64,000 nucleotides of DNA from an uncultured Thermoguttaceae bacterium (GTDB lineage: Bacteria; Planctomycetota; Planctomycetia; Pirellulales; Thermoguttaceae), in assembly GCA_937951625.1 (NCBI GenBank), contig CALFBP010000004.1:1-64000 (forward strand), written 5' to 3'. Both the position numbers and the translations under genes were made by a program. Below the pieces are notes generated by a model, which searched no databases, was not told the DNA's origin, and was given only the letters and a program-made list of their open reading frames with translations. Below, piece after piece: positions 1-64,000 of this stretch. Numbering within the stretch: the first letter of the stretch is position 1; every line of letters begins with the position of its first letter.

Positions 1-867
1 CCCGAGTTCCGCCTCCCCAAGGAAATCGTGGAAAAGGAGGTCGATTACCTCCGCAAGCTCGGCGTGACCATTGAACTCAACCAGGTCATCGGCAAGTCCA
101 TCACCGTCGACGAGCTGTTGGAGGAAGAGGGATTTGACGCGGTTTTCGTCGGCGTGGGGGCGGGTCTGCCTACGTTCATGGGCGTGCCCGGAGAGAACCT
201 CGGCGGCGTCTATTCGGCCAATGAGTACCTTACCCGGTCCAATCTGATGAAGGCCTACGCCTTCCCCGAGTTTGGTACCCCTATCGTCCGGGGCAGAAAT
301 GTCTGCGTGGTCGGTGGCGGCAACGTGGCCATGGACGCGGCGCGAACGGCCCGCCGGCTCGGCGCCGAGAACGTTTACATCCTGTATCGCCGCTCGCGCG
401 AGGAGATGCCCGCCCGAGCCGAGGAAATCCATCACGCCGAAGAGGAAGGCATCATCTTCAAACTGCTCTGCGCCCCGATCGAGTATCTGGGCGACGAGAA
501 GGGCATGGTCCGCCAGGTCCGCTGCCAGGAGATGGAATTGGGCGAGCCGGACGCCTCGGGCCGCCGCCGACCCGTGCCCAAGCCCGGCGCCGAGTTCCTC
601 CTCGACACCGATCTGGTGATCGTGGCAATCGGCTCCGGCGCCAATCCCGTGCTGACCAAGCAAACCAAGGACCTCGGCCTCAACCGCCGCGGCTATATCA
701 TCGCTAGTGAGACGGGGCGCACCACGCGCAAAGGCGTTTGGGCCGGGGGCGACATCGTCACTGGCAGCGCCACCGTGATTCTCGCCATGGGCGCAGGCAA
801 GGCCGCCGCCCGCGACATCCACAACTACCTCACCAAGGACGGCCAATGGGAGGTGCCCGCGACCTGA
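1..867 (+). CDS. GltA/NfnB-type NADPH flavoprotein oxidoreductase (5' truncated)
   Basis: The gene is cut by the window edge: the frame is open from base 1, so the GTG at 28 is internal. The visible part is the C-terminal two thirds of the pyridine-nucleotide-disulfide-reductase half shared by the glutamate synthase small subunit and the large subunit of the bifurcating transhydrogenase NfnAB. It shows a second nucleotide-binding motif (VVGGGNVAMD), the segment YRRSREEMPA, and the C-terminal FAD motif GGDIVTGSATVILAMGAGKAA. The N-terminal ferredoxin-like region lies outside the window, and GltB or NfnA neighbours cannot be seen. GltA, NfnB and SudB share these motifs and I cannot choose among them. 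The gene ends 46 bases before mnmE in the same direction. Confidence 0.85.
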   Translation, partial: PEFRLPKEIVEKEVDYLRKLGVTIELNQVIGKSITVDELLEEEGFDAVFVGVGAGLPTFMGVPGENLGGVYSANEYLTRSNLMKAYAFPEFGTPIVRGRNVCVVGGGNVAMDAARTARRLGAENVYILYRRSREEMPARAEEIHHAEEEGIIFKLLCAPIEYLGDEKGMVRQVRCQEMELGEPDASGRRRPVPKPGAEFLLDTDLVIVAIGSGANPVLTKQTKDLGLNRRGYIIASETGRTTRKGVWAGGDIVTGSATVILAMGAGKAAARDIHNYLTKDGQWEVPAT

Positions 868-913
868 GGAGAGTCGCTCGTCCGTTCGCCTTCCGCATCG
901 CACACGGCGCACG

Positions 914-2305
914 ATGACCCTCGCACTGGACGACACGATCGCGGCAATCGCTTCCGCGCCGGGGGGAGCCGCGCGGGGGATCGTGCGGCTGAGCGGGCCC
1001 GGCGTGAAATCGTGTTTAGGGCGGGTCTTGGTTGCTCTTTCCCGCTTCGATTGGGACGATTGCCGCTTCGCCCACGCCTTCGAGGCGACGATGGCCCTGG
1101 GCAGGGGCTTCGCATCGTTGCTCCCCTGCGAGGTCTATTACTGGCCCACGGCCCGAAGCTACACCGGCCAGCCCGTGGCCGAAATCCATACCTTGGGCTC
1201 GCCGCCGATTCTGGAAGCGGTGGTCCGCGCCGTGTGTCGGGCGGGGGCGCGGCTGGCGGAACCGGGCGAATTCACGTTGCGGGCCTTCCTGGCCGGCAAA
1301 ATGGATCTGCCCCAGGCCGAGGCTGTGCTCGGCGTCGTCGACGCCGCTGATCCCCACGCCCTGAACGCCGCGTTGGAACAGTTGGCTGGCGGGTTTTCCA
1401 CGCCGTTGAACCGCTTGCGAGATCAACTCCTCGATCTCTTAGCCCATCTTGAGGTCGGCTTCGATTTTGCCGAAGAGGACTTGCCGTTCTTGGAGCGATC
1501 CGTGCTGGAAGAACGCTTGGCCGCGGCCCACGCATCGATGGACCAATTGCTTGACCGGATGGCGCACCGCCGGACAGCCGGGGAGTTGCCCCGCGTGGTG
1601 TTGGTGGGACTGCCGAACACGGGCAAGAGCAGTCTGTTCAATGCCCTTGCCGGGCACCGTGCGGCCCTCGTCTCCGACCATCCCGGCACGACGCGGGATC
1701 ACCTCGAGCTCGAGGTCGAGTTCCACGGTCAGGAATGCCTGCTCGTGGATACGGCCGGCGTGGCCGCCGATGTCCTCGGTAGCGATTGCGGACCGGACGC
1801 GGCCGCGCAAGCCGTTGCGGCGGAACAGGCCCGCCGAGCCGACGTCCGTCTGTTGTGCCTCGATGCGTCCCGTCCACTTCATGCTTGGGAATGCCAGGAG
1901 CTCGCCAAGCCTGATGCCGCCGGGATTGTCGTCTGGACCAAGGTCGATGCTGCGCCAGCGGACGCCGTGCAGGCCGAGGAGACGTCGTTGAGTTGCATCC
2001 GCACCAGTAGCGTGACAGGCGAAGGAATCGCCGAACTCCGCCTTCGCATCTCGGAGGCAATCCTCGCGGCAAGATGGTCAGAGGCGTCTATCGTGCCTGG
2101 CACGGCCGATCGCTGCCACGAGACGCTCCGTCTGGCGTCCGAATGCCTCGGCCGGGCCCGCGACGCCCTTCGCTCAGAGCTCGGCGAGGAGTTTGTCGCC
2201 GCTGAGATCCGGTTCGCTTTGGATGAACTGGGACGGGTCATCGGAGCGGTCTACACCGAGGACCTTCTCGATCGCGTGTTCAGCCGGTTTTGCGTGGGAA
2301 AATAG
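914..2305 (+). CDS. mnmE: tRNA uridine-5-carboxymethylaminomethyl modification GTPase MnmE
   Basis: The 463-residue protein has the usual MnmE length and layout. An N-terminal tetrahydrofolate-binding domain (about 1-118) is followed by a helical domain interrupted by a Ras-like G domain. Visible G motifs are the P-loop GLPNTGKS (232-239), the switch motif PGTTRD (257-262) and DTAG (279-282). The G4 motif reads TKVD instead of NKxD. The protein ends in FCVGK, matching the family's invariant C-terminal Cys motif. With MnmG it installs cmnm5U at wobble U34 in the cytoplasm. The start is ATG with no clear ribosome binding site. It lies 46 bases after the flavoprotein gene and may be cotranscribed with it. 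Confidence 0.95.
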   Translation: MTLALDDTIAAIASAPGGAARGIVRLSGPGVKSCLGRVLVALSRFDWDDCRFAHAFEATMALGRGFASLLPCEVYYWPTARSYTGQPVAEIHTLGSPPILEAVVRAVCRAGARLAEPGEFTLRAFLAGKMDLPQAEAVLGVVDAADPHALNAALEQLAGGFSTPLNRLRDQLLDLLAHLEVGFDFAEEDLPFLERSVLEERLAAAHASMDQLLDRMAHRRTAGELPRVVLVGLPNTGKSSLFNALAGHRAALVSDHPGTTRDHLELEVEFHGQECLLVDTAGVAADVLGSDCGPDAAAQAVAAEQARRADVRLLCLDASRPLHAWECQELAKPDAAGIVVWTKVDAAPADAVQAEETSLSCIRTSSVTGEGIAELRLRISEAILAARWSEASIVPGTADRCHETLRLASECLGRARDALRSELGEEFVAAEIRFALDELGRVIGAVYTEDLLDRVFSRFCVGK

Positions 2306-2373
2306 GGCGAACCCCGGCGGGCGCCTGCGGTGCGCCGCCGCGAGTTGTGGACTTGCCGAAAAAAATGCAAAAA

Positions 2374-2407
2374 GAAGCCCACGGGCCTGACGCCCATGGG
2401 CCTCTTC
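2374..2407. terminator. Possible bidirectional hairpin between convergent genes
   Basis: GAAG plus CCCACGGGC (2374-2386), a CTGAC loop, then GCCCATGGG (2392-2400), a three-base bulge and CTTC (2404-2407). The inner nine-base stem has one C-A mismatch. It lies in the 138-base gap between mnmE (+) and the proline-rich gene (-), where a shared terminator is expected. There is no long T tract, so this is a structural guess. Confidence 0.4.
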
Positions 2408-2443
2408 CGAAAGGCAGCGATTCCGGTTCTGGACCGAGGTGGA

Positions 2444-3235
2444 TCAGAATCCCAGATCGTCTTCACGGCCCAAGAGTTCGGAAATCCGGCGTTGGATGAT
2501 CTGATCGCGGGCCTTGGCGCGGCGCTCCGTGGCCTCGCGTAGTCGTTGCAGTTCCGCCTCCAGTCGCTTCAATTCGATCATCCGTCGCTCCTGGCGGACT
2601 TCGAACTGCTTGTTGACCAGCTCGTGGAGTTCCTTTTCGATGCGCTCGCGATGTTCCGGCGGGGCTTGGCGGAATTGCATCCCCAGTTCTCGGGTGCGGC
2701 GATCCAGCTCATGGTCCTCACGCAGCAGCTTGAACATTTCGGGATCTCGCTCACGCATTCCCTCGAAATCCGGTTTGTGGCCGGGCATGGCGTCCAGACC
2801 CCCGCCAGGCACCATCGGCACACCCATCGGGCCATGGGGCGGCGGCGGGGGCGGACCAGGCGGGCCGGGCGGCGGCGGGGGTGGACCAGGCGGGCCGGGC
2901 GGCGGCGGGGGCGGACCAGGCGGGCCGGGACGATCAGAATCCATCGGCATGTCGGGTTTCGGTTCCGCTCGGCGGCCTTCGCCCCGCGGCCGGCCTTCGC
3001 GATCCCGCGGCGGTCCCTCCGGCCGCCTGCCCTCGGCCACGGGCCGTTCGCGTTCCCGCGGGGCGGGCCGATCGGCCTCTTGAAACGGCGGGGCCGGTGG
3101 TTTCGCCTCTTCACGAGGTGGCGGCGGCTTCGGTCGATCCGGCTTCCGCCCCTCCTCCCCGCCGAAGGCCAGGGGAAGCACCGCCAACCCAACGGCCGCC
3201 ACCACCGCAAAACACAGCCATCGCAGTCGAATCAT
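2444..3235 (-). CDS. Exported proline-rich protein with C-terminal coiled coil
   Basis: Start ATG at 3235 is chosen because GGAGG lies 7 bases upstream. A GTG directly before it is the alternative. The 263-residue protein has an N-terminal signal-like hydrophobic segment (LCFAVVAAVGLAVLPLAFG). A region rich in Pro, Arg and Glu follows, then three copies of GPPGPPPPPP, then a charged helical segment with many Glu/Arg heptads predicted to form a coiled coil. I recognise no enzymatic domain. It probably acts outside the cytoplasmic membrane as a structural or tethering protein. Proteins of this general make-up are common and poorly described in planctomycetes. It stands alone, convergent with mnmE. 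Confidence 0.7.
   Translation of the reverse strand: MIRLRWLCFAVVAAVGLAVLPLAFGGEEGRKPDRPKPPPPREEAKPPAPPFQEADRPAPRERERPVAEGRRPEGPPRDREGRPRGEGRRAEPKPDMPMDSDRPGPPGPPPPPPGPPGPPPPPPGPPGPPPPPPHGPMGVPMVPGGGLDAMPGHKPDFEGMRERDPEMFKLLREDHELDRRTRELGMQFRQAPPEHRERIEKELHELVNKQFEVRQERRMIELKRLEAELQRLREATERRAKARDQIIQRRISELLGREDDLGF
2841..2930 (-). repeat. Three tandem 30-base repeats encoding Gly-Pro-Pro stretches
   Basis: Three consecutive 30-base units start at 2841, 2871 and 2901. They differ at one internal position (GCGGACC versus GTGGACC) and at the last base. Each encodes ten residues (GPPGPPPPPP) of the overlapping proline-rich gene. They are in frame, so copy-number change would not break the gene. 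Confidence 0.9.
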
Positions 3236-3310
3236 CACGACACCTCCTCTAGGTTTGGGGCCAGATCCAGGAGTGAGACCAACGGCTGGGGAACTCCTGA
3301 ATCCTCGGCC

Positions 3311-3904
3311 CTACAGTGGTTCTGACTCGATTTCTGAACGGAACTGGGCAATACCGCACCAGACGAGCTCCACGGGGTCGTAGCACACACGCCACGCTTG
3401 TTGAACCCCAATCAATCGCTGGCTTAGCTCGACGAGGTCGTTATCAACCGTATCCTCCCATCCCAGCTTCGAATCGGCCGACGCCAAGGCGGTGGCATTG
3501 TTCCCGTCCGTGTTCTGGTCGGGCGAGGCTCGCGCAGCGAGCGTTTGGCTCTCCAAGCCGGGAAGGGCTGCTTCAGGCTTGGTAGATGGCGCCTCGGCTG
3601 ACTGCGGGCTGAGCGAGAACCAGATCGTTCCCAAGGCCACCGTCACCACCACGGCGACCAAGGCAAGCCCAACCGTGAACCGGCGACGCGGCCTGGTGGG
3701 CAAACGCGCAAGAGGCGTCCCGTCCGATTCCAGGGATTGCTCGGCCCGTTCCAACAAGTGCGCCCACGCAACCCAGGCCTCACGCAATTCAGCCGAGCAC
3801 GGGTCCATGGCGGGATCGGGCGGAGTGGTCGAGGCGGTGGCCCATTCCAACGACCGCTGCAACTGCTGGGTCATTCTGGCATCAGTTTGATCCTTGCCCA
3901 TCAT
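3311..3904 (-). CDS. Small single-pass membrane protein, putative sigma-factor partner
   Basis: The 197-residue protein starts at one of two adjacent ATG codons (3904 or 3901), overlapping the 3' end of the sigma-factor gene by about 20 bases, so the two are translationally linked. Residues 76-98 form one clear transmembrane segment (FTVGLALVAVVVTVALGTIW), preceded by an Arg-rich stretch. That puts a soluble domain of about 70 residues inside and about 100 residues outside. This is the classic position and topology of an anti-sigma factor, but I see no zinc-binding HxxxCxxC motif, so that role is inferred from context only. I do not recognise the extracytoplasmic part. Confidence 0.6.
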   Translation of the reverse strand: MMGKDQTDARMTQQLQRSLEWATASTTPPDPAMDPCSAELREAWVAWAHLLERAEQSLESDGTPLARLPTRPRRRFTVGLALVAVVVTVALGTIWFSLSPQSAEAPSTKPEAALPGLESQTLAARASPDQNTDGNNATALASADSKLGWEDTVDNDLVELSQRLIGVQQAWRVCYDPVELVWCGIAQFRSEIESEPL

Positions 3905-4535
3905 GTGTCTCCCCGGCGGTCTGTTTCGGAAGACCGTGGCCGTCGTGCGTCTCGGATTTCGTTCTCTCGCTTGCTGCCCACGGTTCATTCTGCTGACCAA
4001 GCTGCTCTTCACGCTCGATGAGCATCTTCCGCAATGACAGCAAACCGCGATGGCAATGGCTGAGCGTCGTGTTCACTGGCCAGCCCGTCATTTTGGCGAT
4101 TTCAGCAAAACTAAACTGTCCATAGTATCGCAACAGCAAGACCCGCCGCTGCGGCTCCGAGAGCCGATCCAGCGCCTCCCACAGCTCCTGCGCGGCTTCG
4201 GACCGCTGCGCCTCCTGCCAAGGCTCTTCGATTTCGCTGGCAGGTTCGCACTTGTGCCAACTGCTTTCGTCGAGATGCTGTTCGGTTGCCGACCGTCGTG
4301 CATAGTCGCAAGCCAGGCGATCCGCGATCTGCAAGAGATAGGCTCGGGCGTTGCCTTGCTCTTGGTATCGCGATCGCGCCTGCCAAGCACGGCAGAAGAC
4401 CTCTTGAGTCAATTCGTCCGCCACGTCGCCGCGGCGCACCATGGCCGCGAGAAAAACCCGGATGGCCCTGCCATGCGCGTGGACCCAGTCCGCAAAACGT
4501 CGCTCGTCGTTCGAATCCGAATCGCTGGCGATCAT
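3882..4535 (-). CDS. ECF-like sigma-70 family RNA polymerase sigma factor
   Basis: The 217-residue protein has sigma region 2 (DVADELTQEVFCRAWQ) and region 4 with a helix-turn-helix (FSFAEIAKMTGWPVNTTLSH), and no region 1 or 3. This is the ECF group layout. ATG at 4535 is chosen because AAGAGGG lies just upstream. A start at 4604 would add a non-conserved extension. It directs RNA polymerase to a regulon I cannot name. The last codons overlap the downstream membrane-protein gene. A near-palindrome at 4582-4597 (GCGAAATAATTTCCGC) upstream of the start could be a regulatory site. Confidence 0.85.
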   Translation of the reverse strand: MIASDSDSNDERRFADWVHAHGRAIRVFLAAMVRRGDVADELTQEVFCRAWQARSRYQEQGNARAYLLQIADRLACDYARRSATEQHLDESSWHKCEPASEIEEPWQEAQRSEAAQELWEALDRLSEPQRRVLLLRYYGQFSFAEIAKMTGWPVNTTLSHCHRGLLSLRKMLIEREEQLGQQNEPWAASERTKSETHDGHGLPKQTAGETHDGQGSN

Positions 4536-4695
4536 GTCTACCCTCTTAAACGAGACAAGCGCCAACGTTATTGCAGCCGCTGCGAAATAATTTCCGCTCG
4601 CCACCCACTGTGAGGGGAATGAAAGATTTTTGGCCAGTTCGTTTGCCGAATCCAGCGCTTCGTCGCCACGCGGAATTTCAATCCACGGACGACCT

Positions 4696-5697
4696 TCACG
4701 GCCACGATCGATCCACGGCTTGACGAACGGCGTGGAGATTGGCTTCCGGGACCGCCTGGGGGTCGAACGTACAGCCTGGAGCGATGATCATGGGACGCGC
4801 GCCGGCCTGTTGAATCGCATCCCCCACTTCGCGAATGCACGCCTCCGGGGAGCCGGTGACCAGGGTGCCCAAGTTATCCACACCAGCGCACAGAGCAGGC
4901 TTTACCCACCTGGCGGCCTCGGCAATGGACGGGCCGGCCGTCCGGTCGGCCCAGCTTAGGACCTGCACGGGATAGCCCGCAAATCGCTTGAAGTTCACCG
5001 CCTTGCCACACACGTGAAGGATGTTGAAGGTGGCCTGTCGCGCGGCCTTGAGAATTTTCAGATCGCAGGGTCGCACAAGGCGGTCGTAGGTCCCGGGACC
5101 GTTGCCCGATGTCTCCACCCAGTCGTCTCGCACTGACAAGTAGATCCCGTCCACCCCGGCTGCCAGGCAATGCCGAACGAAATTGGCCGTCGACTCGGCG
5201 ATCACGTTCAACGCCTGCTCCACGGCTTCGGGTGCCTCGCCCAAAAGCCTTGCCATAGCTGCGTCCTTGGGGTCGTGTCCAGCTTCCATGACGGGCGGGC
5301 CGTGTACACCCGTGTCCGGCGCGGTCATCTGCCGCAACGTGCTCCAGGCGTTGAATACCGTGGTCGCCATGGGAATCTGCCCGGCGTAGCGGTGGGCCAG
5401 CGATCCCACAAGCTCCAACTGCCGGCCGAAACTATCCTCGTCGCCGTGCAGCACCGTCAGCCGATCCAAGTCGCGGACGCTGGCCACCACTCCCCCCGGC
5501 AACCCAATCCGAGGATACCGGTTGTCGTCCATGATCTTCAGAAAGTCGAGGTCGAAGGTTTCGACGTGGCGCACATGGGCCTCGACCGCCCTTGGGCCAG
5601 CGGCGCAATCAGGGGAAAAGTGATGCCAAAACGACACGGGCGGCCGGTCCGGCCGACGGCCCGCGAGCACCGCGGCAACTCGCTCCATCTTATTCAT
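4696..5697 (-). CDS. UroD-family protein with MtaA-type zinc motif (possible methyltransferase)
   Basis: The 333-residue protein starts at ATG 5697, directly after a strong GGGGAGG site. The fold-level motifs are those of the uroporphyrinogen decarboxylase superfamily (ERVAAVLAGRRPDRPP at the N terminus). It also carries His228-x-Cys230 (LHVCGK) and a distant Cys309 (APGCTFDP). This H-x-C-xn-C pattern is the zinc site of corrinoid:thiol methyltransferases such as MtaA and MtbA and is absent from haem-pathway HemE. A thiol or corrinoid methyl transfer role is therefore inferred. No corrinoid protein gene adjoins it. It precedes the sigma factor in the same direction with a 160-base gap. Confidence 0.75.
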   Translation of the reverse strand: MNKMERVAAVLAGRRPDRPPVSFWHHFSPDCAAGPRAVEAHVRHVETFDLDFLKIMDDNRYPRIGLPGGVVASVRDLDRLTVLHGDEDSFGRQLELVGSLAHRYAGQIPMATTVFNAWSTLRQMTAPDTGVHGPPVMEAGHDPKDAAMARLLGEAPEAVEQALNVIAESTANFVRHCLAAGVDGIYLSVRDDWVETSGNGPGTYDRLVRPCDLKILKAARQATFNILHVCGKAVNFKRFAGYPVQVLSWADRTAGPSIAEAARWVKPALCAGVDNLGTLVTGSPEACIREVGDAIQQAGARPMIIAPGCTFDPQAVPEANLHAVRQAVDRSWP

Positions 5698-6274
5698 CGA
5701 AAGAACCTCCCCCCGGTAGTTGATTCGGCGCCCGCTGGGGGAATCCGAAATGATTCGGCCGATCTTAGCGAAACTTGCTCCCCAGTCTAATCCCTCAAAA
5801 CTGCGAGGTCCCAAAGGAAACGCTCGACGTGGAACCTCGGAGACACGTCACCCCGTTGGCTACCGCGAGTATCCCTCCCCACCGTATGCTACCCCACGGT
5901 TCTGCTAATTCACAAGGGCTTTGATCCTGGTTGCATCTGCGGAGAATAGGCACCGCACGGCTAATGATTCCTGACTAAATTAAAAAATAGACATAACCCC
6001 GATATCGTTGATCGATAAACGCTCGGCGGGAAACTCGCCGGATTGTAGTCTGGAGGACAGTCGGGGCTCTGGTCGGCCGCAAAAAAATGACGTCTTTTCG
6101 AAAACGTTTCATCGGTTCGATTCTCAAAAAAACCTCTCTGGACTCGCTCTGTTAGGTAGAAGTACACTACGTCGCCACGCACCGGTGGAATTATCGCGCG
6201 GGTGTCAAAATACAGAAGTGGCGAGGTTTGGCAAGACTTTCTTTATGTGTCGCGGGGTTCAGGAGGATGACGCG
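5698..6274. other. 577-base divergent intergenic region
   Basis: This gap separates the UroD-like gene (-) from the TPR gene (+). I see no coding sequence. A possible minus-strand promoter for the UroD-like gene reads TTGTGA (5915-5910), an 18-base spacer, and TAGCAT (5891-5886). An AT-rich block lies at 5975-6000. A short hairpin lies at 6024-6040 (CGGCG/CGCCG), and a near-palindrome ACGT-CTTTTCGAAAA-CGT at 6090-6107. No convincing plus-strand promoter was found. Confidence 0.4.
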
Positions 6275-8470
6275 ATGGCGTTTGTGTTGCGGACTGGGAC
6301 CTTCGGCGGCTGGATCGGAATAGCCTTTGGGTTTACAGTGCCCTTCTTCGCGGCCGCGGCAGAGGAGGCAGCCTTCCCAAAAGGCAATAGCCTTCGACCA
6401 ACGGCCAACGCGCCCGCGACTCTTGCCACGGGAGCCAAGCCTTCCGCCGACCAAGCCCGAGGGCCGACTTTGGCGCCCCCAAGGAGGGCATCCCAAGAAC
6501 CGGCTGCAAAAACCAGGTCGGCCACCGATACCGTGGACGGCGCGGAGATCAAGCGGGACACCCGTGTGTCCGAATCGGGCGGGGAACCCCAGCCACGTCA
6601 GTTGAGAGCGATCAGCGAGGATGGCGAGAACAACCAGGAAGAGGCTTCCATGGCCAGGCCATCCGAGGCTGAGGAAACTCATCACGAGGGGGCCGATGGC
6701 ACGTCCGGCAAGTCATCGGGGGCCAAGTCTCCATCCCAACCTCCCGCGCTGGAACCCATTCCGGAGGAGTCGGCCACGACTGAAATCGAGACGGCCAGCT
6801 TCAACCAAGTGACGCCGGGCATCAGCACGTTGGACGACGTCAAGAGGCTTTGGGGTGTCGCCAAAGAGGTCCGCAAACAGAACGGGTTAATGGTTTATCG
6901 CTATGTGATCGAGCCATTCGACCACGTCGAGGTGATGTTCTACGAGGGGAAACTCACCTCGATCGTGGTCCGGCTCAACGGGACGTTCGAAGCCGACACC
7001 GTAGCCGCCCAATTGTCGCTCTCCACGATTAGGCCCGTGCTCATTTCCAACGAGCTGGGCGAAATCTTGGGACAGGCCTACCCCGAACGCGGGGTGATGT
7101 TCTCGTTTGCGCCGAGTTCGCAGCCGGGCAAGCCATCGACGCGGGTTGCGCAGATCATCTTGGAACCGGTCAGCGCCGAGCCTTTCATGCTTCGGGCGGA
7201 AACAGCGTTGGAGAACCATCCCGAGGCAAGTCTTGCCGATCTCGAAGTGGCGGCGAAGATGGCGCCCGACAATGGGCGCATCCGCTGGCTTCAGGCCCGG
7301 GCCTTCCTCCTTTTGGGCGAGGCGAAAAAGGCCCTTGCCGCGGTCGAGGAGGCTTTGCAACGAGAACCCAACAGCCCCTATTATCTGCTGACTCAGGCAC
7401 AAATCCTGGGGCAACTTGGCCGCTATCGAGAAGCGACTCAAGCCGCCGAGGCGGCGGTTGCGCAGAGCGAGTCGAAGCCCCATCTCAAAGTTCGGGCGGT
7501 GTGCTTGCTCGGAGACTTGGCTAGCAGTGGGCCTCAGCCGGATTACAAGCGGGCCATGCAGCACCACAGCCAAGCGGTCAAGATGGCCGAGGCCCTCACC
7601 CGCGACCCGCACCCTGCCATCCGGCAACCGGCGAAGGAAGTGCTGGTCGATGCCCATCTGGGCGCTGCCCAGGACATCGCCTGGGGGGTTTGGAACAACA
7701 AGGAGGTCGCCGTGGCGGCCTGGCTGAAACGGGCTTCGGAGTTTGCCGAAGACCTCATCGAGCACGAAGGAGGATCGGTGGAGTTTCGGTTTCGCGTGGC
7801 CACGCGGGCCTTGGCCGCGTGCGTAGGCCTGCAAGGCAAGTTGGACCCCACGCCCTGGGCAGAGCAAGTGGCCCGCATCGGCGAAGAACTGGCGCGCATC
7901 GCGGTCTCGCCAGCTCAAAAGCTTCAGCGCCAGCGCGAGTCGGGCCTCGCCCTGTACGATGCGGTGCAGGCATTTCAGATGCGCAACGACCGCGAAGCCG
8001 CCGACAAGTTCGGCAAGCGCGCCGTGGAGTTTTTCGAAGCCACGCGGCCCGGCAAAGACCGACCAGCCGACTTGTACCTGCTGGGAAGGTTGTATTTCCG
8101 CCTCGGGGCGGTTCGCGCCAGCGGTGAGTCGAATCATCAAGCGGCACTGGAGTGGTTCGACAAAGCCGCCTCCACGCTTCAACAGGCTGCGCCCTACGTT
8201 GCTTCCACCGAACGTGGCCGCCTCGGCGAAACCTTCGTCAGCATGGGCGTTTCCTACTGGGAGGCCAATCAGCGAGACAAGGCCGTTGAGATCACTCGGC
8301 AAGGCGTGGAAATCATGGAAAAGGCGGTCCAAGACGGCTCGCTCGCCAAGTCGTCCCTCGATATCGCCTACAGCAATCTCGCCACCATGCACCGCCAACT
8401 GGGCCAGAACGACTTGGCCAGGCGCTACGCGGAAAAGGTCAGCAGCAAGAGCGACGCTACCCAACGCTAA
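6275..8470 (+). CDS. Exported TPR-repeat protein
   Basis: ATG at 6275 is chosen because AGGAGG sits 8 bases upstream and a signal peptide (GGWIGIAFGFTVPFFAAAAE) follows at once. An upstream in-frame extension to 6008 lacks both. The 731-residue product has three parts. First is a low-complexity Pro/Ser/Glu-rich linker to about residue 170. Then comes a compact globular region (about 180-300, beginning TPGISTLDDVKRLWG). The rest is an array of tetratricopeptide helices, including classic TPR consensus at MAPDNGRIRWLQARAFLLLG and NSPYYLLTQAQILGQLGRY. TPR arrays mediate protein-protein contacts, and this one should act in the periplasm. The substrate or partner is unknown. The gene is monocistronic by position. 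Confidence 0.8.
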   Translation: MAFVLRTGTFGGWIGIAFGFTVPFFAAAAEEAAFPKGNSLRPTANAPATLATGAKPSADQARGPTLAPPRRASQEPAAKTRSATDTVDGAEIKRDTRVSESGGEPQPRQLRAISEDGENNQEEASMARPSEAEETHHEGADGTSGKSSGAKSPSQPPALEPIPEESATTEIETASFNQVTPGISTLDDVKRLWGVAKEVRKQNGLMVYRYVIEPFDHVEVMFYEGKLTSIVVRLNGTFEADTVAAQLSLSTIRPVLISNELGEILGQAYPERGVMFSFAPSSQPGKPSTRVAQIILEPVSAEPFMLRAETALENHPEASLADLEVAAKMAPDNGRIRWLQARAFLLLGEAKKALAAVEEALQREPNSPYYLLTQAQILGQLGRYREATQAAEAAVAQSESKPHLKVRAVCLLGDLASSGPQPDYKRAMQHHSQAVKMAEALTRDPHPAIRQPAKEVLVDAHLGAAQDIAWGVWNNKEVAVAAWLKRASEFAEDLIEHEGGSVEFRFRVATRALAACVGLQGKLDPTPWAEQVARIGEELARIAVSPAQKLQRQRESGLALYDAVQAFQMRNDREAADKFGKRAVEFFEATRPGKDRPADLYLLGRLYFRLGAVRASGESNHQAALEWFDKAASTLQQAAPYVASTERGRLGETFVSMGVSYWEANQRDKAVEITRQGVEIMEKAVQDGSLAKSSLDIAYSNLATMHRQLGQNDLARRYAEKVSSKSDATQR

Positions 8471-8529
8471 CCTCACGCCGGCTCCGGTTGCGAGCCCCAT
8501 TCGATCCGTCCGCCGACTTCGCCAGGAAA

Positions 8530-8787
8530 TGGAACGGCTGCATCGCGCCCGCGGCGAACGTCAACAGGGTCGGCGGCGCCGTTGCGCGCAAGTTGCACCG
8601 CTGGCTTGTCCAGCAGTGCGGAGGGACGCCGCGATGGGGAACATGACTTACCAATGCCGCCGGCGTCGCGCGTTACCGGGGCTTTTACGGCAAGTACGAA
8701 GTGACGGCAAAGCACAACGGGCAGACGCGCCGGTGGGAGATCGAACATTCCAGCGCAGGCCCTCAAAGGCACCGCCTGACGTGGTAG
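8530..8787 (+). pseudogene. Degraded remnant resembling the C terminus of a GH10-type xylanase
   Basis: Reading the frame that ends at TAG 8785-8787 gives LTNAAGVARYRGFYGKYEVT followed by AKHNGQTRRWEIEHSS. The RGFYGxYEV core resembles the C-terminal tail of planctomycete GH10 endo-xylanase-like proteins, from memory. An in-frame TGA (8644-8646) interrupts it, where the upstream frame ends QQCGGTPRWGT. No start, catalytic Glu motif or signal peptide is present upstream. It lies between the TPR gene and purH in a 438-base gap otherwise without a gene. I read it as a decayed gene fragment. The family assignment is tentative. Confidence 0.45.
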
Positions 8788-8908
8788 AAGGGCCTTCGAC
8801 TGCCCGTTCACTGCCAATCTGGAGGCTCGCCCTTCCTTGACCAATCCAGCTCGGGCCGGTAAACATGGGAGCGTTGTTGATTTGCTGGAAACTCGTAAGG
8901 AAAATCCC

Positions 8909-10474
8909 ATGGCATTTCCCCCCGTCCGTCGGGCTATTGTAAGCGTCAGCGACAAGTCGAACCTCGCGGAATTCGCCCGGGGCCTGAGCGCGAAGGGCGT
9001 GGAGATTTTCAGCACCGGCGGCACCCGCGCCTTTCTTGAAAAGGAGGGGATCGCGGTTCGGGACGTGGCCCAATACACTGGCTTTCCCGAAATGATGGAT
9101 GGCCGGGTGAAAACGCTGCATCCCAAAATCTATGGCGGGATTTTGTGCCGCCACGACCACGCCGAGGACATGCGGGCGTTAGACGAACACGGGATCTTGA
9201 CCTTCGAGTTGGTCGTTGTGAATTTGTATCCCTTCGCCGCGACCGTGGCCAAGCCCGGCGTGACCGAGGCGGAGGCCATTGAGAATATCGACATTGGCGG
9301 TCCGAGCATGGTCCGGGCGGCGGCCAAGAATTTCGCCTTCACCACCATCGCCACCAGCCCTCGGCAGTACCCCGAAATCCTGGAACAAATTACTCAATCC
9401 GGGGGCACCACGCTGGACCTGCGCAAGCGTTTGGCGGCCGAGGCCTTCGCCCACACGGCCCACTACGATCGCGCGATCGCCGAGTATTTCGCTGGTCAAA
9501 CCGCCGAGGGGCCCTTCCCCAGCACAGCCACCTTGACTTACGTTCGCAAAGAGGTCCTCCGCTACGGAGAGAATCCCCACCAGGCAGCGGCCCTTTATGC
9601 TTGTCCGGAATCGCGACCGGGCAACGTAGTCTCGGCCCAACAGCTTCACGGCAAGGAGCTTTCCTACAATAACTTACTCGACATGGAGAGTGCTCTAGCC
9701 ATTGTGCGGGGCTTTACCGAGCCGGCCGCCGCGGTGATCAAGCACAATAACCCTTGTGGCGCCGCGGTCGACGAGTCGCTGTGCGAGGCGTTGCGCAAAG
9801 CTTTGGCGGGCGATCCCGTCAGTGCCTTTGGATCGGTGTTGGCGGTGAACCGGGTGGTCGATCTGGCCACCGCGGAGGTGCTTTGCGAGCCGGGGCTATT
9901 CGTCGAGGCCATCGTGGCCCCGGACTTCGAGCCTCAGGCCCTCGAGGCCCTTACGACCCGGCCGAAGTGGAAAGCCAATGTCCGCTTGATGAAAGTCGGC
10001 GCGATCGACTCGCCCGAGCCTTGGGCCTATCGCTTCCTCGAAGGGGGAATGCTCATGCAAGAGGCCGACGTGCTGCCCGATCCCGAGTCCCAGTGGCGGG
10101 TCGTTACTCAAGCGGCGCCGACGGAAGAGCAGCTCCGCGAACTGCGTTTCGCTTGGGCCATCGTGCGGCATATCAAGTCCAACGCCATTGCGGTGTGCAA
10201 GAATCGGATGCTGCTGGGCGCTGGAGCAGGCCAGATGAGCCGTGTGGATTCCACGGAGATCGCGGTGAAGAAAGCGGGCGACCGGGCTGCGGGGGCCGTG
10301 CTGGCATCGGATGCCTTCTTCCCCTTCCCCGATTCCGTGGAGCTGGCCGCCAAGTCGGGCATTGCCGCGCTGATCCAGCCCGGCGGCTCCCGCGCCGATG
10401 ACGACGTGATCGCCGCCTGCAATCGGCTGGGCTTGAGCATGGTGTTTACCGGGCGGCGGCACTTCAAACACTGA
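8909..10474 (+). CDS. purH: Bifunctional AICAR transformylase / IMP cyclohydrolase PurH
   Basis: The 521-residue protein matches the usual PurH length and begins at ATG 8909 after an AAGGA site. An in-frame start at 8837 would add 24 unconserved residues. The N-terminal IMP cyclohydrolase (MGS-like) domain shows RAIVSVSDKSNLAEFARGL and STGGTRAFLE, with MMDGRVKTLHPKIYGGIL. The C-terminal AICAR formyltransferase domain shows LRYGENPHQAAALY and the catalytic KHNNPCGAA. It carries out the last two steps of purine synthesis in the cytoplasm, using 10-formyl-tetrahydrofolate. That is the same folate C1 pool the Wood-Ljungdahl methyl branch draws on. It is convergent with hsp70. Confidence 0.97.
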   Translation: MAFPPVRRAIVSVSDKSNLAEFARGLSAKGVEIFSTGGTRAFLEKEGIAVRDVAQYTGFPEMMDGRVKTLHPKIYGGILCRHDHAEDMRALDEHGILTFELVVVNLYPFAATVAKPGVTEAEAIENIDIGGPSMVRAAAKNFAFTTIATSPRQYPEILEQITQSGGTTLDLRKRLAAEAFAHTAHYDRAIAEYFAGQTAEGPFPSTATLTYVRKEVLRYGENPHQAAALYACPESRPGNVVSAQQLHGKELSYNNLLDMESALAIVRGFTEPAAAVIKHNNPCGAAVDESLCEALRKALAGDPVSAFGSVLAVNRVVDLATAEVLCEPGLFVEAIVAPDFEPQALEALTTRPKWKANVRLMKVGAIDSPEPWAYRFLEGGMLMQEADVLPDPESQWRVVTQAAPTEEQLRELRFAWAIVRHIKSNAIAVCKNRMLLGAGAGQMSRVDSTEIAVKKAGDRAAGAVLASDAFFPFPDSVELAAKSGIAALIQPGGSRADDDVIAACNRLGLSMVFTGRRHFKH

Positions 10475-10537
10475 GCGAACGTTGAAACGCCCCGTGGGTG
10501 TTGGCCTCGACGACCGCAAAATCGCGACTGGCTCCCT

Positions 10538-12331
10538 TTAATCGTTCGCATCCTCCCGCACGCTGAACTCGAGCTTCCAACGTCGGTTGGTCTGTGGGCT
10601 GACGCACCAGAGTTCCAACATGCCCAGTTCGGTGATTCGGGCATGGAAGCGGACCGGCACATAGTCTTCCTCGATCGCCTCGTCGGCCGGGAGCGTGGTT
10701 TCCAACGAATCGGTTTCCGAAAGTTCCTCGTCGCTCCACCGTGACAGGACATCGCCAGGCCGGTCTTGCTTGCGGACCGAGGAACTGAAGAAGCGGAATT
10801 GGGCGGGTTCTCCGACCACCAAGCCGATTTCGTCCGAGGGCACGTCGGTTTCCGTGCCTTCTTCCATGCCGATGGGCACGACGCAAAGGGCACGCAGCGG
10901 CCGCACGGCGCCAGGTACAGCCAAGCCGGCGGTCTCGATACCCACGTAATACGCCCGGGCCGTACCGCCGCGGATCCGCATCCCACCCCGATGCTTGGCC
11001 CAGCCGTAATACGCCGCGCCCTTGGCCACGGCGTGGTCCAAATCCGGGGCCCCCAGCAATGGCCGGGGCGGCGGGTCCTTGGGAAACCAACTGGCCAAGA
11101 CTTCCAACAACCGCGCGCGAAGCACCTCGGCCTTGAAAACGCCGCCGTTGAACAGCACGTGGGTGGGTCGGGCGGGAGTCTCCGGATCGCTCCCCTGGGC
11201 ACGCAAAAAAGCCGCGACGTGCCGGGTGATCGCCGTGTCGGATTCGAAGGGCAGCCCGATCTCCTGGAAACCGGAAACACGCCGTCGGGCAGGCCGATCC
11301 GTGATTGCTACCCGCGGAAAGAATCCCTCGACCAGCAGTTCGGCGACGCGACTCCGCTCCACTTCCAGCGACACGGTGCCGCGCAGCAGCTTCGAGCCCC
11401 GCCCCAGCACGGCGATCGAGTGTTTTTCCGGTCCGCCCGGCGAGAGGACCATCTCTTTCGCGTTGCGGCAGGAATGCCACAAGGCCACGGATTGCCAGGG
11501 GTCGAGTTTGAGGCCCTTCTCGGCAAATTGGCCTGCCGCGAAATGGGCCAAGGCCAGGTCCATGTTGTCGCCGCCGATCAGCAGATGATTGCCCACGGCC
11601 AGCCGTTCCAGCACGAGGTTGCCGGATTCCTCCGTCACGCCGACGAGCGTCAAGTCGGTCGTGCCTCCGCCAACATCGCACACCAGAAGCTTGTCGCCGA
11701 GCTTCAATTGCCGCCGCCAACGATCGCCCAGGTCCGCCAGCCAGGCGTACACTGCCGCCTGAGGCTCCTCGAGCAGCACCATGCCCTCGGGCAAACCGGC
11801 TGCCAAGGCCGCTTCCCGGGTCAATTCCCGAGCGCTGGCGTCGAACGACGCCGGGACGGTCAGCACGACGATCTGGTCTTGCAGCGGGGCGTCGGGAAAC
11901 GCCGTGTTCCAAGCACCGATCAAATGCTCTAAATAGCGCTGCGAGGCCACAACGGGCGAGACTTTCGGCACCTCGGCCGGGGCGTTCCACGGCAGGATCG
12001 CTTGACGGCGATCGACGCGACTGTGCGCCAACCACGATTTGGCCGCCCCGACGGTCCGGTCCGGCACCTCGGCCGCTTGCCGCCGGGCCAACTCGCCCAC
12101 GGCGTACTCCCGTCCCGACGCCCAGGGCAAGTCGAACGCTCCGTCCTTCGCCTCATGCGGATGGGCCAGGTAAAGAAACGATGGTAGGGTGGTCCGCGTT
12201 TCGATCGTTCCCGCGGCCACCAATTGCGGTACGCTGAGCAACTCGACCCGCGGGTGTTCCTCGTCCAACGGCACGTAGGCCACCACACTGTTGGTCGTGC
12301 CCAAATCCATGCCAACCACGTATTTCGCCAT
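10538..12331 (-). CDS. Hsp70-family chaperone (non-canonical DnaK relative)
   Basis: The 597-residue protein starts at ATG 12331 after AAGAGG. The actin-like ATPase domain is clear: VGMDLGTTNSVVAYV at the N terminus, the second phosphate motif CDVGGGTTDLTLV, and FNGGVFKAEVLR. The C-terminal part is short and lacks the DnaK substrate-lid region. This is the divergent Hsp70 class found paired with DUF2760 proteins, not the main DnaK of a dnaK-grpE operon. The DUF2760 gene lies 109 bases upstream on the same strand, so they are probably cotranscribed and work together. Its clients are unknown. Confidence 0.88.
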   Translation of the reverse strand: MAKYVVGMDLGTTNSVVAYVPLDEEHPRVELLSVPQLVAAGTIETRTTLPSFLYLAHPHEAKDGAFDLPWASGREYAVGELARRQAAEVPDRTVGAAKSWLAHSRVDRRQAILPWNAPAEVPKVSPVVASQRYLEHLIGAWNTAFPDAPLQDQIVVLTVPASFDASARELTREAALAAGLPEGMVLLEEPQAAVYAWLADLGDRWRRQLKLGDKLLVCDVGGGTTDLTLVGVTEESGNLVLERLAVGNHLLIGGDNMDLALAHFAAGQFAEKGLKLDPWQSVALWHSCRNAKEMVLSPGGPEKHSIAVLGRGSKLLRGTVSLEVERSRVAELLVEGFFPRVAITDRPARRRVSGFQEIGLPFESDTAITRHVAAFLRAQGSDPETPARPTHVLFNGGVFKAEVLRARLLEVLASWFPKDPPPRPLLGAPDLDHAVAKGAAYYGWAKHRGGMRIRGGTARAYYVGIETAGLAVPGAVRPLRALCVVPIGMEEGTETDVPSDEIGLVVGEPAQFRFFSSSVRKQDRPGDVLSRWSDEELSETDSLETTLPADEAIEEDYVPVRFHARITELGMLELWCVSPQTNRRWKLEFSVREDAND

Positions 12332-12440
12332 GAGAAGACCTCTTGCGAGCTTTCAGGCCGACCACGAACTACCGACGCGACAGCGAAAACCTCGGCAAAA
12401 CGAGAAGGTCCAAAACCCTGCCCCGTTGCCGAGTGAAGCC

Positions 12441-12995
12441 TCACTGCAATTCCACTTCCGCGGGGGCGACGACGCGGGCCGCGGTCTCTTTGCCCGACCA
12501 GATCGGTACCTCGCACTTCGTCGCTTCCCAGCCGTGATGGACGATCCGGCCGCGAAACGGTGGCTCGCCCACAACGTTGCCCGTCAGTTGAATTCGCCCC
12601 GCGTCGAAACCTGCGGGGACGTCGATCGGCGAACCCTCGGGCTGATCCATCAGCGGCCGGAGCGCGAACATCCGCTCGATGACCGCGGCGCAATCGCGGT
12701 GGACATCGCGGGCAACGGCGCCGATCTGAGCGTCGGAAAACCCAGACAACGACTCCTTGATGAAGTCCACGAAGCGGGCCTCGCGCTGCAAAGCGGCCAA
12801 CAGGGAAATGGCCTCGCTGCGGCCAACGGGCTTGGGGACCGGTTTTTTTGGCTCGGGCCGATTGACGGCTTGAACCTCTCCGGCCGGTGCGGTTGACGGC
12901 TTTTCAAGTTGCAAAGCTTCCCCCACGCGGGCGGCGGTCTCGGCCCGGAACAACACGGCGAAAAACACCCGCACGGCAAGCCAGATTCGTCGCAT
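12441..12995 (-). CDS. DUF2760 family protein, partner of the adjacent Hsp70
   Basis: The 184-residue protein starts at ATG 12995, preceded by AAAGGGGG. The N terminus has a hydrophobic stretch (IWLAVRVFFAVLF), then a Pro/Lys linker. The rest is the DUF2760 domain with its recognisable segments SLLAALQREARFVDFIKE, GFSDAQIGAVARDVHR, PAGFDAGRIQLTGNV and a C-terminal APAEVEL. The biochemical function of the family is not known. Its repeated occurrence next to a divergent Hsp70 suggests a cofactor or membrane anchor for that chaperone, which is inference. It is transcribed before hsp70 in the same direction. Confidence 0.85.
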   Translation of the reverse strand: MRRIWLAVRVFFAVLFRAETAARVGEALQLEKPSTAPAGEVQAVNRPEPKKPVPKPVGRSEAISLLAALQREARFVDFIKESLSGFSDAQIGAVARDVHRDCAAVIERMFALRPLMDQPEGSPIDVPAGFDAGRIQLTGNVVGEPPFRGRIVHHGWEATKCEVPIWSGKETAARVVAPAEVELQ

Positions 12996-13040
12996 GATGA
13001 CGCCCCCTTTGAAGCGGCTCACTTCACAAACGAACTTTTC

Positions 13041-13069
13041 AGTGTAGAGGAGACGGGCCAGTTTGGCGA
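13041..13069 (-). promoter_or_regulatory. Candidate promoter for DUF2760-hsp70
   Basis: On the minus strand, TCGCCA (13069-13064) and TACACT (13046-13041) are separated by 17 bases and lie about 45 bases upstream of the DUF2760 start. Both boxes match four of six consensus positions, so support is modest. No CIRCE element or sigma-32-type box was seen. Confidence 0.35.
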
Positions 13070-13215
13070 GGGGGCAAGCGAGACGCCAAGGCCTCAGAAC
13101 ACCCACCGCATCGCATCCGATGATGCGACACTGAGATGGGCGAAGCCTTTCCCGTTATTAACGCAGTTCAACGGAACCGCTTACCTGCCGCTGTCTGAGA
13201 AGGCAATGGACCGGG

Positions 13216-14010
13216 CTACTGCTCGCCGTGCGCCGCGAGGCCCTCGGAAAACCCGCCGTTGATATGAATGACTTGACCGGTAACAAAGCCTGCGGCCGGC
13301 GAGACGAGGAATCGTGCGACGTGGGCCACGTCTTCCGGCAAGCCCCATCGCCTCAAAAGCGATTCGCGTTGGGCCCGCGCTTGCCAAGTCTCGGAGGCCC
13401 GCTCACCCCAAGCCGTCTTGATCCATCCCGGCGCGACGCAGTTCACGCGGACCTGGGGAGCCAAAGATCGAGCCAGGCTGCGGGAAAAGGCCATGACCGC
13501 CCCTTTGACGGCGGCGAACAACTCGCCGCTATCGCCAGCCATGCCGCGATCCGCCCCGTCCCAGCCCATATTCAAGATCACACCGCTGCCCCGGGCCTTC
13601 ATCCTCGGCCCGATCAGTCGCGATAGTCGCATGGTTGCCGCCACATCGACCCGCCAAAGCTCTTCCAACTTGCGGTCGAATGGCCAAGAGGCGGCGGCGC
13701 CAGTCAGAACGTCCGCTCCCGCGTTGTTCACCCAAATGTCCACGCCGCCGCGCCATTGCCAGGCCTGTTCAACTAGCCGCTCGTGATTTGCAGGATCGGC
13801 CAGGTCCACAAGAAGCACATGGGCCTCGGCTAGGGCACGACGAATCTCGGCGGCCACGGACTCGGCGGCCGCCGCGCTTTTTCGGGCGTGAATCAAAACC
13901 GCGGCGCCCGCCCGGCCGAGTTCCAACGCAATCGCGCGACCAATGCCGCTCGAAGAGCCGGTAACTACGGCGGTCTTGCCCTGCAACTCTCTGCTTCGCA
14001 GATCGTTCAC
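13216..14010 (-). CDS. SDR-family protein lacking the catalytic Ser and Tyr
   Basis: The 264-residue protein has the short-chain dehydrogenase/reductase Rossmann motifs TGSSSGIG (17-24) and NNAG (95-98), plus the C-terminal AGFVTGQVIHINGG typical of classical SDRs. The active site is altered. The YxxxK motif reads FAAVK (Phe165, Lys169). The position of the catalytic Ser, about 13 residues before it, is Gly/Asp within MGWDGADRG. It may bind NAD(P) without the usual chemistry, or use a different mechanism. The substrate is unknown. It lies alone, upstream of DUF2760 on the same strand with a 220-base gap. Confidence 0.85.
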   Translation of the reverse strand: MNDLRSRELQGKTAVVTGSSSGIGRAIALELGRAGAAVLIHARKSAAAAESVAAEIRRALAEAHVLLVDLADPANHERLVEQAWQWRGGVDIWVNNAGADVLTGAAASWPFDRKLEELWRVDVAATMRLSRLIGPRMKARGSGVILNMGWDGADRGMAGDSGELFAAVKGAVMAFSRSLARSLAPQVRVNCVAPGWIKTAWGERASETWQARAQRESLLRRWGLPEDVAHVARFLVSPAAGFVTGQVIHINGGFSEGLAAHGEQ

Positions 14011-14234
14011 GTCGGGGGCCCAATACTACTGCGCAAGTTGGAAAACTGGGTTAGCTTCAGATGGCGTAAGCCTTTGCCGAACGGGGCGGCTTCTTGCCTA
14101 AAACGGCATCCTGCGCTGTAATCCGAAAACCTTCGCGCGCAAAGCCCTGGCAAGAAGGTTCTATCGGCCAGCGACTGGCGAGACAAGCGGGTCAGCCGGA
14201 AAGCATGCCGCTGATGGCGTTCTCGGCCACGTCT

Positions 14235-14867
14235 TCAGCGGAATGTGAAGCCGATGCCCACCCGCGGCCCAGGTGGCCCAAGACCCCAGCGGCAATGAGG
14301 ATGAAATCCCCACCAGGGGCCCCAAGGGTCGTGATAGTGGTATTCGTGGACAACCACGGGTCGGGACGAGGGTGAGCTGGCCACGACCGTCTCTCGGCGG
14401 GCGGGCGGCGGCTCCTGCATGGCTTTGATGACCGCGGGACTCAATCCTCGTTGCTGCAATTCGATGAGATCCTGAGCGGTCAACTGTCTCACCATGCCGT
14501 GGTAACGGATGTGGTTAATGATCAGCTCGTCGGCCACGCCCGCCTGGTGCATGGCCAACACGTCCTCGATCGTCACCGCGCCGGCGGCGACTTGTTTCTG
14601 CATGGTTTGCTCGATCAACGCGCGGTTGCGGGCCTCCATCTCGTCCAGGCTGTTTCCGATGGCGGCGCCGGTCAGTGCGCCCACTCCAGCCCCGATTGCC
14701 GCCCCTGGCCCTGTCTTGCCCACCGCGCTGCCGACGAGCGCTCCCACGCCAGCGCCCCCCAGTCCTCCCATCAGCGCGCCGCGGTCTGAATGGTAGGGAG
14801 ACTGGCAGCCCGAGGCCCAAAATGCAGCGATCACGAAGACTGACAGTCGAGCGAAACGGCCATCCAT
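14235..14867 (-). CDS. Lipoprotein with glycine-zipper domain
   Basis: Start ATG 14867 gives a 210-residue protein with a signal peptide ending in a lipobox-like ASGC (near residues 17-20). An upstream ATG at 14885 adds six residues. A glycine-zipper segment follows, with repeated GxxxG spacing (GALMGGLGGAGVGALVGSAVG). Next is a short helical region with DLIELQQRGLSPAVIKAMQ, a repeated motif of planctomycete envelope proteins. The C-terminal tail is rich in His, Pro, Trp and Gly (HEYHYHDPWGPWWGF). It is expected at the inner face of the outer membrane or in the periplasm. No enzymatic function is apparent. Confidence 0.75.
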   Translation of the reverse strand: MDGRFARLSVFVIAAFWASGCQSPYHSDRGALMGGLGGAGVGALVGSAVGKTGPGAAIGAGVGALTGAAIGNSLDEMEARNRALIEQTMQKQVAAGAVTIEDVLAMHQAGVADELIINHIRYHGMVRQLTAQDLIELQQRGLSPAVIKAMQEPPPARRETVVASSPSSRPVVVHEYHYHDPWGPWWGFHPHCRWGLGPPGPRVGIGFTFR

Positions 14868-15297
14868 GCCCCGGCTCCGCGCCAACTTGAGACTTGCTTC
14901 ATATCGGCTGCCAGTCGCAGCGGAAGAAACGAGCGATTATGTCCCGGCTTCCCACCCCGGTCAACACAAGTGAGAGGGAATCATAGATACAAAATAGTGG
15001 GGACTCAACTGTAAAATATTTTCCATTTTGCCAAGTCTATGTGCCTCTTGGGTGGTACGATCCGCCATTACTGTGGCAGTACGCCATGAAACGATCGATC
15101 TCCGTTAGAAAAAACATCGCCAATAGCCCACGGATGGTATCCTGCTGCTTAGCTCTTGATCAGTATGTTTATTGGACATCCACCAAAGGGGGTAAAACGG
15201 TCACGTTCTGACTTGCCACCGAAGGCGATTTTCGTTATGATCCGCCCCCTCGTCTGCGGGAAAACTCTGCTTTGAGTATGCTGAGGCCGACCTGACC
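14868..15297. other. 430-base divergent intergenic region
   Basis: No coding sequence was recognised between the glycine-zipper lipoprotein (-) and the next gene (+). The region is AT-richer than its surroundings around 14985-15030. It holds the sigma-70-like promoter listed separately. A TACGAT box at 15056 has no partner -35 element at suitable spacing. Confidence 0.5.
15213..15241 (+). promoter_or_regulatory. Sigma-70-type promoter
   Basis: TTGCCA (15213-15218), a 17-base spacer, then TATGAT (15236-15241). Both boxes match five of six consensus bases with ideal spacing. Transcription would start near 15248, giving a leader of about 50 bases before the start codon at 15298. Confidence 0.6.
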
Positions 15298-16902
15298 ATG
15301 CCTTCGCGATCCACACCGCGTTCCGGTCTGCCGCGAGAGCCTGCGAGGTGCCGAGTCGGGATTGTTTTGCTGGCTTTGGGAATGGTCAGCGCTTTGGGTT
15401 GTGCAGTCTCGCCGTGGAGGTCGATTCCCGCCGCGTCGAGCTTGACCACGGCCAGTGCTGCGAGTGTTGCGTCGGCACCGGTCACTTCCCCGAGCGGAAA
15501 CAGCTTTCAGAGCCAAAGTCCGGTTGCCCCGTCAGCTCCGTCATCCGTTCCCGCGTCGTCCTCTAACCTTGCTCCGACCCCAGCGCAAGCTTCCAGTCCG
15601 GACCTTGAGGCCATCGATCGACTTGTGGAGAGGATTGCGGAGCGCGACGGCTTGGACGCGGCAGGCCGCGCCCGGCTTTCGCAAGACTTGCGTCAGACGG
15701 ACCCCTCGCTTTGGCCCGCTTTGATGCAGGCCTTTGAGGCTGCGCTGGCCTACCAGCGGCAGATGAAAGAGAGGCCCAAGACCGCAAGTGTGGGGCAGAT
15801 CTCGATGTCTTCGGAGCACCGTTCGGCGGAGGCATTTCCGCCGTCCGTCGAGCGGGGACCATCGAATTCGTCAAGCGGGAGTCGCCCGCCTGTGACCGAG
15901 CCCAGAACCTCCGTCTCCCAGGGCGAAAAGGCGTCATCGCCTTCGCCGGTGGACGTGGGAGCATCGGCGCCGGCCATGGCGCCACCCCAAACGCTTGGGG
16001 AATCGGTACCCGGCCCGATGACTTCCGGCCTTCGATCGCTGTCGCCGAGCGCGGAGAGAGAGAAGGAGCTTGCACGTGGTCCAATCCAGTCGCTGGGAGA
16101 AAAAGGCGAGCAGCCCCAAAACGCAGCGGAGGAGAAAAATCCGTCGGGTGTGGTACTCGCCAGTTATACCGGAACGATGAACGCTGCCGGTGAACCTTGG
16201 CTGGAGCGGTTGGACGTCGCGGTGAAGGCGTTGGAGGCCGAGCTTCGCGGCTCGCCGCAGACTTCGGCCGAGATTGCGCAACAGGCTCGCTTGAGACTGC
16301 TATACTTGGCCGCTGGGCGGAGGGAAGAGGCGTTACGACCAATTCCCGCGGCCTCGCCCGCCATGCAGGACTCTTGGGCCCAAATGATCTACGGCTTGGC
16401 CGCCTGGATGGACGTGGAGCGGATGCCCGACGCGGGGCGTCGCGCCGCCGAGGCCCGGCAACAGCTCCTTGCCGCCGCCCAGCGTCTGGGCGAGTTGGCG
16501 CCGCTTTTGATCCGCAACGCCAGCTTCGCGAAAGAGGTAAAAAGTTACGGCGACATCACGCCCTTCGAAAAGACCGAGTTCAGCCCTGGCCAGGAGGTCC
16601 TGCTATATGCGGAATTGGAAAACTTCAAATCCGAGGAAACGCCCAAAGGCTTCCACACCCAGTTTCGCGGCAGCTACGAAATCTTCGATGCCCGCGGGCA
16701 ACGGGTGACCGCCCAGGAGCTGGGGAAGACGGAGGAATACTGCCGCAATCACCGCCGCGATTTCTTCGTGGTCTATAATTTCCGCCTTCCGCGACGGATC
16801 TACAACGGGCGGCACACCCTGCAATTGACCGTCGAAGACCTGCACGGCCAGAAGATCGGCCAATCATCGCTGGAATTCACAGTCAAAGGCGCCGCCGACT
16901 GA
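15298..16902 (+). CDS. Exported Ser/Pro-rich protein of unknown function
   Basis: The 534-residue product has a basic N terminus, a hydrophobic segment (VGIVLLALGMVSALGC) ending in a weak lipobox, and a long Ser/Ala/Pro linker. A helical segment (ERIAERDGLDAAGRARLSQD) and a second linker follow. The C-terminal globular half begins near residue 280 and ends in a beta-rich region (LPRRIYNGRHTLQLTVED). The end of the protein looks like an immunoglobulin-like or similar ligand-binding fold, but I do not recognise the family. The start ATG at 15298 fits the promoter at 15213-15241. It lies alone, convergent with the esterase-like gene. Confidence 0.7.
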   Translation: MPSRSTPRSGLPREPARCRVGIVLLALGMVSALGCAVSPWRSIPAASSLTTASAASVASAPVTSPSGNSFQSQSPVAPSAPSSVPASSSNLAPTPAQASSPDLEAIDRLVERIAERDGLDAAGRARLSQDLRQTDPSLWPALMQAFEAALAYQRQMKERPKTASVGQISMSSEHRSAEAFPPSVERGPSNSSSGSRPPVTEPRTSVSQGEKASSPSPVDVGASAPAMAPPQTLGESVPGPMTSGLRSLSPSAEREKELARGPIQSLGEKGEQPQNAAEEKNPSGVVLASYTGTMNAAGEPWLERLDVAVKALEAELRGSPQTSAEIAQQARLRLLYLAAGRREEALRPIPAASPAMQDSWAQMIYGLAAWMDVERMPDAGRRAAEARQQLLAAAQRLGELAPLLIRNASFAKEVKSYGDITPFEKTEFSPGQEVLLYAELENFKSEETPKGFHTQFRGSYEIFDARGQRVTAQELGKTEEYCRNHRRDFFVVYNFRLPRRIYNGRHTLQLTVEDLHGQKIGQSSLEFTVKGAAD

Positions 16903-16976
16903 GCCGAGTCGAATTCGCTCCACCCGTCGGCAGACGTTCGTCGCCGCCTCTAACCCAGGAATGTCGGCTGCGCAAT

Positions 16977-19133
16977 CTAAGGGCGAGCGATGATGAGGTT
17001 TTCCTCACGGCCGGCCGCGCGGTATGCTGCGGCCACTACCGGTGGGGGTTGATCTCCTTCGCCCCGCAACTCCATCGGCAATGGGGCGGAGAGGGCCAAC
17101 ATGCCGGGTAGGTCGAGGTACTTCGCCCCGCCCGGAAGCAGGTCAGGGTCATCCAGGGCGGTGATGTTGGCAAAGCGGAAGCCGCCCGTGTCGATCGTGG
17201 CCCAGTCGATCATGTCTCCAGCGATCGCCCGGGCAGCAGCGGCCCAGTGGCCGGTTCCCTTCGGCGCTATCAGGCGGACCTTCTGTCCCGCCGGACGCGC
17301 GGCCTTGAGATAAGACACCGCCGTCAAGATGTCATGAACCCGTTGGGCAAAGAGCGAGGGATTGTACCCTAGTGTGTACCCGAGGTAACTGTCCCAGTTG
17401 TTGGAGGTGAGCAGCCGGGCCTTGGCCAAGGGCTTTCCGTCGGGCGTGAATTCCCCCTGGCCGAACAAGTCCACTCCTAGGACGGCGGACCCGCCCTCCA
17501 AAAGTTTCGCCACGTCGTCGCGCAACGCACCGTTCGGCTGCAATAGGCCCTGCTTGCCTTGGGGATCGAGCAGTATGGCGACTTCGCGGGCGGGTTGCTT
17601 CGGCTCGAAAAGCAAGGCCGGGATTTCTTCGCCTTCTGTGGCCAAGCGAAGCAGCATCCGCATCATCCGGGCAGCGCCGAGGTCTTGTTCGCCTTGCACC
17701 GCGGCTTGCACAGCGTCTTTGGGCGGTACGCCGCGGCCGATCATGACCTCCAAAGCCCCACCAACCACGCGGCGAAACTCGGCCAACGAGGCCGCGTCGC
17801 GCGGCACGAGGGCCTGCATCTGCCGCTCTGAATCCGCCGTGATCCACCGCAACAGGGAGCGTTCGTACTCGTCGCCCCCCTGCGGCTTGGGGTGCTTTTC
17901 GTCCCAGACGCTCATTTCGGCGATCGACAGCGGCTTGAAATCCTCTTCCACGATCGGCTCGGGAAGGCCCAGGTTGAGATGCTTATTGAGCCAGAGATAC
18001 ATCACCGCCCGGGAGACGTAGTTGTAATTGTGTGGGAAATGCACCAGCGGCTTCGCCATCACCCGATCCTCGACGCCGAAGAGCTTGTAGACTTGCTTCA
18101 GTTCGGGCAGGCCTTTGGTGGCGATTTCCTTGGTCCAATCGTCGGCGGCGGTCATGCCCAGGGGGCGAGGCGCGATCAAGGCAGCGATTTCGATGTTCCC
18201 GGTGTTGACACGCAAATGACAGGCATTCTCGCACGTACAGCCGCCTTGCATGGCGGTGCTGACCATCACGGCGGGAAAGGCTACGGCCGGCCGGGGATCG
18301 ATGGCGCAGAGAATGAAGGTCTGCGTGCCGCCTCCGCTGGCGCCCGTGACCGCGATGCGGTTGGGGTCCACTTCCGGCAATTCGCTGAACCAATCTAAAG
18401 CCCGAATCGAGTTATACGTCTGGAGGCCCATCATGTTCTGGCAGCGGAGTTCGGCTTGCGGGCTGAAATAGCCCCAATTCTCTGGAGTGCTCATGGAGGG
18501 CCGAAAGCCGAGCGAGTGCGAAAGCTGGACGCTATCAGCATACCCGACCATGTCATACTGAAACACCACACAGCCCATGCGGGCCAACTGGACGCAACGG
18601 GCCTGGATCGGATAACGTCCGCTGATCTCGAAACGCTCGGCCCCTTGGACAAGGTCCCAGCGGTGTCTGTTTTCATCAGCGACATAAAAGCGGCCGTTCG
18701 GCCAATGGCCGTGGGGACTCAACACCCCGGGCAGTTTTCCGCTGCGGCCCTTAGGCCGATACAAATTGCCCGTGACGAAATGGCCGGGAAAACTCTCCAA
18801 ATAGACCTTTTCCACGGTGTAGCCGTCGCGGTCCACGCGACCGTGGATCACGGCGTTGGCCGGCGTTTTGGTGGGCATCGGCCACAGTCCGGTGGCAACC
18901 AAAAGCTGACGCCGCACGCGCTCGGCGCGAGCCAACCAGGCCTCCTTGGTCGGTGGCGGCGAGAAGGGGAAGTAATCGTTCAAGGTCTTTAACGGCTGTA
19001 AGCGACGGTCATGGGGCTGTTGACCCGGCGGCAACACCCGCACGGAATCAGCAACAAGAGGCGTCGTCCAGGCAAGTATCGCCAACACGACCAGGCAGCT
19101 CGACCATCCTCGCAGTGCAGCGTTCGCTCGCAT
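16977..19133 (-). CDS. Exported acetyl-xylan-esterase-like alpha/beta hydrolase (two-domain)
   Basis: The 718-residue protein starts at ATG 19133 with a signal peptide (SSCLVVLAILAWTTPLVADS). The first alpha/beta-hydrolase domain has the segments VEKVYLESFPGHFVTGNLY and PGVLSPHGHW, and the nucleophile elbow GASGGG. A second, weaker domain at the C terminus shows LLDPQGKQG and APKGTGHW, without an obvious intact triad. Large proteins of this type are annotated as acetyl xylan esterases or prolyl-oligopeptidase-like hydrolases. The substrate is probably an acylated polysaccharide or other ester in the periplasm, by inference. A distant paralogue lies at 27422-29548. Confidence 0.8.
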   Translation of the reverse strand: MRANAALRGWSSCLVVLAILAWTTPLVADSVRVLPPGQQPHDRRLQPLKTLNDYFPFSPPPTKEAWLARAERVRRQLLVATGLWPMPTKTPANAVIHGRVDRDGYTVEKVYLESFPGHFVTGNLYRPKGRSGKLPGVLSPHGHWPNGRFYVADENRHRWDLVQGAERFEISGRYPIQARCVQLARMGCVVFQYDMVGYADSVQLSHSLGFRPSMSTPENWGYFSPQAELRCQNMMGLQTYNSIRALDWFSELPEVDPNRIAVTGASGGGTQTFILCAIDPRPAVAFPAVMVSTAMQGGCTCENACHLRVNTGNIEIAALIAPRPLGMTAADDWTKEIATKGLPELKQVYKLFGVEDRVMAKPLVHFPHNYNYVSRAVMYLWLNKHLNLGLPEPIVEEDFKPLSIAEMSVWDEKHPKPQGGDEYERSLLRWITADSERQMQALVPRDAASLAEFRRVVGGALEVMIGRGVPPKDAVQAAVQGEQDLGAARMMRMLLRLATEGEEIPALLFEPKQPAREVAILLDPQGKQGLLQPNGALRDDVAKLLEGGSAVLGVDLFGQGEFTPDGKPLAKARLLTSNNWDSYLGYTLGYNPSLFAQRVHDILTAVSYLKAARPAGQKVRLIAPKGTGHWAAAARAIAGDMIDWATIDTGGFRFANITALDDPDLLPGGAKYLDLPGMLALSAPLPMELRGEGDQPPPVVAAAYRAAGREENLIIARP

Positions 19134-19402
19134 GACAAAATTCCTTATCGTAAATCGTTCTCGATGTTTCTTTCGGCCGGCCCACTGCAAGCATCTTCTG
19201 GTCGGCATTCAGCCGAACCCATCCGCAACAGGCGGCCGGGAACCCACAGGACAATATGCCTACTATTTATAACCTGTCCCACACGGCGAGCCAACGCTCG
19301 ACAAAAAACCGCGCTACCAATTCTCGCCGTCGTTTGCTATGCTTGCCAGCGACGTGCGACGATCTTTGGACGACTTTGGGCGTCAAAGCGAGGCCAGAAT
19401 CC

Positions 19403-20452
19403 ATGGCCATGACTCCGCGTGAACGTTGGATGGCTTTATTGGCCGGGCAGAGGCCCGACCGAATCCCAACGGATTATCAGGCCACGCCCGAGGTCACGGC
19501 CCGACTGCTTCGCGATCTTGCTTGCGCCGATGAAGAGGCGTTGTGGCGTCGCCTGGGGATCGACAAGCGGAAGATGGTCGAGCCGCAATGGCGGCCGGCC
19601 CGGCCTCCGTCCGATCCAGAGGCGGACATGTGGGGCATTCGTTATCGAAAGGCCGACTACGGATCGGGGGTTTACGACGAGCCGTGGCATCATCCGTTGG
19701 CTGATGCGGAAACGGTCGAGGACGTCCATGCCCATGCTTGGCCCAGCCCCGACGACTTCGACTACAGCCCCATCACCCGCGCCGTGGAAGAATCGGACGG
19801 GTACTGGCCGATTCACGCTGGGTGTTTCGAGCCGTTTCTGCTCTATGGCTACCTCCGCGGATTGCAGACGGCTTTCGAAGACCTGGCACTGCGACCGGAG
19901 CTGGCCGAGGCGATTCTGGCACACATCTTCGAGTTCTATTATGAGCACCACCGCCGGATCTTCGAGGCAGGCCGGGGGAGGATCGATCTCACCTGGGTCG
20001 CGGAAGACCTCGGCGCCCAGACTGGCCCCTTGATGAGCCTGGCCACTTATCGCCGCTTTTTGTTGCCCAATCAGATCAAAATGGCGGAGCTTGCGCGTAG
20101 CTTTGGCGTCCACGTGATGTATCACACCGATGGCGCGGCACGGACTTTTCTGCCCGATTTGATCGATCGCGTGGGAATCGAAATCCTCAATCCTATTCAA
20201 TGGCGGTGTCCCGGCATGGAGCGTGAGGGTCTTGTTCGCGATTTCGGGGAGCGGATCATTTTTCACGGTTCCATCGACAATCAGCGGACGCTCGCTTTCG
20301 GCACGGTCGACGACGTCGTGGCCGAAGTGCGCGAGAGCGTGGCCATTTACCGCAACGCCCGCTGGATTTGCGCACCGTGTCACAATCTCCAGCCAATCAC
20401 GCCCACGGAAAACATCGTGGCCCTCTACGAAACGATCCACGCCCTGGGGTGA
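19403..20452 (+). CDS. UroD-family protein (non-HemE)
   Basis: The 349-residue protein starts at ATG 19403 (a second ATG follows at 19409), with GAGG about 12 bases upstream. N-terminal TPRERWMALLAGQRPDRIP and the barrel segments are those of the uroporphyrinogen decarboxylase superfamily. The third active-site motif reads YHTDGAARTFLPDLI, giving H-x-D and not the H-x-C zinc motif of the other UroD-like gene in this window (4696-5697). It ends with WICAPCHNLQPITP. This subgroup is abundant in planctomycetes and usually has no assigned reaction. A HemE role is unlikely from the divergent N-terminal region. It is convergent with the transglutaminase gene. Confidence 0.78.
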   Translation: MAMTPRERWMALLAGQRPDRIPTDYQATPEVTARLLRDLACADEEALWRRLGIDKRKMVEPQWRPARPPSDPEADMWGIRYRKADYGSGVYDEPWHHPLADAETVEDVHAHAWPSPDDFDYSPITRAVEESDGYWPIHAGCFEPFLLYGYLRGLQTAFEDLALRPELAEAILAHIFEFYYEHHRRIFEAGRGRIDLTWVAEDLGAQTGPLMSLATYRRFLLPNQIKMAELARSFGVHVMYHTDGAARTFLPDLIDRVGIEILNPIQWRCPGMEREGLVRDFGERIIFHGSIDNQRTLAFGTVDDVVAEVRESVAIYRNARWICAPCHNLQPITPTENIVALYETIHALG

Positions 20453-20546
20453 ACGCATCGCGGACAGCCTTCGGGCGGGAAATCGGACTCGGTATTCTTC
20501 GGTCAAAACGGCCCTCTGCGCCGAACCAGACCGCACCTTGCGAACG

Positions 20547-22964
20547 CTACCGCCTTTTGCGGAGGGACTCGGCGATCTGCGCGAGCGCGCCTTCGACCGC
20601 GCGGAGTTCGCCGTCATCCGGCCAAACGCCCCCAAAGCGGACGCGATAGAAGGCCTCGGCCACGCGGCAGGCAGCCTCGGCGAGCGAAGTTCCGGTTTGC
20701 TGCGCGAGCTTTGCGGCGGCGGCCAAGGCGAATTCGCGTTGGGTTTGCGAACGTTGCCGCACGAAGCCGCGGCGGGCCAACAGGGCCTCAAAGCGGCGGT
20801 AGAAGTCCACGCTCGCTTGGATGGCGCGACGCTGGCTGCTCCGCGGTCCGATCCAGGGCAGAAACCATCGCATCGCCGCGGCGCGAAGGGCTAGAAATAG
20901 TCCGATCGCCACCGCTCCCAAAACCCACCAGGCCGCCGTGCGCCAGGAGAACCCGCCGCCTTCAGCCGACCACCAGTTGAGTGTCAAGAGATTGGCGATG
21001 TTCTCTCCCCAGTTCCGCCACGCCCGAGGATCGGCGATGTTGCGAATCAGGGCGCGGAGCGATTCGGCCAGAGGCTGGTAGATGGCGACCTGCTGCCGGG
21101 GTCGGTCCATCTCCATGACGTAGCTGGTCCAGGCGAAATTGAGCCAGTCGAACCAACCGCCGATCTTCGCCAGCAAGGAAACCGTTGGTGGAGTTTCGCT
21201 CGCCGACGGCGTGGCATCCAGACGGAGCCACGCCCCGCGAAGCCACTGCCACGAGGGGCGCTGCCGCACCACCTCATCAGGAACGTTCGTGGGAGAAATG
21301 TAGGCTTCCACCCAGGTGTGTGCGTGAAGCTGCCGAACCTGGAAAAACTGCCCCAAGGCGTTGTATTCCTCGGTGCGATAACCGATCACGACCCGCGCCG
21401 GAATGCCTTGGCTGCGGAGCATCAGGCACAGGGCCGTGGCGAAGTACTCGCAATGCCCTCGGCGGTTCCTTGTAATGAAATCCTCGATGGGATCCAAGGA
21501 AGCGTCGCGGACTTGACCTTGCAGCGTGTACGAGAACAAGCCGGAGTCCCGGAGCTGGCGTTCCAGCCATTGCGCCTGTCGGTATCGATCGGATCCGCGA
21601 ATTTTCGATTCACGCAGCCACTGCGATGCCAAGGCGATCAACCCAGGCACCGTGCTCTTTCCGCCCTCCTCGGGCATTTGCAATAGTGGCCGGAGGTCGA
21701 TGAAGTCCTCGTTGGGGACCAGCGAGGCTTGTTCGTTTTTCGAAAAGGCGTGTGTGCCTAAGGCGTAGGCGAAGCGATCTCGTTGATATTCGCGCTGCCG
21801 TACCAGTCGCTGGGCCCAGGCGTAGTAGGCGATGCGATGATCCCGTTCCAAAAAGGTGAACGGCCACACGTAGAATAGCTCATTCCGGTCTAACGGTTCC
21901 AGATGGATCACTTGTCGGACCGGGGCGGGACGGACGATCTGATCGCTAGGCATCCAGTCCGCGCTGGAGAACGCGCGGGCATCAAGCGGAGGGCGCCATT
22001 CGCCGCGGCGGTATTCAGTAAGCACGGCCCCTCGCAGGTAGACGCTGCCGTGGACCTCGTAGCGTGCTTGCGTCGGGTTCTCGTAGAACCACACCCGCAT
22101 CACCTCTTGCGGATTCTGAATGATCTTGCCCAACGCGCCGAGGCGGACGCTGCTGGAAAACCCGACGGCGGCTCGCGCAGCCCCACCGATCCCGCGCCAC
22201 GCTCCCCGGCCCATCCTCGGCATGGCCGCGAACACCACGATGCCCACGCACAAGCCAATGGCGCCGATCTTGAATAGTCGCAAGAAAAATTCCCGACTCA
22301 ACGGTACGCGCCCACTGGCGCCGGTCCAGTAAGCCGCCATTTGGTGCGCCCAAGGCCAGCGGTGCAAGGCTGAGGAGAGAGGGAGTGTATTCGCGGGGAC
22401 GACGGCAAAAGGAGTGCCTCCGCCCAGCCGTTCTCCTCGGCGCAGACCGGCGGGCTCCGGCAGGAGGGTCGAATCGGGAACGCTCCGCCGCTCGTGCCGT
22501 CGCCATTCGCTGTAGAGAAACAGCAGGGCCATCGCGCCCATCGCCGTAAACAAATATGCCACCAACAGCAGGCCGAAGAAGATGTCTTGCGTGAGCAGCG
22601 CCGCCACCACCACTTGCAACACGCTCAGACGAACGATCTGCCAATAAACACTGGGATCTTTGCCGCGAAAAAGTTGAATCACCTGAAGCAACATCACGAA
22701 ATCGGCCACGGCCGCGATCATGGCGAAACGTTCCCATCGCAGCGCTTGGGGCAAGCACACCAGCAACGCCGCCAAGCTGGCCCACTCCGCAACGCGTTTG
22801 CTCAAGACCAGCCATCGCTTGATGTCGGTAACCCAAACCGACGCTATGGCCGCCAGCATCATGCCCAACGGGGTCAACGTGCTCCGCTGGCCCATCCCCA
22901 GCATGAGCGTCGCCAAGCAAGCCAGCGTGGCCACGTTGATCTGCAACAACCGTTCCACGTACAT
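20547..22964 (-). CDS. TgpA-like transmembrane transglutaminase
   Basis: The 805-residue protein has about six N-terminal transmembrane helices (DUF3488 region). A periplasmic transglutaminase-like domain follows, with the triad segments GHCEYFATALCLML (Cys), LHAHTWVEAY (His) and WLRLDATP (Asp). One further transmembrane helix (WWVLGAVAIGLFLALRAA) precedes a cytoplasmic C-terminal DUF4129-like region. It is the third gene of a moxR-DUF58-tgpA arrangement, a widely conserved trio linked to envelope stress or protein maturation. The ATG at 22964 follows GGGTG. The gap after DUF58 is 120 bases. Confidence 0.9.
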   Translation of the reverse strand: MYVERLLQINVATLACLATLMLGMGQRSTLTPLGMMLAAIASVWVTDIKRWLVLSKRVAEWASLAALLVCLPQALRWERFAMIAAVADFVMLLQVIQLFRGKDPSVYWQIVRLSVLQVVVAALLTQDIFFGLLLVAYLFTAMGAMALLFLYSEWRRHERRSVPDSTLLPEPAGLRRGERLGGGTPFAVVPANTLPLSSALHRWPWAHQMAAYWTGASGRVPLSREFFLRLFKIGAIGLCVGIVVFAAMPRMGRGAWRGIGGAARAAVGFSSSVRLGALGKIIQNPQEVMRVWFYENPTQARYEVHGSVYLRGAVLTEYRRGEWRPPLDARAFSSADWMPSDQIVRPAPVRQVIHLEPLDRNELFYVWPFTFLERDHRIAYYAWAQRLVRQREYQRDRFAYALGTHAFSKNEQASLVPNEDFIDLRPLLQMPEEGGKSTVPGLIALASQWLRESKIRGSDRYRQAQWLERQLRDSGLFSYTLQGQVRDASLDPIEDFITRNRRGHCEYFATALCLMLRSQGIPARVVIGYRTEEYNALGQFFQVRQLHAHTWVEAYISPTNVPDEVVRQRPSWQWLRGAWLRLDATPSASETPPTVSLLAKIGGWFDWLNFAWTSYVMEMDRPRQQVAIYQPLAESLRALIRNIADPRAWRNWGENIANLLTLNWWSAEGGGFSWRTAAWWVLGAVAIGLFLALRAAAMRWFLPWIGPRSSQRRAIQASVDFYRRFEALLARRGFVRQRSQTQREFALAAAAKLAQQTGTSLAEAACRVAEAFYRVRFGGVWPDDGELRAVEGALAQIAESLRKRR

Positions 22965-23084
22965 GCCACACCCTTCAGCGAGGCCTTGCCGGGCATGGTT
23001 TTGCCCGTCGCGGCGTTTGTACCGGTTGGCGGCGTCCGCGATGGAATGGATCGCCCTCGGCTCGCGAGCGGCTCCAATCGCGTG

Positions 23085-24398
23085 TCACTCTCCTGTCTGG
23101 AAAAAATCGTCTAGGCTGGCATCCCCCGTGTTCACAATGCGGAAGCGCTGAGCTGGCACGCGCGCCCGCGCGTCGGCCGCCGGAAAAATCGATGCTTGGA
23201 GCTTCTCAGCATCGATGGGCCGCGTGGTGACGAGCACGATTTCCGTGCCCGGTTCCACCCGCGCCAAGGCGCTGGCAACCAAGTCGTTCAGCCGATCCTC
23301 CGTCGAGGCCTCGGCCAGGGCGAGGGCCTCCATGGCTCCTTGGAGGAGGAGGGCGGAGGCGGGACCACGAAGGGCTTGGACCGGGTCCACGCTGGTGCTT
23401 ACGAACAGGTTGCTTCCGCCCTGGCGACAGGCATCGGCCACCACGGTGGCCGCGAAGCTCACCGCCAGCTCGACGTTTTCGCGATCTTCGGGCCGCGGCG
23501 TCGGCGGCTGCCACAAGTCGACGAGCACGGCCAAATCGCGATTGCGATGCTGCTCGAACTGCCGGACCACCAGCGTCCCATGCCGTGCCGTGCTCCGCCA
23601 ATGGACGTGCCGCCGGGAGTCGCCGCTTCGCCACGGCCGCACGCCGTAGAAATCGCCCGACACCCGACCGTGCCGATGTTCCCGCCGGTGCGTTCCCTCG
23701 AACCACTCCCGGCGCCGCGTGAGCCATCGCTGCGTGAGCCGACCCAACCGAGGATAAACCGTCATTACGGCCGGTTGGCCGACACGCACCGTCCGGGCGA
23801 ATAAGCCAAAGGGAAATCGGGTGGAAACCTTGGGCACGGCGAAGCGATAGCGGCCCCGCCGCGGCAAACGCAGTCGATAGCTCCGCTGCCGCGTCTCGCC
23901 AGCGGGCACGTAGGAAAAAAACACTTCCGGGCGCACGACCTCACCGCGGGCGTCGCCCGATTGACCCACGATTTCCTCTTCGACCGCGACGGCCCAACTG
24001 CCCAGCCGACGTCGGCGGTTGGACAGTGCTAGTTTCACCACCACCAGGTCGCCCGCGCAGACCTCGGTCGGAACCACCCGCTGCACCTCCAGCTTTCGCA
24101 GTGTTTTGACGACCAGCCGGTAACTCAACCAAAGCGGCCCCAACAACATCCCGCCTAGAAGCAGAAGCAGGTTGACCTCGCCGAGCGCCGCCCCGACGAA
24201 GACGAAGACCGTCAGGGTCAGATAATACAAACCGTCGCGGCACATGGTGGTTCGCGAGCGGAGGCCATAGGCGGTTGCCAACCGTCGCGCGCGAACGGCA
24301 AACGCGCGGCCCATGCGGAGCCCCCGAGCAAGCAGCGTTGAAGGATTGCGGGGGCCTGCTGAAGTTGTCCGACTTGCTGGCCAACGGCTGAAAGTCAT
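23085..24398 (-). CDS. DUF58 domain protein
   Basis: The 437-residue protein has two adjacent hydrophobic segments near the N terminus (YYLTLTVFVFVGAALGEV and LLLLLGGMLLGPLWLSY). A beta-rich region is followed by the DUF58 hallmark YGVRPWRSGDSRRHVHWR and a von Willebrand-like fold (DLAVLVDLW). The first ATG (24398) is used; a GTG at 24404 or an ATG at 24314 are alternatives. DUF58 proteins are found with MoxR ATPases and are thought to be their substrates or partners at the membrane. It lies between moxR and the transglutaminase gene on the same strand. Confidence 0.88.
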   Translation of the reverse strand: MTFSRWPASRTTSAGPRNPSTLLARGLRMGRAFAVRARRLATAYGLRSRTTMCRDGLYYLTLTVFVFVGAALGEVNLLLLLGGMLLGPLWLSYRLVVKTLRKLEVQRVVPTEVCAGDLVVVKLALSNRRRRLGSWAVAVEEEIVGQSGDARGEVVRPEVFFSYVPAGETRQRSYRLRLPRRGRYRFAVPKVSTRFPFGLFARTVRVGQPAVMTVYPRLGRLTQRWLTRRREWFEGTHRREHRHGRVSGDFYGVRPWRSGDSRRHVHWRSTARHGTLVVRQFEQHRNRDLAVLVDLWQPPTPRPEDRENVELAVSFAATVVADACRQGGSNLFVSTSVDPVQALRGPASALLLQGAMEALALAEASTEDRLNDLVASALARVEPGTEIVLVTTRPIDAEKLQASIFPAADARARVPAQRFRIVNTGDASLDDFFQTGE

Positions 24399-24520
24399 AC
24401 CCACCTGAATCCGTCCACTTGAGCTCCTGCCTTTCGAGGATTCTGCCGCGACTCCTCGTATCTTCGTGGCCGGCCCCGTGGGTTTTCCCTTGCGGCGGCT
24501 GCGATCCGGCTACTGCATGC

Positions 24521-25498
24521 CTAACTTGGCGCCGGCACTTCCTCGACCAGCCGCTCGATCAGGGCCTCCACGGCTTGACGCTGCCCGCCGTGCAGGTAGC
24601 CTTTCGGGATGACGCGGTGGGCGAGGACGGGCACGGCGAGGCGTTTGACGTCGTCTGGCACCACATAGTCGCGTCCCTCGGCGAGGGCCCAGGCTTGGGC
24701 AGCGCGGTAAAGCGACACCCCGCCGCGAATGCTCACGCCGACATGCAGCTCGTCGCTATCCCGGGTCGCCTGGACCACGTCGAGAATATAATCGGCCACC
24801 GAGGCTTCCACCCGCACCTCGCGCACGGCCTCCTGGAGTTCGACAATCTGAGGCGCCGTAAGCACCGGTTGAAGACTGTCGACCGGTTCCCCTCGCCGAT
24901 GGATGGAAAGGATTTCCCGCTGGCTTTGGCGGTCGGGATAACCCACCGAAATGCGCAGTAAGAAGCGATCGAGCTGGCTCTCCGGCAAGGGATAGGTGCC
25001 TTCGAACTCCAACGGGTTTTGCGTGGCGATGACCAAAAACGGCTTAGGCAGGGGGTGGGTCTGGCCGTCGGCCGAGACCTGGCCCTCGCTCATCGCCTCC
25101 AGCAGGGCGCTTTGGGTCCGCGGCGTGGTCCGGTTGATCTCGTCCGCCAAGACCACGTTGGCGAACACCGGCCCGGGACTGAACACGAACTGCTGCTGCC
25201 GCGCGTCGAAAACGCTGCTGCCAGTAATGTCGGCCGGGAGCAGGTCGGGCGTGAACTGAATGCGTCGGAATTCGCCCGAGACGCTTCGCGCCAGGGCCTT
25301 GCCCACCAAGGTCTTTCCCACCCCCGGCACGTCCTCCAAAAGCACGTGCTCGCCCGCCAACAACGCCACCACACACAAGCGCACCACGTCGGCCTTGCCC
25401 AGCACGACCTGAGCGATATTGCTTTCAAGTTGCTGGATCAGCAGGGTCGGCGCTGCCACAGACTGGCCCTCCGGGAAAGGCATCTTATCGCCACGCAT
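24521..25498 (-). CDS. MoxR-type AAA ATPase
   Basis: The product is about 325 residues. The start is uncertain between ATG 25498 and ATG 25483; a longer frame to 25618 is unconserved. It carries Walker A (GVGKTLVGKAL), Walker B (VVLADEINRT), sensor 1 (VIATQNPLEFEGTYPLPE) and arginine-finger segments of the MoxR family. MoxR ATPases act as chaperones for insertion of cofactors or assembly of complexes, often with von Willebrand-domain partners. Here the partner is the adjacent DUF58 protein, and TgpA completes the operon. Confidence 0.92.
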   Translation of the reverse strand: MRGDKMPFPEGQSVAAPTLLIQQLESNIAQVVLGKADVVRLCVVALLAGEHVLLEDVPGVGKTLVGKALARSVSGEFRRIQFTPDLLPADITGSSVFDARQQQFVFSPGPVFANVVLADEINRTTPRTQSALLEAMSEGQVSADGQTHPLPKPFLVIATQNPLEFEGTYPLPESQLDRFLLRISVGYPDRQSQREILSIHRRGEPVDSLQPVLTAPQIVELQEAVREVRVEASVADYILDVVQATRDSDELHVGVSIRGGVSLYRAAQAWALAEGRDYVVPDDVKRLAVPVLAHRVIPKGYLHGGQRQAVEALIERLVEEVPAPS

Positions 25499-25717
25499 AA
25501 AACTGGTCCAGGGCCGGCGAATCGTCCGCGGCGGGTGCCGAGCGGGCGAAACCCCGCCAAATGAGGAGATAGACAGGCTGCCAGCCGCAACCAAAGGTAT
25601 CCACAGCCGCTGGGCCAAACGTTGCCCTCGGGCGGCGTTGAATCGACGCCGACTCCCGCGAAACCAACCTGAACGCTAGCTCTACAGTAAAAAACCGCCG
25701 CGATCCTGCGCTATGGG

Positions 25718-27091
25718 TCAACTGGTCAACAGCAGCTTTCCTGGCGACTGGAGATATTCGATCACGTCGTTGAGGAATCGAGCCGCGGTCGCGCCGTCGA
25801 CCAACCGATGATCGTAGGACAAGCTCAAGGGGAGCATGTATCGCGGCTCGATCTGGCCGTTGCGGACTACGGGCAGCCAGCGGGAACGGCCCAAGAGCAG
25901 AATCGCAACCTCCGGCAAATTGATGATTGGCGTGCTGTACGTTCCGCCAACCGCGCCGAGATTGCTGATCGAGAACGTCCCGCCCCGAATGTCTTCGATC
26001 GTGAATTTGGCGGAACGGGCCTTCTCGGCCACCTCGGCCAGCGCGCGGGCCAATTGGGCGATAGTCATTCTGTCTGCATTGCGAATCACGGGCACCACCA
26101 GCCCACGCGGCGTGTCCACCGCCACGCCAAGGTTGATGTATTGCTTGTAGATGATCTGCTCGTTCTGCTCATCCAGGCTGGCGTTGAGCAAGGGGTGCCG
26201 TCGCAAGGCCAAGGCCACCGCCTTCATCACCAGGGGCATCGTGGTAAGTTTGATCTTTGGCCCCAGGAATCCCTCGGGCACGCCCTTGCGGAGCCGCTCC
26301 AGTTCGGTGATGTCGGCATCGTCGAAATTGGTGACGTGGGGAATCGTTCGGGCCGATTCGGCCATGCGTGCGGCGATAGTACGGCGAATCTGCGACATCC
26401 GCTCGCGACGCACCGGGCCCCAGGCGTCCGTCCCAGGTTCGCCAGGCGGAACCACGCTTTCGACGATCGCCGCGGATTCCACAGTAGCCGCGCTGGCCGC
26501 GGCTTGCACGTCTTCCGGCGTGATCCTGCCGTGCTTCCCGGTCCCCTGCACGCGACGCAGGTCCACCCCCAATTCCCGGGCCAGTCGCCGGGCCTGCGGC
26601 CCAGCCGGGATCAAGGCGACGGCGGCCGCAGATGGTAACGGCGACGACACGACCGCCGACGCCATCGACACCGCCGCCAACGGTTCGCTAGCCGCCGTCT
26701 GGGTTGTTGAAGCGCCGGCGAACGCTTGGACCGGGGCAGCACGAGAAACGCCCGAAACCGAGCGATTCTCCACCGCCGCCGACGCCTTCTCTTTCTCTGC
26801 TACAGACGGCGAGGCCATCGCTCCCTTGCCATTCTTGCCATCCGACGTGGCGTCTTCCGACTCTACGGTGACGATGCTTTGCCCCACCGCAATTCGCTGC
26901 CCCTTCGTCACATGGACTGCGGCAATCTTGCCAGCATGGGGGCAAGCAATCTCAACCACCGCCTTGTCGGTCTCGAGTTCAATGACCGGCTGGTTGCCGA
27001 CGATCGTATCGCCTGGCTTTACCAACACATTGACCACGTCACCACTGGTGATATTTTCGCCCAATTCCGGCAGTTTGAAGTCGATGCTCAT
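25718..27091 (-). CDS. 2-oxo acid dehydrogenase E2 acyltransferase
   Basis: The 457-residue protein has one N-terminal lipoyl domain with the lipoylated lysine in ETDKAVVEIA (Lys43). An Ala/Val-rich linker comes next, then an E3/E1-binding domain (RRLARELGVDLRRVQGTGKHGRI). The C-terminal catalytic domain carries the YDHRLVDGA active-site motif. It transfers acyl groups from E1 to CoA in the pyruvate, branched-chain or acetoin dehydrogenase complexes; the sequence alone does not tell which. No E1 or E3 gene flanks it, which is unusual. A good promoter lies upstream on the minus strand. Confidence 0.93.
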   Translation of the reverse strand: MSIDFKLPELGENITSGDVVNVLVKPGDTIVGNQPVIELETDKAVVEIACPHAGKIAAVHVTKGQRIAVGQSIVTVESEDATSDGKNGKGAMASPSVAEKEKASAAVENRSVSGVSRAAPVQAFAGASTTQTAASEPLAAVSMASAVVSSPLPSAAAVALIPAGPQARRLARELGVDLRRVQGTGKHGRITPEDVQAAASAATVESAAIVESVVPPGEPGTDAWGPVRRERMSQIRRTIAARMAESARTIPHVTNFDDADITELERLRKGVPEGFLGPKIKLTTMPLVMKAVALALRRHPLLNASLDEQNEQIIYKQYINLGVAVDTPRGLVVPVIRNADRMTIAQLARALAEVAEKARSAKFTIEDIRGGTFSISNLGAVGGTYSTPIINLPEVAILLLGRSRWLPVVRNGQIEPRYMLPLSLSYDHRLVDGATAARFLNDVIEYLQSPGKLLLTS

Positions 27092-27159
27092 GGGGCTGAG
27101 AATGCAACCACGTTATGAAAGGCTTCCGCTCAGCACGACAGGCCGCGCTCACCATGTTG

Positions 27160-27187
27160 ATTATGCCTTTTAGACGATGCCGGTCAA
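27160..27187 (-). promoter_or_regulatory. Sigma-70-type promoter for the E2 gene
   Basis: On the minus strand TTGACC (27187-27182), a 16-base spacer and CATAAT (27165-27160). Each box matches five of six consensus bases. Transcription would start near 27153, about 62 bases before the ATG at 27091. Confidence 0.55.
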
Positions 27188-27277
27188 GAATACCGAGTTG
27201 CGTTTACCGCCCAGTGGCTTCGAAAACTTGCAGAAACTTAAGCTGTCACTCCAAGCCCGCAAATTTTCGCCCGTTTC

Positions 27278-27306
27278 TTGAGCCGCCGAGTCCCGTCTGG
27301 TACGAT
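27278..27306 (+). promoter_or_regulatory. Candidate promoter for the Tat-exported hydrolase
   Basis: TTGAGC (27278-27283), a 17-base spacer and TACGAT (27301-27306). Spacing is ideal and both boxes match four of six consensus positions. The leader to the ATG at 27422 would be about 110 bases. Confidence 0.45.
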
Positions 27307-27421
27307 CCGGCGCGGTGAGCTTGGCACGCGCGGGACCATCGATTAAGTCTACGCAACAGACGAAGGGAAGGCACGGTTTTCTATCTTTTCTCACGCGAGG
27401 GCGGTTCGAGGAGACAGCATC

Positions 27422-29548
27422 ATGTGTTCAGGACATTCAGTGCCAGGGGAGCTTACGAACGGTTTGGCCGACGTCAACCGTCGCCGGTGGCTGCAAGCGA
27501 CGGGAGCGGGTCTCGCAGGGCTGTCGTGGGTTGGTGGGGAATTGACCGCGCTCGCGGCGGCCGAGAAACCCGCGCCAGCTAAGGCGGCGGCGGACTTGCT
27601 TCCCTTGAATCGTTTTCCGCGGATGGTGCAAGAATATTTTGTCGCCCAAGTCCGGGCGGCGGAGCAGGCCGCGGAAAAGGTCCGCCAAGAGCTTAAGACC
27701 AAGTCCGACGCCGAGCGCTACGTGCAAACGGTTCGGCAAAAAATCTTGGAGTGCTTTGGGCCTTTCCCCGAAAAAACTCCTCTCAATCCGAGAATCACCG
27801 GCGTGGTCCAACGGGACCAGTACACTATCGAGAAAGTGATCTTCGAGAGTCGGCCGGGCTTTCTCGTGACAAGCAATCTCTACGTGCCCAAGGGCGGTGG
27901 ATTCCCGCGCCCTGGCGTGGTGGGGACCTGCGGCCATGCGGCCAACGGCAAGGCGGCCGAGGCCTATCAGTCGTTTGCTCAAGCGTTGGCCCGCATGGGC
28001 TATGTCGTGCTCATCTTCGATCCCCTCGGCCAAGGCGAGCGGACCCAATATCCGCAATGGAAAACGAAGCCTGGCGAGGGCCTCAGCGTGCGCGAACACC
28101 TGTACTGCGGCAATCAGCAGTTTCTCGTGGGCGAATTTCTCGGCACGTGGCGGGCATGGGACGGGATTCGGGCGCTAGACTACCTGTTGAGTCGCCCGGA
28201 GGTCGACCCGAAACACTTGGGCGTGACGGGCAACAGCGGCGGCGGCACCATGACCACCTGGCTGTGCGGCGTCGAGTCGCGGTGGACCATGGCCGCGCCG
28301 GCCTGCTTCGTCACCACGTTTCGCCGCAACATGGAAAACGAACTGCCGGCAGACACCGAACAGTGTCCGCCGCGGGCATTGGCCCTGGGCTTGGACCATA
28401 GCGATTTTCTGGCCGCCATGGCCCCCAAGCCCGTCATCATTCTGGCCAAGGAAAAAGACTATTTCGACGTGCGGGGCGCGATCGAGGCCCACGCCCGCCT
28501 CAAACGGCTTTATCAACTTTTGGGAGCCGAGGACAACATCGGACTGGCGATCGGGCCCACGCCGCACGGCTATTCCCAGGAGAACCGCGAGGCGATGTAC
28601 CGCTGGTTCAACCGGGTAACGAAGATTTCCGACGCCCAAACCGAACCGAAGCTGGTCATCGAAAAGGACGAGACGCTTTGGTGTACGCCCAACGGCCGGG
28701 TCAGCGAGTTGGGCTCGCGAAGCGTTTTTTCCTTTACCAAGGCCCGTTGCGAGGCGCTGGACAAGACCCGCCGCGCCGAAGGCGAAACACTCGTCCAGGC
28801 CGTGGTCGAAACCTTGAAGCTGCCGCCCCGACCGGCCGACGTGCCGGAGCATCGCAACCTGCGTCCGATCGGCGGGCGGCGGTATCCGAAACCGTTTTCG
28901 ATCGTCTACGCTGTGGAGACCGAGCCAGGCATTCATGCCTTGGTTACGCTGCTCTGCCCGGAATCGCACGTGTCGCGGCCACCGCAAGGCGTGGCGCGGG
29001 CAGTGCTCTACGTCTCCCACCATTCGGCCGACGCGGAGCTCCGCAGTGAACCACTAGTCAAGGAATTGCTCCAGGCCGAGCCCGAGGCCGCCTTCTACGC
29101 CTGCGATGTGCGGGGGATCGGCGAATCGCGGCCAGACACATGCGGGAAGGACACGTTCCTCGAACCCTACGGCAGCGACTTTTTCTACGCCATCCACGCG
29201 TTGATGTTGGATCGACCTTACTTGGGCCAAAAGACCTACGACCTGCTGCGAGTGCTCGATTGGTTGGGTGGACAGGGGTGCCGCGAGGTCCACCTGGCCG
29301 CCCGAGGCTGGGGAACACTCCCGGCAGTCTTCGCCGCTCTGCTCTCCCCGCGCGTCGTGCAGGTGACACTCAAAAACGCCCTGACCTCGTGGAGCGACGT
29401 TGCCCGCTCTGAAGAATACGCTTGGCCCTTGTCCTCCTTCTTGCCCAACGTCCTTGCCCGATTCGATTTGCCCGACTGCTACCGAGCCTTGCAAGCCAAA
29501 AAACTCCGCCAAATCGAACCTTGGGGGCCATTGGCCGATAAGGGGTAG
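27422..29548 (+). CDS. Tat-exported acetyl-xylan-esterase-like alpha/beta hydrolase
   Basis: The 708-residue protein starts at ATG 27422 after GAGGAG. The N terminus has a twin-arginine signal (NRRRWLQATGAGLAGLSW). The first alpha/beta-hydrolase domain contains VEKVIFESRPGFLVTSNLY, VVGTCGHAANGKAAE, FDPLGQGER and the nucleophile elbow GNSGGG. A second hydrolase-like domain follows (ALVTLLCPESH, DVRGIGESRP). Tat export implies folding in the cytoplasm before export. It is a distant paralogue of the Sec-exported enzyme at 16977-19133. A polysaccharide-ester substrate is inferred from the family name only. Confidence 0.82.
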   Translation: MCSGHSVPGELTNGLADVNRRRWLQATGAGLAGLSWVGGELTALAAAEKPAPAKAAADLLPLNRFPRMVQEYFVAQVRAAEQAAEKVRQELKTKSDAERYVQTVRQKILECFGPFPEKTPLNPRITGVVQRDQYTIEKVIFESRPGFLVTSNLYVPKGGGFPRPGVVGTCGHAANGKAAEAYQSFAQALARMGYVVLIFDPLGQGERTQYPQWKTKPGEGLSVREHLYCGNQQFLVGEFLGTWRAWDGIRALDYLLSRPEVDPKHLGVTGNSGGGTMTTWLCGVESRWTMAAPACFVTTFRRNMENELPADTEQCPPRALALGLDHSDFLAAMAPKPVIILAKEKDYFDVRGAIEAHARLKRLYQLLGAEDNIGLAIGPTPHGYSQENREAMYRWFNRVTKISDAQTEPKLVIEKDETLWCTPNGRVSELGSRSVFSFTKARCEALDKTRRAEGETLVQAVVETLKLPPRPADVPEHRNLRPIGGRRYPKPFSIVYAVETEPGIHALVTLLCPESHVSRPPQGVARAVLYVSHHSADAELRSEPLVKELLQAEPEAAFYACDVRGIGESRPDTCGKDTFLEPYGSDFFYAIHALMLDRPYLGQKTYDLLRVLDWLGGQGCREVHLAARGWGTLPAVFAALLSPRVVQVTLKNALTSWSDVARSEEYAWPLSSFLPNVLARFDLPDCYRALQAKKLRQIEPWGPLADKG

Positions 29549-29602
29549 TTCACCGTGCGGGTACCTTAACCCACGGACTTCGGAATCGCTCAGTTCCCCG
29601 CG

Positions 29603-29625
29603 GCGACAATTGTGTGTCGCATTTT
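29603..29625 (+). terminator. Rho-independent terminator candidate
   Basis: A perfect six-base stem GCGACA (29603-29608) / TGTCGC (29615-29620) with loop ATTGTG is followed by ATTTT. It lies 55 bases after the hydrolase stop, in the gap between convergent genes. Confidence 0.45.
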
Positions 29626-29701
29626 GCCATCGGCCGAGTCTCTCAAAGAAATGGGAGTTTGTCGCACCGTCCAAGCGATGGACGGCAATGCCAAAGACTT
29701 C

Positions 29702-30433
29702 CTACCCATTGGCCGCGGAAGCTTCGTCGGTTCGGACAAGGAACAAGGACCGGGCCCAATTCTGGGCGGGGTCGGTGCGAAGGGCTTCCTCAATGTGACG
29801 CTGGACCACATCGTGCCCGGCGGCGGCAAACGTTTGGCTCATTTTAGCGAGCACCACGGAATCATGAAGAAGTTGGATCTCCCGTCGCGGACTCAAGGGG
29901 TCTTTCCAATAATCCTTGATCAGGGTAGCGATCGCCGCGATTGCAGGCTCGTCCAAGGCGGCGCGGGCGAGAATCTCGCGGCAGGCCTCTAATCCAGCGG
30001 CGCCTGGAGCGGCTGCAAGACGATCGCTCACTTCCAGCAGCAGGGCGGCCGAAAGAAAGGTCACGGGCGGGAGGGGCGCGGCGGGCGCCAGTTCCCTGGC
30101 GTGCTGGAACACCAACAGGGCTTGGTGGATAAGGTCGGGCTTGTCGGGCATGGCTTCCTCTAGGGCCTCGATCAGCTTGCCCGCGAGAGCCGGGGCGCCC
30201 TGTCCAATCGCCGCGATCCGAGATCGCGACAAGCCGGTGCAGGACTCGGCCTGGTCGCACCACGTGGCGCAATCGAGGGCCACGCGCGGATTGTTCAAAC
30301 GGTAGGAACACCGACTGCAACGACGCGAGACTTCGTCACGGAAGAACTCGACCTTCGCCCCGCATCTCATGCAGGGAACCTCGAACACCCGTTCGCCCTG
30401 CCAATACGCACTATCTTGCCCAGGACATTTCAT
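29702..30433 (-). CDS. Zinc-ribbon protein with degenerate HD domain, divergent from the CODH operon
   Basis: The 243-residue protein starts at the second of two ATG codons (30433), 8 bases after GGAG, matching the MKCPGQD N terminus I recall for a family common in sulfate reducers and Wood-Ljungdahl bacteria. The N-terminal 50 residues hold paired cysteines (PCMRCGA, RRCSRCSYR) and then LDCATWCDQAESC, suggesting one zinc or FeS site. In that family an HD phosphohydrolase domain follows. Here the AYLHDIG-like motif reads AALLLEVSD, so the metal-binding His-Asp is lost, while a later LLHDSVVLAKM keeps the shape of the terminal motif. It is probably not an active hydrolase. It reads away from cooC across a 466-base gap. 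Confidence 0.65.
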   Translation of the reverse strand: MKCPGQDSAYWQGERVFEVPCMRCGAKVEFFRDEVSRRCSRCSYRLNNPRVALDCATWCDQAESCTGLSRSRIAAIGQGAPALAGKLIEALEEAMPDKPDLIHQALLVFQHARELAPAAPLPPVTFLSAALLLEVSDRLAAAPGAAGLEACREILARAALDEPAIAAIATLIKDYWKDPLSPRREIQLLHDSVVLAKMSQTFAAAGHDVVQRHIEEALRTDPAQNWARSLFLVRTDEASAANG

Positions 30434-30899
30434 CATAGGACTCCGAACGAGACGTCAATTTGGGCGGCCTAAGGGGTTAGATCGTGCGCGGGACAATCGT
30501 GCTGAGTGCGAACATCGCTCAAGCTCACACATGGTCGAGGCATTCGCCTGGTTTTCATAAATTAACGATAACAAAAATGTCACAAACTCGCGAGATTCCA
30601 CTTTTGGGAGCGAATGCTGGTTTTCAAGACAGCAGCGATTCACTAGAATCTTGTAAGCGGAGCGAGTGCGAACTCGGCGATGCCCATCAAGCTCAGTGAC
30701 GCCCGAGTCGTACCGGATCCGCAGCCGCAACGACTGAGGTTTCTGGGTAGGCTGAGCGACCGTGGCTTAGGAGATTGAGGTCTCAAATTCCACCGGTTTG
30801 CCATTTCAGGGAACGCCAGAGCTTTTCGGGCAGCAGGTTCGTGGGGACCATGAGGGTCCTGATGCCTGAAACAGCAGGATACGTAGTGGGAGTTATCCT
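30434..30899. other. 466-base divergent regulatory region upstream of the CODH/ACS operon
   Basis: No coding sequence was recognised. It contains an AT-rich block (30550-30585), the promoter candidate at 30621-30649 and a hairpin overlapping the cooC start. I looked for CRP/FNR-type (TGTGA or TTGAT palindromes), CooA-type, RcoM-type and sigma-54 (GG-N10-GC) elements and for a cobalamin riboswitch box, and found none that is convincing. Confidence 0.5.
30621..30649 (+). promoter_or_regulatory. Candidate promoter of the CODH/ACS operon
   Basis: TTTTCA (30621-30626), a 17-base spacer and TAGAAT (30644-30649). The -10 box matches five of six bases and the -35 box four of six. Transcription would begin near 30656, leaving a leader of about 245 bases before cooC. 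Confidence 0.4.
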
Positions 30900-30900
30900 G
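30875..30900 (+). promoter_or_regulatory. Hairpin enclosing the cooC ribosome binding site
   Basis: CAGGATA (30875-30881) and TATCCTG (30894-30900) form a perfect seven-base inverted repeat. The 12-base loop contains the GGGAG ribosome binding site (30888-30892), and the last stem base is the first base of the GTG start codon. Folding would restrict or present the translation start of the first gene of the operon. Confidence 0.45.
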
Positions 30901-31688
30901 TGAAGCTGGCCATCGTGGGCAAGGGGGGCGTGGGTAAGACAACGCTTGCCGCCGCTCTTGCCCAACATTTCGCGCGATTCTCGCCGCCGGTCATTGCGAT
31001 CGACGCGGACCCCGACGGTAATCTGGGCAGTGCCTTAGGGGTGCCCGGACACCAGCTTCCTGAGCCGATTGCTGGGATGCGCGATCTGATCTTGGAGCGG
31101 ACGGGGGCCAAGGATCAGCCGGGCGGGTTGTACTCGCTGAATCCGAAAGTGGACGATCTGCCGGATCGTTTTTCTGTCGAAGTTGGCGGGGTGCGGTTGT
31201 TGGTCCTGGGAACCGTGGAATGGGGCGGCAAGGGCTGCATGTGCCCCGAAGGGGCGGTTTTGAAAGCCTTGCTCCAGCACCTCTTGCTCCGTGTGCCGGA
31301 ACACGTGATCCTGGATATGGAGGCCGGATTGGAGCATTTGGGCCGAGCTTCGGCCCGAGGGGTCGATGCCATGATTTCCGTGGTCGAGCCGGGAATGAGA
31401 AGTGTGCAGACCGCCGCCCGAGTCCGCGCTTTAGCCAGCGAAATCGGCATCCGGCGTACGTTCGTGGTGGCGAACAAAATAAGGGATGCTCACGAGCGGG
31501 AAGTGCTTCAACAGGCCCTTGGCGATCAACCCATCATTGGGACGATTCCTTATTGTGATCGCTTGGTTCGGGCCGATCTGGATGGAATGCCGGTGCTTTT
31601 GGAGGACGACGTCCTCGCCAGCGCGGTCCGCTTGATCGGCGATTTTTTGGCAAAGCAGTTGGACTCCAAAGGAGAGGGACATGACTGA
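30900..31688 (+). CDS. cooC: CODH nickel-insertion ATPase CooC
   Basis: The 262-residue protein starts at GTG 30900, seven bases after GGGAG. It is a MinD-like P-loop ATPase with the deviant Walker A KGGVGKTT (8-15), IDADPDGNL, and the metal-binding Cys113-x-Cys115 motif (KGCMCPEG). The last feature is diagnostic of CooC, which dimerises, binds Ni(II) through the CxC pair and hydrolyses ATP to load nickel into the CODH C-cluster. It is the first gene of the operon and overlaps cooS by eight bases, so the maturation factor is translated together with its target. Confidence 0.94.
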   Translation: MKLAIVGKGGVGKTTLAAALAQHFARFSPPVIAIDADPDGNLGSALGVPGHQLPEPIAGMRDLILERTGAKDQPGGLYSLNPKVDDLPDRFSVEVGGVRLLVLGTVEWGGKGCMCPEGAVLKALLQHLLLRVPEHVILDMEAGLEHLGRASARGVDAMISVVEPGMRSVQTAARVRALASEIGIRRTFVVANKIRDAHEREVLQQALGDQPIIGTIPYCDRLVRADLDGMPVLLEDDVLASAVRLIGDFLAKQLDSKGEGHD

Positions 31689-33666
31689 GCGTCAATGGCG
31701 TTCGATCGATATTGCGACGAACGAGATCCGGGAGTACACGAAGAAGGCCGGCATCGAAACGGCCTGGGACCGGCTGGAGGCTCAGGAGCCTCAGTGCGGC
31801 TTCGGCAAGTTGGGGATCTGCTGCCGGAACTGCCTGATGGGTCCTTGCCGGATCGACCCCTTCGGCGATGGGGCCCGCGAGGGCATCTGCGGGGCAACGG
31901 CTGATACGATCGTGGCCCGAAACTTGTTGAAGCACATCTGCGCCGGCTCGGCGGCCCACAGCGATCACGGCCGCGAGGTGGTCCACGCTTTGCTGTTGGC
32001 GGCGGAGGGCAAGTCGGATGTCTACAAGATCCGTGGCCGCGAGAAGCTGCATGCCTTAGCCGATGAATTTGGAATCCCTCGTGACGGACGAAGCGACGAA
32101 GCGATCGCCAAGGACCTTGGTGCGTTGTTCCTTGCGGAGTTCGGACGGCAGGAGGGCACGTTGCTCAATCTTGCCCGCGCCCCGGAACAGCAAAGGAAAA
32201 ATTGGGAAGCCGTCGGCGCCAGCCCGCGGGGGATCGATCGCGAGATTGTGACAGCTCTGCACAGCACCACGGTCGGCGTGGACAACGACCCGGAACACAT
32301 CATCATGACGTGTGCGCGGGCTGCGCTGGCCGATGGTTGGGGAGGGTCGATGATCGCCAGCGACGTCTCCGACGTGCTCTTCGGCGAGCCCCATCCCCTT
32401 CGGAGCCGCGTGAATCTCGGGGTCCTCAAGGAGGACGAGGTGAACATCCTCGTGCATGGCCACGAGCCCACGCTTTCCGACGTGATCGTCGCCGCGGCGA
32501 GCGATCCTGAGTTGCTCGCCTTGGCCCGTTCCAAGGGGGCCAAGGGAATCAACCTTGCTGGCATTTGCTGCACGGCGAACGAAATCCTGATGCGGCACGG
32601 CGTCCCCATCGCAGGGAATTTCCTCCAACAAGAACTTGCCGTGGCGACCGGCGCCGTGGACGTGATGTTGATCGACGTGCAGTGCGTCTTTCCCGCCCTG
32701 GCCGAACTGCAAAACTGTTTCCACACGAAAGTCGTTTCCACCAGTCCCAAAGCGAAGTTCCCAGGGGCCGTCCATATCGAGTTCCACGAGGACGCAGCCT
32801 ACGAAACGGCCAAGGAAATCATCCGTTTGGCGATCGAGAACTATCCCAACCGGGACCGCGCCAAGGTGAAGATACCGCGGGTAGAAGAAAAGCTCGTGGC
32901 GGGGTTCACCACGGAAGTCGTTCACAAAATTCTCGGCGGGCGGTATCGTCCCAGCTACCGACCGCTCAACGATGGGATTCAGTCGGGGCGGCTCCGTGGC
33001 GTGGCTGGGGTGGTCGGCTGTAACAATCCGCGGTTCCCGGTCGATAACTGCCACGTTGAACTCGTCAAAGAGCTGATTCGCAACGACGTGCTCGTCGTTC
33101 AAACCGGGTGCAGCGCGATCGCCTGCTCCAAGGCGGGCCTCCTCACGCCGGAGGCAGCCTCGAAATTCGCCGGCAAAGGCCTCCAGGAAATTTGCCGCGC
33201 GGTGGGCATCCCGCCTGTGCTTCACGTCGGTTCTTGCGTGGACAACTCGCGCATCCTTACCGCTTGTGCGGAAATGGTGAAGGAAGGCGGGATCGGCACC
33301 TCGTTCGACAAGCTGCCGGTGGCCGGCGCCGCTCCGGAGTGGATGAGCGAAAAGGCCATTGCCATCGGCATGTACTTCGTGGCCAGTGGCATCTTCGTCG
33401 TCATCGGCCAACCCCTGCCCGTCCAGGGAAGCCCGATGGTCACTGAGTTCTTGACGAAGACCATGGAAAAGCACTTCGGGGCCACCTGGGCTTTCGAGGC
33501 CGATCCCATCAAGGCCGCCCACTTGATGATCGACCACATCGACCTGAAGCGTCGCGAGTTGGGGCTCCCGGGGCCGATGTACGACGTGCCCTATGCTCCG
33601 AAGACGGTGGACCAAGAGTCCGCTGCCCGCTCCGTTGTCTTGGAGGCCGTGGGAGCGGGAAGCTAA
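31681..33666 (+). CDS. cooS: Anaerobic Ni-Fe carbon monoxide dehydrogenase catalytic subunit
   Basis: The 661-residue protein interconverts CO and CO2 using ferredoxin. All metal ligands appear present. Cys39 and Cys47 are for cluster D. Cys48, Cys51, Cys56 and Cys70 are for cluster B, in CGFGKLGICCRNCLMGPCR. C-cluster ligands are in HGHEPT (His), AGICCTANE, DVQCVFPAL, VGCNNPRF, QTGCSAIAC and HVGSCVDNS. The proton-path histidines His93 and His96 (AHSDHG) and the lysine in SEKAIAIG are also present. Numbering of the N-terminal cysteines matches C. hydrogenoformans CODH-II. With AcsB in the same operon it should form the CODH/ACS complex (AcsA role). It starts at ATG 31681 and is preceded by cooC. 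Confidence 0.97.
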   Translation: MTERQWRSIDIATNEIREYTKKAGIETAWDRLEAQEPQCGFGKLGICCRNCLMGPCRIDPFGDGAREGICGATADTIVARNLLKHICAGSAAHSDHGREVVHALLLAAEGKSDVYKIRGREKLHALADEFGIPRDGRSDEAIAKDLGALFLAEFGRQEGTLLNLARAPEQQRKNWEAVGASPRGIDREIVTALHSTTVGVDNDPEHIIMTCARAALADGWGGSMIASDVSDVLFGEPHPLRSRVNLGVLKEDEVNILVHGHEPTLSDVIVAAASDPELLALARSKGAKGINLAGICCTANEILMRHGVPIAGNFLQQELAVATGAVDVMLIDVQCVFPALAELQNCFHTKVVSTSPKAKFPGAVHIEFHEDAAYETAKEIIRLAIENYPNRDRAKVKIPRVEEKLVAGFTTEVVHKILGGRYRPSYRPLNDGIQSGRLRGVAGVVGCNNPRFPVDNCHVELVKELIRNDVLVVQTGCSAIACSKAGLLTPEAASKFAGKGLQEICRAVGIPPVLHVGSCVDNSRILTACAEMVKEGGIGTSFDKLPVAGAAPEWMSEKAIAIGMYFVASGIFVVIGQPLPVQGSPMVTEFLTKTMEKHFGATWAFEADPIKAAHLMIDHIDLKRRELGLPGPMYDVPYAPKTVDQESAARSVVLEAVGAGS

Positions 33667-33742
33667 AAGGAATCGGGAGGCGGCGAAAACGTGCTGCGTT
33701 CGCGGGTTGGATCGGCCCGGGAACTTTCAGCTTGCCGCTCCC
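33651..33742 (+). repeat. Inverted repeat spanning the cooS-ferredoxin junction
   Basis: GGGAGCGGGAAGCT (33651-33664) and AGCTTGCCGCTCCC (33729-33742) pair at 13 of 14 positions. The left arm includes the first base of the cooS stop codon, and the right arm ends 20 bases before the ferredoxin start. An inner GCGAA/TTCGC pair adds to the structure. It may act as an intercistronic mRNA processing or stability element. Confidence 0.5.
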
Positions 33743-33762
33743 CAGCATGAGAGGATTCGACC

Positions 33763-34302
33763 GTGAAACGCATCGTCGCTGATCCCAGGAAATGTTTGGC
33801 GTGTCGGGGTTGCGAGCTGGCCTGCGCCATGGCCCATGCCTCGACCGAGGACCTCGCGGAAGTAATCGCCGAAAAGGCCGCGAAACCGCGGATCTATATC
33901 GAGTCGGCCGGGGGGCTGGCCGTACCGCTTCAGTGCCGGCATTGCGATGACGCGCCATGCGTCAGGGTCTGCCCCACCGGGGCGCTTTCGCGTCAAGGGC
34001 CGATGGAACCAGTCCGGGCCGATCAATCGAAATGCATCGGCTGCGCGTTTTGCGTTGAGGCCTGCCCGTTCGGCGTCGTTCGCTTGATTTCCGCAGCCGG
34101 TGGAACCGTGCTGGGCAGCGGCAAGGTCGTGCTGAAGTGCGACCTCTGTGAACGCCGCTTGGCCCAGGGGCTGGCTCCTGCCTGCGTGTCCGCCTGTCCC
34201 GTCTCGGCCTTGAGCTTCGAAGACGTCGATCAAGGGGCCAAGAAGGCGAGGGTTCGGACCGCCATGGCCGCTCTAGCCGGGTTTGTGGATGGCCGCGAGT
34301 AG
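33763..34302 (+). CDS. CooF/HycB-like four-cluster ferredoxin
   Basis: The 179-residue polyferredoxin starts at GTG 33763 after GAGAGG. Four Cys groups are visible: CLACRGCELAC near the N terminus; CRHCDDAPCVRVCP; CIGCAFCVEACP; and CDLCERR with PACVSACP. This is the CooF/HycB/DmsB-type arrangement holding up to four 4Fe-4S clusters. It is expected to take electrons from CooS and pass them to a partner. The partner is probably the NuoEF-like module encoded downstream, since no membrane hydrogenase subunits are present. It lacks a signal peptide. Confidence 0.9.
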   Translation: MKRIVADPRKCLACRGCELACAMAHASTEDLAEVIAEKAAKPRIYIESAGGLAVPLQCRHCDDAPCVRVCPTGALSRQGPMEPVRADQSKCIGCAFCVEACPFGVVRLISAAGGTVLGSGKVVLKCDLCERRLAQGLAPACVSACPVSALSFEDVDQGAKKARVRTAMAALAGFVDGRE

Positions 34303-34362
34303 GAGGGCCAATTTCGAATTGCAGGAAAGCGGGCGGTCGCCTTGTCAGCCGGAGGGCCGCAA

Positions 34363-34644
34363 ATGCCCGTCACCGTGACCGTTTGCGTGGGAAGCTCATG
34401 CCATGTTCGCGGATCCCGGGCCGTCCTCAAGCGATTCGCGGAAGTTTTGCAAGCCGAGGGGCTTAGCGAGGATGTCGCGTTGGTGGGATCGTTCTGTCTG
34501 GAACGCTGTTCGGAGGGAGTAAACTGGAAATTCAACGAAGAGAACTTTTCCAGCGCGACTGTGGACGACGCAGAAAAAACGTTGCGTGAAAAGCTCCTTG
34601 AAGCGAAGGAACGAGACCGGACAACGGCGGAGGAACTTGCATGA
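34363..34644 (+). CDS. Small thioredoxin-fold 2Fe-2S protein
   Basis: The 93-residue protein begins at ATG 34363, six bases after GGAGGG; an upstream in-frame TTG at 34342 lacks such a site. The Cys pattern VCVGSSCHVRG plus GSFCLERCSEG matches the thioredoxin-like 2Fe-2S fold of NuoE/HydC C-terminal domains, without their N-terminal helical part. Free-standing proteins of this type occur in HydABC-like hydrogenase operons. It probably shuttles electrons or modulates the diaphorase. Its stop overlaps the next start (ATGA). Confidence 0.82.
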   Translation: MPVTVTVCVGSSCHVRGSRAVLKRFAEVLQAEGLSEDVALVGSFCLERCSEGVNWKFNEENFSSATVDDAEKTLREKLLEAKERDRTTAEELA

Positions 34645-35144
34645 TACGGCAGGAAGCGTTGGACTTGTACTCCATCCTCGAACATACGCCCAACGGCATC
34701 CTGTTGGTCGATGGCGAGGCCCGGATCCGCTTCGTCAACCCCGCCTTCCGCCGGATGTTTGCCACCGGAGATGGGGACTTGACAGGCCGCAAGGCATCGG
34801 AGTTCCTCAATTCAGATTGTTTTGAGCGGGCCATTGCCAGTCAGGGCCAGGTTTCGGTCCGGGGCCATGTGCCTCCCCTTGGGGTACATTACCGGGCAGG
34901 GATTTTCGCTATCCAGGGGAGCGACCGCTACTGCGGGATATTCGTCGATACCACGGAGGAGGAGCGGGCCCGGGCTGAACTCTTGCAAGTCAAACGCGAA
35001 ACCTTGGCCCGTGCCCAGGAAGTCATTCGTCGCCAAATGCAAACCGCGCAGGAGATCGCTGGTCTTCTGGGCGAAACGACGGCCGAAACCAAAGTCCTCT
35101 TGGCCAAGCTCACCGACCTGTTCCATCTGGAGCGGACGGCGTGA
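34641..35144 (+). CDS. PAS-domain protein
   Basis: The 167-residue protein has one PAS domain (about 7-110, beginning LYSILEHTPNGILLVDGEAR and containing FVNPAFRRMF) and a C-terminal helical extension (residues 115-165) without kinase motifs. PAS domains bind a cofactor or small ligand or sense redox state. The ligand here is unknown; no obvious Cys or His cluster points to haem. It is translationally coupled at both ends by four-base overlaps, to the 2Fe-2S gene before it (ATGA) and the SpoIIE phosphatase after it (GTGA). This suggests a sensor-effector pair acting within the operon. Confidence 0.82.
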   Translation: MIRQEALDLYSILEHTPNGILLVDGEARIRFVNPAFRRMFATGDGDLTGRKASEFLNSDCFERAIASQGQVSVRGHVPPLGVHYRAGIFAIQGSDRYCGIFVDTTEEERARAELLQVKRETLARAQEVIRRQMQTAQEIAGLLGETTAETKVLLAKLTDLFHLERTA

Positions 35145-36292
35145 AGGTCTACTATGAGTTTGGACTGAAGCAAATCAACAAACGGGGAGAGGAGTTGTGC
35201 GGCGACAGCGTCGAGTTCACCTTGAAGCCAGACACGGCCACGCTCGTTCTATCCGACGGGCTGGGCAGCGGCGTCAAGGCGAGCATCCTCTCCACGCTCA
35301 CCACCCGCATCGCCATCCGAATGCTCGACGGCGGTTTGCCGATGGAGGAAGTCTTTCGAACCGTGTCCGAGACCCTGCCCATGTGCCGGGTGCGGAAGAT
35401 CGCCTACAGTACGTTCAGCATCGGCCAGTTGTCGTCCGAGGGATCGGCCCAGTTCGTGGTGTACGACAATCCGCCGCCGTTGCTCATCCGGGGCGCCAAG
35501 GCCCAGCCCTTGGATGCCGACGAACACGACGTGGGCGGGAAACACGTTTTCCACTACGGTTTCCAACTCCAATGCGGCGACTGGCTCGTGCTGGTTTCGG
35601 ATGGGGTATTGAATGCGGGCATTGGTGGGGCCTACCCCTTGGGGTGGGGCTGGGAGGCCCTGGTCGCCTATGTGGAGAACCACGTCCACGATGCCCTTTC
35701 CGCCGAGGGGTTGGCGGCGAAGCTCGCCTGTGTGGTCGAGCACCTGTACGAGGGACCGCCGGGCGACGACGTGAGCATCGCGGTGGTCAAGGTCCGTCGC
35801 AAGCGGATGTTGACCATGTTGATCGGTCCGCCGGTGGAGAAGCAGAGCGACGCGCAGGTGGTCGCGGCCTTGATGTCGGCACAAGGACGCCGCGTGGTCT
35901 GCGGTGGGACGACCGCCAGGATCGTCGCCCGATTCCTTGGTTGCCCGATCGACGTCGATTTGGAAACAGGGACCGAGTCCGTCCCGCCCATCGGCAGGAT
36001 CCAGGGGATCGACCTTGTGACCGAGGGTACCTTGACGGTCACCAAGGCCCTGGAGATCATCCGCGAGGATGCCCCCGGCGAGCCTTGGAAGTTCAAGCCC
36101 GACGGGGCCAGCCGACTGGTGGACTTGCTCTACGAGGCGGATGCGGTGAAAGTGATCGTGGGCCGGGCCATGAATCCGGCTCATCAAAACCCCAAGCTGC
36201 CGAGAAACCTCAGTCTGAAGACCCAGGTCATCGAAGTCCTCGCCGAGCTACTGCGACGTAAAGGCAAGGAAGTGGAAATCGAGTACTATTGA
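35141..36292 (+). CDS. SpoIIE/PP2C-type phosphatase with unknown C-terminal domain
   Basis: The 383-residue protein starts at GTG 35141, overlapping the PAS gene. Residues 1-225 are a SpoIIE-like PP2C domain with the metal-binding segments LVLSDGLGSGVKAS and VLVSDGVLNAG, and GDDVSIAVV at its end. Residues 226-383 form a second domain (LTMLIGPPVEK, RVVCGGTTARIVARFLG, RPGGASRLVDLLYEAD-like stretch) that I do not recognise. Proteins of this layout sit beside HydABC-type hydrogenase genes in other anaerobes. Its phosphoprotein substrate is unknown. No anti-sigma or STAS protein is encoded nearby. Confidence 0.82.
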   Translation: MKVYYEFGLKQINKRGEELCGDSVEFTLKPDTATLVLSDGLGSGVKASILSTLTTRIAIRMLDGGLPMEEVFRTVSETLPMCRVRKIAYSTFSIGQLSSEGSAQFVVYDNPPPLLIRGAKAQPLDADEHDVGGKHVFHYGFQLQCGDWLVLVSDGVLNAGIGGAYPLGWGWEALVAYVENHVHDALSAEGLAAKLACVVEHLYEGPPGDDVSIAVVKVRRKRMLTMLIGPPVEKQSDAQVVAALMSAQGRRVVCGGTTARIVARFLGCPIDVDLETGTESVPPIGRIQGIDLVTEGTLTVTKALEIIREDAPGEPWKFKPDGASRLVDLLYEADAVKVIVGRAMNPAHQNPKLPRNLSLKTQVIEVLAELLRRKGKEVEIEYY

Positions 36293-36299
36293 GAACTTG

Positions 36300-36824
36300 A
36301 TGATGGCTGAAATAGAAACCCCGAACGTCGCTCGGATTGTCGACCGCTATGGCGGCGATCCAGATATGTTGATTCCCATGATGCAGGACATTCAGGCCCA
36401 GTGCGGCTATTTGCCGCAGGCGGAGCTGAAGGAATTGTCGCGGACGCTTCAGGTGCCGCTGGCACGGATATATAGCGTCGCCACGTTCTACGCCTCGTTC
36501 CGTTTAGCGCCCAAAGGCGAACACACGATCCAGCTTTGCATGGGAACGGTGTGCTTTCTGAAAGGCGCCGGCCAGATTTCGGATACGCTGCAAAAGGAGT
36601 TTTCGCTGGTAGCCGGGGGGACCTCGCCAGATGGGAAGTTTACGTTCTCGCCGGTCAACTGCGTGGGAGCCTGTGCTTTGGCCCCGGTGATGGTGGTCGA
36701 TGGTCAGTATTACGGCAACCTCAGCGTCGACAAGGCGGTCGACATGCTTCGTCTGGTGGCCGCGGGCGAAGCTCCCCTGGGAGATCAGGTCGAAGGCGAG
36801 GCGAAGGGGTGTTCGCGGAACTGA
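36300..36824 (+). CDS. nuoE: NuoE/HydC-type NADH dehydrogenase 2Fe-2S subunit
   Basis: The 174-residue subunit has the N-terminal helical bundle (IVDRYGGDPDMLIPMMQDIQ) and a thioredoxin-like 2Fe-2S domain with C-x4-C (CMGTVC) and C-x3-C (NCVGAC) ligands. TTG, ATG and ATG are adjacent at 36297, 36300 and 36303; the first ATG is used. It passes electrons between the FMN site of the next subunit and other clusters. It is the first of three diaphorase-like genes inserted between the CODH and ACS genes and follows the phosphatase by seven bases. Confidence 0.93.
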   Translation: MMAEIETPNVARIVDRYGGDPDMLIPMMQDIQAQCGYLPQAELKELSRTLQVPLARIYSVATFYASFRLAPKGEHTIQLCMGTVCFLKGAGQISDTLQKEFSLVAGGTSPDGKFTFSPVNCVGACALAPVMVVDGQYYGNLSVDKAVDMLRLVAAGEAPLGDQVEGEAKGCSRN

Positions 36825-36859
36825 AGGCTTCCCTGCGCCTGCAACAGGAGTAAATCGCG

Positions 36860-38728
36860 GTGAGCACGACGACCGTCAGGCTGGAATCTACGCGGGATTT
36901 GGAGGCGTTGCGCGAAGAGCTGCGGAAGCAACGCGACCCCAATGCCAAACAAGTGCGGATTTGCCTGGGGACCGGCTGCACGGCCAAGGGGGCGATCAGG
37001 GTTTTCGAGCGATTCCAGGAGGCCGCCCGCCAGTCCGACGATGCTACTTCCGTGATTGGTGCAAAGTGTACCGGCTGCCACGGCTTTTGCGAACGCGGCC
37101 CGATCGTGGTCGTCGATCCGGGAAACCTCTTCTATTCCAATGTCAAAGAGGAAGACGTCCCCGAAATCTGGCGCGAATCGGTGATCGGTGGACGTTTGCT
37201 GGAACGCCTCTTGTATCAGGACGAGGCCAACGGTCGCGTTGCCAAAACGCCTGAGGAAATCCCGTTTTACCGCGCCCAACAGCGGGTGGTCCTGGCCATG
37301 AACGGGGTGATCGATCCGCGTTCGATCGACGACTACTTGGTTCATGGCGGCTACGCCGCGCTGGCCAAGGCGCTGGACACGATGACACCAGATCAGGTGA
37401 TCGACGAAGTGACGCGTTCGGGCCTGCGGGGGCGCGGCGGCGGGGGGTTTCCTACAGGCAAGAAATGGCGTTCCGCGCGGGACGCGCACGGAGAGCCACG
37501 CTATGTCATCGCCAACGGCGACGAAGGCGATCCGGGCGCCTTCATGGACCGCTCGCTCATGGAAGGGTGTCCTCATGCGGTGATCGAGGGGATGATCATT
37601 GGCGCCTATGCCATCGGCTCGACCCAAGGCTACATCTACGTGCGTAACGAATACCCTTTGGCGGTCGAACACCTCACGATCGCCATCAACCAAGCCCGGG
37701 AATTGGGCCTGTTGGGGCAAAACATTTTGGGGAGCGGTTTGGATTTCGACATCCGAATCAATCGCGGCGGTGGGGCGTTCGTGTGCGGCGAGTCGACCGC
37801 CCTCATGGCATCTCTGGAAGGCCGCCCCGGCGAACCCCGCGCCAAATATATTCACACCGTCGAGAGCGGCCTGCACGGCAAGCCCTCGCTGTTGAACAAT
37901 GTCGAGACTTGGGCCAACATTCCCGCGATCATCCTCCGCGGGGCCGACTGGTTCGCCTCGATGGGCACCGCAAAAAGCAAGGGCACCAAAGTCTTCTCGC
38001 TGGTGGGCAAGGTCCGCCACACGGGGCTGGTGGAAGTGCCCATGGGCATGACCTTGCGGCAGATCATTTACGACATCGGCGGCGGCATCCGCGACGGCAA
38101 GAGGTTTAAGGCCGTGCAGACGGGCGGTCCGTCGGGCGGTTGCATCCCCGCCGAATATCTCGACGAGCCCGTGGATTTCGACCGCTTGACGGAGCTGGGG
38201 TCGATGATGGGCTCGGGCGGGATGATCGTCATGGACGAAGAGACCTGCATGCCTAGCGTGGCGCGGTATTTCATCCAGTTCCTGAAAGAGGAATCCTGTG
38301 GTAAATGCACCCCGTGTCGCGAGGGCATCGCTCAGATGCTCGATATCCTTAATCGCATCACCCGCGGCAAGGGGCGGCCCGACGACTTGCAGTCGCTCCG
38401 CACGCTGGCGGAACTTTTGGAGGACACCGCTTTGTGCGCCCTCGGCAAGACGGCTGCCTATCCGGTGCTCTCTACGATCCGATATTTCCAAGAAGAATAC
38501 GACGCGCATATCCACGAACGACACTGCCCCGCGAAGGTCTGCGCAGGGATGTTCCGCTATGTCATCAATGAAGAGACATGTCGGGGCTGCGGCCTTTGCG
38601 CGAAGAAGTGTCCGATACACGGAATCACCGGCGAGCGGAAGAGACCGCACGTGATCGACCAGGTGCGATGCACCCATTGTGGAACGTGCTTCGAGGTTTG
38701 CCCCTTCGCGGGGGTGATGAAGGTGTAG
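36860..38728 (+). CDS. nuoF: NuoF/HydB-type NADH-binding flavoprotein subunit
   Basis: The 622-residue protein has four parts, the layout of HydB/BfuB rather than of complex I NuoF. First is an N-terminal thioredoxin-like 2Fe-2S domain (Cys35, Cys40, Cys73, Cys77). Then comes the FMN/NADH domain with [14 protein letters not shown] (190-203) and [13 protein letters not shown] (219-231). The 4Fe-4S motif [12 protein letters not shown] follows. A C-terminal two-cluster ferredoxin domain ends it ([24 protein letters not shown]). It binds NAD(H) and FMN and is the site of electron bifurcation in HydABC-type enzymes. Start GTG 36860. Confidence 0.94.
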
Positions 38729-38744
38729 CAGGGAAATCACCGCA

Positions 38745-38787
38745 GGCCGCGGGCGGGCAAGGGTTGCCTTCCGGTCTATCAGCGGCC
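38745..38787 (+). repeat. Intercistronic hairpin between nuoF and the HoxU-like gene
   Basis: Outer arms GGCCGC (38745-38750) and GCGGCC (38782-38787) flank an inner stem GGCAA (38756-38760) / TTGCC (38764-38768). It lies in the 104-base gap between two genes of the same operon, with no T tract, so it is unlikely to terminate transcription. Confidence 0.35.
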
Positions 38788-38832
38788 GATGATGCGGGGA
38801 ACGAAAGAACCAACCAACGGCGTTGTCGAACG

Positions 38833-39669
38833 ATGCCCACCGTAACCATCGACGGAAAAGCGTGTCCGGCGCAGGTCGGCGAGACAATTCTCGAAGTCGC
38901 CCGGCGCAACGGAATTTGGATCCCCACTCTTTGTCACCACGCCGCGTTGGAGCCTTATGCCGCGTGTCGTTTATGCGTGGTGGAGATCGACCGCGGCGGC
39001 TGGTGGCAGGTGGTCACGTCGTGCAATTATCCCGTACGCGGCGATTTAACGGTTCGGGTACAATCGGAGCGGGCGATTCGGGATCGGCAAGGAGTGATCC
39101 AGCTCATGCTTGCCCGCTCGCCCGACAGCCCCGAACTCCGCGAACTGGCCGCGCGGATGGGGGTTTTCGGCACTCCCTATCCCAAAGTCACGGAATCGCA
39201 ACGGAATTGCATTTTGTGCGGGTTGTGCGTGCGGGTATGTGAGGAGCGGATCGGGGCCTCGGCCATTTCCTTGGTAGGGCGGGGGGTGGAGCGGGCCGTG
39301 GCCGCGCCGTTCCGCTTGGCTTCGGAGGATTGCATCGGCTGCGGGGCCTGCGCGGCCATCTGCCCTGTGGGCACCATCGTCGTCCGCTTCCATCCCACGG
39401 AAGTCGAAATTTCGCCCTTCAAGACCCGCGTCAAGCTCCGTCGTTGCGCCCGCTGCGGCGAACCCCTGGCCAGCGAATTGGCCGCGCGGGCCATGGCCCA
39501 ACGCGGCGGCCCCACGGTTGTCGAACTGCTCCAGGATGAGGTACACTGCTCTCGCTGCAAGAGAAAGGAATTGGCACAGGAATTGACGGCGACGCTCCCA
39601 ACGCCGCGCTACCATGAACCTGCGGCGTCGGGGACCGATGGCCAGCAGCGGTCGGTCCGGAGAGACTAA
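38833..39669 (+). CDS. HoxU/NuoG-like FeS subunit without hydrogenase domain
   Basis: ATG 38833 starts a 278-residue protein. The N-terminal 2Fe-2S domain has Cys34, Cys45, Cys48 and Cys64. In HoxU, NuoG and HydA a His-Cys3 cluster motif follows; here that stretch reads QLMLARSPDSPELRELAARM, with no cysteines, so that cluster is missing. Next come two ferredoxin motifs (CILCGLCVRVC, CIGCGACAAICP). The C-terminal 70 residues add two CxxC pairs (CARC 205-208, CSRC 239-242) that could hold zinc or another cluster. There is no H-cluster domain. It probably bridges NuoEF to an external donor such as the CooF-like ferredoxin. Confidence 0.85.
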   Translation: MPTVTIDGKACPAQVGETILEVARRNGIWIPTLCHHAALEPYAACRLCVVEIDRGGWWQVVTSCNYPVRGDLTVRVQSERAIRDRQGVIQLMLARSPDSPELRELAARMGVFGTPYPKVTESQRNCILCGLCVRVCEERIGASAISLVGRGVERAVAAPFRLASEDCIGCGACAAICPVGTIVVRFHPTEVEISPFKTRVKLRRCARCGEPLASELAARAMAQRGGPTVVELLQDEVHCSRCKRKELAQELTATLPTPRYHEPAASGTDGQQRSVRRD

Positions 39670-39722
39670 ATCGGTATCACGATGGTCATCGCGATCCAAA
39701 CGTTCACGATTCGGAGGCATTG

Positions 39723-41930
39723 ATGTCCAAGCAGGTATTCACGCAGGTCATTCGGGGAGCCCACGAATGGGTGAAAAGGGCTGAACAAGAGCTGGACGAG
39801 GCGATTGCCAAGCACGGAACCGATAAGCCGGTGGGCTGGCCGGGACAAACGGCTTACTACCTGCCGATGTCCTACGCCTTGATGGGGCTCGAGGCGAAGA
39901 CCATTGGCGACTTGCGGGCCCAAGTCCAGCACGCTCGGGAGTTGCTCAAACCCATCCCCTCCGACGAACTCTGGCTCCCCTACCTTGGCGACGGGTTGGA
40001 CGCCGGGGCTGCAACCATGCTTGCCCAGGAAGTGTTGGTTGCCCTGCGGACCGTCAATGGATTCACCATGCCGCCCGGCTGGCAAGGGTTCATCTCCGAC
40101 ACGATCATGCGCGAATTGGGCATCCAATTGGTCGACGGCCGCATGCCTGGGTTCGCGCTGCTGCTCGGTCCCGCCCCCACCACCGAAATCGCGGTCCACA
40201 CCGTGCGCGAGCTGCAAAAGCGCAGCATCCTCGTGTTCCTCTGCGCGAATCGCGGGGGTAAAACCGCCCGCGAACAGATGTACGAGGGCGGGGTGCTGAA
40301 AGAGGATGCTCCGCTCAAGGAGTGTTGGGATCAATATGTGGTGCCTGTGGGACCCGACACCCTGGACGGCATCTATGTGCTCAATTGGTCGATCCGCAGC
40401 GCGTTGACGTTCGGGAACCATAAGCGCGGCGAATGGCGCAAGTGCCTGGATTATACGAAGCGCCGCATCCATGCCTTCGGCATCGCCTTCGGCGAGATTC
40501 CCGATGATTGGTACGCCATGGGCGCCGGCGCCATCCTTTTGGGCTATCCGGTAATCTCGGACTCGAAGACCACGCCGGAGATCCGCCCGACCGGCGTCAC
40601 CGTGCGCGAGGAATTGGTCGTCGAGACGGATTACGAAAAGCTCGTGCCCACCTGCATCGACACGCGGGCGGTGAAGGTCAAGGTCGAGAAGATCGATATT
40701 CCCGTGGGCTATGCCGCGGCCTTCGAGGGCGAACGCGTGCGCAAGGAGGACATGCAAGTCCAGTTCGGTTATAAATATTCCGACGCCGTGGAATACGTCC
40801 ACATGGTCGACGGCAGTACGATCCAGGACGGCGAGATCGTGCTGGACGGACCCGACATCGATACCGTCCCCGAGGGCGGGGCCATGCCTTTATCGATCGA
40901 GGTGCTCGTGGCGGGACGCAAAATGCACCGTGACTTCGAGGGCATTCTCGAGCGACAAATCCATCGTTGGACCAGCCACGCCATGGGCTTCATGCACACC
41001 GGCCAGCGCGATCAGATCTGGTGCCGCATCAGCAAGAAGGCCTACCAGGCTGGGTTCCGCCTGAAGCATCTGGGAACGATTCTCCACGCCAAAATGCACG
41101 ACGAATACGGCGGCATCGTGGACAAGGTGGCTGTCCACATTTCCACAAAACCGGAAGTCGTCAAGGCCAAAGTGGCCGAGGCCCGGGAAGCCTTCCGGAT
41201 TCGTGACGACCGCATCGCCGGCCTGACCGATGAATCGGTGGACACGTTCTACAGTTGCACGATCTGCCAGAGCTACGCCCCCGACCACGTTTGCGTGATC
41301 ACGCCGCAGCGGCTGGGATTGTGCGGGGCGTATAACTGGCTGGACGGGCGGGCGAACTACGAAATCAATCCCACTGGTCCCAATCAGCCTATCGCCAAAG
41401 GTCGCACCATCGACGCGCAGAAAGGCGAGTGGGAAGGGGTCAACAAGTTCGTCTATCAATATTCGAACCGCAAGATCGAACGCTTCTGCGCTTACAGCCT
41501 GCTGGAGGCTCCGATGACCAGTTGCGGCTGTTTCGAGTGCATTGTCGCGCCGTTGCCCCTGGCCAATGGTGTGATGGTGGTCAATCGGGAATACTCGGGC
41601 ACGACTCCGTCGGGCATGACGTTTGGCGATCTTGCTTCGGTGACTGGCGGGGGGGCCCAAACCCCGGGTTTCGTCGGCGTGGGACGGCTTTATCTCTCCA
41701 GCCCGAAATTCCTCGCCGCCGACGGCGGTATTCGGCGGATCGTTTGGATGCCCAAGGCCCTCAAGGAAGCAATCCGTGAACGGCTCCAGAAAGAGGCCGA
41801 TCGGATCGGCGAACCTGACCTTCTGGATAAAATCGCGACCGAGGACGACGCCTTGACCGAAGAAGAGGTGGCCGCTTTTGCGGAGAGCAAGGGCCACCCG
41901 GCCTTGGCCATGGCGCCGCTGATCGGATAA
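39723..41930 (+). CDS. acsB: CO-methylating acetyl-CoA synthase
   Basis: The 735-residue enzyme joins CO, a methyl group and CoA into acetyl-CoA at the A-cluster. The 4Fe-4S ligands are Cys512, Cys515, Cys524 and Cys534 (SCTICQSYAPDHVC, GLCGAYNW). The distal nickel site is Cys601-Gly-Cys603 (TSCGCFEC). Spacing matches the Moorella enzyme exactly (3, 9, 10 and 67 residues). The full N-terminal domain of about 310 residues that docks to CODH is present, so this is the bacterial, not the archaeal, form. ATG 39723 follows GGAGG; an in-frame TTG precedes it. Confidence 0.97.
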   Translation: MSKQVFTQVIRGAHEWVKRAEQELDEAIAKHGTDKPVGWPGQTAYYLPMSYALMGLEAKTIGDLRAQVQHARELLKPIPSDELWLPYLGDGLDAGAATMLAQEVLVALRTVNGFTMPPGWQGFISDTIMRELGIQLVDGRMPGFALLLGPAPTTEIAVHTVRELQKRSILVFLCANRGGKTAREQMYEGGVLKEDAPLKECWDQYVVPVGPDTLDGIYVLNWSIRSALTFGNHKRGEWRKCLDYTKRRIHAFGIAFGEIPDDWYAMGAGAILLGYPVISDSKTTPEIRPTGVTVREELVVETDYEKLVPTCIDTRAVKVKVEKIDIPVGYAAAFEGERVRKEDMQVQFGYKYSDAVEYVHMVDGSTIQDGEIVLDGPDIDTVPEGGAMPLSIEVLVAGRKMHRDFEGILERQIHRWTSHAMGFMHTGQRDQIWCRISKKAYQAGFRLKHLGTILHAKMHDEYGGIVDKVAVHISTKPEVVKAKVAEAREAFRIRDDRIAGLTDESVDTFYSCTICQSYAPDHVCVITPQRLGLCGAYNWLDGRANYEINPTGPNQPIAKGRTIDAQKGEWEGVNKFVYQYSNRKIERFCAYSLLEAPMTSCGCFECIVAPLPLANGVMVVNREYSGTTPSGMTFGDLASVTGGGAQTPGFVGVGRLYLSSPKFLAADGGIRRIVWMPKALKEAIRERLQKEADRIGEPDLLDKIATEDDALTEEEVAAFAESKGHPALAMAPLIG

Positions 41931-42011
41931 CGCTAGACAACGAAACATGAGTCGCTCCACCTGGAGATTTCCAACCACGACGCCCCAACGACCGCTGACG
42001 AGGGACGAACC

Positions 42012-43352
42012 ATGGCTCTCACCGGGATCGAAATCTACAAACACTTGCCCAAGACGAACTGCAAAGATTGCGGGTTTCCCACCTGCCTCGCCTTCGCCAT
42101 GAAGGTGGCGGTGAAACAAGTGGGGCTCGACAAGTGTCCGCACATTACCCCCGAGGCGTCCGCCGCACTGGAGTCGGCCTCGCGCCCGCCGATTCAATTG
42201 GTGACCATCGGCGTCGGGGAGAACGAGATCAAGATCGGCAACGAGACTCAGCTCTACCGCCACGAAGAGAAGTTCCATCGTCCTACCGCCATCGCCGTGC
42301 GAATCTCCGATCGTGCCGAGGATGCCGCCATCGCCGAGCAGGCCAAGGCCATCGGCACGATGGTGTTGGAGCGGGTGGGGCTGCGATTCAAGGTGAACCT
42401 GATCGCGGTGGACAATGAATCGGGCGACGCGGCCCGGTTCGAGAAGGCGGTGAAACTGGTCGCCGAGAATTCGGGTATGGCCTGCGTCTTGATGTCGGCC
42501 AAGGCCGATCATCTCCGCCGCGCGGCGGCGGCAGTTTCTGGACAGCGCCCGTTGTTGTACATCACCGACCCGGCTCAGGCCGAAACAGCCGCCCGAGTCG
42601 CCAAGGATGAAAAGTGCCCCTTGGCGGTCCGAGCCGACGGCGTGGAAGCCTTGGCGGAGGTGACGGGCAAGATTCAGGCCGCCGGCGTGGAGGAGATCGT
42701 GCTGGATCCGGGCACGCGGACCGTGAAGGCCACGGTCGAGGCCCTCACCATGATCCGTCGCTTGGCCTTGAAGAACTTTCGGCCTTTGGGGTATCCTGCT
42801 CTCGCCGTGACCGCGAGCTTGGACCCCACGATGCAGGCCGCCGAGGCCAGTATCTACGTGGCGAAATACGCGGGCATCGTGATCACCGACGCCCGCGAAC
42901 CCTGGCAGTTGCTACCCATTTTCACCACGCGGCAAGACATCTACACGGACCCGCAAAAGCCCGTGGCCGTGGAACCGAAGCTCTATTCGGTGGGCGCCGT
43001 CGGTCCCGATTCTCCTCTGTTGGTGACTACCAACTTTTCGCTCAGTTACTATTCGGTGGAAGGCGAAGTCGAGGCGAGCCGCGTGCCGGCTTACATTTTG
43101 GCCGTGGATACCGAGGGCACCTCCGTGCTGACGGCCTGGGCGTCGGACAAGTTCAACGCCGATACGATCACCAAGGCCATGAAAAAGGCGGACGTCGATT
43201 CCAAGATCCCGCATAAGACGCTTGTCCTGCCGGGATTTGTAGCTGTATTGTCGGCTGGGGTCGAGGACGAATCGGGCTGGAAGGTCCAAATCGGGCCCAA
43301 GGAAGCCTCCGGCATTCCCACTTATTTGAAAAAGCAGCAATGGAAAGCGTGA
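42012..43352 (+). CDS. acsC: Corrinoid iron-sulfur protein large subunit
   Basis: The 446-residue subunit starts at ATG 42012 after GAGGG. The N-terminal 4Fe-4S motif has Cys17, Cys20, Cys25 and Cys42 (NCKDCGFPTCLAF, KCPH), which is the cluster used to reactivate Co(II). A TIM-barrel domain and a C-terminal cobalamin-binding domain follow (ending in PTYLKKQQWKA). With AcsD it carries the methyl group on cobalt from methyl-tetrahydrofolate to AcsB. It lies 81 bases after acsB. Confidence 0.96.
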   Translation: MALTGIEIYKHLPKTNCKDCGFPTCLAFAMKVAVKQVGLDKCPHITPEASAALESASRPPIQLVTIGVGENEIKIGNETQLYRHEEKFHRPTAIAVRISDRAEDAAIAEQAKAIGTMVLERVGLRFKVNLIAVDNESGDAARFEKAVKLVAENSGMACVLMSAKADHLRRAAAAVSGQRPLLYITDPAQAETAARVAKDEKCPLAVRADGVEALAEVTGKIQAAGVEEIVLDPGTRTVKATVEALTMIRRLALKNFRPLGYPALAVTASLDPTMQAAEASIYVAKYAGIVITDAREPWQLLPIFTTRQDIYTDPQKPVAVEPKLYSVGAVGPDSPLLVTTNFSLSYYSVEGEVEASRVPAYILAVDTEGTSVLTAWASDKFNADTITKAMKKADVDSKIPHKTLVLPGFVAVLSAGVEDESGWKVQIGPKEASGIPTYLKKQQWKA

Positions 43353-43396
43353 TTGTCGGTTCAATTCCCGTGGCGACCGTGCGGTGGGGCCAGCGG

Positions 43397-43448
43397 GGCG
43401 CCGTCCCACCTAAGCGGACCATTCTTCCCGGTGGGATTGTACGGCGCC
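43397..43448 (+). repeat. Strong hairpin between acsC and acsV
   Basis: GGCGCCGT plus CCCACC (43397-43410) pairs perfectly with GGTGGG (43430-43435) and ACGGCGCC (43441-43448), with a five-base bulge and a 19-base loop. It lies 45 bases after acsC and 31 bases before the acsV start. No T tract follows. Confidence 0.5.
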
Positions 43449-43478
43449 GGTCCCAAATCATGGCCTTGACCTCCAACC

Positions 43479-45506
43479 GTGTCTAGTTTTCGCATCCATT
43501 TTCTTCCTGACGATCAGGAAATTTCTATCAACGCCGGCCAAACCCTGCTGGAGGCCGCGCGCCGCGCCAATGTTTATGTCGGTGCGATTTGCGGCGGGGA
43601 GGGGACCTGTGGCAAGTGTCGCCTTATCGTGCGCGAGGGAGAGGTCGAGGGCGAATCGACTGAATTCTTGACCCGCGAAGAGATCCGCCGTGGTTATGTC
43701 TTGGCCTGCCAGGTCGTTCCGCGAAGCGACTTGGTGGTCGAGGTTCCGCCGGAGTCCCGCCTGAGCGGGTACGTGGGCATCGGAGGAGAAGACAGCGAGC
43801 GTTTCCGCGATTTCACGCTTCGTGAAACGGCGGCGCCTGCCCCGCATCTCGACCCCGTGGTGAAGAAAGTCTTCCTTACCCTTGTGGAACCAACCCTCGA
43901 CGATCCCACGGCGGATCAAGAGCGATTGCTCGGGGCCCTGGCGAGGGATCGGCAGACTCCGCTTCAGATGGGCTTGAAGGTCAGCCGGCAGTTGCCGTGC
44001 GTGCTCCGTAAGGTGGTCCGCGAGCGGGGTAGGGTTCAATGGAGCTGGAACGGCCGGGTGACGGCCACCGTCGGGGTCCGCGGCCCGGTGCTCGAAGTTC
44101 TTTCGGTGGAGCCAGGCAACACGTCGGGGCGGAACTTCGGCCTGGCCTTGGACATTGGCACCACGACCGTCGTCGCCCATCTCGTGGACCTGGTCCGCGG
44201 AACGACGCGCGAGGCTGCCGCCAAGTACAACTCCCAACTTACCTTCGGCGCGGACGTGATCGGGCGGATCAACCACGCCCGGCAGCCGCACGGCGGCGAG
44301 GACCTTCAGCGGGCGATCGTCAAGGACATCGACACCTTGATTCAGGACTTGGAACAACGTTCCCAGATCGGCCGTGGCGAAATCCAGTGCATCGTGGCCG
44401 CCGGAAACACGGCGATGCTGCACTTCCTCTTGGGTTTGGAACCGGACTTGATCCGCCTCTCGCCCTTCACGCCTGCGGCCGCCTGCCCTCCCCCCGTGCG
44501 CGCCGCCGAGATCGGCATCCGCGTCAATCCCCGCGCCATCCTCTATACCCTGCCGATGATCGGCAGTTTCGTGGGCGGCGACGTGACGGCGGGAATCGTG
44601 GCCTCGGGCATGTATCTGGCGGACGAGGTCTCGCTGTTGATCGACCTGGGAACTAACGGCGAAATCGTACTCGGCAACCGGGATTTCCTGGTTGCCTGCG
44701 CCGCGTCGGCGGGTCCGGCGTTCGAGGGTGGGTCGGTGGCCTGCGGCATGCGCGCTGCCTGTGGCGCCATCGACACGGTACGGATTTCCCCGAACGGCGA
44801 CCGCGTGTCGGTGAGCACGATCGACGGGGGCCGGGCCGTGGGGATTTGCGGGACGGGGATGATCGACGCCTTGGCCCAATTGTTTCTCGCCGGTCTAGTT
44901 GATCGCAGCGGCCGTTTCCAAGTGGATCGCTGCCCCTCCCGATTCCGACCTTCGTCCGAGGACGATCGGCCCGAGTTCATCCTCGTTCCGCCAGCGGAGG
45001 CCGCCAATCCCCGCGGTGTTGTCATCACCCAAGCCGATGTGGAGAACCTCATCCGCACCAAGGGCGCGATCTACGCGGCGGCGGCGTGCCTGGTCAATTC
45101 CGTCGGCCTTTCCTTCGCCGACATTCAGCACCTATATATCGCCGGGGCCTTCGGCAACAAACTCGATGTGGCCAACTGCGTGACGATCGGCCTGCTGCCC
45201 GACTTGCCGAGAGATCGCGTCCATTTCATCGGCAACAGCTCGGTCGCGGGCGCGAAGCTGGCCATGTTAAACGAACAGACCATGGCCGAGATGTACCGCA
45301 TCCGGGAACGGATTACTTACGAGGAACTGATGGTCAATCCGCGATACATGGACGATTTTCTCTCCGCCTGTTTCCTTCCGCATACCGACCTTAGCCAGTT
45401 TCCGTCCGTGCCTGATCCGGCCAGCGGAGCCGCCTGCCCGGACGTCGCGGCGGCGAAGTCCATGGCCTCGGACCATGCAGCTTGCAAGAGGGGAGGTGCG
45501 TCGTGA
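43479..45506 (+). CDS. acsV: Reductive activator of the corrinoid protein (RACo/AcsV, ASKHA ATPase)
   Basis: The 675-residue protein starts at GTG 43479. The N-terminal 2Fe-2S plant-type ferredoxin domain has Cys38, Cys44, Cys47 and Cys77. A linker region is followed by the ASKHA ATPase domain (DUF4445) with LALDIGTTTVVAHLVD, LLIDLGTNGEIVLG, GICGTGMIDALAQ and IAGAFGNKLD. It uses ATP to return inactive Co(II)-corrinoid to Co(I), which drives AcsCD back into the cycle. Its stop codon overlaps the next gene's GTG start (GTGA). Confidence 0.93.
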   Translation: MSSFRIHFLPDDQEISINAGQTLLEAARRANVYVGAICGGEGTCGKCRLIVREGEVEGESTEFLTREEIRRGYVLACQVVPRSDLVVEVPPESRLSGYVGIGGEDSERFRDFTLRETAAPAPHLDPVVKKVFLTLVEPTLDDPTADQERLLGALARDRQTPLQMGLKVSRQLPCVLRKVVRERGRVQWSWNGRVTATVGVRGPVLEVLSVEPGNTSGRNFGLALDIGTTTVVAHLVDLVRGTTREAAAKYNSQLTFGADVIGRINHARQPHGGEDLQRAIVKDIDTLIQDLEQRSQIGRGEIQCIVAAGNTAMLHFLLGLEPDLIRLSPFTPAAACPPPVRAAEIGIRVNPRAILYTLPMIGSFVGGDVTAGIVASGMYLADEVSLLIDLGTNGEIVLGNRDFLVACAASAGPAFEGGSVACGMRAACGAIDTVRISPNGDRVSVSTIDGGRAVGICGTGMIDALAQLFLAGLVDRSGRFQVDRCPSRFRPSSEDDRPEFILVPPAEAANPRGVVITQADVENLIRTKGAIYAAAACLVNSVGLSFADIQHLYIAGAFGNKLDVANCVTIGLLPDLPRDRVHFIGNSSVAGAKLAMLNEQTMAEMYRIRERITYEELMVNPRYMDDFLSACFLPHTDLSQFPSVPDPASGAACPDVAAAKSMASDHAACKRGGAS

Positions 45507-46297
45507 CGCTTTCCATCGCGGTTGCTGGAAAGGGGGGTATCGGAAAAACGACCCTGAGCGCCTTGTTGGTGCGTTGCTTCCGCGACTTGGGCGCCGGCCC
45601 GGTCCTGGCCGTGGACGCCGACCCCAACTCGAATCTGGCCGAGGCCTTGGGCGTCGAGCCGGGCAAACCGCTGGCGGAAATCCGTGAGGAAGGCTCGTCG
45701 CCGGAGGGCTCGCCCCCCAGCGGGATCGGACGCGTCCGTGTCGTGGGCGACGAACTCCAAAAGGCCATCGCCGAGGCCGATGGCTTCGACCTGATCACCA
45801 TGGGCCGGCCCGAGGGACCACGCTGCTACTGCGCGGTAAACAACCTCCTGCGAAACGCTTTGGACAACCTCGCCAAGAACTATCGTACCGTCGTGGTGGA
45901 CAACGAAGCCGGGATGGAGCACCTCTCGCGCCGCACGACCAACGACGTGGACGCCTTGATCGTGATGATGAATCCCACGATGCCGTCGCTTCGCGCGGCG
46001 CGACGCATCCTCGATCTTTCCCGTGAATTGCCTATCCGCGTCCGTCAGCGGATGACGCTAGTCAACCGCGTCGGCTCCCAGGGACTGCCGAAGGAGGTCC
46101 AGCAGGAGCTGCTGCTTTTGGGCGGCGAGCGGCTTCCCGATGTCCCTCAGGACGACACGGTGGAGGAAGCCGGCGCGGTGGGGCGGGATGTGATGTCGCT
46201 TCCGGCCGATGCCCCGGCACTCGTCGCCATGCGTGGCGTGGTGAAGACCCTTGAGAAATTGCGGTCGTGGGGGGATGATGTGGGCCGAAAGGGCTGA
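45503..46297 (+). CDS. acsF: Second CooC-type ATPase, probable ACS maturation factor AcsF
   Basis: GTG 45503 is chosen because it follows GGGGAGG and overlaps the acsV stop by four bases; the 264-residue protein then begins MTLSIAVAGKGGIGKTT. It has the MinD-like Walker A, VDADPNSNL, and a metal-binding Cys108-x-Cys110 (PRCYCAVNN). This differs from CMC in the first CooC, and the two proteins differ across their length. Its place among acs genes suggests nickel delivery to AcsB, by analogy with AcsF. The division of labour with the first CooC is inference. Confidence 0.88.
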   Translation: MTLSIAVAGKGGIGKTTLSALLVRCFRDLGAGPVLAVDADPNSNLAEALGVEPGKPLAEIREEGSSPEGSPPSGIGRVRVVGDELQKAIAEADGFDLITMGRPEGPRCYCAVNNLLRNALDNLAKNYRTVVVDNEAGMEHLSRRTTNDVDALIVMMNPTMPSLRAARRILDLSRELPIRVRQRMTLVNRVGSQGLPKEVQQELLLLGGERLPDVPQDDTVEEAGAVGRDVMSLPADAPALVAMRGVVKTLEKLRSWGDDVGRKG

Positions 46298-46359
46298 CAC
46301 TTCGGTAGCTGCATGGCATGGTTCCGCCACGCCCAACCAGGGATGACATGAAAGCTGAG

Positions 46360-46379
46360 CGCGGCGGCCGATTGCCGCG
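46360..46379 (+). repeat. Small hairpin between acsF and acsD
   Basis: CGCGGC (46360-46365) and GCCGCG (46374-46379) form a perfect six-base stem around an eight-base loop in the 135-base gap. The acsD ribosome binding site (GAGGAGG) lies about 45 bases downstream, outside the stem. Confidence 0.35.
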
Positions 46380-46432
46380 ATGGCCAGAATTCGATCGACA
46401 GACCATAGCAACCTACCTCGAGGAGGACTTCC

Positions 46433-47395
46433 ATGGCAATTCCTGACGTGAAGCAGAAATGGTCGGGCCGCGTCAACACGGTGACCATCGGGGCGACCAA
46501 AGCCGAAGGCGGAACGCGAGGGCGGACGGTGACCATCGGCGGCGAGACGGGCATCCCCTTCTTGAGCTTCGACGGCGAAACGCCCCATCCGCCGGCGATC
46601 GCCTTGGACGTGCTGGACAAGGCCCCGCTCGATTGGCCTGAACCGCTCCGTGAGATTTACGGCGACGTCTGGTCGGACCCCGCCGCCTGGGCCCGCCGCG
46701 CCAAGGAGCTTGGCGCGGATTTGATCAACCTCCGCCTCGTGAGCACACATCCCGAGGAGGGCGACCGGTCGCCGGAGGAAGCCGCCGACACCGTTCGCGC
46801 CGTGCTCGAGGCGGTCGATCTGCCTTTGGTGATCTGGGGCTGCGATGTCCCGGCCAAGGACCAGCGAGTCATGCCGAAGGTGGCCGAAGCGGCCCAAGGC
46901 GAAAATTGTTTGCTTGGCGCCTGTACCGAAACGGAATATCGCACCTTGGCCGCCGCGGCGCAAGCCTATCGCCACAAGCTGATTGCGCTAGCCCCCTGCG
47001 ACATCAACAAGCAGAAGCAGGTCAACATCCTGATCAGCGACACCGGATTCCCGCTCACCGATCTGGTGCTCTATCCCACCACGGCTTCGCTCGGATACGG
47101 TATGGAATACGTGTATTCGATTCTCGAGCGAGGTCGGCTCGCGGCCCTGGCAGGCGATCGCCTGATGGCCCAGCCTGTCATTCTTGACGTCGGTTATGAA
47201 GCCTGGCGTTCGAAGGAGGCGCGGATTGGCGACGAAGCGGCCGCCGCCTGGGGGCCGCTCCACGTGCGCGGCGCCGCGTGGGAAGCCGTCACGGCCGCCG
47301 ACCTGCTCCAAGGTGGCGCGGACCTCCTGATTCTTCGCCATATCAAGGCCGTGGAAGTCGTGCGAAGCCTGATCCGCGACCTGCTGGCGGCGTAG
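46433..47395 (+). CDS. acsD: Corrinoid iron-sulfur protein small subunit
   Basis: The 320-residue subunit starts at ATG 46433 behind a strong GAGGAGG site. It is a TIM-barrel protein of the CdhD/AcsD family, with N-terminal VNTVTIGATKAEGGTRGR, VIWGCDVPAKDQRVMPK, LIALAPCDINKQKQVNI and TASLGYGMEYVYS. It pairs with AcsC and helps cap the corrinoid. It is separated from acsC by acsV and acsF, an order also seen in clostridial acs clusters. Confidence 0.95.
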   Translation: MAIPDVKQKWSGRVNTVTIGATKAEGGTRGRTVTIGGETGIPFLSFDGETPHPPAIALDVLDKAPLDWPEPLREIYGDVWSDPAAWARRAKELGADLINLRLVSTHPEEGDRSPEEAADTVRAVLEAVDLPLVIWGCDVPAKDQRVMPKVAEAAQGENCLLGACTETEYRTLAAAAQAYRHKLIALAPCDINKQKQVNILISDTGFPLTDLVLYPTTASLGYGMEYVYSILERGRLAALAGDRLMAQPVILDVGYEAWRSKEARIGDEAAAAWGPLHVRGAAWEAVTAADLLQGGADLLILRHIKAVEVVRSLIRDLLAA

Positions 47396-47461
47396 CCTTC
47401 AGTCCGTAGCGGTTCCAAGGAAACCATTCTCAGCATCTTTGCGACGGGGAGGAACTTAGCG

Positions 47462-48277
47462 ATGATTATCTTTGGCGAACGCATCAACGGCATGTATCGC
47501 GACGTGCGCACGGCGATTGTGGAACGGGACAAAAGCGTCATCCAAAGGCTTGCCAAGGCGCAGCTCGACGGTGGGGCCGACGTCATGGATTTGAACGTCG
47601 GCCCGGCCAAAGGCGACGCCGTGGAACACTTCGTCTGGCTCGCCCAGACCGTCCACGAGATCACGGACAAACCGCTCTCGCTGGACAGCGCCAAGGCCGA
47701 CCTTCTGGTCCAGGTGGTGCCGCGCGTGGCCGAGGCGTTGCCGGGCACGAAACTCATCATCAATTCATGCACCGCCGCCCCCGACTACATGGCCAAACTC
47801 CTGCCCCTCGCCGCCAAGTACGGCACGAGCATCATCGGGTTGACGATGGACCAGCGGGGCGTGCCGGGCAACGTGGAGCAGCGTGTGGAGTGCGGCGCGG
47901 CGTTCCTTATGGGGGCCGTTGAGGCGGGCATTCCCATTGAGGACATCTACATCGACCCCATCATCCTCCCCGTCAACGTCGCCCATAAACAGCAGGTCCA
48001 CTCCATCGAGGCGATCCGCCAGCTCGCCCTGGTCAACGATCCCCCGCCCAAGTTCATCATCGGCTTGTCTAACGTCAGCCAGAAGTGCCTGTTGAACCAC
48101 CTGTTGAACCGGACCTATCTGGTGATGGCCCTCGCCGCCGGATTGGACGCCGCCATCCTCGACGCCGCCGACGCCGAACTCATCGAGGCCATGATTGCCG
48201 CGGAGGTCCTGTTGGGCAAACAGCTCTATAGCGACGAATTCGTCAAGGCATGGAAGATGCAAAAGGGGCTTGCATAG
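47462..48277 (+). CDS. acsE: Methyl-tetrahydrofolate:corrinoid iron-sulfur protein methyltransferase
   Basis: The 271-residue protein is a pterin-binding TIM barrel. The pterin ligands Asp75 (LSLDSAK), Asn101 (INSC), Asp165 (YIDPIILP) and Asn204 (GLSNVSQ) align with those of the Moorella methyltransferase. It transfers the methyl group from methyl-H4folate to Co(I) of AcsCD, linking the methyl and carbonyl branches. ATG 47462 follows GGGGAGG. The folate enzymes that make its substrate are not encoded in this window. Confidence 0.95.
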   Translation: MIIFGERINGMYRDVRTAIVERDKSVIQRLAKAQLDGGADVMDLNVGPAKGDAVEHFVWLAQTVHEITDKPLSLDSAKADLLVQVVPRVAEALPGTKLIINSCTAAPDYMAKLLPLAAKYGTSIIGLTMDQRGVPGNVEQRVECGAAFLMGAVEAGIPIEDIYIDPIILPVNVAHKQQVHSIEAIRQLALVNDPPPKFIIGLSNVSQKCLLNHLLNRTYLVMALAAGLDAAILDAADAELIEAMIAAEVLLGKQLYSDEFVKAWKMQKGLA

Positions 48278-48373
48278 CGTAAAAGACGAAGTGAATCATG
48301 ATCTCCGCACAAAGGCCGCCGGTTGTGACCTTGTGGCGATTCGCGGCGATCGATTCGCGTGTTGGTTCCGGCC

Positions 48374-49063
48374 ATGAACTTCGAATCGCCGAGCCCGGGC
48401 TTTCCGAAGCCTCCGCCGCAGGAGAACTATCGCGTCGCGGTCCAGCGGGCCGTCGAAGCCTTGCGCCCGCAGACGCCCGAGCAGTTGGCATGGCTCGGCG
48501 CCCAGGCGTGTGGTGCCCTGTGGCGGCTACCCGTGCTCGACGATGTGTTCGAGGTCGATCTGAGCAGTGGCCGGGTGGTGACGTCGAACGGGGTTCCAGT
48601 CCAGGTCGCCTGGCAGGTGTTGGCCCTGCACTACCTTGCGGTGGCCCTCCGGCCCGAGCCGCGACCGCCCTCGATCACCTTTGCCGATCTGGCGTCCGGC
48701 CGCGGCTACGCCAGCGTGTATGAGGCCCGGGTGCTACGGCGGTTGTGCGCCACGGCGGGACGCCAACGGGATTCGCTCTGCCGCGCGGCCGAGGGGCTTT
48801 GCGCCCGACCCGCTCAAGGCGGCGACGCGGCCTATCACTTTGACGTCTTCCCACGCGTAGCCGTTCAGTTGATCTGGCACGGCCCCGACGAGGAGTTTCC
48901 CCCCTCGGCCACGATCCTTTTGCCCGACAATATCGAACAGTGGTTTTGCACCGAGGACATCGTGGTCCTCTGCGAAAGCCTCGTGGCCCGACTCGGCGGT
49001 CGCACCTTCAGCGGCGAAAAGGCGGCGGAGCCGTCTTCCAAAGCGTCGCGGGGCGAAGAATAA
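48374..49063 (+). CDS. DUF3786 family protein
   Basis: The 229-residue soluble protein starts at ATG 48374, 96 bases after acsE. Characteristic segments are EQLAWLGAQACGALWR, ITFADLASGRGYASVYEARV and LIWHGPDEEFPPSATILLPD. DUF3786 proteins accompany corrinoid, CODH/ACS or formate dehydrogenase genes in many anaerobes, but their role is unknown. Its repeated linkage and last place in the acs genes suggest a maturation or accessory role. It has two Cys residues late in the chain (WFCTEDIVVLCE) that could matter. Confidence 0.8.
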   Translation: MNFESPSPGFPKPPPQENYRVAVQRAVEALRPQTPEQLAWLGAQACGALWRLPVLDDVFEVDLSSGRVVTSNGVPVQVAWQVLALHYLAVALRPEPRPPSITFADLASGRGYASVYEARVLRRLCATAGRQRDSLCRAAEGLCARPAQGGDAAYHFDVFPRVAVQLIWHGPDEEFPPSATILLPDNIEQWFCTEDIVVLCESLVARLGGRTFSGEKAAEPSSKASRGEE

Positions 49064-49105
49064 TCGGGCGCCTTTTTGATCGGGAGCGTCCTGGGAGGGT
49101 TCAGC

Positions 49106-49921
49106 ATGAAAATCCTTTCCACCATCAGCCAAGTGGTTGGCCTCCTGCTTTCGCTGGCGCTATTGGCAATCCTCGGCGCGGTGGGCTGGTATGTTATGCG
49201 GGCGCAATTCGAGCAGCGGGCGATCGAAGCCCGGCTCGCCGCACGGGAGGCCCAAGTCCAGGCCCTGCAAAACGACTTGGAAACCAGCCGCCAACAGATC
49301 GCTGCCTTGAACAAGGAATTGGAGGCCAAGTCGTTGGAGATTCAGCGATTGGACACGGCCCTGCGCTTGCTCAAGGTCGACCATCGCGTGGCCCAGATCG
49401 ACGTGATTTCCCAGCAAGGCTCGGAGGCAACCAAGGATTTGACTACCACATTCAGTTTCGTCGAACTGGACGGCAGCGGAAAGCCGATCGAAAAGCCGCG
49501 GTTGTTCACGATCCAAGGCGACATGGTCTATGTCGACGCCCTGGTGGTGAAGTTCAGCGACGAGGCGGTCGAGGTGGCCGATCCGCTTCGGGCGACGTCG
49601 TTTTGTCTGTTCCGCCGCGTGTTTGGCGAGCATCAGCAGCCCAAGGACGGCTTCCCGCTCGATCCGGTGGGCGCTCAGCCAGCCGCGTATCGGGCCGGGC
49701 GCGAGCCGTCGGACTTCGAGCGCGAAATTTGGAGCAAGTTCTGGCACTACGCCAACCATCCCGAAGAGGCCAGTAAGAAGGGCATCCGCGCGGCGCACGG
49801 CGAGGCCCCCTTCCAGAAACTCGTGCCGGGCAAGCGCTACAAAGTGTTGCTGCGTTCATCGGGCGGCCTGAGTTTCTCCGTGGAAGATCGGCCGATTCAA
49901 GCCACCGATAAAACGATGTAG
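49106..49921 (+). CDS. Membrane-anchored coiled-coil protein of unknown function
   Basis: ATG 49106 follows GGGAGGG. The 271-residue product has one N-terminal transmembrane helix (VVGLLLSLALLAILGAVGWYV), then a coiled coil of about 60 residues (QRAIEARLAAREAQVQALQN onward). A globular C-terminal domain begins near residue 120 (TFSFVELDGSGKPIEKPRLF) and contains EREIWSKFWHYANHPEEASK. I recognise no family. It starts 42 bases after the DUF3786 gene and ends the co-oriented run, convergent with cheR. It may be part of the operon or an unrelated read-through neighbour. Confidence 0.7.
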   Translation: MKILSTISQVVGLLLSLALLAILGAVGWYVMRAQFEQRAIEARLAAREAQVQALQNDLETSRQQIAALNKELEAKSLEIQRLDTALRLLKVDHRVAQIDVISQQGSEATKDLTTTFSFVELDGSGKPIEKPRLFTIQGDMVYVDALVVKFSDEAVEVADPLRATSFCLFRRVFGEHQQPKDGFPLDPVGAQPAAYRAGREPSDFEREIWSKFWHYANHPEEASKKGIRAAHGEAPFQKLVPGKRYKVLLRSSGGLSFSVEDRPIQATDKTM

Positions 49922-49967
49922 GCGTCCCGGTCCCAAGCGGCCTCGCGCACGCCCCTGTTGGGCGGCG

Positions 49968-50825
49968 TCAAACGGAAGCGGCAAGGCCCGCGGTTTCTGG
50001 CGACAAATTGGGCTGATAATAGATCGAGCGGCAGTGTTTTTTCGGAGCGAAGGCCGGCCCGAGATCCAAAAGCGATTCCGATGCTCCCACGAACAAATAG
50101 CCGCCCGGCGTCAGCCGCTGGACCAACCGGCGGAACAAGTCCCGCCGCCGCTGGGCATCGAAATAGATGGCCACGTTGCGGCAGAAAATCACGTCGAACG
50201 GGCCCAGGTCGCTGAACGGTTGCAACAGATTTCGACGTTGAAAGGAGACCATGGCCCGAAGCGAATCTTTCACTTTCCATCCGCCGTTGTGAGGGACGAA
50301 GTAACGCTGAAGCAGTTCGGGCCTCATGCCCCGCTCGATTTCGTGCGGAGGATAGAATCCCAAGCTGGCGGCTTTAATCGCCGCGTTCGAGATGTCCGTG
50401 CCCAAAATCTGGATATCCCACGAGGCCACCGTAGGGATGGTTTCGCAAACCGTAATGGCGATGCTGTAAGGTTCCTGGCCGGTGCTGCACGCCGCCGACC
50501 AGAAGCGAAGACGCCGTGGCAAGGCGGTCTTGGCCTTGCGGTCGATGAGTTCGGGCAAGACTTTGTACCGAAGGGCCTCGAATGGCGTTTGGTCCCGGAA
50601 GAACAGCGTTTCCTGGGTGGTGATCGCGTCGATAATCTTGTTCTGGAGATCGCTGTTTCCAGGGCGTCGGGCCTTGTCGCAAAGCTCCCGATACGAAGCG
50701 CAGCCGTTGGCCTTGGCCAACTCGGTCAGGCGGCTTTCGACGAGATAGCCCTTGGTGTCGTCCAGCACGACGCCGCAGAGCTCATCGACGAGCGTCGCCA
50801 CTGCGCGTAAGTCCTCGGTCGTCAC
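49968..50825 (-). CDS. cheR: Chemotaxis methyltransferase CheR
   Basis: GTG 50825 overlaps the cheB stop (GTGA); a longer frame to 51002 is a shadow of cheB. The 285-residue protein has the CheR N-terminal helical domain (ISDKARRPG-like region), TTQETLFFRDQTPFEAL, then the SAM-binding fold with RFWSAACSTGQEPYSIA, ILGTDISNAAI and DVIFCRNVAIYFD. It methylates glutamates of chemoreceptors using S-adenosylmethionine. It is the last gene of the minus-strand chemotaxis operon. Confidence 0.95.
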   Translation of the reverse strand: MTTEDLRAVATLVDELCGVVLDDTKGYLVESRLTELAKANGCASYRELCDKARRPGNSDLQNKIIDAITTQETLFFRDQTPFEALRYKVLPELIDRKAKTALPRRLRFWSAACSTGQEPYSIAITVCETIPTVASWDIQILGTDISNAAIKAASLGFYPPHEIERGMRPELLQRYFVPHNGGWKVKDSLRAMVSFQRRNLLQPFSDLGPFDVIFCRNVAIYFDAQRRRDLFRRLVQRLTPGGYLFVGASESLLDLGPAFAPKKHCRSIYYQPNLSPETAGLAASV

Positions 50826-51928
50826 ATGCACGGCGCGAGGTCCTTCTCCACGAGGCGAACCACCTCCTGGTCGAGGCGGTTCAACGGTGCGATCCCATCC
50901 ACGATGCCCTCTTGAATCGGCTCGCGCGGCATGCCGAAGACCACGCAACTGGCCGCATCCTGGGCCAGCAGCCAGCCTCCGCGCGACTTGATCGCGCGGC
51001 ACCCCGAGGCGCCGTCATTGCCCATGCCGGTCATGATCACGCCCAACGCGCGAGGGCCGTAGACCTCAGCCACGGAATGGAACAGATAGTCCACGGAGGG
51101 TCGGCAGCTATTCACGGGGGGATCGTCGGTGATGCGAATCACGCAGCGGGCTCCCTCCCGGCAGACTTTCATCTGTTTCCCGCCCGGCGCGATGAAAATG
51201 TTTCCTTTCTCCACGATGTCGCGGTCTTGGGCCTCGCGCACGCGGAGGCGGCACTTGCGATCCAGGTCCTCGGCAAGCGACCGAGTGAACACCGGAGGCA
51301 TGTGCTGCACGATCAACACCGCGGCGTGAAGGTCCGCGGGAAGGCGCGGCAACATTTCGCCGAGCGCCGCGGGACCGCCGGTCGAGATGCCGATCGCCAC
51401 CACCTCCGCGCGGCCAGCCGTCGTTTTGGCGGATTGCGCCGGTGGGGTGGGAGGAAGCGAGGGCAGGGCCGAAGCGGTCGAACGCTGGCTTACGCCTCGC
51501 AAAAGGGCCCGCACTTCGAGTTGTCGGGCAAACGCCTCGACCCGCGGCGCAAGCTCCTCGCGAATGCGACGCAGGTTTTCCTCGAAACTCCCTCCGCTCG
51601 GCTTGAGAACGAAATCGAACGCTCCCAGCGCTAAGCAATCCAACGTGCTTTGCGAGTCCCGCGTGGTCAGCGAACTGAGGACGATGGCGCCGATAGGCAA
51701 GCCGCTCGCTTTGATGCGGCGAAGCAGCTCCAGGCCGTCCATCTCGGGCATTTCCAAGTCCGTGAGAAGCAAGTCGGGCTTGGTCTGCTCGATTTTCTCC
51801 AAGGCGATTTTGCCGTTGGCGGCCGTGCCCACCACTTCGACGGCCGGCATCTCGGCCAGCACGCTGCTGACGATCTTGCGATAGGTGATCGTGTCGTCCA
51901 CGACGAGCACGCGAAGTTTCTGAGCCAT
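50822..51928 (-). CDS. cheB: Chemotaxis response regulator protein-glutamate methylesterase CheB
   Basis: The 368-residue protein has an N-terminal receiver domain with the phospho-acceptor Asp in LLTDLEMPEMDG, a linker, and the methylesterase domain with the Ser in GISTGGPAAL, the His in VQHMPPVFTR and the Asp in MTGMGNDGA. It removes methyl groups from chemoreceptors when phosphorylated by CheA. It overlaps cheR by four bases and follows the chemoreceptor gene by 40 bases. Confidence 0.96.
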   Translation of the reverse strand: MAQKLRVLVVDDTITYRKIVSSVLAEMPAVEVVGTAANGKIALEKIEQTKPDLLLTDLEMPEMDGLELLRRIKASGLPIGAIVLSSLTTRDSQSTLDCLALGAFDFVLKPSGGSFEENLRRIREELAPRVEAFARQLEVRALLRGVSQRSTASALPSLPPTPPAQSAKTTAGRAEVVAIGISTGGPAALGEMLPRLPADLHAAVLIVQHMPPVFTRSLAEDLDRKCRLRVREAQDRDIVEKGNIFIAPGGKQMKVCREGARCVIRITDDPPVNSCRPSVDYLFHSVAEVYGPRALGVIMTGMGNDGASGCRAIKSRGGWLLAQDAASCVVFGMPREPIQEGIVDGIAPLNRLDQEVVRLVEKDLAPCM

Positions 51929-51968
51929 GGCCGTCCGGGTTCCCTTGGTGCATACCTTGGCGGGCCCA

Positions 51969-53744
51969 TCACGCCGACACGTGGAACTGCCCGATCAAGC
52001 CGTGGATCTGCTCCGCCAAAGCGGCGAGATTGTCGCCGGCCGAACGGGTCAGGTCGGCATCGGCTGCCGTTCGTCGGGCGTTGGTGTCCACCCCAGCGAT
52101 GTTCCGCGTCACCTCTTGCGCGGCCGTGGCGGTTTCGGCGATGTTGGCGGCCACGGTCTCGGCGCTGATCGAGGCCTCGGAGACGTTCCTCGCGATCTCG
52201 CGCGTGGTGATGCTTTGTTCTTCGACGGCAGACGCGATGGTGCGGGAGACTTCGTTGACCTTGGCGACGACGTCGCTGATCTCGGTGATCGCCCGCACGG
52301 CTTCCTGAGCCGAGTTCTGAATGGCCTCGATTCGCGCTCGGATGTTTTCCGTTGCCTCGCCGGTCTGTCGGGCAAGCTGCTTGACCTCGGTGGCGACGAC
52401 GGCGAAACCTTTGCCAGCGTCTCCGGCCCGGGCGGCCTCGATCGTGGCGTTGAGCGCCAGGAGGTTGGTCTGCTCGGCGATATCCTGGATCAGCTCGATC
52501 ACCGCGCCGATTTCGGTGGCGGCCTGGCCGAGTTGCCCGATCTTCGCGCTGCTGGTTTGGGCGAGCTGGGCGGCGCCATCGGCCACGGTGGCCGCTTTCT
52601 CGGCGCTGCGGGCCACTTCGCTGATGGCCTCGGTCATTTGCTCGACCGAAGTGGCCACGGTGCGGACGTTGACCAACATCTGCTCGGTCGAGGCGGCCAT
52701 GCTCCGCATGTTGGTGGCCATTTCCTCGGCGGCGGCGGCCACGGAGCCCGACTTGTCGGTGGTTTCCGCCGCGCCGGCGGCAAGCTGGGCCGCGGTCTGA
52801 GTGAGGGCGCTCGAGGCGCTGGTGAGTTGTGTGCTACACGTTTCCATCTCCCCGATCATTCCGCGGAGCTTATCGATCAGACTGTTCACCGCGCTGCGCA
52901 GTTCCCCCATTTCGTCGCTCGAGGTCACTTCCAGCCGTTGACTGAGATCGCCCTCCGCAAGCCGTTTGAAGGCGGCGACGCTGTCGCGGACGGGAACGGT
53001 GATGGAGCGAGTGACGAGGAGGAACAAGACGGCTGCCGCTATGGCCACGAACAATGCCACGATCACGGCCTCCTTGCGGATCGATGCGGCCGCCTTGGCA
53101 TCGGCCTCGTCCAGCGATTGCACCACTTCGAACGCTCCATGAACCTCGCCTTCCTTCCAGCCTTCCATGGGTCCGCCCGTGGGATCGAGGCCGCGGTCGT
53201 TACCCCAGAGCGTCTTGGACTGTGCCGGGTCGCCGTGGCACAACAGGCATTCTCTCGTCAGCCGGATGGGACGAAAGTAGCGAATCGCGTTGCGCGCTTT
53301 GTCGAATTCGAAATGCTCGGTCAAGGTGGGGTCGGCGGCGAAGAGGCTCAACACCCGCGATTCGAGTTCATCCGGCGCATTTTTGGGATTGCGCGGATTC
53401 TTCTTCGGCACTCGGAATTCGTATCCGCCTTCGGCCGCTGTGGTCATGGCGGTTTTCCAAGCCGTAACGACGGGAACGGCGGCCAGCACTTTGTCGAATT
53501 CGCCCTTGCGGGCCCAATCGATCAACCGTTCCTCGTCGAAGAGCCCCAGCTTCCATTTTCGAGCCATTTCTTCCCGGAACGATTCGGCATTCAACGCGAC
53601 GCTCCGGGCCCGCGCTAAGGCTTCCTGTTCAAAGTGGTCCCGAGTGTTTCGGTAGTTCTGCCAGAACAGCACGGCGCAGACGACTACCAGCAGCGAGGCG
53701 GAAATGGCGACGATCTTTCGGCGGAGATTCCAGTGGCGAAACAC
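51969..53744 (-). CDS. Methyl-accepting chemotaxis protein with predicted haem-binding Tll0287-like domain
   Basis: GTG 53744 is chosen because AAGGA lies about 9 bases upstream and the chain then starts MFRHWNLRRKIVAISASLL. The 591-residue receptor has a transmembrane helix at 11-28 and a periplasmic DUF3365/Tll0287-like domain with a c-type haem motif Cys166-x-x-Cys169-His170 (ECLLCHGDPA). A second transmembrane helix follows (VALFVAIAAAVLFLLV), then HAMP and a signalling domain with the hairpin tip IAEQTNLLALNATIEAARAG. Haem suggests sensing of redox state or of O2, NO or CO. No CheR-tethering pentapeptide is present at the C terminus. Confidence 0.92.
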   Translation of the reverse strand: MFRHWNLRRKIVAISASLLVVVCAVLFWQNYRNTRDHFEQEALARARSVALNAESFREEMARKWKLGLFDEERLIDWARKGEFDKVLAAVPVVTAWKTAMTTAAEGGYEFRVPKKNPRNPKNAPDELESRVLSLFAADPTLTEHFEFDKARNAIRYFRPIRLTRECLLCHGDPAQSKTLWGNDRGLDPTGGPMEGWKEGEVHGAFEVVQSLDEADAKAAASIRKEAVIVALFVAIAAAVLFLLVTRSITVPVRDSVAAFKRLAEGDLSQRLEVTSSDEMGELRSAVNSLIDKLRGMIGEMETCSTQLTSASSALTQTAAQLAAGAAETTDKSGSVAAAAEEMATNMRSMAASTEQMLVNVRTVATSVEQMTEAISEVARSAEKAATVADGAAQLAQTSSAKIGQLGQAATEIGAVIELIQDIAEQTNLLALNATIEAARAGDAGKGFAVVATEVKQLARQTGEATENIRARIEAIQNSAQEAVRAITEISDVVAKVNEVSRTIASAVEEQSITTREIARNVSEASISAETVAANIAETATAAQEVTRNIAGVDTNARRTAADADLTRSAGDNLAALAEQIHGLIGQFHVSA

Positions 53745-53832
53745 GAATTTGGTCCTTTCTTGTTGATGCCTTCGAGGAAGCGCCGGCAAGTCCAGCGCGG
53801 AACGCTTGCAAGTCCTACGATTCCCAGTAGCA

Positions 53833-54354
53833 TTACGACGGTCCTGCCCTGGTCAGGGAAGCATCGCGAGAGTTTTGCGGCGCGGCTGCCTCCTCTTCCA
53901 AAACAAGAAGCTGTTCGATGTCCAGGATAGCCAGGATACCGCTCTCCAGGTTGCAGACGCCGCGGAGGAAGCGGCCTTGGCGTTGGGCGAGGTTGGCGGG
54001 CGGCGGCTCGATGTCTTCGCGGAAGACAGACACCACGTCGCCGATCCGATCGACAAGCAGTCCCACGCGCTCCCCGCCCCAGCGCACCACCAAGTTGCAC
54101 GTCTGCCGTGTGACGACCGCCGGTTCATAACCGAGAATCAATCGCGGGTCGATCACCGTGACCACTTCGCCACGGAGGTTCATCACCCCGCGAACGCACA
54201 GTGGAGCGTGAGGCACCGGCGTCAGGTCCACGGAGCGGTGGATCTCGTCGACCTCGTCGATTGGAATCCCTAGACGGTCGTCCTCGATGACGAAGGTCGC
54301 TAACTCCACGCATTCGTTTCCACGCACGGACGGGGCAACGAGTTCCGTGTTCAT
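53833..54354 (-). CDS. cheW: CheW coupling protein
   Basis: The 173-residue protein is a single CheW domain (LATFVIEDDRLGIPIDEVDE, VRGVMNLRGEVVTVIDPRL, GLLVDRIGDVVSV). It links the chemoreceptor to CheA. The ATG at 54354 overlaps the cheA stop by four bases (ATGA). The chemoreceptor gene follows 88 bases downstream. Confidence 0.95.
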   Translation of the reverse strand: MNTELVAPSVRGNECVELATFVIEDDRLGIPIDEVDEIHRSVDLTPVPHAPLCVRGVMNLRGEVVTVIDPRLILGYEPAVVTRQTCNLVVRWGGERVGLLVDRIGDVVSVFREDIEPPPANLAQRQGRFLRGVCNLESGILAILDIEQLLVLEEEAAAPQNSRDASLTRAGPS

Positions 54355-57062
54355 GACTTCCTCCCGGTCGCGGCCCGTGACGAGGATGTCTTCAGGAGCC
54401 GGGCCATCGTGGCCATCAGTTGTTCCCGATCGAGTTTGATGTGATACTCATTGATTCCCGCTTGCCGTCCGCGGCGGATGTCTTCATCGCCGGCTAAGGA
54501 ACTGACCGCGATGATGGGCAAGTTGGCGAAGCGTCGCTCGCCGCGGATGCGTTGGGCGAGCTCCAGCCCATTCACATTGGGCATCTCGATGTCGGTGACC
54601 ACCGCGTCGAAATGATGATTCGGATCGGTCAGCAGTTCCCAGGCAACGGCCCCATCCTCGGCTGCCTGGACCTCATAACCCTCGGTCTTGAAAAACCCAA
54701 CCAATTGCTTGCGGAAGAAATCGGAATCTTCAGCCACCAGGATTCGCGGAGCCGAGCCGTTTGGGGTGGGAATCGCGGGCCGGGACTGATACCAGTCGGG
54801 GCGAAGTTTTCGGGCCAGCTCATGAAGGTCCACCAACCGCACGGTCATGCCCTCGAAGACCATCGAGCCGGAGATGCCGGGTTCGCGGAAGGTCTCGGTA
54901 TCGACCTGGGTGGGAACCGAGCGGATGTCCACGATTTCCGGCACGATCAAGCCCGCCTCACGCCCCGCGGTCGAAAACACGGCGACGTAGAGCTTGGGTT
55001 TCGCCGGCCGGGGTCTACAATTCACGCCCTCTTCCAAACTGAAGACCGGCAGCGTCCCTCCCCGGTATTGCAGAATCTGGTGTCCGCCAACTCGGTCGAG
55101 GTGATCGGCGCGCACCCGCTCCAGTCGGGCGACGATCTCCATGGGGATGCCGAAGTATTCGGAGGGATGATTGCTGAACAGCAGCAATGACTGCATGTCG
55201 CGAAGTCCGGCGTTGCTTGGTCCCTCGGCGCTTGAGTCCGTTTTGGGCATCGCCAAACGCATGTGCGAAGCGATCCCGGCGATGTCCAGGATCAGCGCCA
55301 CCTTGCCATCGCCGAGAATGGTGGCCCCGGCCAGGCAGACGCTGCGCTTCATGTGCCGCCCCAAGGGCTTGACCACGATTTCCTCCGAATCGCACAAGCC
55401 TTCGACCACAAGTCCGTAGCGCAAGCTGCCGGCCTCGACGACAATGATGTTCGAGGCTTTCGAGGGAGGGCCTTCGCGCGCCGCGCAGCGACCTAAAGCC
55501 ACGTCGAGCCGCACCAAGGGTAGGAGCGTGTCGCGGAGCCGGAAGACCTCCGCGCCTTGGACGCGCTGGAAGCTTTGGGCTGCGTCGCGGGCTTTGACGC
55601 GGACCAGTTCCCGGATGTTCGTTTGAGGAATGGCGTACCGCCGCGGGCCGCAGCACCGCACCACCAGGGCCGGGATGATCGCCAGGGTCAACGGCAGCCG
55701 GACGTCGATCGTCGTGCCTTTGCCCAGGTGGGTTTCCACCGCGACCGTCCCACCGAGCCGTTCGATGTTGGTCTTCACCACGTCCATGCCCACGCCCCGC
55801 CCGCTTACGGAAGTGACTTTCTCGGCCGTCGACAATCCGGGACGGAAGATCAACATCAGGGCCTCGCGATCGCTCATGGCCCGGGCCTGGTCGGGCGTGA
55901 GGATGCCTTGGGCGACTGCTTTTTCCTTGAGTTTGGCGGCGTCGATTCCTCGGCCGTCGTCGCAGATTTGGATGCTCACCTTGCCCGCCTGATGGAACGC
56001 TCGCAGCGCCACCGTGCCCACGGGAGACTTGCCCGCCTTGATTCGGACATCGGGTGGCTCGATGCCGTGATCTACCGCGTTGCGCACGAGGTGCGTCAAG
56101 GGGTCGCCAATGGCCTCGATGATCGACTTGTCCAGTTCGACCTCTTGCCCCTCGATCGTTAACTGGCATTGCTTGCCAAGCGCGTTGCTCAGGTCGCGGA
56201 TCACCCGCGGAAATCGGCTGAACACGGCGCCGACGGGCTGCAAGCGGGTCTGCATGATGGTCTCTTGCAGCTCGCTTGTCACTTGATTCACTCGCCCCAC
56301 CACCGTGCCCCACGCCGAGGAATCGCCCGAATTTGCGGTCTGCAACAATTGGTTTCGTGCGAGGACCAGCTCGCCGGCGAGGGTCATCAGCCGGTCGAGG
56401 ATTTGAACTCCCACGCGAATGCTGCTTTCGGCGAGGGGACTTGGCGAAGAGGTTTTCGACTCGCGCGCAGCCGTCTCGCCGAGGTTAGGCGCGGGAGAGA
56501 CCGGGACCTGGCACGCAGGAGGCGGCATTTCAGCGGCGGAGGGCCGCGATTGAGTCCCCTCGGCCACCACCTCTTCCACGAGGCCCTCCACGACTTCCAA
56601 TTGCCGCTCCGTGCCGGTCGTCGCCTCTTGTTGACTAGGAACGACGCCGGCTTGGACCGGCGGAGCGGACGTCGCCTCGCCGGAGGCCACGGCGCGAAGT
56701 TCCGCCACGTGCTGCGAAACATCGACCTCGTTGGAATGTTCCACGTCCTCGATCATGCCCCGCAGCCGATCCGCCGCCCGCAACAACACGTCCGTGACCG
56801 CCGGCTTCGGCACGAGCTGGCGATTGCGAATCAGATTGAGGACATTTTCCATCTCGTGGGCGAGGCCCTGGACCTGGGAAAAACCAAAAAAGCCCGCCGC
56901 GCCCTTAATCGAGTGAACCGCGCGGAAGACCTTGTTCACCAAGTCGCTGTCGATGTTCTCGCCGCAGGCCTCGATCGCCAGCAGTTCGTTCTCGATGTTC
57001 GCCAGGTGTTCCCGCGATTCGACGACAAACTCGCCGATGATGTCCTTGTCGTCCAGCGACAT
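54351..57062 (-). CDS. cheA: Hybrid chemotaxis histidine kinase CheA with receiver domain
   Basis: The 903-residue kinase has an N-terminal Hpt domain with the phospho-acceptor His50 (FRAVHSIKGAAGFFG), a long Pro/Glu-rich linker and a dimerisation helix pair. The ATPase domain shows the N-box LTHLVRNAVDHGIEPP, DDGRGID and GRGVGMDVVKTN. Two CheW-like regulatory regions follow; the second begins SLLLFSNHPSEYFGIPMEIV. The C-terminal receiver domain has its Asp in AVVTDIEMPNVNG. Such hybrids can use the receiver as a phosphate sink in place of CheY, which is not encoded here. It is the first gene of the cheA-cheW-mcp-cheB-cheR operon. Confidence 0.95.
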   Translation of the reverse strand: MSLDDKDIIGEFVVESREHLANIENELLAIEACGENIDSDLVNKVFRAVHSIKGAAGFFGFSQVQGLAHEMENVLNLIRNRQLVPKPAVTDVLLRAADRLRGMIEDVEHSNEVDVSQHVAELRAVASGEATSAPPVQAGVVPSQQEATTGTERQLEVVEGLVEEVVAEGTQSRPSAAEMPPPACQVPVSPAPNLGETAARESKTSSPSPLAESSIRVGVQILDRLMTLAGELVLARNQLLQTANSGDSSAWGTVVGRVNQVTSELQETIMQTRLQPVGAVFSRFPRVIRDLSNALGKQCQLTIEGQEVELDKSIIEAIGDPLTHLVRNAVDHGIEPPDVRIKAGKSPVGTVALRAFHQAGKVSIQICDDGRGIDAAKLKEKAVAQGILTPDQARAMSDREALMLIFRPGLSTAEKVTSVSGRGVGMDVVKTNIERLGGTVAVETHLGKGTTIDVRLPLTLAIIPALVVRCCGPRRYAIPQTNIRELVRVKARDAAQSFQRVQGAEVFRLRDTLLPLVRLDVALGRCAAREGPPSKASNIIVVEAGSLRYGLVVEGLCDSEEIVVKPLGRHMKRSVCLAGATILGDGKVALILDIAGIASHMRLAMPKTDSSAEGPSNAGLRDMQSLLLFSNHPSEYFGIPMEIVARLERVRADHLDRVGGHQILQYRGGTLPVFSLEEGVNCRPRPAKPKLYVAVFSTAGREAGLIVPEIVDIRSVPTQVDTETFREPGISGSMVFEGMTVRLVDLHELARKLRPDWYQSRPAIPTPNGSAPRILVAEDSDFFRKQLVGFFKTEGYEVQAAEDGAVAWELLTDPNHHFDAVVTDIEMPNVNGLELAQRIRGERRFANLPIIAVSSLAGDEDIRRGRQAGINEYHIKLDREQLMATMARLLKTSSSRAATGRKS

Positions 57063-57230
57063 GTTGTCTGTCTCTTGGGTCGAGGGATGAAGTGGCTTTA
57101 AGCAAAACTAGGTTATCGTGGGGCACGCGTTTTCGGAGAAATCGCGACTCCGGGGATGGCGCAACGTTACATTTTTCACGGCGGTAGCGATTGTGCCGGC
57201 TGCGCTGGGGCGGGCAGCGAGGGGTTTGTG

Positions 57231-57249
57231 AAGCCGCCAGGGCGGCTTT
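57231..57249. repeat. Perfect short palindrome upstream of the ATP-grasp fragment
   Basis: AAGCCGCC and GGCGGCTT form an eight-base inverted repeat with a two-base centre, followed by TTG. It lies just before the point where similarity to the ATP-grasp family begins and could mark a deletion junction or an old terminator. Confidence 0.35.
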
Positions 57250-57254
57250 GCCCC

Positions 57255-57653
57255 GGCAGGGCCAATCTCCACCAAGGGGCCGTGGCGGCGGGAATTCATC
57301 TCCAGACAGGGAGAACCAGCGGCGGCGTGTGCAATAACCGCGCGACGGACGTCCAGCCCGATACTGGCGTTTCCCTGATGGGCCTCGCCATTCCGTGCTG
57401 GGACGAACTGTTGAACGCCGCCATGGACCTGGCCGACGCCTTGGAACTGGGCTATGTGGGAGTGGATTTCGTTCTGGACGCCGCGATCGGACCCGTGGTC
57501 CTGGAAGCCAATGCGCGGCCTGGACTGGCGATCCAAGTGGCCAATCGGCGTGGTCTGGGACCGCGTCTGGAACGCATCGCCGCTGAGCCTGAGGGGCCCA
57601 TCGCGCCCCCGCGACGCCGGGAACTCATCGCGATCCTCGCCGATCTGCCGTAA
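57255..57653 (+). pseudogene. C-terminal fragment of a sugar-transfer-type ATP-grasp protein
   Basis: From 57255 the frame reads GRANLHQGAVAAGIHLQTGR, then IPCWDELLNAAMDLADAL, GYVGVDFVLDAAIGPVVLE and ANARPGLAIQVANRRGLGP. These are the C-terminal motifs of RimK-like/ATPgrasp_ST ligases (the EANARPGLAIQ segment binds Mg-ATP). A family member needs about 150-200 more residues in front. The open frame extends only to 57156 and those residues (MAQRYIFHGG...) do not resemble the family, though SEGFVKPPGR could be a leftover VKP motif. I read it as a 5'-deleted pseudogene of about 133 matching residues. Confidence 0.6.
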
Positions 57654-57670
57654 AAACTTATCCTACTAGC

Positions 57671-57786
57671 TCCTTTCTCCCGTTTGCGGGGAGAGGGATT
57701 GGGGCAACGTGAACGCACGCGTTTTCTCGCGCCGTTTGCGAGCATCGTGGGCCCTCACCCTAACCCTCCCCCAGAGGGAGCGGGGA
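57671..57786. repeat. Cluster of short palindromes with a CCCTCACCCTAACCCTC-type dispersed repeat
   Basis: Three hairpins occur in 116 bases: TCTCCC/GGGAGA (57676-57694), CTCGC/GCGAG (57726-57742), and the run CCCTCACCCTAACCCTCCCC with CAGAGGGAGCGGGGA (57752-57786), whose halves pair around the CAGAGG turn. The last resembles an extragenic repeat seen in many unrelated bacterial genomes. It follows the ATP-grasp fragment. Confidence 0.55.
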
Positions 57787-57827
57787 CTTTTGAGATAGGC
57801 TTTAGGCGGCGGCGGCGGGAAGAGTGT

Positions 57828-59186
57828 TCAGACTTCCTCGGGCACGCCGTAATTCTTGCGATAATAGGGTTTGAGCAACTGGTTGGCGGCCGGGTTGTCG
57901 ACGAAGGTCTCGGTCTTCGCGTCGATCACCAGCCGCTGGTTGCCGGTGCGGTAGGCCACGTTGGCGAAATGTTCCCAACAGGCGCTCATGTGGCCCTGCT
58001 CGATGTCGCCGTTGGGCTTGCGTCGGGTGCGAATCGCGTCGATGAACTCAGGCAGGTGCCATTTATCGGGATGGTAGCCTTTGTCTTCGGCTACCTTTTT
58101 GCCGTCGGCCTCGAACACCTGCCAGCCGGCGCCGTGGCGACCCAAGTACATCATCCGCTTAGTGCCGTAGATTTCGATCCTGTCGGCATTCTGGGGCCAG
58201 TAGGGGAACTTCGTTCCGAAGCGGACCTCACTGGGCGACTTGATGTTGTACGGTGTGAAGCCCGTGTTGATAAAGCTCACCGCGAGCTTGTCGAGCTGGT
58301 AGGAGACGATCTGCACGTCGGGCATATCACCGCCATCGTCGAACTGATAGCGGCCACCAACGCATTGAACAACGCTAGGGTGGGGCGGATCGCCAAGCAC
58401 CAAGCGCGTCAAATCCAGCGTGTGGATGGCGTCCGAGGCGTTCCCGCCGGAAAAATCCCAATAGCCGTACCAGTTGCGATGCACATCCTGATTGTAGGGT
58501 CGCTCTCGGGCAGGACCGAGCCAGAGGTCCCAATCCAAGCCGGGAGGGACGGGGCTATCGGGCACGGGGCGTCGCGGGTATCCCCCCACCACGCTCCCCA
58601 GCATCCCGTACATGATGACATACAACACATTCCCCAACCCGCCCTCTCGGATGTAATCCCGGGCCGAAAAGGCATACGGCGCGCTACGATTTTGGAAACC
58701 TGCCTGAACAACTCGCTGGTACTTTCGCGCCGCTTCGATCATCTTCCGCCCCTCCCAGATCGACAATGAGATGTTCTTTTCCACGAACACGTCCTTGCCC
58801 GCCTGGCAGGCCCGGATCGTGGCGGGGGCGTGCCACTGCTCGGGCGTGGCGATCACCACGCCGTGGACGTCCTTGTCGTCGAACACTTTGCGCATGTCGG
58901 TCACAAAGGTGGGCGCCGAATGCTGGACTTTTTCGATTTGTTGAACGCCGCGCTGGCCGCGGGCCTCCTCGGGGTCGCAGACGTATTTGACCGTCACATC
59001 CGGAACGGCGAGCATCTTCAAGATGACGTCCATCCCACGGCCCCCAGCACCAATGAGCCCCAGCACCACCTTATTGCTCGGGGTACCAGCCTGCGCCATA
59101 GGCAAGCCGATCTGCGCCGCCGTCCCTGCCGCCGCCAGACCACCGACCGAGGAACCGAGAAAACGTCTGCGAGTGATGCTCGCCAT
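57828..59186 (-). CDS. Tat-exported Gfo/Idh/MocA family oxidoreductase
   Basis: ATG 59186 gives a 452-residue protein with a twin-arginine signal (SITRRRFLGSSVGGLAAAG). The Rossmann motif GLIGAGGRGMDVI and the segments VVIATPEQWHAP and FVEKNISLSI are typical; the last replaces the family's EKP by EKN. The C-terminal domain resembles the GFO_IDH_MocA fold (WYGYWDFSGGNASDAIHTLD). These exported enzymes are expanded in planctomycetes and act on sugars or glycosides with NAD(P)(H). The exact substrate is unknown. It stands alone. Confidence 0.88.
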   Translation of the reverse strand: MASITRRRFLGSSVGGLAAAGTAAQIGLPMAQAGTPSNKVVLGLIGAGGRGMDVILKMLAVPDVTVKYVCDPEEARGQRGVQQIEKVQHSAPTFVTDMRKVFDDKDVHGVVIATPEQWHAPATIRACQAGKDVFVEKNISLSIWEGRKMIEAARKYQRVVQAGFQNRSAPYAFSARDYIREGGLGNVLYVIMYGMLGSVVGGYPRRPVPDSPVPPGLDWDLWLGPARERPYNQDVHRNWYGYWDFSGGNASDAIHTLDLTRLVLGDPPHPSVVQCVGGRYQFDDGGDMPDVQIVSYQLDKLAVSFINTGFTPYNIKSPSEVRFGTKFPYWPQNADRIEIYGTKRMMYLGRHGAGWQVFEADGKKVAEDKGYHPDKWHLPEFIDAIRTRRKPNGDIEQGHMSACWEHFANVAYRTGNQRLVIDAKTETFVDNPAANQLLKPYYRKNYGVPEEV

Positions 59187-59337
59187 CGCATGACTCCTTG
59201 GACTACGTTGTGCCGCTTGCATTCCCAATCGAGAACCATGTTACCACAAAACGACACGTGAAAACATCAAGACGCACGAAGGGAAATGCGGCCAGTCTGA
59301 AACGAAGCGAAGGCCGTGACGGAGGGGGCAGAAAAGG

Positions 59338-60549
59338 CTATTCCGCCAGCGGCGAGCATGTTCCTGCCCACGCTTCCAGCATCTGAAACTGCCGCGTGAA
59401 GTCGTGTTCTTCGACGCCGTCTGGGCTCTTGAAGAAGCTGGCCAGAAAAGTCAACCGGCCGGTCTCGCCTCGCCGCCAGGCCAGGGCGGCGAATCGCGCC
59501 AAGTCAAGCACCAACGGAGCGGCCAAAAGCGAGTCGCAGCCTTGCCAGATGAACTGGAACGTCATGGGAGTGCCGAGGAACCCCTGAAAATGGACGTGGT
59601 CCCAGGCCGTCTTCCAGTCGCCCAGGCTTTCGATGTATTCGATCGAGACGTGCGTCTGCGGCCGATAGCCCAAGATTTCTCGCAGCAGGTGATCTTTGCT
59701 GGCCACCTTGGCCTGCTTGTTGGCGGGATCGGCCAGTACCTGACCGTCCATGTTGCCGAAAATATTGTGGCCTACCCAGCTCATCACGCGGAGGTTCCGC
59801 CGGGCGAACATGGGCGCCAGCACGCTTTTCAGCAGCGTTTCGCCCGTCTTGCCGTCGCGGCCCATGTGGCGGGTCTTTCGCAGCAGGGCCAACTCGTGGA
59901 TGGCGGGCGGGACCGAGCCCAACGAAGGCGTGAAATTGATGTACGAACAGCTCAAATCCAGGGCCGCGATGGCGTACAACGAGCTGGCCCGCAAGGGACA
60001 ACGACGTGGCCGCCGAAGCAGGCGCTGCAAATCAAGCCAACGCGTCGGCAAGGACGCATCGTCCACCGGCGGTTCGGTGGAGGCCACGTTGACCACGATG
60101 ACGTGCTCCACATCGTTCTGGCGAGCAAATTCCTTCAGGTCGTTTTGAACACGCTCGATGGCGTCGGCCGGCGGCTCGTGTTGGGGGACGTCGGGACCGG
60201 CCAGCGAAGCGATCGTCGCGCCCACATTCCAAGCGACGCCCGGCCGCAGGCGGCGGTCGATTCTTTCCAGTTCGGCTCGACATTGGGAAATCAGGCTGGA
60301 CTCGATTGCCCGACTCTCTGTCGCCAGGCGGAGGACTTCGTCCACGAGGCGGACGGGCCGAATCTCGTGGCCGCCGACCACGAAATCCTCCCAGGCGGGC
60401 AGTTCCAGATGGTGGAATCTCTCCAACTCGCTCACCAAACCCCAGGCAGGGGCCAACCGTTTCCGCAACGCGCAGAGGCCCAAAATGCTCGTGCAGGCCA
60501 CGCCCCCGCCGGCGCCGATGAGCCACAATCCGATCTTCGACTTCGCCAT
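59338..60549 (-). CDS. Myo-inositol-1-phosphate synthase-like protein
   Basis: ATG 60549 follows AGGA; the upstream in-frame part to 60672 is not conserved. The 403-residue protein has an N-terminal NAD-binding motif ([15 protein letters not shown]). Core motifs of the inositol-phosphate synthase family are [30 protein letters not shown] and [17 protein letters not shown]. The canonical enzyme converts glucose-6-phosphate to inositol-1-phosphate. This version is shorter than eukaryotic enzymes and its active site lysines cannot be fully aligned by eye. It may belong to a family branch with another substrate. It is divergent from the UDP-glucuronate decarboxylase gene. Confidence 0.8.
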
Positions 60550-60636
60550 GAAAATCGTCCTGCATGCGGATTCGCGGGCCTTCACGCTTCGCGGCACTTC
60601 GGCCTGTGCCGGAAAGCGGCTGTATCGGCAACGTGC

Positions 60637-60666
60637 TTGTCGCCCCGCTCCGGAGCGTAGTATACT
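60637..60666 (+). promoter_or_regulatory. Sigma-70-type promoter for the UDP-glucuronate decarboxylase gene
   Basis: TTGTCG (60637-60642), an 18-base spacer and TATACT (60661-60666). The -10 box matches five of six consensus bases. The predicted start near 60673 leaves a leader of about 30 bases holding GAGGAAAG. Confidence 0.55.
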
Positions 60667-60703
60667 CGACATTTTTCCTACGGACTACACGAGGAAAGCG
60701 GCG

Positions 60704-61681
60704 ATGAGCGGCGCGCTGAAGCGGATTCTCGTCACTGGCGGGGCGGGCTTTCTTGGCTCGCATCTCTGCGAGCGTTTAGTCGAGCAAGGGCACGACGTGA
60801 TCTGCCTGGACAACTTTTTCACCAGCCAGAAATCCAACGTCGCGCACCTGCTGGACCGGCCGAACTTCGAACTCGTGCGGCACGACATCACGCTGCCGAT
60901 CTTCCTGGAAGTCGATGAGATTTACAACCTCGCCTGTCCGGCCGCGCCAGGGCATTACCAATACAACCCGATCAAGACCATGAAGACCTCGGTGATGGGG
61001 GCGATCAACGTGCTGGGCATGGCGAAGCGATGCCGGGCGAAAGTGTTGCAGGCCTCGACCAGCGAGGTCTACGGCGACCCCGAGGTCCACCCCCAGCCGG
61101 AACATTACCGGGGTGCCGTCAATCCGATCGGCCCCCGCGCCTGCTACGATGAGGGCAAGCGGGCCGCGGAAACGCTGTTCATGGACTACCACCGGATGAA
61201 TGGGGTGAACGTGCGGATCGTGCGGATCTTCAACACGTATGGCCCGCGCATGCACCCCTTCGACGGCCGCGTGATCTCGAATTTCATCCGCCAGGCCTTG
61301 GCCGGAGAGCCTCTTACCATTTTTGGCGACGGTTCGCAGACCCGCTCGTTTTGCTATCGCGACGATTTGATCGAAGGCATGATCCGCATGATGGGCGCGG
61401 ACGACGACTTCGTGGGGCCGGTGAACCTGGGCAACCCGACGGAATTCACCATCCGCGAGCTGGCCGAATGCATCCTCGAGCTGACCGGCTCGCGTTCGCG
61501 CCTGGTTTTCCAGCCTCTTCCTGCCGACGATCCCCGGCAGCGACGGCCGGACATCACCTTGGCCCGTCAGCGCCTCGGCTGGGAGCCGCGGGTTCCTCTC
61601 CGCGAAGGCCTGATCAAAACGATCGAGTGGTTCCGCTCGATCGACATCCGCCACTACCGGCCACCCACGCCGAATTATTGA
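60704..61681 (+). CDS. uxs: UDP-glucuronate decarboxylase (UDP-xylose synthase)
   Basis: ATG 60704 follows GAGGAAAG. The 325-residue extended SDR has the NAD motif [10 protein letters not shown] (11-20), catalytic segment [10 protein letters not shown], and Tyr148-x3-Lys152 (YDEGK). The stretch [20 protein letters not shown] is characteristic of UDP-glucuronate decarboxylases. It makes UDP-xylose for surface polysaccharide. A C-terminal [11 protein letters not shown] ends the chain. It is monocistronic, convergent with fliA. Confidence 0.93.
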
Positions 61682-61776
61682 TCGCCTGAGGGGCTTTTTA
61701 CCAACGGCACGGCCTTTGCGAGGGCTGCTCGTGGCGGCGAGGGCGGCGGACGCGCGGCCCATCGCGAGAGGGTCGC

Positions 61777-62559
61777 TCAGGTGCCGAATTCCGGTCGGCG
61801 GCGGGCGAGCTGATTTTGCAGCCGTTGGACGATCGAGCTGTGCATCTGGCTGACGCGGCTCTCGGAGAGGTCCAGCGTGGCGCCGATCTCCTTCATCGTC
61901 AGCTCTTCATAATAATACAGGATGATGATCAGACGCTCGTTGCGGTTGAGGCCCTTGGTCACCAAGCGCATGAGGTCGTTTTTCTGAATCCGCTTGGTGG
62001 GGTCTTCGCCCTTTTTGTCCTCGAGGATGTCGATTTCGCGGACGGCTTGGTAGCTGTCGGTTTCGTACCACTTATTATTCAGGCTGATGAGGTTGACCGC
62101 GTTGGCGTCGGCCATCATCTTCTCCAGCTCCTGGACGGAAATCTGGAGTTCCTCGGCCAATTCCTGTTCGGAAGGCTGCCGCCCCAGTTTGGCCTCGAGG
62201 TTCTTGATGGCCTCGTTGAGTTTGCTGGCCTTGGACCGCACCAGACGCGGGACCCAATCCATGGTCCGCAGCTCGTCGAGCATGGCGCCGCGGATGCGAG
62301 GCACGCAATAAGTCTCGAACTTGACACCTCGCGATAAATCGAAGGCGTCGATCGCGTCCATCAGGCCGAACACGCCCGCCGAGATCAAGTCGTCCAGCTC
62401 GACGCCTTCGGGTAGTCGGGCCCAAATGCGTTCGCCGTTGTATTTGACCAGCGGCAGATAGATTTCCACTAGCCGGTTGCGGAGTTCTTGATTGCTGGGG
62501 TCCTTCTTGAATTCGATCCAGAGCTGTTCGACGTCCTCAGGAGCGACCGTTGTTGCCAT
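61777..62559 (-). CDS. fliA: Flagellar-type sigma factor FliA (sigma-28)
   Basis: ATG 62559 follows GGAGG, so the ATG at 62571 is not used. The 260-residue protein has sigma regions 2 (DDLISAGVFGLMDAIDAFD, VPRIRGAMLDELRTMDWVPR), 3 (GRQPSEQELAEELQISVQEL) and 4 (MKEIGATLDLSESRVSQMHS). The pattern MDWVPR is typical of FliA/WhiG. It directs late flagellar and chemotaxis genes. The stop lies close to the convergent decarboxylase gene. flhG lies upstream on the same strand, as in many flhF-flhG-fliA loci. Confidence 0.94.
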   Translation of the reverse strand: MATTVAPEDVEQLWIEFKKDPSNQELRNRLVEIYLPLVKYNGERIWARLPEGVELDDLISAGVFGLMDAIDAFDLSRGVKFETYCVPRIRGAMLDELRTMDWVPRLVRSKASKLNEAIKNLEAKLGRQPSEQELAEELQISVQELEKMMADANAVNLISLNNKWYETDSYQAVREIDILEDKKGEDPTKRIQKNDLMRLVTKGLNRNERLIIILYYYEELTMKEIGATLDLSESRVSQMHSSIVQRLQNQLARRRPEFGT

Positions 62560-62636
62560 GCCATCCTCCATGAACGCGCCTCAGCAGCGCGGCGTTACGT
62601 GAGATCCTTCTCTCGTTGGGGGCGCGCCGCGGCCAT

Positions 62637-62987
62637 TCACGAACCTGCTAGTCCGGAAGCGGACGGCTTTTCGGGTCCCATTCGGGTGGCCAGCCGGGTC
62701 CGCATGTCGTCTTCGAGAATCCACTCGCCAATCCAGCCGACAACCGAGCCCAGCAGTGCAAAGGCCAACAGGCTGGTCCACGCGACGAGGAAGGTCTTGT
62801 CGGCCGACCAAGCGTGGACAAAGCCTCGGGCCAAACAGGTGACAAAGGCCAAAGGCCCCAAGATGCCGGCGTACGTTCGTGCCACGAAATACCTCAAGGC
62901 ATCCGCTAAACTGACCGCAACCGTCCCATTTTGACATGGAACGGACGGCTCGCGGTGCCCCATTCCATCGGCAATTCCATTTCGCAT
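62637..62987 (-). CDS. Small membrane protein in the flhG-fliA locus
   Basis: The frame encodes up to 116 residues with two hydrophobic helices (YAGILGPLAFVTCLARGFVH and FLVAWTSLLAFALLGSVVGWI) and a charged C terminus. The start is uncertain: ATG 62987, ATG 62963 or a later TTG are possible, and the first 25 residues look non-conserved. Its position between flhG and fliA, with gaps of 35 and 77 bases, suggests cotranscription and a flagellar role. I do not recognise a family. Confidence 0.65.
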   Translation of the reverse strand: MRNGIADGMGHREPSVPCQNGTVAVSLADALRYFVARTYAGILGPLAFVTCLARGFVHAWSADKTFLVAWTSLLAFALLGSVVGWIGEWILEDDMRTRLATRMGPEKPSASGLAGS

Positions 62988-63022
62988 CTTGAATCATTCT
63001 TGTCTGATCGGCACCGACGCTC

Positions 63023-63925
63023 CTAAACTCCCTTGGCGGCAATTTCGCGAGAAAGTGCCAAAATTTGGCGGCAGGCGAAAGAGTTGGGCGAGGCCAAGAC
63101 AAATGGCTCGCCGCGGCGGCTGGCCTCTTCGATCTCCAGGGCTGGAGGGATGTATCCCGCAAATCGAAGCTGGAGGCCAAGAAACCGGCGGCATGCCTGT
63201 GCTAATCGAGCATGGATGTCTGCGGCCACATCGGCCGTGGGGGCCCGGCTGACCACGCTGAATATCTCCGGCGGATTTTCTCGCGGGACCAACATTTTGA
63301 CCGCGGCATAGGCGTTCATCACGGAAGCCAGCTCCGGCGTGGCCACCAACAGGATTGCGTCGGCGGAGCGCCAGAGGCGGCTCACCCCGCGGCCAAGGCT
63401 GTTACCCGCGTCCACCACGAGAAAATCAGCCATTGGGCCCAAGGATGCCAAACCGCCCAAGAGTCGATCCCCGGCCTCGGCAGCCGCCCATGGCGCCTCG
63501 CGCGACCAGCCTGCGGCAAGCATGCGCACGCCGCTCGGTCCGAGGACAAGGAGGTCCGCGAGGTTCGAGTCGCCCAGTCCCTCGTCGAGATCCACGCGCC
63601 GATGGTCGAGCCCACACAGGGCCGCGGCGTCTCGGCCCGTTGGGCTGAGATCAATCAGCACCGTGCTACGGCCCCGTTGCGCCAGGGCCACCGCCACGTT
63701 GACGGCGATGGTGGTCGTGCCCACGCCCCCCTTGCCTCCCGCCACGGCCACAAGACATGGCCCGACGCTACCGCGGCCCGAGACCGACGACGCGGTTTCG
63801 CGCACCAGTCGACGAAGTTCGGTGGCCTGATCGAGCACAGAGGTAGGGCGAGATGAATGGCTCAGGGAGTTCTGAGAGCGGTCAAGGACGCAAAGGCGGC
63901 GCTCCTGGTGAGCTGGCCCAAGCAA
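63023..63925 (-). CDS. flhG: FlhG/MinD-like ATPase
   Basis: The 300-residue protein starts at TTG 63925, eight bases after AGGAG; a GTG at 63838 lacks such a site. The N terminus carries the conserved VLDQATELRRLV of FlhG proteins. The P-loop reads GGKGGVGTTTIAVN, keeping the signature KGG lysine but with Thr where most MinD proteins have the GK(T/S) lysine, a variant also seen in CpaE-like proteins. Other motifs are VLIDLSPTGRDAA and DFLVVDAGNSLG. FlhG sets flagellar number with FlhF, which would lie beyond the window edge. Confidence 0.86.
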   Translation of the reverse strand: MLGPAHQERRLCVLDRSQNSLSHSSRPTSVLDQATELRRLVRETASSVSGRGSVGPCLVAVAGGKGGVGTTTIAVNVAVALAQRGRSTVLIDLSPTGRDAAALCGLDHRRVDLDEGLGDSNLADLLVLGPSGVRMLAAGWSREAPWAAAEAGDRLLGGLASLGPMADFLVVDAGNSLGRGVSRLWRSADAILLVATPELASVMNAYAAVKMLVPRENPPEIFSVVSRAPTADVAADIHARLAQACRRFLGLQLRFAGYIPPALEIEEASRRGEPFVLASPNSFACRQILALSREIAAKGV

Positions 63926-64000
63926 CCAAAGGTCTCCTCTCTAGTCGCACAAGATTCTCTTCGAGCGTACCCGGTGATTCGCATCTCATCAGCCGCAAGC

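Follow-up and report, generated by a model that had tools for sequence, protein, structure and literature searches.

An eight-cysteine protein with a degenerate HD domain, encoded beside cooC, as a candidate CODH/ACS accessory protein in a Thermoguttaceae bacterium

We analyzed a 64,000-nucleotide stretch of DNA from an uncultured Thermoguttaceae bacterium (contig CALFBP010000004.1, hereafter the window) and propose, with moderate confidence, that a gene encoded there together with cooC and cooS specifies a dedicated accessory protein of CODH/ACS, drawn from a family that elsewhere accompanies HCP. This protein combines an N-terminal module of eight cysteines with a C-terminal HD domain whose metal ligands have been replaced (Table 1). 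The proposal draws on homology, ligand loss, a contrast in selection between the two parts of the protein, and links at the levels of gene order and of whole genomes.

Table 1. Features of the target gene and of the CODH/ACS locus in the window.
Feature	Position	Strand	Remarks
Target ORF, eight-cysteine CPGQD module plus degenerate HD domain	29702..30436	-	244 aa plus stop
Eight-cysteine module	30224..30436	-	C4, C22, C25, C40, C43, C56, C60, C66
Degenerate HD-fold domain, residues 80-244	29705..30199	-	Hexad H/HD/HH/D replaced by Q/LE/YW/V; from profile alignments and model
Divergent intergenic region, target/cooC	30437..30899	.	463 bases
cooC-like gene, CbiA/MinD family ATPase, head-to-head with target	30900..31688	+	Name from context
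cooS, Ni-CODH catalytic subunit	31681..33666	+	TIGR01702, 656 bits
acsB (CdhC/ACS_CODH_B_C), acsC (CdhD), RACo-type activator, second CooC-like ATPase, acsD (CdhD), pterin-binding AcsE-like	39720..48277	+	Rest of CODH/ACS operon
DUF3786 (PF12654) protein, operon end	48359..49063	+	

The protein starts with MMKCPGQD, and the gene end at 30433 given in the original prediction corresponds to the second Met. The gene is present as a single copy in its 4.59-Mb genome, and protein-level matches were found in 7 of 60 genomes (E<=1e-3, the window's own genome counted). When the window protein was scanned as a single sequence, Pfam returned nothing above cut-off (the sub-threshold matches were a zinc ribbon at E=0.0055, another zinc ribbon, and HTH_NDX at E=0.11) and no CbiA/MinD ATPase (CooC family) match, and neither NCBIfam nor PHROGs gave a match. 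Simple Pfam membership, as a zinc ribbon or an HD protein, was rejected on this basis, and the HD part is thus invisible to single-sequence scans.

To place the C-terminal part, we turned to relatives and profiles. A scan of named genome contigs yielded 347 relatives, of which the best 80 were kept; L049, located on the same contig as L007/L162, was dropped, leaving 79 loci. Relative L007 (residues 2-239), which itself exceeds the Pfam HD cut-off (E=2.6e-10), aligns with window residues 1-233 (E=8e-23). More specifically, window residues 80-244 alone matched a profile of 12 intact relatives with an hhalign probability of 96.5% (E=7.5e-10), and a profile of 10 degenerate C-terminal parts, the window's among them, matched the 12 intact ones at 99.6% (E=6.7e-25). 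This degenerate-only profile also recovered 2pq7, titled predicted HD hydrolase (E=1.1e-6), followed by Lin1889, BH2835, a HD-family hydrolase and YedJ (E=0.0003-0.0015), among which we take Lin1889 and YedJ to be HD proteins. The alignments place the window's AALLLEVS on AAYLHDIG (H to L, D to E), and the remaining ligand changes are H to Q, HH to YW, and D to V; which aligned residues are the HD ligands, and that the hexad ends with the second Asp of the DAD motif, are our assumptions. Consequently, the six ligand positions read QLEYWV in the window versus HHDHHD in 76 of the 79 loci (best 80 of 347, less one), slight departures among the best 80 being found in L071/L090, L124, and L136. No intact HD motif was seen at other positions within the 244 aa. 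Sequence profiles therefore assign this part to the HD superfamily (PF01966) by fold, and its metal ligands are missing, which bears out the original claim of a decayed HD domain with replaced ligands (ALLLEVSD). Given the lost ligands, the window protein is predicted to lack phosphohydrolase activity.

The operon divergent from the target gene runs cooC-cooS-...-acsB-acsC-RACo-cooC2-acsD-acsE-DUF3786, with acs and coo gene names assigned from Pfam matches and gene order. Between cooS and a NuoF-like gene (34342-36824) lie genes for 2Fe-2S thioredoxin-like, PAS, SpoIIE-type phosphatase, and NuoE-like proteins, a block also seen behind cooS in relative L131.

Within the window's taxonomic family, carriers were detected in 12 of 119 genomes, and 10 of these copies, distributed across 8 genera, are degenerate. 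The other two, G016 and G674 (HD part alone), both have an intact hexad; the G016 copy, which adjoins HCP, FrdX-like and CRP genes on a contig titled Nealsonbacteria, may be foreign or mis-binned. The degenerate rows occupy long branches in the tree, and their clade may reflect a single loss or several. Seven of the ten degenerate copies (G000, G002, G007, G010, G018, G597, and G602) lie head-to-head with a cooC-like gene, so the position beside cooC that had been noted in the window is a recurrent one; cooS then follows in five of the seven, the contig of G002 ending within cooC and cooS of G007 being on another contig. Three copies (G028, G609, and G610) are not beside cooC. Directly behind the gene, on the same strand, DUF3786 was found in five of the ten copies, whereas the window's DUF3786 instead closes the operon. 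Neither HCP nor FrdX-like genes occurred within 4 kb of any of the ten, with contig ends cutting one flank in L129 and L161.

Whole-genome content followed the same lines. A CODH match was obtained in 9 of the 10 degenerate genomes (partial and below cut-off in G610; the exception, G002, has a broken contig), and DUF3786 was present in 9 of 10 (G610 being without it). Across the 119 family genomes, Fisher tests that ignore kinship gave p values of about 5e-9 for window-class CODH (cut at 587 bits, plus the partial G610) and 2e-9 for DUF3786. In contrast, HCP presence does not single out degenerate carriers (9/10 versus 69/109, p=0.08). Window-class CODH occurs in 15 family genomes, 6 of which are without a degenerate copy, indicating that the target is not essential for CODH.

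Likewise, among 392 genomes of the phylum, the cysteine module was present in 53 and DUF3786 in 46, with 42 genomes from 13 taxonomic families carrying both; thus, the module was detected in 42 of 46 DUF3786 genomes versus 11 of 346 others. CODH, checked in 80 of the 392 genomes, was matched in 48 of 53 module genomes (17 of 19 families) versus 1 of 23 module-free controls, which were chosen by handle order. These counts are not independent, since 23 of the 53 module genomes come from family f67 and 6 from f116. In f67 and f116, all 29 module genomes have DUF3786 and 27 have CODH, with the genes often far apart. In four genomes assembled as single contigs (G325, G445, G474, and G483), more than 200 kb separate the module from both CODH and DUF3786. 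Five module genomes are without CODH, namely, G249 and G496, where the module is in HCP loci, G551, which is 61% complete and where the module adjoins a FrdX-like gene, G498, and G574.

The relatives with an intact hexad keep different company. Judged by title, most of the best 80 of the 347 relatives come from Desulfo-, Syntropho- or (Delta)proteobacteria, and the taxonomy table of the 79 loci (best 80 less L049) lists 43 Thermodesulfobacteriota and 22 Myxococcota, many of the latter titled Deltaproteobacteria. Within 4 kb, 41 of these 79 loci carry HCP, 60 carry a FrdX-like gene, and 64 carry either, an association that comes from loci of one scan (best 80 of 347). The HCP of one member was assigned with Pfam Prismane and TIGR01703, and that of the others by profile; HCP shares Pfam PF03063 with CODH (CooS). 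'FrdX-like' is our label for a ~250-aa 4Fe-4S protein, after Rodionov et al. 2005 (PMC1274295), where hcp and frdX are given as the main HcpR targets and the text does not use the term 'HD domain'. At L053, L058, and L063, two family matches per locus (possible tandem duplicates) were seen with no HCP profile match within 4 kb, and the neighbors, judged by eye, look like translation and isoprenoid genes. The original prediction that the family recurs near Wood-Ljungdahl genes therefore applies to the window operon, to the seven copies beside cooC, and to the CODH-bearing module genomes; it does not extend to the 79 relatives (best 80 of 347, less one), which are found mainly in HCP/FrdX-like loci.

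The head-to-head arrangement of the seven degenerate copies is typical of divergently transcribed regulators, and the original prediction had linked the protein to the divergent CODH promoter. The target could accordingly sense redox state, NO or CO and control the cooC-cooS promoter, directly or via a partner, with the HD part as a protein-interaction surface. Two sigma-70-like matches were found in 29550-31000, versus 0.2 expected. Five operator motifs (two CooA forms, HcpR, CRP, and HcpR2) were searched in the seven head-to-head regions, i.e., 35 tests, and no CooA, CRP or HcpR-like site was common to the seven, nor did the window's 463-base region contain a known regulator motif above shuffles. 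Individual matches comprised a strong CRP-like one confined to L129 (reached by 0/100 simple shuffles), and HcpR-like 8-of-10 matches in L158 and L159 (reached by 9 and 10 of 100 shuffles, respectively). In 29 of the 79 loci (best 80 of 347, less L049), a CRP/FNR gene is found no more than 4 kb away, usually on the opposite strand, which would suit a regulatory link; however, the target homologue is mostly co-directional with HCP in the HCP loci among the best 80, and regulation there is more likely exerted by the separate CRP/FNR protein. The target itself has no DNA-binding domain above cut-off, HTH_NDX being sub-threshold. We thus consider a sensor unlikely: gene order is what points to regulation of the divergent promoter, and the shared operator that would have backed the predicted connection did not emerge from the seven regions.

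An AlphaFold2 model of the window protein reached a pLDDT of 87.7, and its best structural matches were HD hydrolases (3djb, Z 13.7, rmsd 5.4, 154 aligned). As helical models reach Z values of ~13 by chance and the input alignment held intact members, this fold search adds little beyond the sequence evidence. With Foldseek, the window model had no match at E<=0.001 (2pq7 on top at E=0.11, probability 1.00), and a model of an intact member matched 2pq7 at 5.8e-5. The predicted retention of the fold, matches that include YpgQ with ADP, and a FQHAxEL-like stretch in most of the ten degenerate members would agree with a nucleotide-responsive switch, in which the degenerate HD pocket binds nucleotide without hydrolysis, as would the purifying selection on the HD part described below. 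Yet the six ligand columns vary freely among degenerate members, and they have not kept the EGPPIA stretch seen in intact ones, such that no common pocket is evident; we regard a switch as improbable.

The CPG motif and all eight cysteines are present in the target, and none of the eight varies among 52 aligned HD-type members or among 25 aligned modules of mixed architecture, i.e., fused to HD, to a FrdX-like protein or to rubrerythrin, or stand-alone (about 75-110 aa). One such stand-alone module (L165) is part of a Wood-Ljungdahl operon, where it is flanked by acsE and DUF3786. Other architectures include modules fused to a FrdX-like 4Fe-4S protein (L140:6714-7949 and L147:1896-2888) and a module fused to rubrerythrin plus rubredoxin, as assigned by Pfam (L146:1624-2433), in a locus with Rrf2, FrdX-like, and HCP genes and a flavodiiron-like neighbor named by eye. 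Conversely, L171-L177 encode the HD part without the cysteine head, the hexad being intact in 7 of 7 loci; the L171 gene adjoins HCP and an Rrf2 regulator. The conserved, mobile element is therefore the cysteine head, found with prismane-family enzymes and redox proteins, and HD is one of several attachments. Among solved structures, the module's best matches were zinc ribbons, those in subunit P of RNA polymerase (E=0.0012) and in ribosomal eS27 (0.0018); these matches span mainly the central CxxC...CxxC and hence do not identify the other four cysteines.

Selection differs between the two parts. In two close degenerate pairs, dN/dS was 0.06 and 0.07 for the head and 0.34 and 0.40 for the HD part, versus 0.006-0.10 (head) and 0.05-0.15 (HD part) in four intact pairs (simple Nei-Gojobori estimates; dS was close to 1 or higher in some of the comparisons). 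Among pairs whose heads were 50-60% identical, identity of the HD parts averaged 30% in degenerate pairs (n=29) and 48% in intact pairs (n=638). Selection is thus strong on the cysteine module, and for the HD part it is relaxed yet still purifying, not free. A plain electron-transfer or metal-carrier module with the HD part as a decaying relic of no role would fit the existence of modules alone or fused to FrdX-like protein or rubrerythrin and the shortening of the C-terminal part to 115 residues in G018 and G602, but it has little probability in view of HD dN/dS values below 1 in two pairs and the retention of the HD part in 10 genomes and 8 genera.

Under the accessory-protein reading that we prefer, the eight-cysteine head, judging from its cysteines, would bind metal: one zinc very likely in the CxxC...CxxC ribbon, and zinc, iron or Fe-S at a putative second site held by C4, C56, C60, and C66. 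The protein may serve prismane-fold enzymes by assembling or repairing their Fe-S or Ni-Fe-S clusters or by delivering electrons to them, probably alongside CooC and DUF3786. The ancestral HD domain would have been a phosphohydrolase that, in the window's lineage, lost its metal ligands and may persist as a helical docking body. Because conservation centers on the eight cysteines, the HD body more likely plays a secondary part than carries the main function, and the scaffolding role originally suggested is plausible. To our knowledge, HCP holds no nickel, and because the module pairs with this nickel-free enzyme, a nickel-specific role is unlikely.

A broader version can be put forward more tentatively, as one that we find possible rather than probable, namely, that the eight-cysteine CPG module is a general factor assembling or repairing clusters in prismane-fold enzymes (HCP, HCP-like CODH, and Ni-CODH/ACS), with DUF3786 on CODH, and that the fused HD hydrolase works where the partner is HCP and lost its activity on the move to CODH/ACS. 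Two loci outside the window's family, L050 and L137, adjoin CODHs nearest to 7b7q (685 and 683 bits; next chain, 406 and 381), which we take to be ChCODH-V of clade D. The hexad is intact in L050 and not in L137; with L050 beside a CODH, adjacency to CODH alone does not mean a dead HD domain. ChCODH-V is described as a clade D, CO-inactive, HCP-like enzyme in the article of Bohm and Land (eLife 2026, PMC13056359), where the co-occurrence of HCP and CODH is also reported as high, for a reason not known; the words hydrolase, zinc, HD domain, and hypothetical are absent from its main text. If true, the general cluster-factor proposal would explain part of this co-occurrence. Knowledge of how the unusual clusters of Ni-CODH and HCP are built and protected is incomplete, and a family located beside both enzymes offers a direct experimental handle. 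In the open-licence literature (titles and abstract starts), we found no paper describing the CPGQD eight-cysteine/HD family, and DUF3786, the second uncharacterised companion, is named in one paper of that literature. Furthermore, the case documents the passage of an HD hydrolase to a pseudo-enzyme together with changed gene neighbors.

Several known systems can be set beside the target. The closest are the uncharacterised CPGQD-HD proteins of HCP/FrdX-like loci, which are full-length homologues sharing the eight-cysteine head; they differ by their intact hexad (in all but three of the 79 loci, best 80 of 347 less one) and by HCP/FrdX-like neighbors in place of CooC, CooS, and DUF3786. The HD superfamily phosphohydrolases (PF01966; YpgQ, YedJ, and 2pq7) show kinship in fold and sequence with residues 80-244, whereas the target has all six ligand positions replaced, carries the additional eight-cysteine head, and has no Pfam HD match. 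Among CODHs, the closest solved chains to the window enzyme are 6t7j (697 bits), 6ytt, 9fzy, 6vwy, and 6b6v; 7b7q, nearest to the CODHs beside L050 and L137, is by contrast its weakest match among those listed (305 bits). Finally, the CODH accessory proteins CooC, CooJ, and CooT (CooC compared by Pfam only) resemble the target in their cooC neighborhood and in the service to CODH proposed here, but the target's CPGQD head also occurs beside HCP.
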